Origin: Echinometra lucunter
Taxonomy: Eukaryota > Echinodermata > Echinoidea > Camarodonta > Echinometridae
Direction: 5' to 3'
Length of the DNA: 64,000 nt
NCBI GenBank assembly: GCA_029962745.1
Contig: CM057162.1
Location: forward strand, 8,191,080-8,255,079
Shown here: piece after piece, positions 1 through 64,000 of the stretch
How the letters are laid out: the number at the start of each line of letters is the position of its first letter
How positions within the stretch are numbered: the first letter of the stretch is position 1
The notes under the pieces: generated by a model
Databases searched by the model: none
The model's input: only the letters and a program-made list of their open reading frames with translations
Told to the model about the DNA's origin: nothing
Translations under genes and position numbers: made by a program

Positions 1-1153
1 TGAAATATGAATTGTTTCTTGCTATTTCCATAGCCACTTGAAGTTCCTCAACCTGTGAAAAAAATAAGAATACCAATAGAAATTGCTGATTTTGTGTGTA
101 TACATATAAACATAATTTTTCCCTTAAACAAGATTACATGTAACCATACAACCTATGAATATGACATTGGATATTCATTCGACATTCAGTTTCTTTCAAA
201 ATTATTACTGATAAACAGCTAAAGATATATATTTCAGTGTCAAATTCATTTGAAATTGTTCCAAAGAAGTCCATTCTATAAACTTTTCTTTTTCCAAAGA
301 TCATCATTATATAAATATTTTTGGAAATGCTTGCACAAGTGTAAAGAATCCAAGACTGTTGATGTTGACAACTTGATAATGAACATCTTAATAATATAAA
401 ACAATTGTATGATTTTATTTGTCTTTATTTCATCTATTCATTCATTTTTTGTTTTGGGGGGAGGATAATAATTCTGGCAGCCTAGCTCTTTATAAGTGAC
501 ATCATTACGTTATCCCTCGCAAATCTTATTACATCACTACATTTGTTGTATGTACTTTATGTTCCATGACATATAGCACCTTAATGTTCAAAGGTTCATA
601 CGTCAAGTGCTAATTGAGTCTTATGTAGTTAAAAATGCGCTGCATAAATCCATCTATAGTTTTATTTGTAAACTCTGTAACTGGCACATATATATGCCTT
701 TTAATTGTGCACTGAGCCATGGAACCTCTCTATTTATTTTTAATATCAGTGACAACATATTTCAACTTGACATCGCGATGATATCTTGAGAATACTTACT
801 CTCTCTACATCCTCTAAAAGCCATGTCATACTGTTGTAATCTTCAGATTTCATCTGCAAAAATGAAAATATACAAAATCATCGTGCCATAAAGTTTGTTT
901 GCATAGAAAGCAACAGTTTTATTCTGCAGGCTTTCTTAAAAAGTGTACTGTGCTTTATACATTTCTGTATCGTGTACACGTTAGTGGGTTTACTTCTAGG
1001 ACTTTTGTTAGATCACGCATTCTCATCCGTCAGTCTTTTAGTGCATACAAACACAACACACAAACACATACAGTCATACACACACACAAAATTGTTTTTA
1101 GTCAACATTTACTGTATCATGGGTGAATTTAATATTGCTACTTTTAATTCTTA

Positions 1154-1452
1154 AGGCTTGTTCAGATATGGCGCAACAAATCCCCATGACATTTTTAGTG
1201 TACAAGTTAACAGGATACGACACAGCAAAATGATGTCACTAAGGGAGGAGACATTTTTTGCCGCCTGGCTAGAAAAAGCTGTAGATCAATCAAATTCTTA
1301 AAAAGTTAGCACAAAATGTGATGTTGAGTTTGTCTGTGCAACTTATGATAAAAATCTTTTTTATTTGAGAGTCGACACAAACCTTAATGGGCGTTCATGA
1401 AATGGGGTGGTTATCTGAACACTAAAAATGTCGCCGGGGTTTGTCATGGCCT
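1154..1452. mobile_element. PIF/Harbinger-like MITE (copy A)
   Basis: The element begins AAGGC, ends GCCT, and is flanked by TTA at 1151-1153 and 1453-1455. A 3-bp TTA target duplication is typical of PIF/Harbinger. The subterminal motif GACATTTTTAGTG recurs inverted near the right end. The interior (CAATCAAATTCT then TAAAAAGTTAG) is shared with elements at 63101-63732. It has no coding capacity. The equivalent in the second block is 12947-13242. Confidence 0.65.
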
Positions 1453-2013
1453 TTATAGGACTATAAAAGAACAAAGACTTCCAATTTAAAAAAAAAAAAA
1501 AAAAAAAAAACCTCTACTAATTTATACTCACAGTTGAAAGTTTGGTGTGTATATACTCCAATACTTTGTCAAGCTCATCTAATCTGAAGAATACCTCTTT
1601 CTTCCTTTCAAGAGGAGCCATACTGCAGAAAAAAGGGAATAAGATCACAAAAAGGAATAAATGCCGCACAATACTCCCTTTGTGAAAAACATGTTTGTCA
1701 CATTCCAAAGGCATTTCATTTTCGCTTTGAATTCGATATTGGTAACGGAATGGCATTTCATTTCTGCTTCATTTCATTTTTGCTCTGAATTCAATATTGG
1801 TAACCGAGTGGTACTTTAATGTGTACATGTACTCTAGAAAGTCATTTGTATAATGAAAGTTCAGGGAGTTGCAATATTTTATATGATTTGATTTAATAGA
1901 CTGAAGGTACTAAGCAAAATTTTCACTCGCTCATAAAGTTGTTGAATTGGTAAAATCTAAGAAAAATACACCTGTCAATTTTGAGGAAAAAACATCAATA
2001 AACTAGATGAATC

Positions 2014-2033
2014 TTCGACCACGCGTGGTCGAA
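2014..2033. repeat. Perfect 20-bp palindrome
   Basis: TTCGACCACGCGTGGTCGAA is a perfect palindrome centred on ACGCGT, one base from the left end of the DR1-bearing tandem-array element. It is conserved in the second copy at 13801-13820. Confidence 0.85.
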
Positions 2034-2034
2034 C

Positions 2035-3070
2035 TTTATGCCTCCGCCATTACCAAATCATAAATAAATGGCACTTCATGTTGATTTATTTTCATTTATA
2101 CAATGACATCTTTGACCTTGATCTTTGACCTTGTGACCCCCAAATCTAATGAGAGCATTGCCGTTTCCACATGCATACATGAGCCAAGTTTGTTGAACCT
2201 GTCAAATGGTTACTGAGTTATCACAAGAACGAACCATTTCTATGTTCATAATGACCTCTATGACCTTTGACCTTTGACCTTGAGACCCCAAAATCTAATC
2301 AGATCATTGTCCCTCCCATATGCATAACTGTGCCAAGTTTGAGGTTGATAGGTCAAATGGTTCTTAAGTTATCGCGAGAACGAGCCATTTTTTATGTGTT
2401 TTATTAGCTCTATGATCTTGACCTTTGACCTTGTGACCCCAAATCTAATCAGATCATTGTCCCTCCCATATGCATACCTGTGCCAAGTTTGAGGTTGATA
2501 GGTCAAATGGTTCTTAAGTTATCGTGAGAACGAGCCATTTTTATGTGTTTTATTAGCTCTATGACCTTGACCTTTGACCTTGTGACCCCAAAATCTAATC
2601 AGATCATTGTCCCTCCCATATGCATACCTGTGCCAAGTTTGAGGTTGATCTGTCAAATGGTTCTTAAGTTATCGTGAGAACGAGCCATTTTTATGTGTTT
2701 TATTACCTCTATGACCTTGACCTTTGACCTTGAGACCCCCAAAATCTAATCAGATCATTGTCCCTCCCATATGCATACCTGTGCCAAGTTTGAGGTTGAT
2801 AGGTCAAATGGTTCTTAAGTTATCGTGAGAACGAGCCATTTTTATGTGTTTTATTACCTCTATGACCTTGACCTTTGACCTTGAGACGCCAAAATCTACT
2901 CAGATCATTGTCCCTCCCACATGCATACACGAGCCAAGTTTGAAGTTGATCTGTCAAACGGTTCTTAAGTTATCGCGAGAACGAAAACGGGACGGACGGA
3001 CGGACGGACGGACGGACGACCCGAAAACATAATGCCTCCGGCAACCACCTACGGTGGGCAGAGGCATAAA
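2035..3070. repeat. Tandem array of ~146-bp units within short inverted termini (copy A)
   Basis: Ends are inverted: TTTATGCCTCCGCC at the left and GGCAGAGGCATAAA at the right. Between them about six units of 146-147 bp repeat. Each has the order TGACCTTGACCTTTGACCTT, TCTAATCAGATCATTGTCC, CCATATGCATACCTGTGCC, and AGTTATCGTGAGAACGAGCC. The array ends in a GACG tetranucleotide run (about 2992-3018). Each unit contains hexamers TGACCT spaced by 0 and 1 bp. Copy B is 13822-14855. It looks like a non-autonomous DNA element with an internal minisatellite. Confidence 0.85.
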
Positions 3071-3508
3071 AAAAAAAAAACCCTTGGTATCATTTTCAAT
3101 ACTAATTAAATTCACACTAATATTGATTACCAGTACTCTAAAATTTCAGAGGAATTCCATACGAATGTCGGCTTTTGAATCAAAGATTCAGAATGCTTCC
3201 AATTTGCAGACATGTAACGTCCAAATTTAAACATTTATAACTGAACAGTAAACTTACTCATCTATGATAAGATCTTGTTTTCTCATCCACTGCTGCCATT
3301 TTGGAGCCAGAGTGCTTCGGTTGTAGAGCAGTGGTGCGAAGAGAACAATGCGCATGTTGGTCTCGTGCACCTTGCGAGCTTCTCGTAGGTTTTGTTCCAT
3401 ATCTCCACGACATCTTTCGTCTGAAGACAAGGCAGATGTGAAAAGGGGGCAGGGGGCAATGAAACATGTTAAATATGAGATTTTAAAAAAAATTTTATAT
3501 ATTGTAGC

Positions 3509-3767
3509 TTAACCCATTCATGACAGGAATGATTTGCAGGGGAAACAGTGATTTTAAACCTTCTATCACATTACCAATTTAAGGATTTTAATGCTTATTT
3601 TCCTTTCAAAAACATTTTCAGCATCAATATTGATGCACCAAAATGGGCAGTTCGTGTAGAATTTTTTTGCTCTTTCTGCTCATGTATTTGGTATGATTTT
3701 TAGGGCTTTGCATCAAAATATATTAGGCCAATCCACAAAATGTAGACCTCTGTCACAAATGGGTTAA
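3509..3767. mobile_element. piggyBac-like MITE, short form (copy A)
   Basis: A TTAA-bounded element of 259 bp with terminal inverted repeats CCCATTCATGACAG and CTGTCACAAATGGG. It is an internally deleted relative of the 416-bp form next to it. TTAA targets and CCC ends are typical of piggyBac non-autonomous elements. Copy B lies at 15293-15551. Confidence 0.7.
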
Positions 3768-4104
3768 CTCCAAGAAGTCTTGGATTTTTTTTCTTCTTCC
3801 GATTGGCAACACAGGTATTTCGGTGATACATTTGTTCCTGTGACTCTCATTAAATATAATGAGATTTTAAAAAAATGTATATATTGTAGTTTAATTCCAA
3901 GAAGTCTTGGAATTTTTTTCTTCTTCCGATTGGCAACATACGTATTTCGGTGACACGACATTTGCTCCTGTGACAATTGCTCGTCTTCATTTTTAAGAAG
4001 GCACAATGGTAGGTTTGGAGTTGCAATAGGGGTTTGGGTTCAGAATAATGTGAGAATATGGATTAAGGTTATTGTTAGATTTGGGGTTAGGTTTTATGTT
4101 TGGC

Positions 4105-4520
4105 TTAACCCATTCGTGACAGAGGTCCACAGTTTGTGGTTTGGCCTAATATCTTTTGATGCAAAGCCCTAAAAATCATACCAAATACATGAGCAGAAAG
4201 AGCAAAAAATTCTACACAAACTGGGCCCATTTTGGTTGCGTCAATATTTGCTGTTTGATGCTGAAAATTTTTTAAAGGAAAATAAGCATTAAAATCCTTA
4301 AATTGGCAACGTGATAGAAAGTTTAAAATCACCGTTTTCCCCTGCAAATTGGCAACTTTTTGACTTCTCATCATAACTTCTGTCAATTTATATTCATTTC
4401 AGATACATTACATTTTGTAAGAAAAATGTAGCAATAAAATAAACATGTTGGTGTTGCCAATTTGAAGAATAAAAGCTGATTAAATTAGGCTTTAAATAAT
4501 TCCTGTCACGAATGGGTTAA
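4105..4520. mobile_element. piggyBac-like MITE, long form (copy A)
   Basis: A 416-bp element bounded by TTAA with near-perfect termini CCCATTCGTGACAG and CTGTCACGAATGGG. The interior contains repeated TTGGCAAC and CCAATTTG motifs and no coding frame. Family members lie at 15889-16302 and 25027-25443, the latter in opposite orientation. Confidence 0.75.
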
Positions 4521-5349
4521 CGTGCAGATTTTCCAAGGGAGCAATTGTCGCTGGAGTAAATGTCATGGACCCGGTATTTCACTCTTATTACTACGTTTCT
4601 TTTCAATTAAAAAGGCATGTATCTAATAATACAAATGGGCAGAAACTGTCAACAGATGATAGAATCTCTGATTGTACTGAAACATAGTGAATCTGATCAA
4701 TCAATAACACAACTTGTTAGAAACCTAAGGATTTTTAAGCTAATTTTTCCTATTAAAAATCCCTTTAAAACATAAGATAAGGTAACCCTAATATCTACAT
4801 GTAATTCTATTACAAACATTAAAAAAAACAAAGAAAACAACAAATACACAGTTCTTTCTTGACCAAGAGAATCAAATACGCATGTGTCTAAAACAATGGC
4901 AATGGGAATGAAAATTGTTTAGTTTATTTTCATATTACACGAATTCAAACTTCTACTGCAAAAATTCATTACTGTGAATATATATATTATCAATAGCTAC
5001 TCCAGGGTAAAAAATACCCTTTTCCTACGAGAGTTATTCTCTGAAAAACAATAGCTCCCATCAACAACTTTTACAGGAGCTAATATAGACCCAAGAGGAT
5101 GTACATGTACACGTAGGTTGAATTGCTGATATTCCAGTTTTCTCCATATGTAAATTCTGCAGCTCCGAGGTCATGATTCGCGAATTTATTGCTTATTTTC
5201 AGAGCTGAAAGCAAGGACGAATTTGAAGAAACAGTCACCTCAAAGAATCAGGTCTTAAGGATTTTAGGGGGCTATTTAAGCTTTGCCAAGGGTGAAATTG
5301 CCCTTTGCCCCTTGTTAATTTTTACCCTGAACTAGTTCCAAATACTCAC
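4521..5349. other. Intronic stretch, no recognisable element
   Basis: AT-rich intron sequence between the duplicated exons, repeated at 16303-17134. I see no coding exon or bounded repeat in it. Confidence 0.5.
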
Positions 5350-5996
5350 CTCACACTTTGCATGGAATCTTCCACATCTGCAGGGACTAAGCCTAGGCTT
5401 GATGTCAGGGATGTGAAAAAATGGCGAGCTCTTTCTCTTTCTTCTTCCTTTCCCGTTCCCTTTCTTGTTCCTTCTCTCTCTCCTTCCTCTCTGGTCTTCT
5501 TTCATAGCTGTGTAGAGGAAAAGAGAGGAAAAAAGCACATATCATCTTTTGCAGATATTCATAAGGCAACTTGCATACATAACTTCCTGTTTGAAATTTT
5601 CCTGCATTATGCAAGGTATGAGATTGCACAATGGCAAAAAAAGACTGCAAGTACTCAGTTTCCACCCGTGTGTATGACCACAGCGCATCCAAAAAAACAA
5701 ACAATAATAAAGAATAAAACGTTAAAATTCCCTTTACTTACATGTAGGAAAGTGAAACAAAACAAAACAAAGAAGCTGGGCACATACAGACAATATGATT
5801 CATAAATTTATTTTCCCAAACAATGATATACATGTACATGTATCCCTTTTGATTTCGATGTAAGGGATTGATGAATAGAACAGAAGTCAGTCTTGTTTGG
5901 AGGGGGGGGGGGGGGGGGATGAGGGATAGTGTACAATTTTCCCCAAAATGAGTAATACCCTGTTGTAAATATTATGTAATAAAACATTTGCAAAAT

Positions 5997-6540
5997 AACC
6001 ATCAACAGTAAAGGGGTATCTCACTGGGCTTGAAACTAGTTCGCGACTAGTATGCGACTCCAGATTTTGCTAGTCGCAGAGATGTCTCCTGAAAATTATG
6101 GAGTCTCCAAGGAGTCGCAAGAAATTCGAACATGTTTTGATTTGTTTGAGACTTTTTCCAGTCTCCGCGAGATCTCAGAGACATCTCAGTGACATCTCCA
6201 TTAGTTGCGGAGATTATATGTTTCTGCGAGGGTCGCAGAAACTTTGCTGCAACTATTGGAGACATCTCAGAGACTTCGCCGCGACCGAAGAGACGTCTCA
6301 GAGAGGTCGCCGTGACTGAGGAGACATCTTAGAGGCGTCTTGGAGATGTCTCCGCGAATTCCAAGCAAAGTGATTGACACCATGGCTTGGAGACATCTCC
6401 GATTAGTCTCCTAGAAGTTGCACCTTGGTGAGAGCACAAACCATTTTTGTGTCGCGGAGACGTCTTGGAGACATATTGCGACAAAAAATGGAGACGTCGC
6501 GGGTGACGTCTCCGTTAATGAGAGACGACTTTAACAGTAA
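5997..6540. repeat. GAGACATCTC-rich dispersed repeat (copy A)
   Basis: About 540 bp built of many variants of GAGACATCTC/GAGACGTCTC and GTCGC in both orientations, giving strong local folding potential. Open frames across it are compositional. The equivalent in the second block is 17785-18310. I could not define clean termini. Confidence 0.55.
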
Positions 6541-6663
6541 AAATGCTAGTACTGGCGTATTTAACAAAAGTAATAGTTTCAAACCTTGTCCATTATTTAC
6601 AAAATTATAATCTCCCCCAATAAAATCCCCCCTCCCTTGCATGGACATCCAGACATCTGCTAG

Positions 6664-6850
6664 ATGTATGTACATTGTATACTTGAAAAACACAACAGGT
6701 GTCTCCTTTATCCATGTACAACTGTACACGTACACTTGAAAAACAACAGGTGTCTCCTTTACCCATGTACATGTACATGTAGACACCATAACCCAACACT
6801 ACCCGTGCACATTCTCATTGTGCATACATGTACATGTACATGTAGTACTG
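6664..6850. repeat. Short tandem duplication with TACATG microsatellite (copy A)
   Basis: The motif CTTGAAAAACA-CAACAGGTGTCTCCTTTA-CCATGTAC occurs twice in succession (about 6680 and 6733), followed by (ACATGT)n tracts. The same arrangement occurs at about 18450-18625. Confidence 0.6.
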
Positions 6851-7810
6851 AGTTAAATATTAGACTTCTCTGGCTCTTGCCAAAGCTTACAGTGTATGAA
6901 CACAAGCATATGTACGCACATCACACATCCTTCAAGGTCAACTTTGTATCATAAAAGGTCAACTCATATCAGAGAGATATGGACTATGGACTTCCAAATA
7001 GCCTCTTCCATGCCAAGTATTTGCCATTAAAGGCTACAATGCAACACAACCCTCACTCAACATGAATCATGAACCCTTAGAAGTCGTGCGGGTACATGTA
7101 ACTCACACACATACTCCCTACATGTCTCTACTGTAAATGTACAAGAATGTGTACCGACTACATACAAGTACTTTTTACACTGTACGTGGCAGTTTTATGC
7201 ATAGAGAAAAATTCAACAGAAAAACAGATCTTGCCCTATCATAACTCAACTAAAACAACCCACCCCCAATAAAAAAAAAAAAAATAGATAAATAAAATGA
7301 GCCTAAAAAGTACCTTTAAGAAACCATATGGCACTGGTTCAACAATATTGTGCAAATATATTCACGATGATGAGCATAAAATGGACTTTGCACGAATTGC
7401 CTTCATATAGAGAAACAGATACTACATGTACTGTACATGTATGCAGTGCATTTACTATTGCACAAATACGTGCATGTACATGATATAGGATGAATATTAT
7501 GCTGTGATTGGTTGGGTTCATGAAAATGATATGCATTTCACATTTCACTGAATTAGAATTTTTTTGGCCTACATTATACCATGCACAGAGTGTAAAAATG
7601 TAGGCCTAGGTAAATATCATTGTAACACTTGAAAATAGTTTGGTGATGATGATGTTTCAATGGCATTTGTTGTGTCGTGTCACTTAATAAAGTATTCTTC
7701 AGTCAAAAAATGATTCATGAGACAATTCATATATAAGTTCCGTGAATATGATGATAATCGACCCTCTCTATGGGTAGAGAGGGTCTGATAACTGATGAAT
7801 CCACAAGTGT

Positions 7811-8193
7811 ACATCCGACCTCGCTTATCCGGCCACGTTGGGACGGGCACCATCCGTATATTACATGTAATGACATGTAAGTGAAATGGCTGGATTGAGA
7901 GTAATGGAGTGGGATGCCCTATGTGAAAAATTTAATAAGGTAGCGCAAGTCTATTTGCTATTTCCTTGGTGTTGTGGATGACTGTACATGTAAATGATCA
8001 ATAATATCTTTCTGTTTGTACGAGATGAAATAGAATAAAATAAACAGAAGAAATTGCCCACGATGTTTTCCGTCTCCGAGGCTTTTAAGGTAAACTGGAT
8101 GAAGATATAAGAGGGAAGCTGGCCGGGAGATGCAGCCGGTCGGTTAATAGAGCAGTCCCGATAAAGGAAGGCCGGATAAGTGAGGTTGGACTG
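7811..8193. mobile_element. pogo/Tigger-like MITE (copy A)
   Basis: A degraded version of the element at 19611-19994: CCGACCTCGCTTATCCGGCC on the left and an inverted AAGTGAGGTTGGACTG on the right (the copy B element reads AAGCGAGGTTGGACTG). Substitutions relative to copy B are more frequent here than in the rest of the duplicated block. Confidence 0.6.
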
Positions 8194-8320
8194 TACATGT
8201 ACACGGCTTTTACTACTCGGGTCGCGTCACGTTGGAAACACTCGGGTCGCGGCTCGCTGGGTATGGCGCACAAAGTGTTAACTAGATTATTTGGTCCAAA
8301 ACTACAGTCAGTGTACAGTG

Positions 8321-8820
8321 NNNNNNNNNNNNNNNNNNNNNNNNNNNNNNNNNNNNNNNNNNNNNNNNNNNNNNNNNNNNNNNNNNNNNNNNNNNNNNNN
8401 NNNNNNNNNNNNNNNNNNNNNNNNNNNNNNNNNNNNNNNNNNNNNNNNNNNNNNNNNNNNNNNNNNNNNNNNNNNNNNNNNNNNNNNNNNNNNNNNNNNN
8501 NNNNNNNNNNNNNNNNNNNNNNNNNNNNNNNNNNNNNNNNNNNNNNNNNNNNNNNNNNNNNNNNNNNNNNNNNNNNNNNNNNNNNNNNNNNNNNNNNNNN
8601 NNNNNNNNNNNNNNNNNNNNNNNNNNNNNNNNNNNNNNNNNNNNNNNNNNNNNNNNNNNNNNNNNNNNNNNNNNNNNNNNNNNNNNNNNNNNNNNNNNNN
8701 NNNNNNNNNNNNNNNNNNNNNNNNNNNNNNNNNNNNNNNNNNNNNNNNNNNNNNNNNNNNNNNNNNNNNNNNNNNNNNNNNNNNNNNNNNNNNNNNNNNN
8801 NNNNNNNNNNNNNNNNNNNN
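8321..8820. other. Assembly gap of 500 N
   Basis: Exactly 500 undetermined bases. The base before the gap corresponds to about 20122 in the second copy, just inside the left arm of an inverted-repeat element. The sequence after the gap (8821 onward) does not resemble the sequence after 20122. Confidence 1.
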
Positions 8821-9350
8821 ATACATCTCATGTGCACTGCGGTATTTGCTGTTTTTGAAGAGGTTGTTGCCTTGTCCTTTAAAGTGTTCATTCCTGGTGG
8901 AGAAGAATGAATGTCAACAACACAATAATTCTATCTTGAAAGGTTACTATCAGCATATCACCATTTTCATTTTATAAGGTTTTGAAATTTAAATGCCAAA
9001 AGGATAATTATTGTAATTTCAAGGTGTTCACTATATTTACAAAGAAACTTTCTACACTGTTGAGGATACAGGAACAAAAAATCTTCATTTTCATCAACGT
9101 CACCTGGTATTTCATTCCTCTAATATTGCAATTTTCTTCCATTTACTTCCAATTCTGATTTTAAGAAAAAAGTTAAATAACACTGAACATTTTACAGAAA
9201 AGATAGAACCTACATTGAACATATTTATGCCTAGCAATGAATACAATACACAAAATCTTAAAGGACAAGAACGATAGGGAAAAAGCTTGCAGTGAACGAG
9301 ATAAGTTACATTAAACACCATAATGCTTACACATTATACAGTTTACAGCC
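8821..9350. other. Unique sequence after the gap, nothing recognised
   Basis: AT-rich single-copy-looking sequence with no exon-like frame, splice signals in context, or bounded repeat. Confidence 0.5.
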
Positions 9351-9354
9351 ACTT

Positions 9355-9695
9355 AGTCTAATTCCCAGATCGTCTTAACACCACTATGACTATACCCGTT
9401 TGGTCTACTATCGATTTGGTCTAATTGCTGTTTGGTTCAATCATCACTTGGTTTAATACCCACTTGTGGTAATTGTCATTTTGTCTAATGATCAAATGGC
9501 TTAACAGCCACTTTGTCTATTTAGTTTTCCTCATTTTGTCTGACCATTTTGGCCTATTACCAGTTCGTCTAATGGATAAACTAGGTGGTGTTAGACCAAG
9601 TGGGTAAAATTAGACGAAATGGTAAATGGGCAAAGTGGGAATTAGACCAAATGGGTATTAGACGAACTGGTTGTAGACGAAATGGGATACTACCA
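9355..9695. repeat. Inverted repeat made of TTTNGTCTAAT / ATTAGACNAAA motifs
   Basis: The left half carries repeated TTTGGTCTA and TTTTGTCTAAT motifs. The right half carries their complements (ATTAGACGAAATGG, TTAGACCAAATGGG). The whole could fold into one long imperfect hairpin. It looks like a MITE with short internal repeats. Confidence 0.65.
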
Positions 9696-10345
9696 TGTGG
9701 CGATTCATCCATTACACCTGCACATAAATGAAACGAGCAGAATGAAGGAAACTACAATTCAAATTTAACCAAAATAATTTTCCTTCAGATTTGCTTGATG
9801 TTAATACATTCATCAAATTCATACCGTTTTTATCCAGGGCCCCATGAGAGATCCATTTTTATTGAATGAGCTACCCTGGCGAAATATTGATAATAAATAA
9901 AATCTTGTAATTTGGCACTTATTATTTGTAGTAAGAACCCTTATTTTTGGTTAATGAACCTGTCTGACTTCAGTTTTACTTCTGAAACTCACCTTTTCAT
10001 CCTTTTCGCCCAATTTCATGAGAGAAGCTAATATATCCTTTTTATGAATCACTGTGTGGTGAACATACTGCCAATCTATGAATGGAGAAAAGATAAAGTT
10101 CTCACTAATTACATGCAGCTTTAATTTTAGCAAAATTTTGTAGCATTAGAATATATATATATTGCAAACAAATGGAACAAACTCTCTCCATTTCTTAGAA
10201 ATAGCATTCCTCTTTTAAAAAAACATACCTGTGCTATTCTTCTGAATTTCATTTGTTCATTGACTAAGAGACGGCACCTTGTCACTGCTAGAATAGGTAT
10301 ATGGATTCAATTACTATCATTATTATCATAACCAGGATTTTAACC

Positions 10346-10905
10346 TGGTGGATCAACTGATATTGCTTGATAGTGACTAGAGCCATAAGACCTAGTGGAT
10401 TAACTCACATTGCTTGATAGTAACCAGAGCCATAAGGTCTAGTGGATTAACTCACATTGCTTGATAGTGACTAGAGCCATGAGGCCTAGTGGATTAACTC
10501 ACATTGCTTGATAGTGACTAGAGCCATAAGGCCTAGTGGATTAACTCACATTGCTTGATAGTGACTAAAGCCATAAGGCCTAGTGGATTAACTCACATTG
10601 CTTGATAGTGACTAGAGCCACGAGGCCTAGTGGATTAACTCACATTGCTTGATAGTGATTGGAGCCATAAGGCCTAGTGGATTAACTCACATTGCTTGAT
10701 AGCGACTAGAGCCATGAGGCCTAGTGGATTAACTCACATTGCTTGATAGTGATTAGAGCCATGAGGCCTAGTGGATTAACTCACATTGCTTAATAGTAAC
10801 CAGAGCCATAAGGCCTAGTGGATTAACTCACATTGCTTGATAGCGACTAGAGCCATAAGGCCTAGTGGATTAACTCACATTGCTTGATAGTGACTAGAGC
10901 CATAA
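10346..10905. repeat. 47-bp minisatellite, about 12 copies
   Basis: The unit runs GCCTAGTGGATTAACTCACA, TTGCTTGATAGTGACTAGAG, CCATAAG (47 bp). Copies differ by a few substitutions (ACC/ACT, TAAG/TGAG, GCG/GTG) but keep length. No spacers, so this is not a CRISPR-type array. It lies beyond the 3' end of the minus-strand 222-aa gene. Confidence 0.93.
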
Positions 10906-11779
10906 GCCGACCCATACTACTGTCCTTCATCTTCTCCTTGTCTTCAGATTTTCACTGCAAACAAAGAAAATAAGCATAGGAAAAAAATATTGGTTTGCCA
11001 GATTTCTAGCTGGTTTTTATGAATTATTCTTACAACCTACTGATGAGCTTAAATCTCTCTCTCTCTCTTTCTCTCTTTCTTCTCTCTGTCTCTATGCATA
11101 TTGTGTACAGATAAACATATAAAACAGTCTTTAACAAAAGTTATCTGGCAGTTCATAGATTAACAGTTGTAAGAAGTACATGTATGAAGAGAATAAAGGA
11201 TAATGTTAGGCCTGACGTATGCAACAAAACTGATAGTTCAGTTCAATACACCCTCTGATTTATGTCCACATGCACATGGACATCAACTAGCCTACTTATC
11301 AGTCACTTTTGTTTAATAAAAGTATATTTGAATTTGTAATATCTTTTCACAGAAGCAATATTTGAAGCTGATATTTAGAAAAACAGTAAAGTGACAAGGA
11401 GATAATAACATACAGAGCAATATCTTTTTGGTGATTTGTACAGTTCAATAGAGATCCTGCATTTTTGCATACTGATGCAAACATTATTAAACACTCAGCA
11501 ACAACTATGGTTAATGAAAAACTCTGCTACACCAATTCAAAAAAATATTAACTCACACTATTGTTCAAATATTACTTCCTTCAAAGACATGATAAATATA
11601 ACAGTATATTATCCAAAGTCAGAAATAGTAGCAAAAAGAGTTTTATTTCGAAGAAAACCAATTATAACTAGGGATACAACAACCCACTATAATATAACAG
11701 TATACAAGGGTAGAAAAAATAAAAACAAGTTCTTATAGTCACAGAAAGAAAAATTACTATTCTGGATATAAAGACTCAG
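10906..11779. other. 3' flank of the 222-aa gene
   Basis: AT-rich sequence with a (TC)n tract near 11055-11100. It should contain the 3' untranslated region of the minus-strand gene, whose stop codon is at 11780-11782. I could not fix the polyadenylation site. Confidence 0.45.
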
Positions 11780-14700
11780 CTAAAAATGTAGTGAATATGA
11801 ATTGTTCTTGCTTATTTCCATAGCCACTTGAAGTTCCTCAACCTGTGAAAAAATAAGAAATACCAATAGAAATTGCTGATTTTGTGTGTATACATATAAA
11901 CATAATTTTTCCCTTAAACAAGATTACATGTAACCATACAACCTATGAATATGACATTGGATATTCATTCGACATTCAGTTTCTTTTCAAAATTATTACT
12001 GATAAACAGCTAAAGATATATATTTCAGTGTCAAATTCATTTGAAATTGTTCCAAAGAAGTCCATTCTATAAACTTTTCTTTTTCCAAAGATCATCATTA
12101 TATAAATATTTTTGGAAATGCTTTGCACAAGTGTAAAGAATCCAAGACTGTTTGAATGTTGACAACTTGATAATGAACATCTTAATAATATAAAACAATT
12201 GTATGATTTTATTTTGTCTTTATTTCATCTATTTCATTCATTTTTTGTTTTGTGGGGGAGGATAATAATTCTGGCAGCCTAGCTCTTTATAAGTGACATC
12301 ATTACGTTATCCCTCGCAATCTTATTACATCACTACATTTGTTTGTATGTACTTTATGTTCCATGACATATACACCTTAATGTTCAAAGGTTCATACGTC
12401 AAGTGCTAATTGAGTCTTATGTAGTTAAAAATGCGCTGCATAAATCCATCTATAGTTTTATTTGTAAACTCTGTAACTGGCACATATATATGCCTTTTAA
12501 TTGTGCACTGAGCCATGGAACCTCTCTATTTATTTTTAATATCAGTGACAACATATTTCAACTTGACATCGCGATGATATCTTGAGAATACTTACTCTCT
12601 CTACATCCTCTAAAAGCCATGTCATACTGTTGTAATCTTCAGATTTCATCTGCAAAATGAAAATATACAAAATCATCGTGCCATAAAGTTTGTTTGCATA
12701 GAAAGCAACAGTTTTATTCTGCAGGCTTTCTTAAAAAGTGTACTGTGCTTTATACATTCTGTATCGTGTACACGTTAGTGGGTTTACTTCTAGGACTTTT
12801 GTTAGATCACGCATTCTCATCCGTCAGTCTTTTAGTGCATACAAACACAACACACAAACACATACAGTCATACACACACACAAAATTGTTTTAGTCAACA
12901 TTTACTGTATCATGGGTGAATTTAATATTGCTACTTTTAATTCTTAAGGCTTGTTCAGATATGGCGCAACAAATCCCCATGACATTTTTAGTGTACAAGT
13001 TAACAGGATACGACACAGCAAAATGATGTCACTAAGGGAGGAGACATTTTTTGCCGCCTGGCTAGAAAAAGCTGTAGATCAATCAATTCTTAAAAAGTTA
13101 GCACAAAATGTGATGTTGAGTTTGTCTGTGCAACTTATGATAAAAATCTTTTTTATTTGAGAGTCGACACAAACCTTAATGGGCGTTCATGAATGGGGTG
13201 GTTATCTGAACACTAAAAATGTCGCCGGGGTTGTCATGGCCTTTATAGGACTATAAAAGAACAAAGACTTCCAATTTAAAAAAAAAAAAAAAAAAAAACC
13301 TCTACTAATTTATACTCACAGTTGAAAGTTTGGTGTGTATATACTCCAATACTTTGTCAAGCTCATCTAATCTGAAGAATACCTCTTTCTTCCTTTCAAG
13401 AGGAGCCATACTGCAGAAAAAAGGGAATAAGATCACAAAAAGGAATAAATGCCGCACAATACTCCCTTTGTGAAAAACATGTTTGTCACATTCCAAAGGC
13501 ATTTCATTTTCGCTTTGAATTCGATATTGGTAACGGAATGGCATTTCATTTCTGCTTCATTTCATTTTGCTCTGAATTCAATATTGGTAACCGAGTGGTA
13601 CTTTAATGTGTACATGTACTCTAGAAAGTCATTTGTATAATGAAAGTTCAGGGAGTTGCAATATTTTATATGATTTGATTTAATAGACTGAAGGTACTAA
13701 GCAAAATTTTCACTCGCTCATAAAGTTGTTGAATTGGTAAAATCTAAGAAAAATACACCTGTCAATTTTGAGGAAAAAACATCAATAAACTAGATGAATC
13801 TTCGACCACGCGTGGTCGAACTTTATGCCTCCGCCATTACCAAATCATAAATAAATGGCACTTCATGTTGATTTATTTTCATTTATACAATGACATCTTT
13901 GACCTTGATCTTTGACCTTGTGACCCCCAAATCTAATGAGAGCATTGCCGTTTCCACATGCATACATGAGCCAAGTTTGTTGAACTGTCAAATGGTTACT
14001 GAGTTATCACAAGAACGAACCATTTCTATGTTCATAATGACCTCTATGACCTTTGACCTTTGACCTTGAGACCCCAAAATCTAATCAGATCATTGTCCCT
14101 CCCATATGCATAACTGTGCCAAGTTTGAGGTTGATAGGTCAAATGGTTCTTAAGTTATCGCGAGAACGAGCCATTTTTATGTGTTTTATTAGCTCTATGA
14201 TCTTGACCTTTGACCTTGTGACCCCCAAATCTAATCAGATCATTGTCCCTCCCATATGCATACCTGTGCCAAGTTTGAGGTTGATAGGTCAAATGGTTCT
14301 TAAGTTATCGTGAGAACGAGCCATTTTTATGTGTTTTATTAGCTCTATGACCTTGACCTTTGACCTTGTGACCCCAAAATCTAATCAGATCATTGTCCCT
14401 CCCATATGCTACCTGTGCCAAGTTTGAGTTGATCTGTCAAATGGTTCTTAAGTTATCGTGAGAACGAGCCATTTTTTATGTGTTTTATTACCTCTATGAC
14501 CTTGACCTTTGACCTTGAGACCCCCAAATCTAATCAGATCATTGTCCCTCCCATATGCATACCTGTGCCAAGTTTGAGGTTGATAGGTCAAATGGTTCTT
14601 AAGTTATCGTGAGAACGAGCCATTTTTATGTGTTTTATTACCTCTATGACCTGACCTTGACCTTGAGACGCCAAAATCTACTCAGATCATTGTCCCTCCC

Positions 14701-17700
14701 CCACATGCATACACGAGCCAAGTTTGAAGTTGATCTGTCAACGGTTCTTAAGTTATCGCGAGAACGAAAACGGGACGGACGGACGGACGGAACGGACGGA
14801 CGACGACCGAAAACTAATGCCTCCGGCAACCACCTACGGTGGGCGGAGGCATAAAAAAAAAAAACCCTTGGTATCATTTTCAATACTAATTAAATTCACA
14901 CTAATATTGATTACCAGTACTCTAAAATTTCAGAGGAATTCCATACGAATGTCGGCTTTTGAATCAAAGATTCAGAATGCTTCCAATTTGCAGACATGTA
15001 ACGTCCAAATTTAAACATTTATAACTGAACAGTAAACTTACTCATCTATGATAAGATCTTGTTTTCTCATCCACTGCTGCCATTTTGGAGCCAGAGTGCT
15101 TCGGTTGTAGAGCAGTGGTGCGAAGAGAACAATGCGCATGTTGGTCTCGTGCACCTTGCGAGCTTCTCGTAGGTTTTTGTTCCATATCTCCACGACATCT
15201 TTCGTCTGAAGACAAGGCAGATGTGAAAAGGGGGCAGGGGCAATGAAACATGTTAAATATGAGATTTTAAAAAAATTTTTATATATTGTAGCTTAACCCA
15301 TTCATGACAGGAATGATTTGCAGGGGAAACAGTGATTTTAAACCTTCTATCACATTACCAATTTAAGGATTTTAATGCTTATTTTCCTTTCAAAAACATT
15401 TTCAGCATCAATATTGATGCACCAAAATGGGCAGTTCGTGTAGAATTTTTTTGCTCTTTCTGCTCATGTATTTGGTATGATTTTTAGGGCTTTGCATCAA
15501 AATATATTAGGCCAATCCACAAAATGTAGACCTCTGTCACAAATGGGTTAACTCCAAGAAGTCTTGGATTTTTTTTCTTCTTCCGATTGGCAACACAGGT
15601 ATTTTCGGTGATACATTTGTTCCTGTGACTCTCATTAAATATAATGAGATTTTTAAAAAATGTATATATTGTAGTTTAATTCCAAGAAGTCTTGGAATTT
15701 TTTCTTCTTCCGATTGGCAACATACGTATTTCGGTGACACGACATTTGCTCCTGTGACAATTGCTCGTCTTCATTTTTAAGAAGGCACAATGGTAGGTTT
15801 GGAGTTGCAATAGGGGTTTGGGTTCAGAATAATGTGAGAATATGGATTAAGGTTATTGTTAGATTTGGGGTTAGGTTTTATGTTTGGCTTAACCCATTCG
15901 TGACAGAGGTCCACAGTTTGTGGTTTGGCCTAATATCTTTTGATGCAAAGCCCTAAAAATCATACCAAATACATGAGCAGAAAGAGCAAAAAATTCTACA
16001 CAAACTGGGCCCATTTTGGTTGCGTCAATATTTGCTGTTTGATGCTGAAAATTTTTTAAAGGAAAATAAGCATTAAAATCCTTAAATTGGCAACGTGATA
16101 GAAAGTTTAAAATCACCGTTTTCCCCTGCAAATTGGCAACTTTTGACTTCTCATCATAACTTCTGTCAATTTATATTCATTTCAGATACATTACATTTGT
16201 AAGAAAAATGTAGCAATAAAATAAACATGTTGGTGTTGCCAATTTGAAGAATAAAAGCTGATTAAATTAGGCTTTAAATAATTCCTGTCACGAATGGGTT
16301 AACGTGCAGATTTTCCAAGGGAGCAATTGTCGCTGGAGTAAATGTCATGGACCCGGTATTTCACTCTTATTACTACGTTTCTTTTTCAATTAAAAAGGCA
16401 TGTATCTAATAATACAAATGGGCAGAAACTGTCAACAGATGATAGAATCTCTGATTGTACTGAAACATAGTGAATCTGATCAATCAATAACACAACTTGT
16501 TAGAAACCTAAGGATTTTTAAGCTAATTTTTCCTATTAAAAATCCCTTTAAAACATAAGATAAGGTAACCCTAATATCTACATGTAATTCTATTACAAAC
16601 ATTAAAAAAAAACAAAGAAAACAACAAATACACAGTTCTTTCTTGACCAAAGAGAATCAAATACGCATGTGTCTAAAACAATGGCAATGGGAATGAAAAT
16701 TGTTTAGTTTATTTTCATATTACACGAATTCAAACTTCTACTGCAAAAATTCATTACTGTGAATATATATATTATCAATAGCTACTCCAGGGTAAAAAAT
16801 ACCCTTTTTCCTACGAGAGTTATTCTCTGAAAAACAATAGCTCCCATCAACAACTTTTACAGGAGCTAATATAGACCCAAGAGATGTACATGTACACGTA
16901 GGTTGAATTGCTGATATTCCAGTTTTCTCCATATGTAAATTCTGCAGCTCCGAGGTCATGATTCGCGAATTTATTGCTTATTTTCAGAGCTGAAAGCAAG
17001 GACGAATTTGAAGAAACAGTCACCTCAAAGAATCAGGTCTTAAGGATTTTAGGGGGCTATTTAAGCTTTGCCAAGGGTGAAATTGCCCTTTGCCCCTTGT
17101 TAATTTTTACCCTGAACTAGTTCCAAATACTCACCTCACACTTTGCATGGAATCTTCCACATCTGCAGGGACTAAGCCTAGGCTTGATGTCAGGATGTGA
17201 AAAAATGGCGAGCTCTTTCTCTTTCTTCTTCCTTTCCCGTTCCCTTTCTTGTTCCTTCTCTCTCTCCTTCCTCTCTTGGTCTTCTTTCATAGCTGTGTAG
17301 AGGAAAAGAGAGGAAAAAAGCACATATCATCTTTTGCAGATATTCATAAGGCAACTTGACATAACTTCCTGTTTGAAATTTTCCTGCATTATGCAAGGTA
17401 TGAGATTGCACAATGGCAAAAAAAGACTGCAAGTACTCAGTTTCCACCCGTGTGTATGACCACAGCGCATCCAAAAAAACAAACAATAATAAAGAATAAA
17501 AACGTTAAAATTCCCTTTACTTACATGTAGGAAAGTGAAACAAAACAAAAACAAAAGAAGCTGGCAAATACAGACAATATGATTCATAAATTTATTTTCC
17601 CAAACAATGATATACATGTACATGTATCCCTTTTGATTTCGATGTAAGGGATTGATGAATAGAACAGAAGTCAGTCTTGTTTGGAGGGGGGGGGGGATGA

Positions 17701-20700
17701 GGGATAGTGTACAATTTTCCCCAAAAATGAGTAATACCCTGTTGTAAATATTATGTAATAAAACATTTGCAAAATAACCATTCAACAGTAAAAGGGGTAT
17801 CTCACTGGGCTTGAAACTAGTTCGCGACTAGTATGCGACTCCAGATTTTGCTAGTCGCAGAGATGTCTCCTGAAAATTATGGAGTCTCCAAGGAGTCGCA
17901 AGAAATTCGAACATGTTTGATTTGTTTGAGACTTTTTCCAGTCTCCGCGAGATCTCAGAGACATCTCAGTGACATCTCCATTAGTTGCGGAGATTATATG
18001 TTTCTGCGAGGTCGCAGAAACTTTGCTGCAACTATTGGAGACATCTCAGAGACTTCGCCGCGACCGAAGAGACGTCTCAGAGAGGTCGCCGTGACTGAGG
18101 AGACATCTTAGAGGCGTCTTGGAGATGTCTCCGCGAATTCCAAGCAAAGTGATTGACACCTGGCTTGGAGACATCTCCGATTAGTCTCCTAGAAGTTGCA
18201 CCTTGGTGAGAGCACAAACCATTTTTTGTCGCGGAGACGTCTTGGAGACATATTTGCGACAAAAAATGGAGACGTCGCGGTGACGTCTCCGTTAATGAGA
18301 GACGACTTTAACAGTAAAAAATGCTAGTACTGGGCGTATTTAACAAAAGTAATAGTTTCAAACCTTGTCCATTATTTACAAATTTATAATCTCCCCCAAT
18401 AAAATCCCCCCTCCCTTGCATGGACATCCAGACATCTGCTAGATGTATGTACATTGTATACTTGAAAAACACAACAGGTGTCTCCTTTATCCATGTACAA
18501 ACTGTACACGTACACTTGAAAAACAACAGGTGTCTCCTTTACCCATGTACATGTACATGTAGACACCATAACCCAACACTACCCGTGCACATTCTCATTG
18601 TGCATACATGTACATGTACATGTAGTACTGAGTTAAATATTAGACTTCTCTGGCTCTTGCCAAAGCTTACAGTGTATGAACACAAGCATATGTACGCACA
18701 TCACACATCCTTCAAGGTCAACTTTGTATCATAAAAGGTCAACTCATATCAGAGAGATATGGACTATGGACTTCCAAATAGCCTCTTCCATGCCAAGTAT
18801 TTGCCATTAAAGGCTACAATGCAACACAACCCTCACTCAACATGAATCATGAACCCTTAGAAGTCTTGCGGGTACATGTAAACTCACACACATACTCCCT
18901 ACATGTCTCTACTGTAAATGTACAAGAATGTGTACCGACTACATACAAGTACTTTTTACACTGTACGTGGCAGTTTTATGCATAGAGAAAAATTCAACAG
19001 AAAAACAGTATCTTGCCCTATCATAACTCAACTAAAACAACCCACCCCCAATAAAAAAAAAAAAATAGATAAATAAAATGAGCCTAAAAAGTACCTTTAA
19101 GAAACCATATGGCACTGGTTCAACAATATTGTGCAAATAATATTCACGATGATGAGCATAAAATGGACTTTGCACGAATTGCCTTCATATAGAGAAACAG
19201 ATACTACATGTACTGTACATGTATGCAGTGCATTTACTATTGCACAAATACGTGCATGTACATGATATAAGGATGAATATTATGCTGCGATTGGTTGGGT
19301 TCATGAAAATGATATGCATTTCACAATTTCACTGAATTCGCATTTTTTGGGCCTACATTATACATCTACATGCACAGAGTGTAAAAAGTGTAGGCCTACA
19401 TGTAGGTAAATATCATTGTAACACTCAAAAATAGTTTGGTGATGATGATGTTTCAATGGCATTTGTTGTGTCGTGTCACTTAGTAAAGTATTCTTCAGTC
19501 AAAAAATGATTCATGAGACAATTCATATATTAGTTCCAGTGAATATGATGATAATTGCACCTCTCTTATGGGTAGAGAGGGTGTGATAAACTGATGAATC
19601 CACAAGTGTACAGTCCGACCTCGCTTATCCGGCCACGTCGGGACTGGCACCCATCCGTATATTACATGTACATGAAATGGCTGGATATGAGAGTAATGTA
19701 GTGGGACACCTTTTCTATGAAAATTTATAAGGTAGAGCAGTCTATTTGCTGTAAAATATATATTTCCTTGGTGTTGTGGATGACTGTACATGTAAATGAT
19801 CAATAATATCTTTCTGTTTGTAGGAGATGAAAATAGAATAAAATAAAAGAGAAAATTGCCCACGATGTTTCCGTCTCCGAGGCTTTTAGGTAAACTGGAT
19901 GAAGAATATAAGCGGGAAGCTGGCCGGGAGATGCAGCCGGCCGGTTAATAGAGCAGTCCTGATAAATGAAGGCCGGATAAGCGAGGTTGGACTGTACATG
20001 TACACGGCTTTTACTACTCGGGTCGCGTCACGTTGGAAAACACTCGGGTCGCGGCTCGCTGGGTATGGCGCACAAAGTGTTAACTAGATTATTTGGTCCA
20101 AAACTACAGTCAGTGTACAGTGAAACCAAAATCCTCATAACCACGCCCACAAGCATATTCTGGTAAACTGATCCTCCTGCCCTCTGCCTATGCAGAAAGT
20201 GTTTGTAACGAAACAAAGTCAATGCCCGGGCGAAGTAAATATACCAGGCTTATAATGAGAGATCATAATTATAAATCCTGTCTGTTTATTCACAATGGTG
20301 GGAGGTGTTTGTTGCAAATTCGTCTGTTGCATTTCATTTTGTAACGAGATGGTTCACTGTTTGTGAATTCTATAAAGAAATAAAGTTTTGAGTGAACTTT
20401 TGACACAAAAATTGTGCAGTTTTGGACCGAATAACTTTGTTAACACTTGGTGCCCCATACCAAGCGAGCAGCGACCCGAGTGTTTTCCAGCGCGACGCGA
20501 CCCGAGTGTTTAGTAAAAGCCATGTACACTGCATATATGAAGACTTGAGAACTCCATCAAGGATAAGACCATGGGAGCGGCCAGGAGTACATGTACATGT
20601 ACAACGCAGAAGGGTTAGGAGTGCAAGACTCAAAAACCCCAGAAGAACCCAGAACGATAATTTGTTTTATCTTTCATACTCATATGAGCAAGTGTCGAAG

Positions 20701-23700
20701 TTACCAAACACGAGGGATAATTCAATCTTAGGATTCCGATTTGGTCAGAATCCTAACAAGTGAATAGGCCTACATGTACATGTAAACTGTACTTACTGTA
20801 GGTGAGAAGTAATTGCCAGGTAGGATAAGGATAAGAGCAAGGATAAGGATAATGTCAATCCTAGGAAGTGAAGTGAGAAAAAAAGGAAGAAGAAGCAAGA
20901 GTGTGATGTCAATGACTTTGGTTTACAGTTATTTGCCAAACTAAGAATAATTAATACTATGAGGATCTACATGTAGGAAAGAATCACAACAAGGACTTTG
21001 TCAATATGGCTCCAAAAGAGAATAATTAGTTGAAGATTACTGGACAACCACAGAGCTTATCAGTAGCACAATAGACAGAGATTTTAGCTACTTAACAGTT
21101 TCCTGATCACCCAAGTAGACCAATACTAATTATAAACATATTGGGAACGGGCAGAGTATAATTATCCAAACTAACTAACGGGTCTTACATCATCATGCTT
21201 AATTAATTCCAGTATCACTCTTTATCAATGGGGGGGAATACACAAAAGTAAAGAGATGAGATGAGAGAATAAAGACAATTAGAAATTTCAGAAGAGCAAT
21301 AGCCCATACAGCCTGGGAAACCGTCTGGACTAAAATTGTCCCGTCACAGTAGGCTAAACAAAGATATTTTTTTTGTAGCTAATGATCCGTATACAGTGTA
21401 TCTCTCAAACTCACAGTACAAACTTGATTCTCGTGTACATGTACATGGTTAAAAGACATTTTTTTTATTGATTTCGTGCACAAGTGATACAAAAGCAATT
21501 TGGACCCTAGAAATTAAGTTTAATTCATTTCATCATTTATCAAAGACTCAAAGGCTATGCTTGAATCTAGTTTGGTTTCGATTTCGATATGAAAACATTA
21601 TGCACAATTAATTTCACATTTTGAAAAATGTCTGGAATCTGTTTCGGTTTCAGTTTCAAGCTGACTGTTATGGAATTCAATTCACAGAGTATACATGCAC
21701 AATGGCTATGGTCCTCCAAGTTCTGTGAACATTTGAAAGTTTTATTGGCAAATAGCTCAATAATCGCCAACTGGAAAAAGTTTACCCATACATGTACTTG
21801 AACTGGGAGGCACAATAGTTCCTGTATTTAGTCTATGGGAGTGAGAGAATTTAGCAGTCAAAATGAGTTGAGCTTTAAGCACTTACATGTACATATGTAG
21901 AAAGATCTTAGATCTCTAGGCCCCTTACATTCAAAAACAATATCGACCTACTAAAATACTAAACACAAACGAATCATATTACTAGGAAGTGAAGAAGGAA
22001 GCATTAATAATGCAATACAATCTTTAATAAACATTTTAATACTAATGCATGTTCTATTAATGGACACTTTATAAATGCACATTACTTCTCCATTCTCACA
22101 ATATGTACACGTATCAGAGTTCAGACAACACATGTGTGTATAGCAATTAAAAATACATGTACACAGATTTGTATGCCTTTCTAGACGATTACAATTAAAT
22201 GTCACAGCACATGCAAGCCTTAAGATAAATTATACAGAGCTGTACATGTATGTCATTAAGCAGCCCACAAGGACATGTATCATACATACACCTGTACATA
22301 CATGTACACATAGTATGTACATGTACTGTGTACCATTTATATTTGTGACATCATTCAGTAAAAGCTGTACTCCACCCTTCAATAAGCATTCCTTTCCATT
22401 GTTTGTGAACAGAGCTGCTCTGCATCATGGTAACCTGTATACCCTGTCATACCAACGATACAGATACATGTCCATGTACAAGACCAAAACAGAATAATAC
22501 ACAACCCCTGAAAGAATGAGATTAAATGCTGAATATGGGTGTGACTGAGTCAAGTACGTGCGTACAAGTAGTTACTTGGTAACAAACCATTGATCCCACA
22601 ACCTTTTGAAAAAATATTCAAGCTCCATGCATGGGTAACTATTCATAATTATTTCTGTTCTGGAATCTGGTAGAAATTAATCACAGAGGCTCCACCTGCA
22701 CACGCACTTGAATGCACAATATTTTATACAATATCTACGCAACATGCAATTTGACTATTCATACAAAGCATACATGTAGGAAACAGTCCTTAGCACAGAA
22801 GAGCTTTGTGAATGGAAATCAAGCTCTTCATTTTCACATTACATGCATTTTGAAATGACTGTTCAAAATGCAATGGAGAACAACATAAAATGAATACAAC
22901 CTGTATGTACATGTACATGTACATGTTATGGCAGAACAATAGTGGGATTCCCTTTTTAAAGAAATTTTCTGATCATGCAAATACACTATAAAGAAAGAAA
23001 CTGGGTCACATCTGGAATAATACATACATACACAGACATTTGGAGATTATAAAATTGATAAATTTACTCATTTTTCCCCAAAGGCACTAGTACTTTAAAC
23101 AGAAGTGAGTACATATACATGTATGTGACCACATAAAAACAATTCACCAATGTTGGGCCAGGTGAACGCATCACACATTTCTCATCATTTTTTGAATGTG
23201 ACAGCATAATCTGAACGTAATCCTAATCCTTTTCAGAGAATCTACAGTGTATCTAATAATACTACATCTTGAAAAAAGAAGAAGAAATAAATAGAAAGCT
23301 CACTAAGAATTTTGAACCTTCCTAGAACATAAGCTTATATATACTACATGTATATGTACATGTATTCTCCTTAAAGAAAATATTATTATTAAAAGAAAAA
23401 AATAGTGCTCACATCTCAAGCGCGCAGCTTTAATGGGTACGCGCAAGGTACTTTTGATGCGCAGTCCCATACACTTTTGTACGGGCCTAGCCATGCCAAA
23501 ATCAAAGTTATAGTGCACGTCACGTGATGCTAATTCAACCAATCACAGCGCATATTATACATACACTATTTACTAATTTCTTAACACCACAGTACAAATA
23601 TATGAAGTCTACTTTATATTCCTCACAAAAGATAACGTTTTGTCTCATAGTCATTTCCTTTCTAATCTTAGGGCTACAGTATTTCCTTTGAACTCTGGGC

Positions 23701-26700
23701 CACAGTATTTCCTTCTGGTTTACACATAATCTAACAAACACACTCGCCGGCAAGGAAAAAAATATACTGAACAAGGTTTATAAAACAATGAAGGAATAGC
23801 TTACTAGTATATCATGATCATCTTCAATAATCTGACTTTTGACCCTGCTTTCTTCAGAGAGTAAACATCTTTGATCAGCTGACTTTTCAAAATCGAAAGT
23901 TTACATTTCACTTTACACGTATGTAAGGCTATGAAACTGAAAAAAAACCAACCCACACACCAGTAAAATTGAAACGAAGTTCAGCATTTTGATTTTTTGT
24001 ATGTTTGTTTCTGTGTATCATAAGGGGTACAGATTCTCTCTCAGATGGGAAAGGGGGGGGGGAGCAGGGGAGGGAGTGGGATTATTGACTACTCGTAATC
24101 AAAGGGACATGAGGACAGTATCACCAAAAACTACTACTACTACTATATTTTATTTCATTTTTTTGGTTCAGTTGACATCTATTCTGAAACAAAAGCAGTG
24201 TTTATCATGTACGGTACACACAAATGCAAATAAATGCAGTACACACATATGCTACAAGGAGGCGAACACCTTCCAAAGATCAAGACACAGTCTACAATGT
24301 AATTCAGTGCTTCTCAACCTTTTTTACCTCGAGGCCCACTTTGCCTTTCAAAATTTTTTTTGAGGCCCACCTTCATTCTTCAAAATATTTTGAGGCCCAC
24401 CTCACATAATCTCAATGAGAAAAAATATCAATAAAACATGACAAAAGAAAATAGAGAACGAACTGTGCGTGAATTATCTGAGCCACTACATTACCTACAT
24501 GTACATTATATTACAAAATCCAACCTACATAATAATAATATTCTGGATTTATATAGCGCCTAATACATCTCCAAGAGAGTCTCTTAAAGTGCTTTACAGA
24601 AAATATCATTACCCCAGTCATCGGATTCAGGCTTGCCCGCATACAATGTATGCACCTTCTCCACTCCCTAGGGAGCATTCCAGCCAGGCGCCTTTTGCAG
24701 GCGCGCACAATGCTAAACAAATCACAATGACTTTCGCATCCTACCGGGTACCCACTTAACACCTGGGTGGAGAGTGGCAAATGTAGATTCATATCTTGCC
24801 AAAGGACATTAGTGCCGCGCTGGGATTTGAACTCGGACCACGAGATCTACAGCCCGGTGACATATCCACTAGACCACGACACCTCTACATGATTGTACAT
24901 GTATGGTTGCAATAAATGAAAGACTCCATATATACATGTAATACCCCACACCAAATGTAAGAATCTTGGTAAATTTTTAGCACATTGCACTGACGAAAAT
25001 CCACAGCTGTTCTTATTTCAATATGTTTAACCCATTCGTGAAAGGAATTATTTAAAGCCTAATTTGATCAGCTTTTATTCTGCAAATTGGCAACACCAAC
25101 ATTTTTATTTTATTGCTACATTTTTCTTATAAAACATCATGTATCTGAAATGAATATAAATTGACAGAAATTATGATGAGAAGTCGAAAAAGTTGCCAAT
25201 TTGCAGGGGAAAACGGTGATTTTAAACTTTCTATCACATTGCCAATTTAAGGATTTTAATGCTTATTTTCCTTTGAAATTGTTTTAGCATCAAACAACGA
25301 ATATTGACGCAACCAAAATGGGCACAGTTCGTGTAGAATTTTTTGCTCTTTCTGCTCATGTATGTGGTATGATTTTTAGGGCTTTGCATTAAAAGATATT
25401 AGGCCAAACCACAAAATGTGGACCTCTGTCACGAATGGGTTAATAAATTCAATTTGATGTTAACAGTAAAGCTGAAGAATTTTTTTCCAAAATATTTTGG
25501 ACTGATCTCGCAGCCCCACCTGAGAAAGCTTTGCGGCCAAAGTGGGCCGCGGACCACTGGTTGAGAAGCGCTGGTCTAATTCAAATGAGCGTTTTGGTCT
25601 GTATAAAAAAAAAAAAAAAGTTCTGTTGATAGTTTGTTCAACTATTTGCTTAAAGTAAACTGAAACTGCTTTAACCATACAAAAAAATACCCCTTTCACT
25701 TGCTTTGGACCTGCCCCCCCCCCCCCCTCGCTCTCTCCCATGCAATGTAGCTGAAAAAAAAAAAATTCTACCACCTTTCTATTCTTCAGTGTTGCTAAGT
25801 ATGTACTTTAGTTCTCTTTTTATGAAAGAGAATCCTAAATACACATATAGGAAAGAAGTACATGGTACAATTTTGACTAGCAAGAACTGCTACCAGACTT
25901 GCCAGCATACTGGCCAGGGCCCTGTTGCATAATTTACCATTAATGGTACCTCTGCCATCAATGGTAACGACCATGGTAACACTGCTCTACAGCCAATCAA
26001 ATTCAAGGTTTCCATGAAAGTTACCACTGATGGCAAAGTTACTATCAACAATAAATTTTATGCAACAGGATCCCGAAGGTCATCAGAGACCAAATTCCAG
26101 ACAGATTTCAGGTGCAAATACCTTGCTTGAAAATATATACATACATGTAGCCTTCAGTTGGCTTGTATTTATGCAGTAAAAAGATTATCCAGGTAAGTAG
26201 AAAATCTTTTCTTACTTAATCTTGGACAGGCCTACAAAGAAATCTTTTGCTGTGTAAATAACTTGTCCTTCAAAATTCACGATGTGAAAATCTTTTTGAC
26301 TACAAACTGGCAGAGACTGCAATTGCAGACCTTTTAACAAAAAAACAGTGGAAAGCGTGTCACAATGCAGGCGCAGCCACCATGTTTTGAGGACAGGTAC
26401 TCCAACTTGAAGCGAAATTTCTTCTCAACCATCAGTGTCACATTCTCTTCCTTTTTAAAACCTTTTCATCATTATCTACTAAAGTTCTGCTTCTCATCAT
26501 TATCTGCTAAAGTTCTGCTTCTTCCATTTCTCCTCCTCCTCCTCCTTTTTGCAGCCAAGCTCTATGGAGTAATCCAAGAGTCTAGACACAATTTGTGCCT
26601 TATTCTTCTGCAAGACACAAGTTCTGGCTTGACTGTGTACATGTAAACTTTTTGTTTTAGATTTTTTAGAAATTAGGAGTGTAATAATTAAGTTGAAGGA

Positions 26701-29700
26701 ATCTGGACTCCATCAAATCTCCATGAAAACTTGTTTTCCATTTTTAAACCTTCATTTTTTGTAAACCAAATTTTTCTTGTAGAAAATATTCCTTTCTTTT
26801 ACGTGATTAAAACGTATTTTAAAGTCATTTTGAACTTGATTATGGACTTGTCACATACTATGACTCTCGGCTGTCTCTGCCAATCTCTGTACTGTACAAA
26901 TGGCATGCGTGCACGTTCCAGTCCCTATTCTCCGCGTTTGCCAGGGATAGTTTGTCCAAGGCTTCACACGCACAACTGTGACTATGATGTGAGGAGTTTG
27001 AACTTTGATGTAATAAAGTTGAAGGAAACTGGACTCCATCAAATCTCCATGAAAACTTTTTTTTTCCGTTTTTAAACCTTCATTTTTTTGTAAACCAAAT
27101 TTTTTCTTGTAGAAAATATTCTTTTCTTTCTAACATCTGTGCGCAATGAGTCGCCGCCGATATTGACTTGCCACTCATCTGTCACCTCTTCAGGCTCTTG
27201 TCTGAAGTCATCCTCTAAAAATTATCTGCATTGCTGCAGACTTTGTTGTGGCTACATGTGCAGTGAATAGATCTAATTGTACATAGGTCCAAATAAATCC
27301 TTCTGCCATTGCAAAGTATCTCGTAAAGTCCGCCACTAAAACAAGAGTTGCGCGCGATCAAAGTTTAACTTGCACACGCACTCCTGCAATGGCGTGTGCA
27401 TGGCGCTCGGGCGACAAAGACGCGACTTCCCTACTCAGCAGTCGTTGTTTCCCAATCCGATGACGTGAGAAACTTTGCAGTCAAAATGAAATATAGCATT
27501 TGCTGATCAAGCTCATACCATTTTAAAAGAGGGGGTGGTATCCAGGGAAAAAATTAATATTTTTTTTTCTGGGGCTACTTCTTGAGCCCCCCTGCTCAAA
27601 TTTTCTACACAGTATTAGTTTACATTGGACCCAATGAGAATTTCAGGGGCTCTTTTTTAGTTTTCAAGGGCGCTTGTTGGCGTTTCGGGGGCGAATTTTA
27701 ATTCGCCCGAGTCCCCATGTATTTTTTTCCCTGGTGGTATCTCAACGAAGAACTCTCTACACGAAGAAGGCGAGTCAGCGTAGATTTGGCGCACGTGTTG
27801 TACATGTATGTACAATGCCTCTGTATGCGCAGAAGTGTCAAGACATATCGAGTGTGTGTGGTGGTGGCTCAGCATCAGTGACATAAGGACTCGCCATCCC
27901 GGAAGTACACAAGTAGTGATGTAATTTTCTTTGAAATAGTGCATTGTCATGAGTTATGCTTTCGAGTTATTTTACCGGATATATTAATGTTTTCATATTA
28001 AATCACGATTATGGCAAGAATAAAGTTTATTTTAACTATCGAGGAAGTTTAATGGCGTCGGGTGGCGAGTCATTGCGCAAGGACGTTATACAGTTAATGG
28101 TTTCAGATGTGGAATATAAAGTAAACAATCACTTTCTAGTTTCAGGCAAAAATGAGACAAACTATCACTTCCTCGGCCATCTGGATGTAGACTGCCATCT
28201 TTCTTCAGCTTCACTTCAGAAAGATACATTGTAGCTACATCCAGATCGCCTACATGTACATGTATGTCTAGAGTAAACTGCCCGTGATTCGACCGCTTAA
28301 GCTTTTCTGCAATATTTATGCTGCTAAACTTACTTTTCATAAACTCATATCTACATCAATTCATGTCAAATATATCAAACTATCACAATGCTATTTTTTT
28401 CAAATAGGCCTACATCACACAGTTTAAGAAAATATGACAATATATCACTATGTTTCATGCTCGTAATTCAATATCCCCCGGCAATCATTCAACCGGGAGC
28501 ACCGCACATACAATGTCAACGCATCCAAGAGCCGCTGAAATGCACAGCACTATACACGGTTGTCCATCGCGGAAGTTTCAGCGCCCGTCGGTGCTCTCCT
28601 TGCAGTCGAATGAAGGCCAGCAGGGACTTGCATTCAACTGTTTACATGAAGTCACTGCATCAGCAGATACAGGTTTCTTAGCAGTGAACTTAACTGTCTT
28701 AAGCTTTCAAGTGCTTTTTTTTCAAATGGATTTTTGGAGGTATAAGGTAGTAGTAGGGTGACCTCATAATTTTTCTATTTCAAGCTTCACTTTTTTTTTC
28801 TTGATTTTCTCAACAAATTTGACAAGAATGATGTATTAGATAGTCAAATTTCATCAATTTCAGACCATCCTACCAAGAGATAGAGCCCTGCAAAATCGTG
28901 GCAATTTTCTGACATTTTGCCCCATTTGTTATCTACATGTAATACAAAATGGTCAATGGACCCCCTACAAAAATGACCTTTAATTTGGCTATTTTATTCC
29001 ATTTTCACTTTCATGCTTGGATTTTGGTTCAGATGATATCACACTTTAAAGAATTTGAAATCGGGATCAACAGTCAGAATTCGAAAGTAAGCCAAATACA
29101 ACTGATTTTAGCTTCCCATGGTTTATGGATGGGAAATTCACGCTCATTCTGAAAAAAATAACAAGCATTTACCTTTTTCCCAATATTTTTATTTTGTCTC
29201 GGTAAAATGAACAACAGGTTGGTGAAAAAGTCGATCAGAATTTTCTCTTTCACATGAAACCAAACATTTAATAAAAGCATCTCGGGATCAACTGTCAGAA
29301 TTGCACTGAAAACAGACAAAAATGTGGACCATTTTTTGGTCACGATTCACCATGAATTTGGCAGATAAACCTGTAAGGTTGGACCTACTACTCATGGACC
29401 ACCCTTAATTGGTTACGTCATATCTCACAAAATATTTGTTGGTTTTCCCTTAATTTCATCTCACTTGTGCAGAAAATGCAGCAGATTAACATCTCATGTT
29501 CCGATTGACTCGTACAATACGCACGGAAATCTCGGCGACAAACGCATGTGATGTTTTTCATTCGGCGCCTGTGTGAGCTCATTATTTAAACCGACCGCAC
29601 GTCCTCTGTATTGATTAAGCATGTATTTATCATTTTCATTATCAAAATTTTTTTTTGAAAAAAATCAAATCATTTCATCCTAATTTCTCTTGGACTTTGG

Positions 29701-31183
29701 TTACGATAGCCTGTTTGATTACTGTGGGGTATATTGCGCCAAGTTCCACGCATACTTTTGGATTTCATGTGTGTCGGTTTAAAAAAAGGTGGTCGATGAG
29801 TAGTAGTCTAGAGCTACCATGTGCTGCGGTCTCCCTAGTAGATCTAAGGCCAGGGTCTTACTTGTGGTGCTGGTGAGTGACAATGTCTGTGTGTGTAATG
29901 AAGTGATTTGTGTGTTTTGGTAATAGAATGTGCAGACTTGCGATATAGTGAAAATAGGTCAAATCACGGCACAGGTACTACTAGGTTGAATTGATTTTAG
30001 GATATTTATTAGGTTTGATTTTAGGATATTTTTTACCCCTCTGCTGTGATCCAGTTTCAACTGGGTTCCCACTTTGACGTCAAAGTGGGTACCTTGTTGC
30101 GCAGTTCTAGCAAAATGCGCGCAAGGTACAATACATATTGTACAGTCTAACACTAACAGTTAGCGCGCAGCACAACTGCAATGCGGGAAGCTGGGTAAAA
30201 TCTACCCATTTTTACATCATACCTTGGCCAACTCTTGACTTATGAGAAAATTAGCCCAAATGCAATGATTTCGATTGAAAATCAAATTTTTAATGTTATT
30301 CTTCTTAGAAACTATTCTCGATCAAAAAAATTTGTACCATTGTCGATCATGACTAACGTTAGATCACTTTAAGTTTAAGAAAAATAAAAACATCCTCTTT
30401 TGCCTTTGGATTTCACGAAGGCAGTGTATAGACCTTACAGCCACACAATATTTTTTTGTATTTCAGTGAATTTCAAGAGATAAAACCTTTGTGACGATCA
30501 ACTTTCAAGTTTTGGAGTTTGGCAACACACCGTCGCATGAATTTACACATCGCTTGTGCAGTGCATACATACACACTAGCGATGGCTGTCACGGCGCAGA
30601 GTATAACTAACTATAAGTGGGAATTCAGACGAATGTGTGGCTGTATCCTCATGTCGATGCTGTGGATACAACCACATGCATGTGGCCGTAAGGTAAAGAC
30701 ACACGCGTGTGGCTGTATAGATCCATGTACATGGTCATGATGGTATAGAGTCTAGACTAGAGCTACACTGCCTTTCACGAAATATATGCATGCCATGAAC
30801 TGGCAAAGAAATTGTGAACATTCATGACATTTGTGCTTTGTAATATTGTCCAGCATTACATTCAATCAATTTATGTATTACTGTTTGCAAAATTCTTGAA
30901 ATTGCCGTCTCGTCCGGAATTACAATTTACAACCTGTCCGGACTCCGGACACACAACTGGATATATACGGCGCCCACGCTTCAGCCTTCGCGTATGCGGT
31001 AACTGTCGCAGGCGGCCATATTTTCCACATGCAACGAAATTTACCTTGCTGAATAAACTCTCCCGAACACCGGATTAGAGTTCCATCTGGTAACTTTCTG
31101 TAAATACCCGCCGGAGGAGTCCCTCCTCTGGCCCCAATCTCTTCTGGAGTAATAATCCTCTCTCCTTTGAGTAAACGTGCCAT
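11780..31183 (-). CDS. Six-exon gene for an unrecognised ~222-aa Lys/Glu-rich protein
   Basis: I join coding exons 31045-31183, 17135-17292, 15042-15205, 13320-13410, 12596-12649 and 11780-11842 on the minus strand. Every junction has GT/AG and the phases chain exactly (1, 0, 2, 0, 0), which is strong evidence for one gene. The start is the ATG at 31183-31181. The product begins MARLLKGERIITPEEIGARG. Residues 47-73 are a charged Lys/Glu/Arg helix. Residues 89-98 read CRCGRFHAKC, a CxCx3HxxC cluster that might bind metal. Residues 119-140 (VHETNMRIVLFAPLLYNRST) and 155-222 look helical. The stop codon is at 11782-11780. No signal peptide or membrane segment is seen. I do not recognise the family, and no function is claimed. 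Intron 1 is about 13.75 kb and rich in transposons. Copy B exons are intact, unlike their duplicates at 1-5507. Confidence 0.8.
12947..13242. mobile_element. PIF/Harbinger-like MITE (copy B)
   Basis: Second-block equivalent of 1154-1452, with TTA flanks at 12944-12946 and 13243-13245. It lies in the intron between the 13320-13410 and 12596-12649 exons. Confidence 0.65.
13822..14855. repeat. Tandem array of ~146-bp units (copy B)
   Basis: Second-block equivalent of 2035-3070, with the same inverted termini (TTTATGCCTCCGCC and GGCGGAGGCATAAA) and GACG run. It lies in the intron between the 15042-15205 and 13320-13410 exons. Confidence 0.85.
15293..15551. mobile_element. piggyBac-like MITE, short form (copy B)
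   Basis: Second-block equivalent of 3509-3767, bounded by TTAA. Confidence 0.68.
15889..16302. mobile_element. piggyBac-like MITE, long form (copy B)
   Basis: Second-block equivalent of 4105-4520, bounded by TTAA with CCCATTCGTGACAG termini. Confidence 0.75.
17785..18310. repeat. GAGACATCTC-rich dispersed repeat (copy B)
   Basis: Equivalent of 5997-6540, located in intron 1 of the 222-aa gene. Confidence 0.55.
19611..19994. mobile_element. pogo/Tigger-like MITE
   Basis: Terminal inverted repeats CAGTCCGACCTCGCTTATCC and its near-complement ending GGTTGGACTG, flanked by TA on both sides (19609-19610 and 19995-19996). TA duplication and a CAGT...CCTCG...ATCCGG terminus are typical of pogo/Tigger elements. 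At 384 bp it has no transposase frame. Confidence 0.75.
19995..20531. repeat. Inverted-repeat (fold-back) element, ~535 bp
   Basis: The left arm at about 19997-20113 (TACTACTCGGGTCGCGTCAC, then GCGGCTCGCTGGGTATGGCG) recurs inverted at about 20411-20531. The unpaired centre is about 300 bp. The left arm alone is present in copy A just before the N gap. Confidence 0.8.
20532..24296. other. Intron 1 sequence of the 222-aa gene, no coding feature
   Basis: AT-rich intron with many short (TACATG)n tracts (for example 21436, 22305, 22908, 23350) and a poly-G run at 24052. I see no exon-like frame with splice sites, and no clearly bounded element. Confidence 0.5.
24531..24886 (-). mobile_element. 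tRNA-derived SINE
   Basis: On the minus strand it starts with a tRNA-like head. An A-box-like TGGTCTAGTGGATATG lies near 24862-24877, and a B-box-like GAGTTCAAATCCC at 24822-24834. A conserved-looking central region follows. It ends in GGCGCTATATAAATCCAGAA plus TTATTATTATT, a tail of the L2/CR1 LINE type. A LINE with a related tail ends at 38458. A partial relative of the centre lies at about 62160-62250. The tRNA-like head is not a functional tRNA gene. Confidence 0.8.
25027..25443. mobile_element. piggyBac-like MITE, long form, inside the hAT element
   Basis: TTAA-bounded, with CCCATTCGTGAAAG and CTGTCACGAATGGG termini. It is about 417 bp and in opposite orientation to 4105-4520. Confidence 0.78.
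25916..26075. mobile_element. Short inverted-repeat element with CCAAT motif
   Basis: Termini GGGCCCTGTTGCATAA and TTTATGCAACAGGATCCC. Inner inverted repeats involve GGTAACGACCATGGTAAC. It contains CAGCCAATCAAATTC. A sister copy lies at 47608-47788. Confidence 0.75.
26695..27132. repeat. ~110-bp direct repeat, two copies
   Basis: The segment GGACTCCATCAAATCTCCAT through TTTTTCTTGTAGAAAATATT occurs at about 26695-26802 and again at about 27016-27130. About 215 bp of unrelated sequence lies between. The copies differ mainly in homopolymer length. Confidence 0.8.
27133..30475. other. Intron 1 sequence, no convincing gene
   Basis: It contains a small plus-strand frame at 28051-28234 beginning MASGGESLRK, with no splice or family support. 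A short direct repeat of CGGGATCAAC-GTCAGAATT lies near 29061 and 29282. An inverted pair ATCTGGATGTAG / CTACATCCAGAT lies at about 28180-28246. I could not bound an element. Confidence 0.4.
30476..30740 (+). repeat. Dispersed repeat (GAGATAAAACCTTTGTGACG family), copy 1
   Basis: Starts GAGATAAAACCTTTGTGACG and ends with ACGCGTGTGGCTGTATAG. It aligns along about 260 bp with the reverse complement of 42960-43187, and its first part aligns with 43280-43372. Confidence 0.75.
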
Positions 31184-31320
31184 ATTTCTGACACGATTTT
31201 TCGTCAAGTAGCCAGCGAAGTTTATTCAAGCCTCGATCGATCGAGAGAAGCTTGTAGAATCGCGATTGCAAAATGGAGGACGAGAATTGAGGGGAATCCC
31301 CGTTCAATCACGTCATGGGT
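31184..31320 (-). promoter_or_regulatory. Probable 5' leader and promoter-proximal region of the 222-aa gene
   Basis: Sequence upstream of the ATG at 31183 lacks a pyrimidine-tract acceptor and contains a CGATCGATCGAG motif and several CpGs, unlike the AT-rich surroundings. This fits a transcribed leader or promoter better than an intron. No TATA box is evident. The transcription start is not determined. Confidence 0.4.
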
Positions 31321-33849
31321 CCCAGTCAGTCATTCGCATGGAAGATTCATGTATCCTCGCTTCACTAGCCGATGACCAGCAGAAGTGAGGTCAGCTAGAG
31401 TTTTACTCGAACTTGTTCTTTCTCTGATCTTTCTTCTCCTCACCCGCGTAGTTTTTTGGGGGGAGGGGGGGGGGGGGGGGGAATGGGGCGGTTGACCCCC
31501 AAATCAGCACACAAGGACCCCCCTATCCTGGTTACACGTTGATTCTTATCCTCTACCACGCTGGGGGGGGGGGGGGGGCAACCACCCCCTATTATTTTTC
31601 AAGTGACCCATAAAGAAAAAAAAAGAAAAAAGAGGAGAAAGAAAAAAGAACAGTATTGGAGAAGAGAGGGTTGGGTCATGTAAATCCTACTACCCCTATT
31701 TTTTCATTAAAAACGTAAACTCATCTATGGGTCATCTTGCCCCAACCCCCCCCCCCCCCCCCCCCCCATCAAAAAACCCTGGCAATGCCCCTTGCCACCA
31801 CATCCTTGGTTTTTCCATTTATCTGAACCTTCCTGTTTCTCCTTCTTCAGTCTCTTCTCTCTTGTTTCCTCTTCTTCCTTCCTCCTCCATGTAATTCTCT
31901 TTTAACCTCTAGACATTATTTGAGTCTGTACTTTCATTTTCTTCTATACATCCATCATTCTTCTAATCATCCTATGCTCCCCCCCCCCTTCCCCTAGCTT
32001 GCCACTTTTACCAGTTCTGACCTATATTCTCTAGAAGTCAGAATGTCGTAGATGTCCGCAATATTGACAAATATATGTACCAGTAGCTAATATTATGTGT
32101 TAGTATTTTTCAGGTCCATCTCCTCTAATATTTATTCATTTATTCTTTAATAGCACAGTTGCAAATGGGTGACATTCTTCTTAGAAGAAAAATCCTCTTT
32201 TTAAATCGTTTTTATCTTATTCAATACATTATATGGATCTTTTATGAATCCTGAGCTATGGTTCATTTTTAACGAAGCTAACACTCATATATATGTATCA
32301 AGAAATTTCTAATACAGTAAATTAGATTTGTTGAAATAAAAAAGAAATAGAAAAGAGTAACAGATATGCATGTAAGCAGAATCAAAAGATATTTTTCAAA
32401 CATTCTTAGGAGAAATGATCTGAAATTCTTTTATTATGGCATCATTACACTTGATTTTCATTTTTTTTAAATGTGATAAATTCCAGGAGTAATTTCTAAA
32501 TTTCTTTTCATCTTTTTCAGTAATAATTTATAAGAAAGTTTGTTAATGGAATGTTTCGTTTTTTTTTTCTTTTTTGGTATTTCTTTTGTCTCAAAGCTGT
32601 TCTATGTTGCAGGAAATATCTAAACTGTTGCAAAGTCAATATAATACATGTTTCCTCCTTGTATGAATCTTCACTGTATTTAATTTGGTCACTCAATGCT
32701 CTTTGCCAACCTCAAATTTCCTGGCTTCTTCCCAGCAATTCATTTATAATACTCACTTGAGGATCCAGTGCTGCCCACCGTCCTCCCCCCCCCCCCCTTA
32801 TCTTGCCAAAGGCAATAATATGGACCCCTCCCCTCCACAAAAAAGCACACAACTTAAAGTTTGTTAATTATTCTTTTCTTGTCACAATTTTTAGACTTGT
32901 GCCCTACCTCTTAATTTGCAGTCCCATCTCTTTAGTCAGAATACTTGTAAAACAACTTTTTGATTTTGCTTGTTCTGAATCCTGTACATTTAAAAAAAAA
33001 ACAAATTTCTTGTCACAAATTTTCAGACTTGTGCAGTCCTACCCCCAGCCAGGAAATACTGTATCTGCCACTGCTATTCTGTTTGTAATCCTTGTTTACT
33101 GGCTTCAGATTCTTCGAAAATGTATGCATTTCCTTTCACTTTTTAGTTGCAAAATTGCTTACTCTCATCCTTCCTAAAATTCTTGGGAAATTGTGGTTAT
33201 GCAATGGTAATATCTATCAGTAAGTTTTGTTTCCAGTTTTATTTTCCAATAATCTTTCTTTTAAATGTTATTTCCGGTATGATATGAAGTAATCATAAGA
33301 TTGAATCACTGTCTATTTATAACATGGTATATGATTTCATCTTCTGCACAAGCTGTGCCTCAATTATTTGATTTAAAGTGGATTTGGCACCTACATGTAT
33401 TATTATCAAAAAACAAACTCCTTGTAAAATATTACTGAACAATATCTGGTGATGATTAAAAATAAACTAGAATATAAAAAGTACATGAAGTAGTCTGGAA
33501 AGTTCAAACGGTACTCTATAATAAAAAAGTAATGACAAGTCTACTTGATGATTTCGAATGGAGAATGTGTGGTGACCCTGTAATTGGTGAAATTACCATA
33601 GAATTCATGCTAGTTGTCAGAACAAAGTAATAAAACTTAAGTGATAAAAAGGCGAGATGTCCCTGTTCTATGCATCCACAATGCCTTGCCATAAACCAAC
33701 ACTTCGATTTTTGCATTCCTATCATTATTTCAAATCTCAAGAAGGATAATTTCACTTTTTAAAGACTTCATATTTAACACAAAATTTGATTTCTTAAAAG
33801 TCAGATCGCAAACTGATCGTATAGTGTGCGGTCAGCTATAGGAAACTTA
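31321..33849. other. Intergenic stretch with long poly-G and poly-C runs
   Basis: Runs of about 16-20 G or C lie near 31462, 31564, 31748, 31980 and 32786, embedded in AT-rich sequence. I see no exon, and no bounded element. Confidence 0.5.
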
Positions 33850-34196
33850 TACTGCTTTCACACCAAGGTACGGTCGCTGCGAGCGGTCGCTGCGAGCGGT
33901 CGCTGCGACCGATGAAATCATAATGTGAAAGCATTTCATCGGTCGCTGAGTACGGTCGGTGAGGTACTTCAGCGACCGATCGCGACCGATGCAAGCTAGA
34001 TGTGAAAGCACATCGTACTCAGCGACCGATCGAAATGCAATGACCCCCCATACATGCCTACGCACTATCTCTACTTCCGCTTCCGGCTAGGTCAGTTATA
34101 CAGCGACTGATCGCTCTGGGCCTGACCAAATTTTGACGGAGGTGTGAAAGCACGTCCGATCGGTCGCAGCGACCGTACCTTGATGTGAAAGCAGTA
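33850..34196. mobile_element. PIF/Harbinger-like MITE, CGGTCGC-rich
   Basis: Terminal inverted repeats of over 30 bp start TACTGCTTTCACACCAAGGT at the left, with ACCTTGATGTGAAAGCAGTA at the right end (one mismatch). TTA flanks both sides (33847-33849 and 34197-34199). The interior has many CGGTCGCTGCGA and CAGCGACCGATCG motifs in both orientations. No transposase frame. Confidence 0.82.
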
Positions 34197-34586
34197 TTAG
34201 ATGAGGCAGAGGAACATATTACACCATGAGCAGAATTGGCAGATTGGCCGTTTTTCTCACCGTTATGTAGCTGGTTTTTAGCTCTTTTATAGCCATTTTA
34301 TAGCCGTTTTATAACTCTTTTGAAAACGGCAAAAAAACAGTGAAAAAACTGCGAAACTGTTTACCCATTGGGAATAACACAGTAAACGGCTACAAAATGG
34401 CAAAAAAAATCTGCACTTTAGAAATTGGGTTCACTGTGTTAGCAACATCACTGCTGGATCCATACTCAATACACTTGGCAGAATAATATTTTTCTTGTCA
34501 AGATTCAAGGCCTCCGATTGGTCAAAATCACACCTTCAGTTATAGTTTCATCCATGCCCCTCAAAGGCCTCAAGGCAGTCAATAAA

Positions 34587-34759
34587 CAGTGGAACCTCGT
34601 TATGAAGAACACTCTTATAACAAACTCTCGTTATAATAAGGTAAGTTTGCCGGTCCCATTTCTTTGCAATTTATTGTTTTTTAGCCCTGATATAACAAGA
34701 TCTCGATAGAGAGGTAATTTCCTTGGTCCAGAGGAGTTTGTTATAACAAGGTTTGCCTG
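34587..34759. mobile_element. pogo/Tigger-like MITE, ~173 bp
   Basis: Left end CAGTGGAACCTCGTTAT, right end ATAACAAGGTTTGCCTG followed by TA. The interior carries further TTATAACAA repeats in both orientations. The left TA flank has mutated to AA. Confidence 0.6.
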
Positions 34760-35443
34760 TATTACATCATATTGAATGGCACCGCGAGGGATACTTCAGC
34801 CACATTACAGCATACAGATATTTCAGCATACAGATATTTCAGTGATTTACGAATATTTTGACATATCAGCGAGTCATTATTTTCACGTTTTGGATATATA
34901 GGTCTTTCTTGAGTGGAAACTTTAGCAAGAACATAATCAACACATTAGCAGAAATTAAACCACCACGAACAACTGAGGTTATGTATAAGAATATATTGCA
35001 TGCAACAGAATGAAACTTTCCCAGGTCGTAACATGAGGGCAACATGGTTCTTGCAGGGCCAAGTTGTTCAATATTGCCCAAAAGAAGAACCAACCAATAA
35101 GTCTTATATCGGCCTCAGGTACACCATCATGCCTATTTTTGTAACAGCTAAGAGAATTTATCTGCATAACACTTTCCCTAGCTTCAACTCATTCACATCA
35201 GTCATTCACTGTTTAAGCCTTACTTGAATGCGGAGTACAGCTATGATAATCCACCCCCACTCTCTGTTTTACGGCGCATAATAGGGACTTTCCAAGTTCT
35301 AGGATGTTAGACAAGACAAAACATCCACAGGAAATTGGGAGATTTCACATTACATCAGGAAATACATGTACTGCCAGCTGTCAATGAGGGAGGCAAATTA
35401 GGCACACTTAACATAACAGTGATAAAGGGCTTGATAGCTCATG

Positions 35444-35588
35444 GCCCCATTTCATAAAACTTGTTATCAATATCATGTGCCACATTTCTATGACAAATTT
35501 GCTCTCAGCCAATCAGATGCAAAGACTTCAGTAGCTTATAAAAGTTATCACAACTTCTAATTGAAATTAAGTTTTATGAAACAGAACC
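35444..35588. mobile_element. Short inverted-repeat element with CCAAT motif
   Basis: Termini CCCCATTTCATAAAACTTGT and an inverted AAGTTTTATGAAACAG. Contains TCTCAGCCAATCAGATGC. About 145 bp, no coding frame. Confidence 0.7.
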
Positions 35589-36525
35589 AATATTGGATAG
35601 CCTTAAAAGTAATGAAGGGATTACTGAACAATCTTGAGGGGAATGAAAACAATACTATTTTTATATCAAATTCAATACTTCCGGTCTTGTCCAACTCATC
35701 TCATTCAATATTATACAAATAAAGCACAGATGTGAGTGTGTTAGTGGCGATGCAGCGCATTCAAGGGTATTTGCAATGTGCGACAAGCACGAGCCGCTTG
35801 TGCCGAGTGCTTTTGCATAATATTGTGAATACCCGAGATGCCTCCATCGCCACTAACGTCACAAATTTAAATCTGTGCATTATTTGTTTTATAAAACAGG
35901 TCGGCAGTACCACTTTGTAGAGGAAAATTTGTTAAAACCCCTCCAAATTTCTTCGGATCGCACAAAGATCTCTTATGACATCACAAGCGTAGCCAGTGTG
36001 ATTCGCCCCTGAGTAAGCGGATCAAAATCCATGTGATAGGCTTCTCTTTGGAAGAACGCGTATTTCTTGGTGTCTCAGTTTTTACTCGCTAGAGGTAGTG
36101 ATGCATCCAAAATGCACAGTGCTGCACCCAAAAATGCACGGCTGGAAGGTTGCGTAGAATTAAAGCATGATCACGTGACATGTATACGCACTTGCTATTG
36201 GCTACATCCTTGAACCCATTTTATAATATTACATGTATAATTGTAATATGAAATACAGTCAACCCTGCTGTAGTGACCACCTGCCTTAAAATTAGGAAGG
36301 TCACCTGTGCATAAAGACCACAATTTGCCCAAATCAGTTTGTGTACAGTACATCATAAGATTTCAAAAAATTGCTCAAAACGTGTTGGATCTTTGCCCAA
36401 CATACGGTACACGTAGCTAAAAAAGGTGCAATTTAACATGATAAACTTAAAACTACAATTCATACTGTTGCTGAGAACTGCATGTAGATGTATATCGTAG
36501 GAGCTGGTGACTCATTCATCAACTT
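35589..36525. other. Intergenic, nothing bounded
   Basis: AT-rich sequence. A CAGTCAACCCTGCTGTAGTG motif near 36256 resembles one end of a pogo-like element, but no partner end is visible. Confidence 0.4.
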
Positions 36526-36682
36526 CAGGGGAGAGCGATTCATGAAGTGTCTAGTCAGTGACTTTTACTGACAACTGTTACATGTATAAACTACTGAATT
36601 CCTTGCATATGCCATATGATTGGCTGAGAGCAAATTTGTCAGTAAAAATCACTGACAAGACACTTCATGAAACGTTCCCCTG
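36526..36682. mobile_element. Short inverted-repeat element with CCAAT motif
   Basis: Left CAGGGGAGAGCGATTCATGA, right TTCATGAAACGTTCCCCTG. The inner pairing AGTCAGTGACTTTTACTGAC / GTCAGTAAAAATCACTGAC is strong. GATTGGCTGAGAGC is AGCCAATC on the other strand. A sister copy lies at 60189-60332. Confidence 0.78.
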
Positions 36683-37324
36683 CTCCATGTTCATATATAG
36701 CTCTAGGTAGTGCCCTCATCAGACATGATGACACATAATTAACCTGTAGCAGTACAGTGTCTACTTTTAGTGACACTTCAATTTTTGCATCTTTAGATTC
36801 AGAATACATGTACTACGAAAAATACATTGCACATATGCAGAAAGAGCCAAATAAATGTTGAGTCCGCAATGTATTTGTAATGTGGTACTTGTACTATCTA
36901 CAAGAAAGCTTTGATTGTATGTAACTAATCACTGAATTCTCTAAACTGGCAATATACATGTACAATCATTTGTCTGTTCAGAACCAGAATGGCGTTAACT
37001 CATATCACAGAGTTATTGCCGTTCTGGCTCAAAACAGACGCATTGTTTTCATGAGCAAAAACATAATTTCTCTGTAGTGTTTTGTCATTTCCCATGGTTA
37101 TACATTTCTTCTTGTTTCAAACTACATGTATACAGGAATGAAAAATAAAAAATAAATAAAAAGAAATTGAGGAAGGGGAGTCAATTAATTATTAGACCTC
37201 AAGAAAACTCTTTATTCCTATAGGTTATAATGATTTTTCACTAAGTGCCCGGGGACAAGGCATTCATAAAAATAATAACAAAAATATATTAATTTATAAA
37301 GCACAGAACCTTTGTACCGTATCA

Positions 37325-37495
37325 GGATAATTCCCCCGGGAGGACAACTTCCCCAGGGACTGGGGGAGTTGTCCTTGGGGTGCTATCATCCGGGAAAGGT
37401 GTCCTCCGGGGAGAGTTGCCCTTGGGGGAGCTGTCCTCAAGCTGTGCAACAGGGGGAGTCGTCCTCCCGTGGGAGTTGTCCTAGGACCCATATGT
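37325..37495. repeat. GC-rich (GGGGGAGTTGTCCT)-type repeat
   Basis: About seven irregular units of GGGGAG(T/C)TGTCCT in both orientations form a GC-rich island just before the LINE fragment. Open frames through it are compositional. Confidence 0.6.
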
Positions 37496-37548
37496 ACATA
37501 TTCTTCTTCCCCATGCAAGAAGTTCATACATGGAAGGCATCAAATTAA

Positions 37549-38458
37549 CTGAAACTGAACCAAGATAAGACCGAGCTTGTAGTGTTTGCCTAAAAACCCA
37601 TCAGCGTCTGTTCTGAGACTTCAAACTTACTCTAAACGATAACACAGAGTTGAAGCCCTCACCGCATCTTCACATCCTTGGAGTCATCTTTGACAATCCC
37701 TTGCTTCTGGATGATCATGTTTCAAATGTTGTTAGGACTGTTAAATTTCACATCCGCAACGTAAGCAGGATCAGGAAATGCCTAGATGAAAGCACTGCCC
37801 ATGCTGCCGTTCGTGCCCTGGTCCTGTCATGCCTTGATTATTGCCACAGTCTACTTTACGGTACTACAACTATCCATCGTCTTCAGTTGCTTCTGAACCA
37901 TTCTGCACGCCTTATCTTTTGTCAGCCCAAGAGCACACACACCGCACCTCTACTGAACACTCTTCACTGGCTACCTATACAGCAAAGACTCCAGTTTAAG
38001 ACTGCTGCACTTGTATTTAAGTCGCTAAACGGGCTGTCTCCCTCATATCTGTCTGATCTTATTCATGTGAAACACTCCAGTTATAATCGAAGGTCAAACA
38101 CCAGTATAGTAATCCAAATTCAAATATGTCGGACCAATGCTGGCAAGCGGGCATTCGTAGCACGGTAGTCACTGCTCAAAAAACATGGAACAATCTACCC
38201 AACTCTATGAAGAATGCAGGTTCACTTAGTATGTTTAAGAAAAATCTAAAAACACATCTTTTCTGTTAATATCTGCTTGTCCACATTCATCCTTTTGTAC
38301 ATGTATAAGTTATCATTAGTCAACTTCATTTAACTTCTTTATGTTACTCTTAATATTACAAATAAGTTTATGTTTTGTATCATTGTTAATGTTTTTCATC
38401 TGTATTAAAGAGCTTTGTATCTCCTGTAAGAAAAGGGACTATAGAAATTATTATTTAA
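37549..38458 (+). mobile_element. 3' end of an L2/CR1-type LINE (reverse transcriptase C-terminus)
   Basis: Translation gives the familiar C-terminal reverse-transcriptase region: LNQDKTELVVF, LGVIFDNPLLLDDHV, CLDYCHSLLYG, LLNTLHWLPIQQRLQFKTAA and LNGLSPSYLSDLI, then (after a -1/+2 shift near 38165) TWNNLPNSMKNAGSLSMFKK and a stop at about 38268. The 3' tail ends GGGACTATAGAAATTATTATTT. It is 5'-truncated and frameshifted at least twice, so not active. Confidence 0.88.
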
Positions 38459-38790
38459 AGTCATGGGGAGTTTCTTCAATAAGGGATATAATATTCAAAA
38501 AATTTCTCAATCTTTTTCTTTAAATGTTCTGAAACATGCAGTGTTTGTCTGCAAACATGAAAATATGACAACCATTTTTTGTCCTTGTCAGCATAGAAAA
38601 AAATCTTACATTCTAAGAAAGTTCTCTCTTGCTAATGTTTGCTAATTCATTACATAAGTTTGTCTAACTTCAGCAAGTGTGATTTGACAAAATTTTGAAA
38701 ATCCAAACATTCCCCCCCCCCCCCTTCTTCAAAATTGTCTAGCATCACCCTTGGACATGTCCCAGCACAAAAAATTGTAGGCAAACTTAC
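38459..38790. other. Sequence downstream of the Death-domain exon
   Basis: AT-rich, with a poly-C run at 38710. If the Death-domain gene continues, this is its intron. No exon was recognised here. Confidence 0.4.
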
Positions 38791-39080
38791 GTGGACGTCC
38801 TGGTCTGTTGAACGTCATGGTGAGTTTCTTCACGTAAATGGAACCACCACCCCTCCTGACCCCACCATTGTCGCGCCACGCCTTTATCATCTGGAAGAAG
38901 GCATCCTGAAGGCGTGGGTATTTCTTCCGATAGTTTGCCAGTTCCTGAGAGTTATAGCCCAGATCGTCGCCGATGCAAGGCCAGTCAGCTTCGGTGTATT
39001 GCCTGGATTTAATCCGTAGGTCAATATCCGTCATTTGGTCTGTCAGCAGTTCAGTGTCCCGAGAGCCATCAGACTTTGGA
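38791..39080 (-). CDS. Death-domain exon of the 2A-leader gene
   Basis: A 290-nt internal exon on the minus strand, with acceptor TTTAACTTTCTTTAG and donor GTAAGTTTGCC. Its first base completes the codon split at the end of the leader exon. Residues about 70-127 of the joined product read YTEADWPCIGDDLGYNSQEL, then NYRKKYPRLQDAFFQMIKAW, then RDNGGVRRGG. This fits the Death-domain pattern (Trp opening helix 1/2, the LG turn, the LLxxW-like FQMIKAW helix). The exon ends in phase 1, so more protein must follow. I found no partner exon at lower coordinates. A NACHT domain on a large exon would have been visible and is absent from the window. Confidence 0.78.
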
Positions 39081-40029
39081 CTAAAGAAAGTTAAAAATCA
39101 ACTTGTTTTCTCAATTTACATAAGTTAATAATTCTTCCTTTTCCTTCATTTTTTTTTTTTCTTCAATAATAAAAAAAAGATGTATAAAGAAAATAATTCT
39201 TTTTTTTGGGGGGGGGGGGGGGGGAGGTACAGGAATAGAAGGTAAACAGACCCACAGATCATTATGCATTTTCTAAGACAGTCTGGACATCGTTAGTGAC
39301 TCCTCCAGAAGAGTAACATTCTAAAGCCCAGTTCAGACAAGATGCATTAAACCAAAAACCTGCTGAAACAAAAGATCTTGTGTGAATGAATACCTAGAGG
39401 GCCATACCTTTAATAAGGGGTAAAAATAAAAACCTAACGCTCAATAATAAATCAAAAGCCTGATCCCTTAAATCTATGCGTTTCATAATACAGAACGAAT
39501 TAAGCGTATCACTCATCTCAATTTATTCTGCTGCAGGATATTATTTCTTTCTTTCTCTTTGCTTATTTTTTCATGATTTACCACAAAAAAAAAAAAAAAA
39601 AAACCTAAAAAGATGTAAAGAGTGCACTGCACATTAAGCCGCAGCGTTTTCATTAACCAACAAATCTGTCATTAGTCAATAGATAGATTTGCAAGTTTAT
39701 ATTAACATTAATTCCATACACACAAACAACTGAATATGTTTGGGACTTGTCATCTCCCTCCCCACAATTTTCTTCTCCCCCCCCCCCCCCCATTTCAACA
39801 CTCGCAATTCATTTATGCATGAAATGGTCCTCATTGTGCCATGATGTCCTTTTGAGAATCTTTGTTTTTCTGCTTCATGTCTGAATGGGCTTGGAGGTCC
39901 GACTTACGCTCTGGAAACGCGCACCGATGCAACTGTACCAGGCAACTTGGGCCTAGGGCCAGGGTTGAGCTCCACATCTCCAGAGAGGATGAGAAGGATG
40001 GGCAATGTGAACAGTTTCATGACATCCAT
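38791..40029 (-). CDS. Two-exon 5' part of a gene: 2A-type signal leader plus Death domain
   Basis: Exons 39908-40029 and 38791-39080 join with an 827-bp intron, splice phase 2, giving 137 residues before the next donor. Residues 1-16 are a short hydrophobic leader, 17-25 the 2A motif, 26-68 a basic, Pro-rich linker, and 70-127 a Death domain. In sea urchins, 2A-like signal sequences have been described at the N-termini of NOD-like receptors; there the leader either directs export or is released by ribosome skipping, giving two fates for the downstream protein. Here the rest of the receptor is not seen, so it could be a truncated relative, a short Death adaptor, or a gene with distant exons. 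The 2A/Death join is an inference from matching splice signals and phase. Confidence 0.72.
39081..39907. other. Intron between leader and Death-domain exons
   Basis: AT-rich, with poly-G (39207-39224), poly-A (39584-39603) and poly-C (39777-39791) runs. No other feature seen. Confidence 0.55.
39908..40029 (-). CDS. Leader exon with canonical 2A ribosome-skipping motif
   Basis: From the ATG at 40029 the exon reads MDVMKLFTLPILLILS, then GDVELNPGP (residues 17-25), then RPKLPGTVASVRVSR, up to the donor GC|GTAAGTC at 39907/39906. DVELNPGP fits the 2A consensus D-V/I-E-x-N-P-G-P exactly; skipping would occur between Gly24 and Pro25. The preceding Leu/Ile-rich stretch looks like a signal sequence. 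A second in-frame ATG at 40020 is an alternative start. A short out-of-frame upstream ATG overlaps the start. The exon is too short to stand out as an open frame. Confidence 0.82.
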
Positions 40030-40492
40030 GCTGCTTTCATATGCAGAGCAATGGATGCACTCCCACACACGGCAACCTCTTCAAAGTCAATTCAGCTGAA
40101 TGATTAAAAGAAGTAAATACCAGATAAGTTACACATGGCAAATTAACAAACACAAAATGCTTTTTATACATGTACCTAGATCCCGTACTTGCACCATATG
40201 TCCCACATCCTGTACGACCCTCTCCGGGATGCCCTTTTATCCTGTATTGCAAACTTGCTGATGAAATAATGGAATATTTAGCAAAAAAACTACATGCATA
40301 CATGTAATGTAAAAAGAAGCATGCAGAAGCAGAAAATTGTCATATTTTGGGGGCTCACTTGCTTCACTCACTTGCTAGGTTTGGAAAGTAGAATGTTTTT
40401 CTGGGGAAACAGCACATTCCTCTAGCTAAAGTACAAAGTACAATAATTTACTCAACAGTCACTCATGAGCTGGGATTATTATACATGTACAT

Positions 40493-41371
40493 TAGGGCTG
40501 TAAATTTAGCACCATGTTCAGGTTCAGTTCGGTTCGGCAGAGTTCGGCACTTTTATTTCTGAATTTTGGTTCGGTTCGGGGTTCGGCATTACAGTATAAA
40601 AATACAAAAGGGTGAGCATCAATAACAAATGACCACCAGAACCCTCTCTATCTTTACTGCTCTTGGAAGTCACTGTTTCTTATAAAAAATAGTTACTGCA
40701 TTTATTGCAAGATTCTTTGTTATATTTTATTTTTTCTGAATGAAAGGGAAAGATACATGTAATTTTCATATACTGATTAATAGAAAACAAGAGAAAATTT
40801 TTTAAAAATCGAAATAAAGGAAAGGAACGAAAATATTAAAAGAAATTATCAATAAAGCAGTGTTTTTCTATTTTTTTATTTTTAGAAATATTTGTTTAGT
40901 ATTATGATTGATCATGATTGTTAATCGATTATAACCTCATTATGATCAATTACAATTGAGAGTATCTTCGGGCATACTTTGAAGCTTTAAACATGATTTT
41001 GGGGGAAACAACTAGAATTCATGGTGCCAAATATTATGAAATTTATCAGAATCAAAGGAAAAGGAGACACAAGCTGTATTAAGTGCTTTTCTATCTTTTA
41101 TTTAAGAAAAACTTTTAGAAGATGAATTAAAAGAAATAAATGTATGTATTAATAAATGTATGTATTAATTTTTTAATAAAGCAAAGGTGTATCTCCCATT
41201 TAGCATAATAAATTCAGGACAAGGTCTTCATCGAGGGCTGAATCAATGATCCTGTGTTATAAACTGCCGAACTTCCGAACTTGGCCTTTGAGTTCGGTTC
41301 GGTTCGGTCCTAATCGGAAGTGCCATGTATGGCGAACTTCCGTTCAGTGCGGCGGTTCGGTAACAGCCCTA
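40493..41371. mobile_element. hAT-type non-autonomous element with perfect 8-bp target duplication
   Basis: Ends TAGGGCTGT and ACAGCCCTA are inverted and flanked by ATGTACAT on both sides (40485-40492 and 41372-41379). Subterminal GTTCGGTTCGG repeats near the left end match CGGTTCGGTTCGG and CCGAAC repeats near the right, as in hAT transposase-binding regions. The 879-bp interior is AT-rich with no transposase frame. The target site is itself one of the abundant TACATGTA microsatellite tracts. Confidence 0.87.
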
Positions 41372-41998
41372 ATGTACATGTACCTATTATGATCCCTGTG
41401 CTCTGATGAATGGCTTGACATTTGATAATTTTGAAAGCGGATTCTTGAATTTTATAAGAAAAGGTGGAAATGACATCTCAAGACCATTAAAGTCCAACAT
41501 CACTGGAAGTACCCACTTCAGTACCTCTTTTCTAAATACATGAAAGAGGAGGCCACCAAAGGAATGGCAAAAGTCAGCTACAAATGGTGCATCCTCTCCC
41601 TGTTGATGTAGGCCTACCCTAAACCCATAAAAATTCTGACCTGCAGATCTTAAAGAGTGCCTGAGAAAGTGCCTATGTATTCTACACGTATGTATCATCA
41701 ATATGTTGAAAATATAATTTATACACTGTAGGCTTTAACATACATGTACATGTACATGTACATGTAACAAAGCTTTACTATGCATGAATCCCATGAGACC
41801 AGCATGTTTCATCCTTACAAAATACAAAATTATTTCACCATCAATCAAGTAATGAACATTCCCTCATTCATTTCAAAGAATACATGATTAGAATCAATTC
41901 AACAATATGCCTAATACATCCTCATGCACTGAAAAGATGAAATACATGTACAAGGAAAATAAAATTACATGTAAATGACCAATACAACAATCAAAGTC

Positions 41999-42215
41999 CT
42001 ATAAGTTCCCATGGGCTGGCATAATGAGGAGGGGTTTCTGCAGTGTAGACTGTAGTGAGTTAGTGACAGTATTATTGGTTTTTGGAGACGCCAATGAAGG
42101 CAATTCACAAAACTTGTCTCGCTCACGAAATTTATGTTTCTTCTTCTTCTTCATGGTAAGCTCACATCCTTCACTAGAAGTGAAGATTATTGTTTCTGCC
42201 TTGCCCTCTGGCCCT
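41999..42215 (-). CDS. Terminal exon of an unrecognised gene
   Basis: Minus-strand exon with acceptor TTGAGTTTATTTAG at 42216 and stop codon at 42001-41999. It encodes 71 residues: GPEGKAETIIFTSSEGCELT, then a Lys run and HKFRERDKFCELPSLASPKT, ending LLIMPAHGNL. The basic stretch (MKKKKKHKFRER) would serve as a nuclear or RNA/DNA-binding tail, which is inference only. It needs an upstream exon ending in phase 2. I could not identify one among 42216-50000. The family is not recognised. Confidence 0.5.
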
Positions 42216-42290
42216 CTAAATAAACTCAAGACCTAGGGACAGGCAAAGAAAGTCTTGTAGTCGTAGACCTACTTGAGAATCCAAAATGTG

Positions 42291-42448
42291 GTCCCCGTAA
42301 CACAAAGATTTGCAATCGCAAAGTTTTAACAGCCAATCAACACCATTGTTTCATGCGCATCTCGTTCAAAAAGGTGACCCTGGACCAATCAGAATGGTCG
42401 TTTTTGAATTTGCGATTGATCGCAAATCTTTGTGTTACGGGCCCCTGG
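42291..42448. mobile_element. Short inverted-repeat element with CCAAT motifs
   Basis: Termini CCCCGTAACACAAAGATTTG and CAAATCTTTGTGTTACGGGC form a near-perfect inverted repeat. The interior has CAGCCAATCAACA and ACCAATCAGAATGG. Confidence 0.8.
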
Positions 42449-42887
42449 TCACCTGTACTCAAACTGTTACTGTTAGTGTTACCAAAATTAGAAAATAAGT
42501 TAAGTTCGCACAGATTAGAAACTAGAAAGCAATCACCATGATCACAGATCATAATTCTGCCTTGTTACGACATGTTTCAGGCTTGTCATTACATTGCAGC
42601 TTCAGCATGCACTATGCACCAGCAAAGCAGCAGTGCCAGGGGCCGGGCCTTATCATATGCCCAGGGGGCGATATTTTTTTCAGCGACTTGACTGAAGAAT
42701 ATCTAGAATACTATCTATGACACTTGAATAATTCTATTGACTACATTACCGGTAAATAAATGCCATTTCATATCAAAATTTAAATGAATTTCAAAGGTGA
42801 AAATGGAAGTTAACTCTTAGTTTTATTGACAGAATAAACACCATTATTACCAAAAATTAAGGGGAAAAAAGAAAAAAAGAAAAAGAA

Positions 42888-43187
42888 CGGGTCCAGAGCG
42901 AGATTCGATCGCTCGACCTCAAGATCCAGTCATAGGCAGACTCTAGTCCGTACGCGTAATAATAAGGCAGTGTATACAGCCACACGCGTGTCTTTACCAT
43001 ACGGCCACACGTATGTGTATCCACAGCAATGACACGAGGACACAGCCACACTTGTCTAAATTCCCTCTTTGTATACTCTGTGCCGAGGCACTATCGCTAG
43101 CGCATTGCACAAGCGATGTGTACATTCATGCGACAGTGTGTTGCAACTTGCAAAACTTTGATCGTCACGAAGGTTTTATCTCTTGAA
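42888..43187 (-). repeat. Dispersed repeat (GAGATAAAACCTTCGTGACG family), copy 2, with tRNA-like tail
   Basis: On the minus strand, 43187 to 42960 matches 30476-30740. It runs into a segment (42960-42888) with GATCGAATC between complementary GAGCGA and TCGCTC, resembling a tRNA T-arm/B-box. That suggests a SINE-like end, but no convincing A-box is seen. Confidence 0.6.
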
Positions 43188-43279
43188 TTGCACCAACAGT
43201 CTGACACACAAACAATATTTTTACTTCATAATTGTCACCTGCTTGCCCATCAGGTGAGAATGAAGTGAAAATAAGTGTA

Positions 43280-43372
43280 GTCGAGAGATAAAACCTTCGT
43301 GACGATCAAAGTTTTGCAAGTTGCAACACAAAATGTTGTATGAATACACGTCGCTTGTGCAGTGCATACACA
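43280..43372 (+). repeat. Dispersed repeat of the same family, copy 3 (partial)
   Basis: GAGATAAAACCTTCGTGACG through TCGCTTGTGCAGTGCATACA. It faces copy 2 head to head across about 90 bp. Confidence 0.7.
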
Positions 43373-44010
43373 ACATGTACTATGCACTTATACATGTACA
43401 ACCTTATCTGAGATAAGCTTTTTCTCCATAGTATTAAAGGCAAGGTCCACCCCAGAAATTTCACTGTTTTAATAAAAGGAGTTAAATTTGAACAGCATTT
43501 TAAAAAGAAATGAGCAAAATCAGTCCAAGAATAAGAAAATTACACTCATTTACATTTTCTAGTAAATTACTCTCGGCTCTGCAAATTGGCAACACTGATG
43601 ACATCATACACAAGCAGCTCTCCATTCACTTTGTACATGAAATTTCACATTTTCTCAAATGTCTTGATACAAATTTTCTAACCCCCATAGTCCATGTATA
43701 TTCAGAAGAATTGCTTTTTACATAATTGATTCCCAAATTTGTGGCATATCAAGAGTTGAACTTGTCCCTGATTCAGATAATCTAGCAAATTTTTAAAAAT
43801 TAAATCCTGCTTAGGGCAATTTTGTTGTGTTTTTTACTGCTGCAAAGGTGAATGTTCGCCACAGTCCAATATACGTTTAATTTAATAATAAAAGGTAAAT
43901 AAGCCAACACAGACAGTGACAAGTAACACTTAACAGAATTGAATGCAAAAAAAAAAAGAGCGCTGTAAAACATTGTATCGTGCATTTATTGCTAGATCTA
44001 TTCTTACTGA

Positions 44011-45362
44011 CGCTAATTAATGCACTTTCGTATCGAAGGGACCAAGCCTGACGGAATAAAGCACACAGTCGAACACACCACCGTGCTTAGACTGAAGAAT
44101 TCTGTCTCTAACAGTCGTCGTTAGCCTCATATTCTGGTAGGGTCGGCACTCCTCCTTTATAGAGACAGAAGCGCCCCATAGGCTTTTGTATGCAATCTCC
44201 GCTGACCTGGATCAGGTCAGCTATATGCCGCTAAGCAAGCCGCGAAAATTTGTATTTTCTAATTGTTTTTCACATGTTTCATCATTAAAAAACTGTCCAT
44301 ATATGTCATAGTGGGTATAGCTTACCGATTTGATGCTTATATTCCTTTTAACTCTCCATTTTCAGGTAAATCCAGGGTCCTAACGTTAGGTCCTCTCGGT
44401 TGAAAATCTTGCAGCAGCCAACCTCTATCTCTGTTCGCCTCTGCGCTTTTCGCAGGGAGATCAGCGAATTTGCGACTCGCATTTCAACCGTATATTAACG
44501 AGCGACCAATACGAAACAACAACAACAAAAACACCGTTCGTACGTATATGGCCAAACGTACGTGGTCGATCGTTTGAATACGGCCGGTTGAAATGCAAGG
44601 AGTAGCAAATTCGCTGATCTCCCTGCGAAAAGCGCGGAGGCAAACAGAGATAGAGGTTGGCTGCTGCAAGATTTTCAACCGAGAGGACCTAACGTTAGGA
44701 CCCTGGAGGCTGGATTTACCTGAAAATGAGAGTTAAAAGGACTCTAACATAAAATCGGTAAGCTACATTGTATAGGTCTACTCTGTAGTGTATAATGATA
44801 TTTTTATATTCATGAATAAAGGGGGAAAACCGCTGATTCGAGGTAGTTTTTCATTGTCGTGCCCACGACAATGAGATTGCATGCGCAACACACTAGGGCG
44901 CTTCTATCTCTAAAAAGGAGGTGTGCCGACCCTACCAAAATACGAGGCTAACGACGACTGTTAGAGACAGAACACTTCGGTCTAATACCCTCTATGACAT
45001 ATACTAGACTCTACAGAGTTTTTTAATGATGAAAGTGAAACATGTGAAAAACAATTAGAAAATACGAATTTTCGCGGCTTGCTTAGCCTTAGATCTAGAA
45101 ATAGGAGCCTTAGCGGCTTATCGCTGACCTGATCCAGGTCAGCGGAGATTGCATACAAAAGTCTATGGAGCGCTTCTGTCTCTATAAAGGAGGAGTGCCG
45201 ATCCTACCAGAATACGAGGCTAACGACGACTGTGACTCGAGTGTTACTGTTAGTGTTACCGTTACTTGACACAGAATTCTTCGGTCGTTACACCATGCTG
45301 TGCATGTACGCACCAGCAGCGCTTTCATGTCAGTGACTCAGATACGAAAGTGCAGATTAGCG
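44011..45362. repeat. Large fold-back structure (~1.35 kb) with nested inverted arms
   Basis: The outermost arms are 44011-44034 and 45341-45362. Middle arms 44097-44295 and about 45000-45235 share AGTCGTCGTTAGCCTC, GTCGGCACTCCTCCTTTATA, TGCAATCTCCGCTGACCTG and GCAAGCCGCGAAAATT. Inner arms 44324-44485 and 44582-44762 share CCTAACGTTAGG, CTTGCAGCAGCCAACCTCTA and GGGAGATCAGCGAATTTGC. A third partial copy of the middle-arm motif (about 44870-44985) interrupts the right side. No coding capacity. It resembles Foldback-type or composite MITE structures. Confidence 0.82.
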
Positions 45363-45377
45363 CCGTCTTAGGCAAGA

Positions 45378-45471
45378 GTTCCTTTTGCGACAGCCACCCA
45401 ACATGCCCAACATGCAAGGTGTGCTTTATTCCGTTAGCAATTTGGGTGGCTGTCGCAAAAGGAACTCTTTC
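45378..45471. repeat. 94-bp hairpin abutting the fold-back
   Basis: AGTTCCTTTTGCGACAGCCA with CCCA (45380-45403) recurs inverted at 45446-45470, separated by about 42 bp. The loop's GTGTGCTTTATTCC matches inverted GGAATAAAGCACAC at 44055-44068, which ties this hairpin to the left flank of the large fold-back. Confidence 0.8.
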
Positions 45472-47607
45472 CCCGTCTTACTTCTCCAGGTCTACGTTTT
45501 TTCAGCATTTTTGTCATAAGGATTACACGAGCCATCACCCATTCTGTGCCACAGATAAGAGCCCGGAGGGCAAAGCTGGCACAGCACTGCCACAGGCCCG
45601 GACCCAGGCCAGGGCACGGCCAGCCCTGGCCAGGCATTGACTAGGCGAGTGTGCCATCATTCGGACCCAGAATCACTCATTTTGTCTCGCAAATTCCTAA
45701 ATCTAAGTTTCAGTTCCTCACCAACACTGCAATATCACACCTGTCTCGCGTGATACTTATGTCACCATGCAACATCAATTCAAAGCTTGCTCATAAAGGC
45801 AGCGATTTAAAAGAAAAATATTGGAATTGAGTCCAAGCAAGATTGACATGCCAATTCTTAATTCACATGATTGTATGGTTAGACAAGAGAGCTAGAGAGG
45901 GCGGTAGACTACCGTCCGCAGAGTGGATTTATAAATCCACTCTGACCGACCGGTACTCAAATTTTGCAACAACCTGTACCTGTTATAGGCTATAAATTGT
46001 TTGTGCAATGTGCATGGTAATGCTTTATTTTTTAAAATAATAAAACAAAAAATGAAACCCAAAAAAAAAATCATCTTCAACATCGTCATAGTACAGGGGC
46101 GGCGCTACGGGGGGGGGGGGGGGGGGGCAGGTGGTCAGCCTCCATGATTTTTCAAGTTAAAAAGAAGAAGAAATAGAAGAAGAAAGAGTATATGACAAAG
46201 AGAGGGCATGGACATGCTTATGCAACTATTTGTGCATTTAAAATGTAAATAAAGTCACTAGTGGGTCATCCTCCAGGGGCGTATAGATACGGGGTGGAGG
46301 GGCTGGGGGGCCCCCCATAAATATTGTGTGCCCCCAGGGGCCCCCCCCCCCCACAAAAATCATGAGGTAGAAAAAGAAAAAAAGATCTGAAAATAAAGCC
46401 CAAGTATCTTACTATCAGCAGGCAAAAAAGGGTAAAACAATACCGAAGTGGGACAGAAAGGTAAAAAAAGAAATGTAGACTTTTGTAAGTGAGGATTTCA
46501 AAATTTTCTTGCTCGCTTCGCTTGCTCTTCATATTTAGAAGTAGGATGGTTTGAGACAGCATGGACCAGCGAGATAACGGTATACCCTATTTGGTAGAGT
46601 GGTGACCAAATATAGGTTTACCATTCAAAAAAAATTATAGGTCCAAACTGTATTTTGACGACAAAATAAAGAGTGGTTATTTTGGCTCGCTCGCAAAATA
46701 GAAAATGCTATGTGGGGGGGGGGGGGTGCTTGTGTTGTGTGCGTGTGTGTATCTGCCAAATTTCGGGTGCCCCTCTACAAATTTCCAAGGCTCCCCGGTG
46801 CCCCCTACTGAAAAAAATCCTAGCTACGCCAATCATCCCCTCCCCCAATACAATGGCGCCGTTCCTGTTATAGTATATTCATTATTTACAAGAAGATGAT
46901 GGATTAAAAAAAAAGATTACTACCAAGCAAGATTTTTTTTTTTTTTTAATTGCTGTACAAAATATGGGTGCTTTCCAGTAACAATAATTTTCCGACAGAT
47001 ACGCACAGGGCCTGATGGCCCTTTGATATCAAAACCCTTTTTACTGCGGTGAATCACGTATGGTAAAGAGCTTAATTGCAAATACTGTCATCATTCTCAG
47101 ACCCGGGGAGTGGGGTGTAACATAAAGAGATACAATCAACAAGTTTCAAGTCTCAAGTTTCAAATTTTATGACATAAATCCATACATATTCGATTATTCT
47201 CAATTTTCACAGAATTCAACAAAAATTTTACAAAATATAACAGAAAAGAAAAAGTATAGCATAGATAACAGGCCAGGATTTGCACAAAAATATAACAGAA
47301 TACATGCATAACAAAATATAGATAAAACAACATTTTCAGTGTATAACAAAAACTTGAAATTATTAAAGGGGAAAAAGTTAACACCAACAGGACGTCTATC
47401 CGGGAGCCGGGTCCGGGAGGCGCTAAATCCAGACCCGTCTATTTCAAACTCAACCTATAGCAAAAATCAAGGTCCTTTGAAAAATAAATTGACTGGAGCA
47501 AGTACCAACATCAGTGTCATCAGCATGATCATTCTCTTTAGTACATGTTTTGCCATAGACTTACGATTGATATCAATCCAAGATTGACTGTACTTTGTTA
47601 TGTTATC
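45472..47607. other. Non-coding stretch with palindrome and poly-G/C runs
   Basis: It contains a perfect 24-bp palindrome at 45920-45943 (centre TTTATAAA), long poly-G near 46110 and 46715, a GGGGCC-rich patch near 46300-46350, and an AT-rich ACAAAATATAACAG-type tract at 47165-47345. The minus-strand frame at 45434-45637 ends at a possible donor (GGAGAA|GTAAGA) but has no other support. Confidence 0.45.
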
Positions 47608-47788
47608 CAGGGCCCAGGGTACGTGCCGTTGCATAAAAACTTAAAATTTGCTCTTATAGTAACTTCGCCATCAATGGGAACTACCATGGTAACGTTGCTC
47701 ACAGCCAATCAAAATCTAGTATTCCATGAAAGTTACCTTTGATGGTAAAGTAACTATGATAGCAAGTTTTTATGCAACGGCACCCAGG
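47608..47788. mobile_element. Short inverted-repeat element with CCAAT motif
   Basis: Sister of 25916-26075: GTGCCGTTGCATAAAAACTT and AAGTTTTTATGCAACGGCAC are perfect inverted ends. CTACCATGGTAACGTTGCTC and ACAGCCAATCAAAATC lie in the interior. Confidence 0.82.
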
Positions 47789-48045
47789 TCTGAGAGATGT
47801 ACCACCCCATTAAGATGAAAGTGAGATGGTCATGACTACCCCCCCCCCCCCCCCTCCCGGCCAAGTAGGCCACCTATAGCATGCAGCGATTAATTTGGGG
47901 AAGCCTAGAATCAACTACCAGTTAGACCACATGGGTTCCAATTGAGCAAAACCAGTTGAAGTGTTACTAGCTGACCCTGAACTTTTGACACGGACCCGTG
48001 CGGCACGGGTGTAACTGTTTTGAGCAATGGTTTTCAGTACTCTCT

Positions 48046-48370
48046 CCCTCTCTCTCTCTAAAAAAAAAAGAGTGAACGCGTTCACTCTGTTAGGGGTGAA
48101 TTTCAGAAGAAAGTGCATTTAGAGTGAATTAAGAGTGGATTAAGAGTAAAAATTGTGATATTCACTCTGTATTCACGAGTCTTTGAGGAGTGACCTCAGT
48201 GATCACTCAAGGATTGTGAGTGATCCCTGAGGTCACTCCTCAGAGAGTGAATAAAGAGTGAATATCACAATTTTTACTCTATATTCACTCCTAATTCACT
48301 TTAAATGCACTCTCTTCTGAAATTCACCCCTAACAGAGTGAACGCGTTCACTCTTTTCTTTAGAGAGAGT
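48046..48370. mobile_element. Near-palindromic MITE, ~320 bp
   Basis: Almost the whole length pairs with itself: AGAGTGAACGCGTTCACTCT at both ends, then TTAGGGGTGAATTTCAGAAG versus its complement, then AAAAATTGTGATATTCACTC versus its complement. The centre is near 48210 (GTGATCACTCAAGGATTGTG). Each end is itself an 18-bp palindrome (GAGTGAACGCGTTCACTC). A (CT)n/(AG)n tract flanks and extends the pairing. Confidence 0.88.
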
Positions 48371-49027
48371 AGGCTAAGACCGGGTGAGCAAAATATTGGA
48401 TAGAAATGATAATAGGCCCGCTTCTTTTTAAAAAAAGTATCATTATCGTCATTATACTATTATCATTATTACCATGATCATCATCATATTGATTCATCAC
48501 AACCATTGTCATTATTCAGTATTATTTGTTTGCACAAGTACGCCTTGTTACTAACATCATAGGCCTACTGATTCTAATGTTATGTATCACTATTATCAAT
48601 TGATAAAACGAGATATAATATAGGCCTATATATATTTCTAGTTGCTCAGGTTGATCATGATTTGAAACTCTGCATGTGTTAAAACATGACCAATCTTTGT
48701 TTCCAGAGGTTTTTTCAACTAAAATTTCTGACTGCTTTTTTACAAGTTAGACCAGTACTGTTGATCAACTGGTTTTTGATTGACTTGCATCTACTTTTAT
48801 TTGGTTACATCATTTTAAAATATCATTTGGAATTTCCAACTATCTTTTATTATGTACTATTTTTTACCATGCATGGACTCGTTAATTAGACCAATTATCC
48901 CATTTTCCCAGGGTTACCAGCTGGATTTAACTAGTTCAACTGCAGGCAGGCGCGCCGGAATGGTCCCAGCCATATAGGTCCCAGCTTTGGGGGGGGGGCA
49001 AACACTCTTGGGGGCCCACGCAAAGTA
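48371..49027. other. Non-coding, nothing bounded
   Basis: AT-rich with degenerate ATTATTATC/CATTATC microsatellite near 48440-48520 and a poly-G run at 48990. Confidence 0.45.
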
Positions 49028-49712
49028 ATCCCCCGAATAAAGCAAGCATCTGCCCTTTTTAATAGATGATAAACAGCGTTTCTAGATAGGGGCCTACTGA
49101 GAAACGTTGCTTCTAATACAAGGGAGCATAGCGACCGAGTAAGAAAATTTTAATTTTTGAATGCTGAAAGTTTGCATTTTAGAGTAGGCCCCTACTAATC
49201 ATGTCAATATGTTGATTTTACATGGTTGTATATGATCGAAAATATTCCTTTTTTTTCTTCCGAGGGGGCCCGGGGTGGGCAAAATCCGATTTTGCCCCCC
49301 TTTCGATTGATGGGGCCAATTGTCCCCCTGCCTCCTCCCGTGCTTCCAGCGCCTATGAAATTGAAAATAATCCCCCGAATAAAGCAAGCATCTGCCCTTT
49401 TTAATAGATGATAGACAGAATTTCTATACTGAGAAACATTGCTTCTAATTACAATATGAGGGAGCGTGGCATCCGAGTAAGAAAATTTTTATTTTTGGAT
49501 GCTGAAAGTTTGCATTTTAGAGCACTAATCAGGTCAATATGTTAATTTCACATGGTTTTATATGATCCAAAAAATTCTTTTTTCTTTCTTCCGAGGCTCC
49601 CTAGGGGGGGGGGGGGGCAAAAATCTATTTTGCCCCCCTTCGAATGATTGGGGGGGGGGGGGGCTATTGCCCCCCTGCCCCCCCCCCCCCCCCCGCTTCC
49701 GGCGCCTATGTC
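49028..49712. repeat. Tandem duplication, two ~341-bp units
   Basis: Unit 1 (49028-49368) and unit 2 (49369-49712) both begin AATCCCCCGAATAAAGCAAG. They run through GAGAAACNTTGCTTCTAAT, GAAAGTTTGCATTTTAGAG and a TTTTGCCCCCCTT tract to GCGCCTATG. Units differ by small indels and poly-G/C length. Confidence 0.85.
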
Positions 49713-50196
49713 AACTGGTGCAGTTGCAACTCGTTTTCCCTCATGCATGGGATACAAAAAATGATTTTATTCCGCTTAACTATTTTTAACTGGGAAGGGA
49801 GCCCATGTCCAAAATGTCTGCACTAGTTCCGAATTTACATTCCATTTGCGATCTAGTCTCAAATTATGTAAATTATGCAGTTATTTCATCTGAATTGTTC
49901 TCATGTGCATCATTAAAACGAAATTCAATCTGAACTATTCAAAACTTTTTTCTTTCTTTGAAAATCGAAACTCCTCAACTCTTCATACAGATTGAGATCA
50001 ATCTACAATGTACTACTACTAGTAGTAGCTCTGTGTGATAAAACTTCTAGCATGCACGCCCTCTGTACATCGCAATATCGCCAAAAGAAGAAAGCCTAGC
50101 TAATTCGGCTAGGCTTCGAAATCTTCAGAAGATTGGAAGTTATTTTCGGAAAGATTCTTTTTCATCTCCCAAAACCCGTTGAATCGCATCAGTACA

Positions 50197-53100
50197 ATGA
50201 GCGGTAAGAATTAGTTGTGTTTTCAATAACTTTGTATCAAAGATGTTGTAATTTTAGGATTTTAAATTATTTTGTCATTGTCTAGGATCTAGATCTAGGC
50301 CTAACTTTAACTTTATGAAGTTAGAGAACTGTGGAGGTGTACGGGAAATTCTTGCTTGGCCACGCACGGCAATGCGATCGTGCATGCACTGCCTGCCGTC
50401 GATCCGGCTACACCAAAGCCGGATCGGTAGTACACGCGTAGGTCTAGCCGTAGGATGGGGGGAGGGGGTTGTCCGGACACGTAACAAAAATGAAGCCTTC
50501 TTTTTGTCTTTGGATTAAACAAAGCTATGCATTGATTTGTGGTAATCATCATCAATATTTGTTCTCTATAGATATTGTCTGATATTTTGTGCTAAAATAT
50601 TTAAGACATAACTTGAGAGATTTGCTTGTGAACTTTTTCAATTGCAATTGGCTGTTTAAAATCGACTGTCCGGATACACAACCTGTCTGGACACCCAACA
50701 ACTGGGTATACATGTCATTTGTCATTGTTGGCTATCTGCTGGCTGGTTACTGACAGTGAAACTCACAGTTTTCGCGAACAATTAATTTCCTAAACAGCCG
50801 GTGGCGATGTTGACAAAAATCAACGCAAAAAATTAAGCAAGTTGACATTTGTTTGTGAGGTTTGGAACCCTCACACAACTGCCAGTGTCGAAGATTTTGA
50901 GAGGATACTGCTGCTCGTTTCATCCATCGAGACTGCAGGAAGAGCACGTCTTCATCACAACTTGTCTCCACCCTCAACCTTGAGGTTCCACTCCACTCTC
51001 GCCATCTTTTTGCACAATTAACATTGTGGATATTCCACTCCCTTAGTATCACACCAGCTCCCTTCATCGGCAGATGAGACCACCCCCTTAAGCTCACCAT
51101 ACCTGATGCTTCTGTGACTGTGGATGCCTTTAAGTACTCCTTCTATCCTGGTACTGTGAGAATCTGGAACAGACTACCCTATGCAGCTATCAACACACCT
51201 TCCCTCACTACTTTCCAGGCTGCTGCCCTCCCAGCTATCAGAAGTTTGCAGCCACCTGCTGGACTTCGGTTACTGTAAACCGGATGGCCATGTTTTACTT
51301 GCATCCTCCACTTTTTATTGTAAATACCCTCCAACGTCACTGTCGGCCATTGACTGCACATGCACCCCCATCCCAGTTTAGCTTCCAGAATGAGCTGCTA
51401 AAGGGATTAACTCTTCAAGGTTCAAGATTTGTCAAGTACCATATACTCTAAAAAAAAGAAGAAATGGTGGTGGTGGGGTAAGGGGACATGGCCTGTGCCC
51501 TGGGGCTGATGCTGGGGCTGAGGCTGGGGCTGGGGTCTGGCCAGCCCATGTATGTATGCAACCTTCCTCATTTTGAGAAACAGTTTATCTAACTTAACTT
51601 GGGGGTCTAACACTAACAGTTACTGCCAATATAGCCCCACATCCGTCTACGGACAAAGCCAAAAAGCTGTCACTGTCAGTTTGGTTTGCTTATTTTTAAC
51701 AAATTGCGTCAAAAATTGGAAAATTATGCTATGCACTCACCAACTCTCTGGCCAACCAGCAAACCTTTTGAAATCCTCTCCTGAAAATGATTTGGAAGAA
51801 AAAAGATACGATTTTCCTGTCCTATGAAAATGAATCCCGTGTTATAGTGTCCATTCCACAGATTAAAAAAATACATGAATATTCACGATATAGCTAATAT
51901 ACATGTACATACACCGTATCTCAAAGAACAGAGCATGCTGTGTGGCTCAGTTCATATCGCGATATATCTGTTGTTGTCTTCATGCATATTCAATAATTTT
52001 GAACGAACTGTAAAATATTTGATTTGTGGAATGGACGCTACAACACAGGATCATTTTCATAGGACAAGAAAATCGGATCTTTTTTCTTCCAAATCATTTT
52101 CAGAAGAGGATTTCAGAGGGTTTGCTGGTTGGCCAGAGAATTGGTGAGTATAAGCACAATTTTTCAATTTTTGACGCAATTTGTTAAAAATAAGCGAACC
52201 AAACTGACAACTTTTTGGCTTTGTCCGTAGACATACATGTATGTCCGCTTCACGGTGGAGCCCCGTGGGGTTACTGCCAATACTGCTGCAGACCATGCCA
52301 TGGGCCATGGCCCAAGCAGTGCCAGTGGCGCAACAACTTGAACAAGGCAATTCACTAACTGTTAAATTGAACTTGACATGTTACTACTTGGCTTAACATT
52401 AGAACTTAACTGTTGGAGGCTAAGCCAAGGAAAGTTTCAACTTAGCTAAATCTCATGCATCACTTAATTCTTAAAGTTGGTTTTGTAGCAATTCCTACAG
52501 GTATAGCCTAGGGCTAGGCTATACCCAGGGAAGATTCTGAACGTAGGCATATCATGCCTCTGCATGCAGTTGTAAGTGTGAGACTCTTCCTCTACAGCTC
52601 GTTTGCTTCCAGGTACAGGGCATATTTTATAGGCTCATTCTTCCAGCATGCATCTACATTTAAAAGCCTATTTCAAAACACTGTGGGCAGTGGCAACTTC
52701 ATGCTATGTGTTTGCATGTTGGTTTCTTTGCATTGTTTAAAGATATTTTGAAAATAAAAATGAAATAAAATCTGTAAAATCTGAAATCTGCAAAAGAGAC
52801 GGAAAGCTGGTAATCTCAGTCAAGATTGCAATTACATGTTATAGTTGTAAAGTATACTATGTTTATTTCATCCCGAGTGTAATGTTATTAATCTATACTC
52901 TCAGTGTTCAAAACTAATGTACAATTAGAGCTTGCTTCATGTGCTGTCTGCGATATTTAGCACCTTGTTCTTACATGTACATGTACATGTACATCATGTA
53001 TGCAATGTTGTACATTGTGCACTTCTCACAAGATGCTGCAGTCAAAAGTCTGCATTATTCAGATGAGATGCATCAAAATCCTAGATTATTGCGCCCCGAG

Positions 53101-56100
53101 GCGTGCATTCATTGCAGTATGGCACGGAACGTGCGTGCTAGCCAACTTGAGATTCATATAATATTCATTCACAAAATATGTAGGCAAGGAGCTCCATGGT
53201 TACTCTCAAAATAAACTGTTAATGAAATGAGGTGTTTTTATTTATAAAAAAAAAATAATGACAGTGAACAACAGTTGGTGGATATTAGTAGATGTATGAT
53301 TTTAAAAGAAAAAATATGCTTAAAATAAACCAGTAATGAACTGAGATGGGTTTTTTTTACTGACTAGTCACAGTATAAAACAGTTGCTCGATGCTAGGAG
53401 ATCTACAGGACTTGAAGAAAAAAAATGCCTCATTACTTTCTCTTTTGAATCTTCAGAATGAAGACCACATTTCATCACTGTATAACCCTTCAATGTACAG
53501 TATGTGTACATTTACATGATATTTTAACTTGTGAAAGAAGAATTCTAAATGTTGATTTTCAGTCCCAAGAATGTGTTATTTTTAATGAATATTGTCATGA
53601 ATTTTTAGTTAATGCAAAATTGTATCTCAATGTTGTGTCTTTCTCAAATACATGTAGTAAGATTATATATTTCCTGATTATCTTCCTTTTCAAAGACAAT
53701 TTCCTTTTGTATCTAGTGAATTACCATCACTTGCCAGACTCTACCAGTCTTACAATCTTGTAATTTTGAGCTTCATGTGGAAATTGTTTAGTAAAATTTC
53801 TCTATTTTTGTCTTGTTTTCTATCATATGTACATGTACATGTATGTCACTTATTTTGTTCTAAGTGATTTCTTGTAAAAGGTCTTCACTTTCATTAGTTT
53901 TGGGTGCAGGCAACTACAGTATAAGCAGTCTAGAGGAGGAACAGAGAAAAGGAAAGGAAATGAAAATACTGTATATTTCATATTTGTAATTTTTAGGATG
54001 TATTTTAAATTTTCAATCAATAAATAAGGCATCATGGAAAAAGTGTATGGCCTCTGGGTATTTCTGCAGTTGCTACTCTATATGAATCCACCCCTCTATT
54101 TTTCAGTCTCTATCAACACCAGAATTAGTCACAATTGCATGATGAGAAGTGCTGGGAGGCTTCTTTTCAGGTTCGTTTACACATGATGCACTTTTTCTTT
54201 CTTTCTTTCTTTCTTTTTTTTTTTTTTTTTTTTACATGTAAGTGCAGGAAACAGCATGTGCCCTAATATAAAACTTTTATCACTCCTACTCCCATCACTG
54301 CATCAAGAGATACAGAATTGTGAAGAGCATTATGCTTACTGTGCCTCTAATTTATTGTGACATATGTGAACAGGGCTTCAGAGGCTCACTAGGGGCTTGA
54401 TCAAAATGTCACTTAAGTTCAAATTGCATATGACACTGCCCTGTGCCTTTTTTACAAGCAGTTTTGGCAACAAGGAACATCCTAGGAAATCATTGTTGCC
54501 CTACACTTATTTGGTATTTCAGGCATGTTCTCTCACTTGACTTATCAAGTCCCTCTGAGCAATAGCTCTTAAAGTCATACAGTATGTCAACTAGTTGCTT
54601 TGCCTTGCTCTTGTCCCTTTCCCAGTCTTTGTGTGTGTATCAGCACTAATAGTATCTTGTTCTCTTACATGTATGTACATTGTACACACTTCATATTGTT
54701 CCATGTTTTCCTCAAGTCTACCTAGCCACAAATGGAGCAGTGTTTTTCTTTTTTTAAGGGGTCCTCAAATTACAAGCACTGCTTTTTGGTCGATCCCCCA
54801 TTTCCACAGAATTTTAGAATCATGAAGATTTCATTTATATACATGTACATTATGTTTAATTGTAAAGAAAAAAATGAAACCCAACAAACAATATTTATCT
54901 GCTCTGTATATTATGCTTACCTAAGTAATGCCATTGTTGTTTTATTCTTCTTTTTGGAAATGAATATTAAAATCCAAATCTGAATTTGAATTTGAAACCA
55001 GATCTGAAGGCATATTATAGTTTCCTAGCAATCAGATGAAAATATGATCATCACTATTGTAACTGTTGGACCGAACAAATCATGGGATATTGAAAATCAT
55101 ATTAGACTGGCTGTGCATGTCCCTCCTAGCCAGGCTCCTAAAGCTCCGCCATTTTGTTCAGATTCATTCGAAGGCTGACCTAAGCATCCATCAATATTCA
55201 TGATCAAAAATGAATAATTCATTTTTAAAGATGATTCCAAGGACTAACGTGTGTTAATTGTAGGTGTTTTAAAACATCACACCCATCAGCCAACCACATG
55301 CGCAATTCTCTCACACAGGATTCTAGGAAGCGGCTCAATTGATAGTTGCCAGAAAGACTCCAAGGAGTCGGAGCAGTAAAACTTCCAACATACATGTACT
55401 TCTGGCAAAATCTAAATATGTAAGATCATGACTGGGCAAGAAGATGTCAGGATGAAGATGGAATGCTAATTTTTCTCTGAGTAAAGAAAATGGGACTACG
55501 GGTCACAGCTTCAAAGTTACCAAGCCATATTGAAAGACAAATGTTAGGCAGAGGTCCTTTTCTATTCGATCCATTAACAACTGGAATGGGCTACACATTC
55601 GGCAGTCCAAGTATCATCAATGGATAGCTTCTGAACATGAAAAGGAATAAACATCACCATCCTCTCAAATATACCACTTACCAATATTGATACATGTATA
55701 CCAGTGCTGTAAATATCAGGATGGCTCATAATGCTACGGTCACAAAGCCCAAAATGAGCCTGCTTGGTGGCCGGACGGCGAGTTTTTTGCCAATTTCACC
55801 AGGCACCGAGCATCGCTCGGTTGCCGCTGAAGTTTTAGTGCAGAGTTAAAACTTTGCGGTGCCTGCTCACTTTTCACTCACCGCCCAAAATACACTCGAT
55901 GCTTGAGCGGTCTCCGCCCGGAGACCAACCTAATCGAGGCGGTCGCCCTCAAGCGATTTACAGTAAAAAATCGAAGGCGCTAGATGAAAAGTCTGCCAAG
56001 CAGTTGCCGCCTGTGCGTCGCTAGGAGATCTGTCGGTCTCTGGTGGGCTAGTTTAAAATAGATCGGCGTCCGGGCGACGCCAACTTGATTATCCAAATCC

Positions 56101-59100
56101 TATGCTCAGCCTGTGGGCTTGTGGATCTCGCTGGCGTGGTCATTGAGATGGAATCAACGGCATCGTAGACCTCGTTGACCTGTCGGATGCAGTGTAAAAG
56201 CGTTATTGTTGATATCCAAAAGGCAATCATATATACATATACCCGGGTCGTTCCTGGGAAATTTCAGGAAAAGACCGGCGGGCCGCCGATGGTACACCTA
56301 CGGGACACCCGCAGATTCCCTGCCGATCGCCGGTTGGACGCTGGGCGATTTCTTAAAAATCGGCCGTTGGCAGGTGGGAGATTGTGCAGGAACCGATGGG
56401 TCATCATTCGGTCACTGCTTGGATGCCGCGAGGAGAAAATCCCCCGACATTGCCAACTTTTTACCTAAATCGATCGGCAACCGACAGGACATAGGCCGGG
56501 CATTGCTGAGGCTTTAGAGTCCGCTCGAATCGTTGGGCGATGCCTAAATTCCAGCGGCGCCGGAGTAGGCTGCAGATCGGTTGGTCGCCGCTGGCTTTTG
56601 TGACCTTAGCATTAGGCCGCTTATCAAAAATCTCGTCCTGTGTCTTTGATCATCTTTTCCTAATTGGCTCTGACTTTTGTTAGGTGCCTAAGAAAGCTGA
56701 TGCTTCAAGGCTTAACATTGAAGTAAACCAAGGAATTAAGTACATGTATCTCATCCAAGTCTTTTGAAATGAAATCTTACACATACATGTCCACCTAATC
56801 TTGTGCCTGTTTCCCATTTTTCCAGATCTTCTTGAAAGCCTTTCAGACCAGTCCGTGAGGTACGGCTCAGTGAGGCTTGCCGTTCCTCCTGGTTTCCAGA
56901 ACATCATCAGACCATCTCACACGAGGTTCTACGGGAACAACCCAAAGATAGAATCAGGTTCATTGCTGATTTTCTTCAGGATGTTCTCAGATTAGAGACA
57001 GTGAGTTACAAGTTACATGTAGTTGCCCACATTTGCACAACATTGTTTCAGAATTTTAAGAGGAATAAGCCAATTTCATTTCAAGTGACAGATATTTATG
57101 TAAAACTATCATGTTATCAAGTTTACAACAATATTCCAAAGAATAAGTGAAAATGAATGGTTTTACTCTTAAAGCATCATTAAGATGCCTTTACAAAACA
57201 AAGAAATAAAAGAAATTTGTGTTGAATATTTCTTTCACAATCCTAAATGGGAATGTACTGGGATCTAAAATTTCACGAGTGTTTTTCTATGGCTTAAAGC
57301 AATCTAAAGTAAAACTTTTGTGCAAATTGGGTGCCACTTGCAAATGTGGGCTACTACCTTGAACTGGTGTTTGGGAGGGGAGGGGCTAGGGGGTTAAAAT
57401 ATTTGTCAGTTTTGATCATTTGTACATTGTAGCTCAAGTGTTACAATTTTAAAATTTGAACAATTCCAGTCAGAGTGAGTTTTGTGCTATTTTGTTCCCT
57501 TTCCTTTAAAAAAAATACTACAATAATGACCGAAATATTACTGATGAAAAAAATCTGCTCTACTCCCATCTTTACAATCGTGGGCTCTACCATTGCATAC
57601 TTGATGTAGGTGCTGCACACTAAGAAAAAAAGGTGCAATCTTGCACCCTTCAAATGCAACATTGAGAGCACCTTTTAGGGTGCAAAATTACACCTTTTAA
57701 CAGATTTGCACCTTTAAAGGTGCATTAGCGGCATTTTTGCACCCTAAAGGGTGCAGAGTTGCACCCGTTCAGAAAAGGTGCAAATTTGCACCTTTTGTAC
57801 AAAAAAGTTGCATCTTTTAGGATGCAACGGGCATTTCAGGGTGCAAACAAGAACGAAAAGGTGCATTTTTGCACCTTTTTTCGTCCGGGGTGGAAGATTG
57901 CACCGAAAAAGGTGCAGCCAGTGTTTCATTTAGGGTGCAGTTATTTTCTTAGTGTGTGGAATGCTAAGAAAAGATTGGAATGGGGGGGGGGGGGGCAGAG
58001 CATCGTAAGCAGTAAGCAAATGATGGTTATTTTCAGTTCAGTTCAGTTCAGGTGTGTTTATTTCTCATGTAACGTAAATACATATCAAACAAACAAACAG
58101 AAATTACAATATAAGAAAAAAATGATATACAAAAATTGAAGCAAGTTGGCAATAGATACATAGATACATATACAAAACCTATAGCATGATTATACAGCAA
58201 ATAGAAAACATGAGAAATGAGGAACTAAAAAAAAGCAAAGCTTGTAAAACATTAGTTCCCCGGTGATCAAATACAATTATCAAGTTATAAAGTCAAAATA
58301 AATTTGTATATACCAAATTATGGAGGATTATACATTGCCTTGTAGAAATATGGTTTTATATGTTTTTTTTAAAATTTGCTGAATTCATGTATTTTCCATT
58401 TTAGTTAGTCTCACTCATGTTCCACTTCCTTCATTACATGTATTTGACCAAACACTGTGCATGTAATATATCCATTCTTGAAATTTATACCCTTTGGTTA
58501 CATTCATTTATCAATACATTCTCTAACCTTTCTATTGGTGTATTTAAGGACAGAATGTCCTTAAGTACACCATTCAGAAATGTTCTTGCTTTTGAAACTG
58601 TATGTAGGTACAGGCTATGACCCGGTTCAACAGGGGGAGCTTATTGAGCGATTGCAGGCTCAGTATAGACAGCTGAGAAAGGACAAGGGCATGTTAGCAG
58701 AGCAGCAAGTCAAGAGACTGTACCACAGGAAGGGGATGAGACAGGGGGGAGAGCAGGGGGTGATGCTGCCCCTTCTACCAGGAACAAGCTACAGGTATTG
58801 GGGATGCATGGGTAACATGACTTGTGCTCCAGATGGCTATATTTCCTCCATGCTTTATTTTGTCAAAGATAGGGTTAGTTAGGGATTGAGTTTCAGGGTG
58901 TGATTCAAGGCTGTGGTAGTGGTTAGGCGCCTTATGAAAAGTCAAAGCCAATTTGGAATGCAGCCTTAGCGTCTTTCCCGCTCAGCAAATCTTTTCCCCT
59001 CTGATCCTCCCGTTTGTGCGTAAACAATACAATGGGGGATAAGGAAAGCCGATGTAAAAGAAACGGTCATGGTGAAGATGATGAAAGACGTGGATGAGAG

Positions 59101-61650
59101 TTTTGATCAGCGTCCTTAGGACTTGCGATGTGGATTGAGGTTTTGATAAGGATTGGGTAGTAATCATTTCCAATCTAACATTATTTGCCAATTTGAAGAA
59201 TGAAATCTAATCAGTTCAGCCTTCAAGAAAGCCGACTCCTGAATTAACAACAACGCTATCCTCAATTAGATATGAAACCTATTTATAGTTAGCTTTCAAG
59301 ATATTTCTATTAATTGATTCCTGAAGAAGTTATTTTATCCCTGATACAACAATTACAGTACATTGAACCCTAATAATTGTCATCAAGAAATTTATTGATG
59401 AACATAATGGTTAAATTTGTTTTTTTTTTTCTTCTTTAGATTACCAATCACCACATTTTTCCTTTATAGCTACATTTTTTTCAAAGAAAGTGCCATGCAG
59501 TCTAAAAATATACCTCTTGTCAAATATGAACATTTAAAGATTAACAGTTATATTTCCTTTTTGACAATTCCTTGCATTACATGCTATATTGAATAGCACA
59601 GAAAAAAGGGGGGGGGCAGTGACAGAGTGAGCTAAATATTTTTTCATTTTTATTATTATTATTTTTTTTTGCCCATGATCCATCAATCAGCACTATGTGC
59701 CATGCAGCAAAGTGAAATTGCTAAGCAGTGCTATCTTGCTAAGATGTGAACCTGTTCAAAGTTAGCCTTTAACCTATGCCAAAACAATTATCATTTTCTA
59801 AGTGGATGTAAAACAATATTTATAATCTGATGTAGTTTAAATCATTGTGTAACAAGTCAAAATATGATATTCAGCCATACACCATGCATTTCACCCGGAT
59901 GTTACAGTAACTCTCTTAAATTTCATTCATTAAAATTTAGTAGTGGCGATCACCAATAACCTGATACCTTCTCTGGCAAACATCACAGGTGTCACTTACT
60001 CCTTGCATTATTTGCATGAATCAAAAGAAAAGTAATAAGTAAGCTTGTCTTGAGATTTAGTTTATAGGTGGGAACTTTGCTTTCTGTGAAAGCTCCTTGT
60101 AAGGTAGCTTTTTAGCGAAAAATAGTGGCACAAAAAGATAGGTAAAGAATACAATACATGCATACTGTTTGTCTGTAGTATGCGTGTTCTGGAGAGCCTT
60201 TCATGAAGTGTATTGTCAGTGATTTTTTCTGAAAAAGTTGCTCTCAGCCATCAGATGCAAGGATTCCCAGGAACTTATAACAGTTGTCAGGAAAAAATCA
60301 CTGACAAGATGCTTCATGAAATGCTCCCCTGGACACATCTTTCATTCCACTCTCTTTTGCTAAGCTATGTAGCTGACTTTTTCATTTCATTTCACTATGC
60401 TCTATCTCTACTACTACCAGAAAACACTGTCAACATTGGTTCATGATGTCATCGGAGAATGGTGAGGAATCGGTGAGTCAGGATGCCACAGATGGAGGAG
60501 AAAGAGGCAGCACCTCAGGATACTGAAGAAGCACCTCAGGAAACAGAAGAAGCACCAGTACACTCTGAGGCAGCACCGCAAGAAACCAAAGAGGCACCAC
60601 AAGAAACCATTATGGAGGAACAACCTTCTGAGGATGTACAACCTGAAAGCCACAGAAGAGGCTGCAGATGGCACAGAGCCACCAACTGAACCAACGCAGG
60701 AAAACCAGAAGAGCCATCAAAGGAGCCAGCAGAGCCAGCGCAGGAGCCAACCGAACCAGCACAGGAGCCAACCGAACCGCACAGGAGCCAGCCGAACCAG
60801 CACAGGAGCCAGCCGAACCAGCAGCAGGAGCCAACCGAACCAGCAGAGGAGCCAACCCGAACCAGCACAGGAGCCAACCGAACCAGCACAGTGAGCCCAG
60901 CCGAACCATCAGAGGAGCCAGCCCGAACCAGCAGAGGGAGCCACCGAACCAGCAGAGGAGCCAGCCGAACCAGCACAGGAGCCAACCGAACCAGCAGAGG
61001 AGCCAACCGAACCAGCACAGGAGCCAACCGAACCAGCACAGGAGCCAGCCGAACCAGCAGAGGAGCCAACCGAACCAGCAGAGGAGCCAGCCGAACCAGC
61101 ACAGGAGCCAGCCGAACCAGCACAGGAGCCAACCGAACCAGCAGAGGAGCCAACCGAACCAGCACAGGAGCCAACCAAACCAGCACAGGAGCCAGTCGAA
61201 CCAGCACAGGAGCCAGCAGAACCAGCACAGGAGCCAACTGAACCAGCACAGGAGCCAGCCGAACCAGCACAGGAGCCAGCCGAACCAGCACAGGGTCCAA
61301 CCAAACCAGCACAGGAGCCAACTGAACCAGCACAGGAGCCAACCGAACCAGCACAGGAGCCAACCGAACCAGCACAGGAGCCAGCCGAACCAGCACAGGA
61401 GCCAACCGAACCAGCACAGGAGCCAACCGAACCAGCACAGGGTCCAACCAAACCAGCACAGGGTCCAACCAAACCAGCACAGGAGCCAACCGAACCAGCA
61501 CAGGAGCCAACCGAACCAGCACAGAAGCTGACTGAACCAACACAGGAGTCAACTGAGCCAGCGCATGATCCAATTGAACCAGCACAGGAACCTCCTAAAA
61601 CTGAGGAGGAATCCAGTGTAACCACAGAAGAGCCTTCAGAAGCAACCTAG
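50197..61650 (+). CDS. Four-exon RIIa-domain (Sp17/CABYR-type) protein with E-P heptad repeats, frameshifted
   Basis: Coding exons: 50197-50203 (MS plus one base), 56826-57000, 58614-58794 and 60421-61650. The seven-base first coding exon ATGAGCG|GTAAGA joins in phase to exon 2, giving MSDLLESLSDQSVRYGSVRL. Exon 2 encodes an RIIa dimerisation/anchoring domain: AVPPGFQNIIRP, then ISHEVLREQPKDRIRFIADF and LQDVLRLET. This resembles the sperm protein Sp17 and CABYR, which dock on A-kinase anchors in the flagellum. Exon 3 adds GYDPVQQGELIERLQAQYRQ and a basic helix. Exon 4 encodes acidic sequence then about 40 heptads. The frame needs single-base corrections at about 56911, at the exon 3 start, and at several sites in exon 4. 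Sequencing error is likelier than pseudogenisation because most of these are homopolymer indels and the frame is otherwise well kept. Exon 1 assignment is inferred from phase only. Confidence 0.68.
50835..51280 (+). mobile_element. LINE reverse-transcriptase C-terminal remnant
   Basis: Translation in shifting frames gives CEVWNPHTTASVEDFER, AARFIHRDCRKSTSSSQLVS, LFAQLTLWIFHSLSITPA, then YSFYPGTVRIWNRLPYAAIN and LTTFQAAAL. This is the usual end of non-LTR ORF2 (VWxPHT...RRAARF...TVRxWNxLP). At least two frame breaks or stops make it inactive. It differs from the L2/CR1 fragment at 37549, so it is a different clade. Confidence 0.8.
51619..52282. repeat. Fold-back element with ~230-bp arms
   Basis: The left arm (about 51632-51868) and right arm (about 52020-52240) are inverted copies. 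Shared blocks are CCGTCTACGGACAAAGCCAA, TTTAACAAATTGCGTCAAAA, CTCTGGCCAACCAGCAAACC and TTGTGGAATGGAC-type ends. GTTACTGCCAATA occurs in direct orientation at both outer edges (about 51619 and 52269), possibly a target duplication. Confidence 0.85.
55729..56614. mobile_element. GC-rich non-autonomous DNA element, ~886 bp
   Basis: Inverted ends TAATGCTACGGTCACAAAGC and GGCTTTTGTGACCTTAGCATTA (two mismatches and a one-base indel). The interior is far richer in G+C than its flanks, with repeated CGATCGGC / GCCGATCGCCGG-type motifs. No coding frame was recognised, so the superfamily is unassigned. It lies in intron 1 of the RIIa gene, about 210 bp before exon 2. Confidence 0.72.
56826..57000 (+). 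CDS. RIIa-domain exon
   Basis: Acceptor TTCCCATTTTTCCAG, donor GTGAGTTAC. The first 90 or so bases read in one frame (LLESLSDQSVRYGSVRLAVP, PGFQNIIRP). The remainder reads in the next frame (ISHEVLREQPKDRIRFIADF, LQDVLRLET). One missing base near 56908-56916 restores a continuous RIIa domain of the usual layout. LREQP is the conserved core. Confidence 0.78.
57001..57615. other. Intron 2 of the RIIa gene, first part
   Basis: AT-rich. No exon or bounded repeat seen before the GGTGCAA element. Confidence 0.5.
57616..57956. mobile_element. Inverted-repeat element with internal GGTGCAA/TTGCACC motifs
   Basis: Perfect 13-bp ends CACACTAAGAAAA (57616-57628) and TTTTCTTAGTGTG (57944-57956). Inside, about 18 copies of AAGGTGCA(A) or TTGCACC(TTT) in both orientations allow many alternative hairpins. 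A CACTA-type start suggests EnSpm/CACTA, but the flanking trinucleotides do not match. Confidence 0.75.
57957..58613. other. Intron 2 of the RIIa gene, second part
   Basis: Poly-G run at 57982, (TTCAG)n at about 58034-58052 and AT-rich sequence. Nothing coding. Confidence 0.5.
58614..58794 (+). CDS. Third coding exon of the RIIa gene
   Basis: Acceptor TATGTAGGTACAG, donor GTATTGGGG. Encodes YDPVQQGELIERLQAQYRQL, then RKDKGMLAEQQVKRLYHRKG and ending PGTSYR. A phase mismatch with exon 2 would be solved by one extra G at the acceptor (CAG|GGCTATG), giving LETGYDPV as in RIIa proteins. It ends in phase 2, matching the next exon. Confidence 0.7.
58795..60420. other. Intron 3 of the RIIa gene
   Basis: AT-rich. 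Contains the short CCAAT element at 60189-60332 and a pyrimidine-rich stretch leading to the acceptor at 60418-60420. Nothing else recognised. Confidence 0.5.
60189..60332. mobile_element. Short inverted-repeat element with degenerate CCAAT motif
   Basis: Ends CTGGAGAGCCTTTCATGAAG and CTTCATGAAATGCTCCCCTG. Inner GTCAGTGATTTTTTCTGA pairs with TCAGGAAAAAATCACTGAC. Contains CTCTCAGCCATCAGATGC, one A short of AGCCAATCA. Sister of 36526-36682. Confidence 0.78.
60421..61650 (+). CDS. Terminal exon with acidic region and ~40 E-P-A-Q/E-E-P-T/A heptads
   Basis: Acceptor CTCTACTACTACCAG. The frame runs MMSSENGEESVSQDATDGG, then after a one-base shift EAAPQDTEEAPQETEEAP and on through heptads encoded by the 21-bp unit GAACCAGCACAGGAGCCAAC-C. 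It ends TEEESSVTTEEPSEAT at the stop 61648-61650. Frame breaks fall at about 60503 (AAA for AA), 60650 (AAA for AA), 60700, 60779 (A lost) and several sites to 60945. From 60951 to the stop the frame is clean. The true frame has no ATG near its start, so other frames (Q-P-N-Q-H-R-S heptads, or L-V-R-L-A-P-V on the minus strand) look longer. Confidence 0.72.
60730..61600. repeat. 21-bp coding minisatellite, about 41 units
   Basis: The unit is GAACCAGCACAGGAGCCAAC plus C. Variants alternate CAACC/CAGCC and CACAGG/CAGAGG, plus a GGGTCC variant near 61293, 61440 and 61461. Length is a multiple of three in the clean part, so copy-number change keeps frame. Confidence 0.93.
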
Positions 61651-62250
61651 AATGACAAGAGACACTAATAAGATCTTAATCCCTCTTTATTACCAACTTG
61701 GTGAACATTTGTATCCACTCTTTAAAAAAACTTTTTATTTCTTTCTATAACTGGGCAAAACTTTGCATATCTTGACCTGCTTATGTATGAAAGCGACATG
61801 TCTGGCTAATTATAATCAATGTGTCTGAACTAATTGAATTTAAGTCTGCTACATGTAGCTAGCTGTCGATAAAACTTGCAAAGTCAGCTGAATAGGAAAC
61901 ATAGCGAGGTATTTTTTCCTGGGCCAAAAACCTAGAAAAATGATAAATACTCATATTTCTGACCTGAATATGGAATTTGAATCATTTGTCTTTTGGGCAG
62001 TTATTGACACAGGTGTACTTAACCTTTGGATCTAATGCTTTACCTAACCCTAATCCTTAAATAGATTGAGGTAAAACTCAATAATAATAGTGATGGCTAA
62101 TTGAATAGTGTTATTATCCATCACATTATCATGCTTAGACATTATCATCCCAGTCATAGACGAGCAGTCGCCATACCCGTTTACACTTGGGCGGACAGTG
62201 GCAAATGTAGATTAATTTTTGTAAGAGATGCTTGCCAGGGATTTCAATCT
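61651..62250. other. 3' untranslated region and flank of the RIIa gene; SINE fragment
   Basis: Probable 3' UTR follows the stop. At about 62160-62250 a stretch including GGACAGTGGCAAATGTAGAT and CCAGGGATTTCAATCTAGG resembles part of the SINE at 24531-24886. Confidence 0.5.
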
Positions 62251-62391
62251 AGGCCCCATCTTACAAAGAGTTGCGATTGATTCAAATCGATCGCAACTTT
62301 GAGGTTGATCTCAACTGTGTACTTAAGAGATCTTTAGGAGTTGAGATCAATCTCAAAACAATCGCAACTCTTCATAAGACGGGGCCCCTGG
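62251..62391. mobile_element. Short inverted-repeat element, ~140 bp
   Basis: Ends GGCCCCATCTTACAAAGAGT and ACTCTTCATAAGACGGGGCC. GTTGCGATTGAT pairs with ATCAATCTCAAAACAATCGC. It has the size and G/C-run ends of the CCAAT-bearing elements, but I see no CCAAT box. Confidence 0.75.
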
Positions 62392-63100
62392 AAACTTTTC
62401 TTCCTGATTACGACACCTTAGCAACAAAGCCAGGCTGTATAACCTGTCTAAAACAAAATACTAGTAAGATAAGAGCAACACTGCTAATGCAAATGCCAAA
62501 TCATTATATTGACAGGGATTTCACAAAGGAAAACAAACATTTGGTGCATGCTTATGTGATTTATATTAGTCCTCATCTCCTAATGTGTGCTTACAGAAAA
62601 AAGAAACATAATGAGCTACGCAATGTAAATGTTCCATACAAATTTTGTATTCATTATTTTCTTAGTTTTCTAAATTTCCTTTTTTTTTACTGAAATATGG
62701 ATTTTGCTCATATATGTAATTGTTACGAGTATTCTGATCTTGCCATTGTGAATATACTTGTTATTTTCAATAGTTTTTGAATTTGTTTTTTTTTCTTCAC
62801 AAAAGTGATGTCTGTATAGCAACCCACCTTGAAAGTTGAATTCAACAATGCAAATTCACATCGTTATTGTTCATTTTTTGATTTCAGCATTCTGATGTTA
62901 ATTACAAGTGAAATATTAAACAGAAGTTTTATCTCATGATTGAATTGGACACTAGTTTTTTTTTTTTTTTATGTGATGCCTTGTTGAAGTGCTTGTAGGA
63001 ATGAACATTGAATTTCATTTGAGCTCCATTGTAATGTTGATATATGTCAGTGATGTGCTTGACTGTTTGTACTTAACTATCGTGTGACCGTGACCCTTAA
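62392..63100. other. AT-rich intergenic, nothing recognised
   Basis: Poly-T tracts and no supported exon or bounded element. Confidence 0.5.
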
Positions 63101-63456
63101 GGTGCTTTCACACATGATGCGACAGTGTGGTACCACACTGTGGCACAACACTGTTTTGTCTCCACACATGGTGGGACTTTGTGTCACCACATATGCTAAT
63201 GAACGCGCATTAACGCGTCAACTCCAATAAGAGAGCATATTGTAAAAACTTGCGCAAGCCATCTCATGGCAACAATTATTGCGCTAACTTTTTAGAAATT
63301 TGATTGGTGCACATTTTTTGTGTATCTAGGCAGCAAAATAAGTGTGTCCTGCCTCGGCGACATTTTTTTGTCGCCCTATACCCGATAGGCTTGTACACAA
63401 AAAAGTGTGCCGCCACAGTGTGGTACCACATTGTGGCATCATGTGTGAAAGCACTT
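63100..63456. mobile_element. PIF/Harbinger-like MITE, first of a head-to-head pair
   Basis: Ends AGGTGCTTTCACACATGATG and CATCATGTGTGAAAGCACTT, flanked by TTA on both sides. The interior (CTAACTTTTTAGAAATTTGA, GGCAGCAAAATAAGTGTGTC) is the reverse complement of the interior of the next element and of 1154-1452. Confidence 0.8.
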
Positions 63457-63459
63457 TTA

Positions 63460-63731
63460 AGGTGCGTTCAGATACGATGCGACTTTGTACCGCACATTGT
63501 GCCATTGGAGCAACAAAAAACTGTTGCCGAGGCAGGACACATTTTGGTTTGCTGCCTGGCTGCAAAAAAATGCGCTCCAATCAAATTCCTAAAAAGTTAG
63601 TGCAAAAATGTTGTCATGAGATTGTTTGGGCAAATTTGACAACATTCTCTCTTATTTGAGAGTTGATGAGTTAATGCGTGTTCATTAGCATAAGTGGCGG
63701 CACAAAGTCGCATCATATCTGAATGCACCTT
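63460..63731. mobile_element. PIF/Harbinger-like MITE, second of the pair
   Basis: Ends AGGTGCGTTCAGATACGATG and CATCATATCTGAATGCACCT, with TTA at its left shared with the first element and TTA at its right. Its interior matches 1154-1452 (CAATCAAATTCC, TAAAAAGTTAG, TTATTTGAGAGTTGA). Confidence 0.8.
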
Positions 63732-64000
63732 TATTATCATTGCCACCATCATCTTCATCATCGTCATCACTATCACCATCAATAATCGTCATTGTCATCA
63801 TCATTAATAATCTATCATCATCATCATCATCAATAATTTATCACTATCATTTTTCATCATTGACATAATCATGATGAGTAGATTTTCTGGAAGTGTTTGA
63901 ATAAATCAGAAAGAGAGCATGCAACATGCACACAACGGACTTACATACAAAACGCAAATCAAAAGTACAACATGATGGGAAGATGAATGCAAACTGCGAG
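63732..64000. repeat. (CAT)n / (ATC)n microsatellite and flank
   Basis: Degenerate CATCATCATC and ATTATCATTG runs from about 63733 to 63875. The last 120 bases show nothing. Confidence 0.75.

What the first reader, a model, noticed from the sequence alone, without database searches (positions are those of the whole stretch)
38791..40029. 2A ribosome-skipping signal leader spliced to a Death domain
Seen: a short exon encodes a Leu/Ile-rich leader ending GDVELNPGP, with a GTAAGT donor. 827 bp downstream on the same strand an exon with a good acceptor completes the split codon and encodes a Death-like domain. Known: sea urchin NLR proteins have 2A-like signal sequences whose skipping yields both exported and cytosolic products. 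Inference: this gene would make a Death-domain protein whose fate depends on skipping efficiency. The absence of any NACHT or LRR exon in the window is unusual and suggests a shorter Death-only product, a truncated paralogue, or distant exons. The leader is easy to miss because it is only about 41 codons.
Basis: partly seen in the sequence, partly recalled or inferred. Interest (0 to 1): 0.88.

Follow-up and report, generated by a model that had tools for sequence, protein, structure and literature searches.

The report
2A-leader Death gene without NLR
In what is probably a sea urchin genome, a small single-copy gene with a counterpart in Lytechinus pictus joins a predicted ribosome-skipping leader to a likely Death-type signalling domain, with none of the receptor core found beside most such leaders read in the same genome, so it would make a free-standing Death protein rather than a receptor.

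Summary
Exon 1 (40029-39908, minus strand) encodes MDVMKLFTLPILLILSGDVELNPGP plus 16 residues; exon 2 (39080-38791) a Death-like domain. The splice is supported by the only database hit, Lytechinus pictus LOC129267035 (173 aa): same leader, junction and domain (89 of 136 aligned residues identical; leader 21 of 25). The leader is not a LINE remnant. The window's genome (743 Mb) holds 83 D-V-E-x-N-P-G-P sites. I read 34 of the other 82: 22 have leader plus Death exon, 8 are retrotransposon-like, 4 neither. Of the 22, 19 have a NACHT exon within 29.1 kb downstream (2 of these share it with a nearer 2A site), so this is the known NLR 2A-leader module. The window gene differs: a NACHT profile from this genome finds nothing in the window (38.8 kb downstream), the nearest listed NACHT on the contig is 5.36 Mb away, and exon 2 is single-copy. 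Likely mechanism (inferred): skipping at Gly24/Pro25 frees a cytosolic Death-only protein of 113-133 aa; unskipped chains would enter the secretory route. Weak points: the Death match is below Pfam's cutoff and covers helices 1-5 only; the 3' end and transcription are unproven.

The parts
39908..40029 (-). Exon 1: leader MDVMKLFTLPILLILSGDVELNPGP plus RPKLPGTVASVRVSRA (last codon split); donor GTAAGT at 39907, phase 2
   Evidence: Sequence; L. pictus protein aligns to 40029-39907; leader residues 1-25 identical at 21 of 25
39955..39978 (-). 2A/StopGo octapeptide DVELNPGP; predicted skip between Gly24 and Pro25
   Evidence: Only match in the window, 0 of 100 shuffles; the residues before it, LLILSG (LLILCG in L. 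pictus), fit by eye the L-rich class ending (A/S/C)G described in PMC12846837 section 10
39985..40014 (-). Hydrophobic core of the leader (LFTLPILLIL), candidate signal-peptide h-region
   Evidence: Mean Kyte-Doolittle hydropathy 2.85 over 10 residues, against 3.23 for the tested SpNLR2A6 leader and -0.18 to 3.23 for 22 other leader+Death loci of this genome; SignalP not available
39081..39907 (-). Intron 1, 827 nt, phase 2
   Evidence: a GT at phase 2, 5-14 nt after NPGP, in 22 of 22 other leader+Death loci: GTA in 21, of them GTAAGT in 9; the other is GTTTGA (L010)
38791..39080 (-). Exon 2: Death-like domain (96 full codons), followed by GTAAGT at 38790 (phase 1)
   Evidence: Pfam Death E 0.0073, below cutoff; own-genome 2A-Death profile ranks it first of all window ORFs; predicted fold hits Death domains first; L. 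pictus counterpart
38729..38790 (-). Alternative 3' end: reading past the GTAAGT gives 20 more residues and a stop at 38731-38729 (157-aa protein)
   Evidence: the L. pictus model also ends in an unconserved tail after this point
37617..38165 (+). Antisense ORF that looks like the 3' end of a CR1/L2-type LINE reverse transcriptase (label recalled; no Pfam match); not part of the gene

Best explanation
The window holds a single-copy gene, with a counterpart in Lytechinus pictus, that joins a 25-residue 2A (StopGo) leader exon to a Death-like exon with no NACHT exon in the 38.8 kb downstream, and it is predicted to make a free Death-only protein by ribosome skipping. Inferred steps: ribosomes would skip the Gly24-Pro25 bond, releasing a 24-residue leader peptide and a protein starting at Pro25 (113 residues to the end of exon 2, 133 if the 38731-38729 stop is used) in the cytosol. 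The fraction that does not skip would keep the hydrophobic leader and likely enter the secretory route, as shown experimentally for SpNLR2A6 in HeLa and plant cells (PMC4981915). Because the Death-like domain is a diverged relative of the Death exon that follows 2A leaders in this genome's NLR-type genes, the free protein most likely acts as an adaptor or decoy in Death-domain assemblies of those NLRs, comparable in logic to CARD-only and Pyrin-only proteins (recalled comparison). Shown: exons, motif, L. pictus counterpart, absence of NACHT in the window, the shared module. Not shown: transcription, skipping, localisation, partners.
For: (1) One protein hit (34 candidates scored, 5.77 billion sequences), L. 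pictus LOC129267035, 173 aa, E 8.6e-50, 66% identity over 96% of the query, same start, 2A and junction; leader identity 21/25 against 59/92 for exon 2. (2) Exon 2 has one strong match in the 743-Mb genome, itself; of the 10 remaining weak hits (E 0.95-7.7), 7 lie 0.9-1.1 kb before a listed same-strand NACHT, and 5 of those also 0.4-1.9 kb after another 2A site. (3) An own-genome Death profile from 14 leader-associated exons puts exon 2 first among all window ORFs (10.5 bits, E 0.096); 0 of 2000 shuffles reach its 11.3 bits. (4) A phase-2 GT after the leader in 22 of 22 other leader+Death loci and here. (5) NACHT profile: best window score 4.0 bits against 561 and 627 bits for two left-out true exons. 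(6) 44 of 83 2A sites have a listed same-strand NACHT within 39 kb downstream (41 distinct NACHTs; 29 sites within 10 kb); 0 of 83 within 10 kb upstream; the window gene has none within 60 kb, nearest on its contig 5.36 Mb. (7) Searches with longer length windows, together 187-1235 aa: 0 hits at E <= 10 among 127 and 200 candidates. (8) Predicted fold of exon 2 (pLDDT 80): the first seven Foldseek PDB rows and the first 21 VIA rows are Death-domain entries.
Confidence: 0.65

Rival explanations
1. The gene is an NLR (or another long protein) whose remaining exons lie beyond the window or in small exons not recognised here; the GTAAGT at 38790 is the real donor.
For: Phase-1 GTAAGT close to where conservation with L. 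pictus ends; GTAAGT occurs 16 times on the minus strand of 64 kb, so a chance hit within a few bases is unlikely; leader-NACHT pairs in this genome reach 26.2 kb (unshared).
Against: No NACHT by own-genome profile in the whole window, 38.8 kb downstream; no minus-strand stop-to-stop ORF above 166 aa between 1 and 38790, frames across the N gap left out; nearest listed NACHT on the contig 5.36 Mb away; no annotated protein of 187-1235 aa found that carries the pair; the L. pictus model is short.
Confidence: 0.17
2. A decaying, truncated NLR paralogue (pseudogene).
For: It has the NLR-type leader and a Death-like exon but no NACHT, and the Death domain has no recognisable helix 6.
Against: Leader and exon 2 are open and conserved as a pair in L. 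pictus, the leader most of all (21/25). Single copy, with no close NLR parent found in the genome.
Confidence: 0.1
3. The leader is a remnant of a non-LTR retrotransposon ORF, unrelated to the Death exon.
For: 2A sites do sit in retrotransposon-like ORFs of this genome: 8 of 34 loci read (L009, L017, L022, L025, L042, L044, L045, L051; judged by eye from long ORFs and a Y/F-A/V-D-D motif). A LINE-like 3' end lies 0.6 kb downstream on the opposite strand.
Against: The L. pictus protein carries the same leader joined to the same domain. The 2A frame stops 24 residues from the start of the octapeptide, after a phase-2 donor as in NLR-type genes. No other copy of 37500-40500 was found within the window (the genome was not searched for it).
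Confidence: 0.02
4. The exons are real but the 2A is inactive here and the leader is simply a signal peptide of a secreted or membrane-delivered small protein.
For: Strong hydrophobic core (2.85) and a good start codon context (A at -3, G at +4); position 11 (counted from the final Pro) is Leu where SpNLR2A6 has an Arg whose change to Ala lowered skipping (PMC4981915, part 2).
Against: GDVELNPGP is unchanged between the two species (9 of 9), more than a signal peptide needs; the upstream L-rich (A/S/C)G class includes an active member in PMC12846837 (motif 6); all 23 leader+Death loci compared, the window's included, end in [ASC]G before the octapeptide.
Confidence: 0.06

Closest known systems
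S. [quoted passage not shown] Roulston et al. 2016, PMC4981915)
   Same: N-terminal about 25-residue hydrophobic leader ending in D-V-E-x-N-P-G-P, in proteins with a Death-type region; the same module is found in this genome before NACHT exons.
   Different: Here no NACHT in the window, a 47-nt stretch between NPGP and the donor instead of 5-14 nt, a diverged Death-like domain, single copy in its genome.
Non-LTR retrotransposon 2A sequences (Odon et al. 2013; paper not held, seen only as cited in PMC11512398 and PMC12846837)
   Same: Same octapeptide, often L-rich upstream residues.
   Different: In this genome such sites run into retrotransposon-type ORFs; the window leader runs into a donor and a Death-like exon.
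Death domain, Pfam PF00531
   Same: Pattern of helices 1-5 (W..I/L..LG, ML/MI..W) and predicted fold.
   Different: Below curated cutoff; helix 6 not recognisable.
CARD-only and Pyrin-only regulators of vertebrate inflammasomes (recalled, not tested)
   Same: Free-standing death-fold domain beside receptors that carry the same type of domain.
   Different: To my knowledge those have no 2A leader; any inhibitory or adaptor role here is inference.

Membership tests
2A/StopGo element | Octapeptide D(V/I)ExNPGP | tested here: met
   DVELNPGP at 39978-39955, unique in the window, 0 of 100 shuffles; unchanged in L. pictus
2A/StopGo element | Permissive upstream residues (one of the known hexapeptide classes) | tested here: met
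   LLILSG / LLILCG, compared by eye with the LLLLSG-like class ending (A/S/C)G, PMC12846837 section 10
2A/StopGo element | Ribosome skipping activity | not testable with these tools
   Needs in vitro translation
NLR with 2A signal leader (SpNLR2A type) | 2A at the N terminus, leader exon joined at phase 2 to a Death-type exon (module as seen in this genome) | tested here: met
   (GT at phase 2 in 22 of 22 other loci); L. pictus protein supports the junction
NLR with 2A signal leader (SpNLR2A type) | NACHT nucleotide-binding domain | tested here: not met
   Own-genome NACHT profile: best 4.0 bits in the 64-kb window against 561 and 627 for left-out positives; nearest listed NACHT 5.36 Mb (list incomplete). 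Exons beyond 38.8 kb are not excluded
NLR with 2A signal leader (SpNLR2A type) | Leucine-rich repeats | tested here: inconclusive
   No LRR in Pfam frame scans, but the control frame holding the Death exon also scored nothing, so the scans are insensitive
NLR with 2A signal leader (SpNLR2A type) | Leader acts as a signal sequence when not skipped | tested here: inconclusive
   Hydropathy comparable to SpNLR2A6; SignalP and localisation not available
Death domain PF00531 | Score above Pfam gathering cutoff | tested here: not met
   16.9 bits against 22.6; L. pictus protein 15.0
Death domain PF00531 | Six-helix death fold | tested here: inconclusive
   Predicted model hits Death domains first, helix 6 replaced by strands in a two-sequence model; own-genome profile supports kinship
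Non-LTR retrotransposon ORF | 2A continues into an endonuclease/reverse transcriptase ORF | tested here: not met
   The frame stops 24 residues from the start of the octapeptide; L. pictus protein has the leader joined to the Death-like domain

The most novel reading that the evidence does not exclude
A receptor-free 'Death-only' gene that uses one leader both as ribosome-skipping switch and as export signal: it would supply the cytosolic NLR network with a soluble Death adaptor or decoy while releasing a second, secreted pool of the same domain, the ratio being set by skipping efficiency. It would be the first cellular 2A gene outside NLRs and retrotransposons (going by PMC11512398, which names NLRs as the cellular case).
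Probability: 0.35. Interest if true: 0.8.

Novelty: new variant of a known kind. Interest (0 to 1): 0.62.

Why it matters
The passages I read name NLRs and non-LTR retrotransposons as the cellular homes of 2A sequences (PMC11512398, PMC4981915). A single-copy 2A-Death gene with no receptor body, kept in two urchin species, would show that the module works on its own, and would give a small target (137-157 aa) for testing why a cell makes the same Death domain both inside and outside the ER. As a single-copy gene with a clear counterpart it also allows selection on the skipping residues to be measured, which is harder in multi-copy NLR families.

Tried and rejected
Rejected: LINE origin of the leader. 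Viral origin: no related locus in IMG/VR with the L. pictus protein, no viral structure at E <= 0.001. Solved-structure sequence search: A1 profile 0 hits; exon 2 alone 3 chance-like hits to unrelated proteins. Search for an exon 3 completing helix 6 (phase-1 acceptor, D/E/N-L/V/I/M-A/V/S pattern, within 30 kb): none of the strict type, 2 loose candidates not pursued. L. pictus tail against the window: only chance-level matches. Second structure prediction, on the whole L. pictus protein: poor (pLDDT 57). Rfam: no match. Pfam whole-frame scans gave only two chance-level names (Ferlin_C E 0.079, ArAE_1 E 0.22). They did not cover the + strand 1-29999 or the - strand 8319-8849 and 59037-64000; their control failed (an earlier control was in the wrong frame), so I rely on profiles built from this genome. 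A second Walker-type hit for a LINE locus (L025, 5.4 bits) was treated as chance.

Not explored: 48 of the 82 other 2A sites were not read. Papers: PMC4981915 parts 1-4 of 6 (its Table 1 is not held as text); PMC12846837 passages and section 10; PMC11512398 passages; all others search listings only; Odon 2013 not held.

Full report
What is there. On the minus strand, ATG 40029 opens a leader MDVMKLFTLPILLILSGDVELNPGP followed by RPKLPGTVASVRVSRA, with the exon ending at 39908 before GTAAGT. After an 827-nt intron, exon 2 (39080-38791) completes the split codon and encodes 96 full codons that end before a second GTAAGT. Exon GC is 0.54 and 0.52, against 0.34-0.37 for intron and flanks. The 2A pattern is unique in the window, with 0 of 100 shuffles matching.

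The splice is supported across species. The only protein found (1 hit, 34 candidates, E 8.6e-50) is L. pictus LOC129267035, 173 aa, uncharacterized and without a listed Pfam domain. tblastn of that protein on the window finds both exons at the predicted boundaries. Identity is 21 of 25 in the leader, 8 of 15 in the linker and 59 of 92 in exon 2; GDVELNPGP is unchanged. The leader being the best-kept part argues for selection on it. Conservation stops near the second GTAAGT: neither the 20-residue read-through here (stop 38731-38729) nor the L. pictus tail is clearly shared. Either the gene ends there with a free tail or a further exon exists.

The genome context. The genome search placed the window at C12:8191080-8255079 of a 743-Mb assembly with 83 exact D-V-E-x-N-P-G-P sites and 0 for the backwards control. 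I read 34 of the 82 other sites: 20 with 10 kb, 14 with 3 kb. Of the 34, 22 have a leader exon followed on the same strand by a Death exon: 14 chosen by eye and used to build the Death profile (L014 among them was dropped from the scan because its ORF holds Ns), and 8 more found by that profile in the 14 loci not used to build it. Eight are retrotransposon-like (L009, L017, L022, L025, L042, L044, L045, L051) and 4 are neither (L016, L019, L043, L047). In the 22, a GT at phase 2, 5-14 nt after NPGP, follows the leader in 22 of 22 (GTA in 21, GTAAGT in 9, GTTTGA in L010); the window gene also has phase 2, but at 47 nt, and a chance GT at 8 nt. Of the 22, 11 have a NACHT exon in the stretch read and 8 more a listed same-strand NACHT within 29.1 kb; for 2 of these 8 (L020, L040) another 2A site lies nearer to that NACHT, so 17 of 22 have one of their own. 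The exceptions L026, L028 and L049 have leaders nearly identical to loci that have one. So the window leader belongs to the 2A-Death-NACHT module described for S. purpuratus NLRs (PMC4981915).

What is different here. A NACHT profile from 9 exons of this genome scores at most 4.0 bits anywhere in the window, while two left-out true exons score 561 and 627. The 99 listed NACHT matches (of 219 candidates, so incomplete) include none within 60 kb downstream; the nearest on the contig is 5.36 Mb away. Exon 2 finds only itself strongly in the genome (2.6e-62). Of the 10 other, weak hits (E 0.95-7.7), 7 lie 0.9-1.1 kb before a listed same-strand NACHT and 5 of those also 0.4-1.9 kb behind a 2A site: individually insignificant, together what a diverged member of the NLR Death family would give. 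No annotated protein of 187-1235 aa carrying leader plus domain was found (127 and 200 candidates, none at E <= 10).

How it likely works. PMC12846837 (section 10) describes an L-rich upstream class ending (A/S/C)G before D; the window (LLILSG) and L. pictus (LLILCG) fit it by eye. PMC4981915 estimated about 80% skipping for one such leader, and Golgi or secretory routing when skipping was blocked. By analogy the window gene would yield a 24-residue leader and a cytosolic Death-like protein of 113-133 aa, with a minor exported fraction. The leader's hydrophobic core is close to that of SpNLR2A6 (2.85 against 3.23) and stronger than in 15 of the 22 other leader+Death loci. Function as adaptor or decoy for NLR Death domains is inference.

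Verdict. A real, apparently conserved gene; a new variant of a known kind. My literature searches (open-access papers only, seen as listings apart from the three papers read in part) showed no description of a receptor-free 2A-Death gene.

Noticed in passing
1-8320 and 11794-20122: An 8.3-kb stretch ending at a 500-N gap (8321-8820) is repeated in the same orientation at 98% identity: either a recent duplication or an unmerged haplotype copy in the assembly.
   Followed up: partly
60714-61589 (+): Array of about 41 copies of a 21-bp unit giving an open frame of EPAEPAQEPT-type repeats (251 aa, 60895-61647), possibly an exon of a repetitive protein; long frames are open on the opposite strand too.
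   Followed up: partly
37617-38165 (+): 183-aa ORF resembling the C-terminal part of a CR1/L2-type reverse transcriptase (recalled; no Pfam match), antisense and 0.6 kb downstream of the Death-like exon.
   Followed up: partly
2109-2984 and 13896-14767; 10344-10906: Tandem arrays of a 150-bp unit (5.8 copies, in both copies of the duplicated stretch) and a 47-bp unit (12 copies).
   Followed up: no
L026, L028, L049 (C14:18909170, C14:19367671, C18:24008013): Leader + Death exon loci of this genome without a listed same-strand NACHT within 60 kb; they may be further receptor-free copies or show gaps in the incomplete NACHT list.
   Followed up: partly
L011, L012, L013, L046, L050, L052: Several 2A leaders of this genome's NLR-type genes have little hydrophobic core (hydropathy 1.13 down to -0.18), so dual targeting as described for SpNLR2A6 may apply to only part of the family.
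   Followed up: partly
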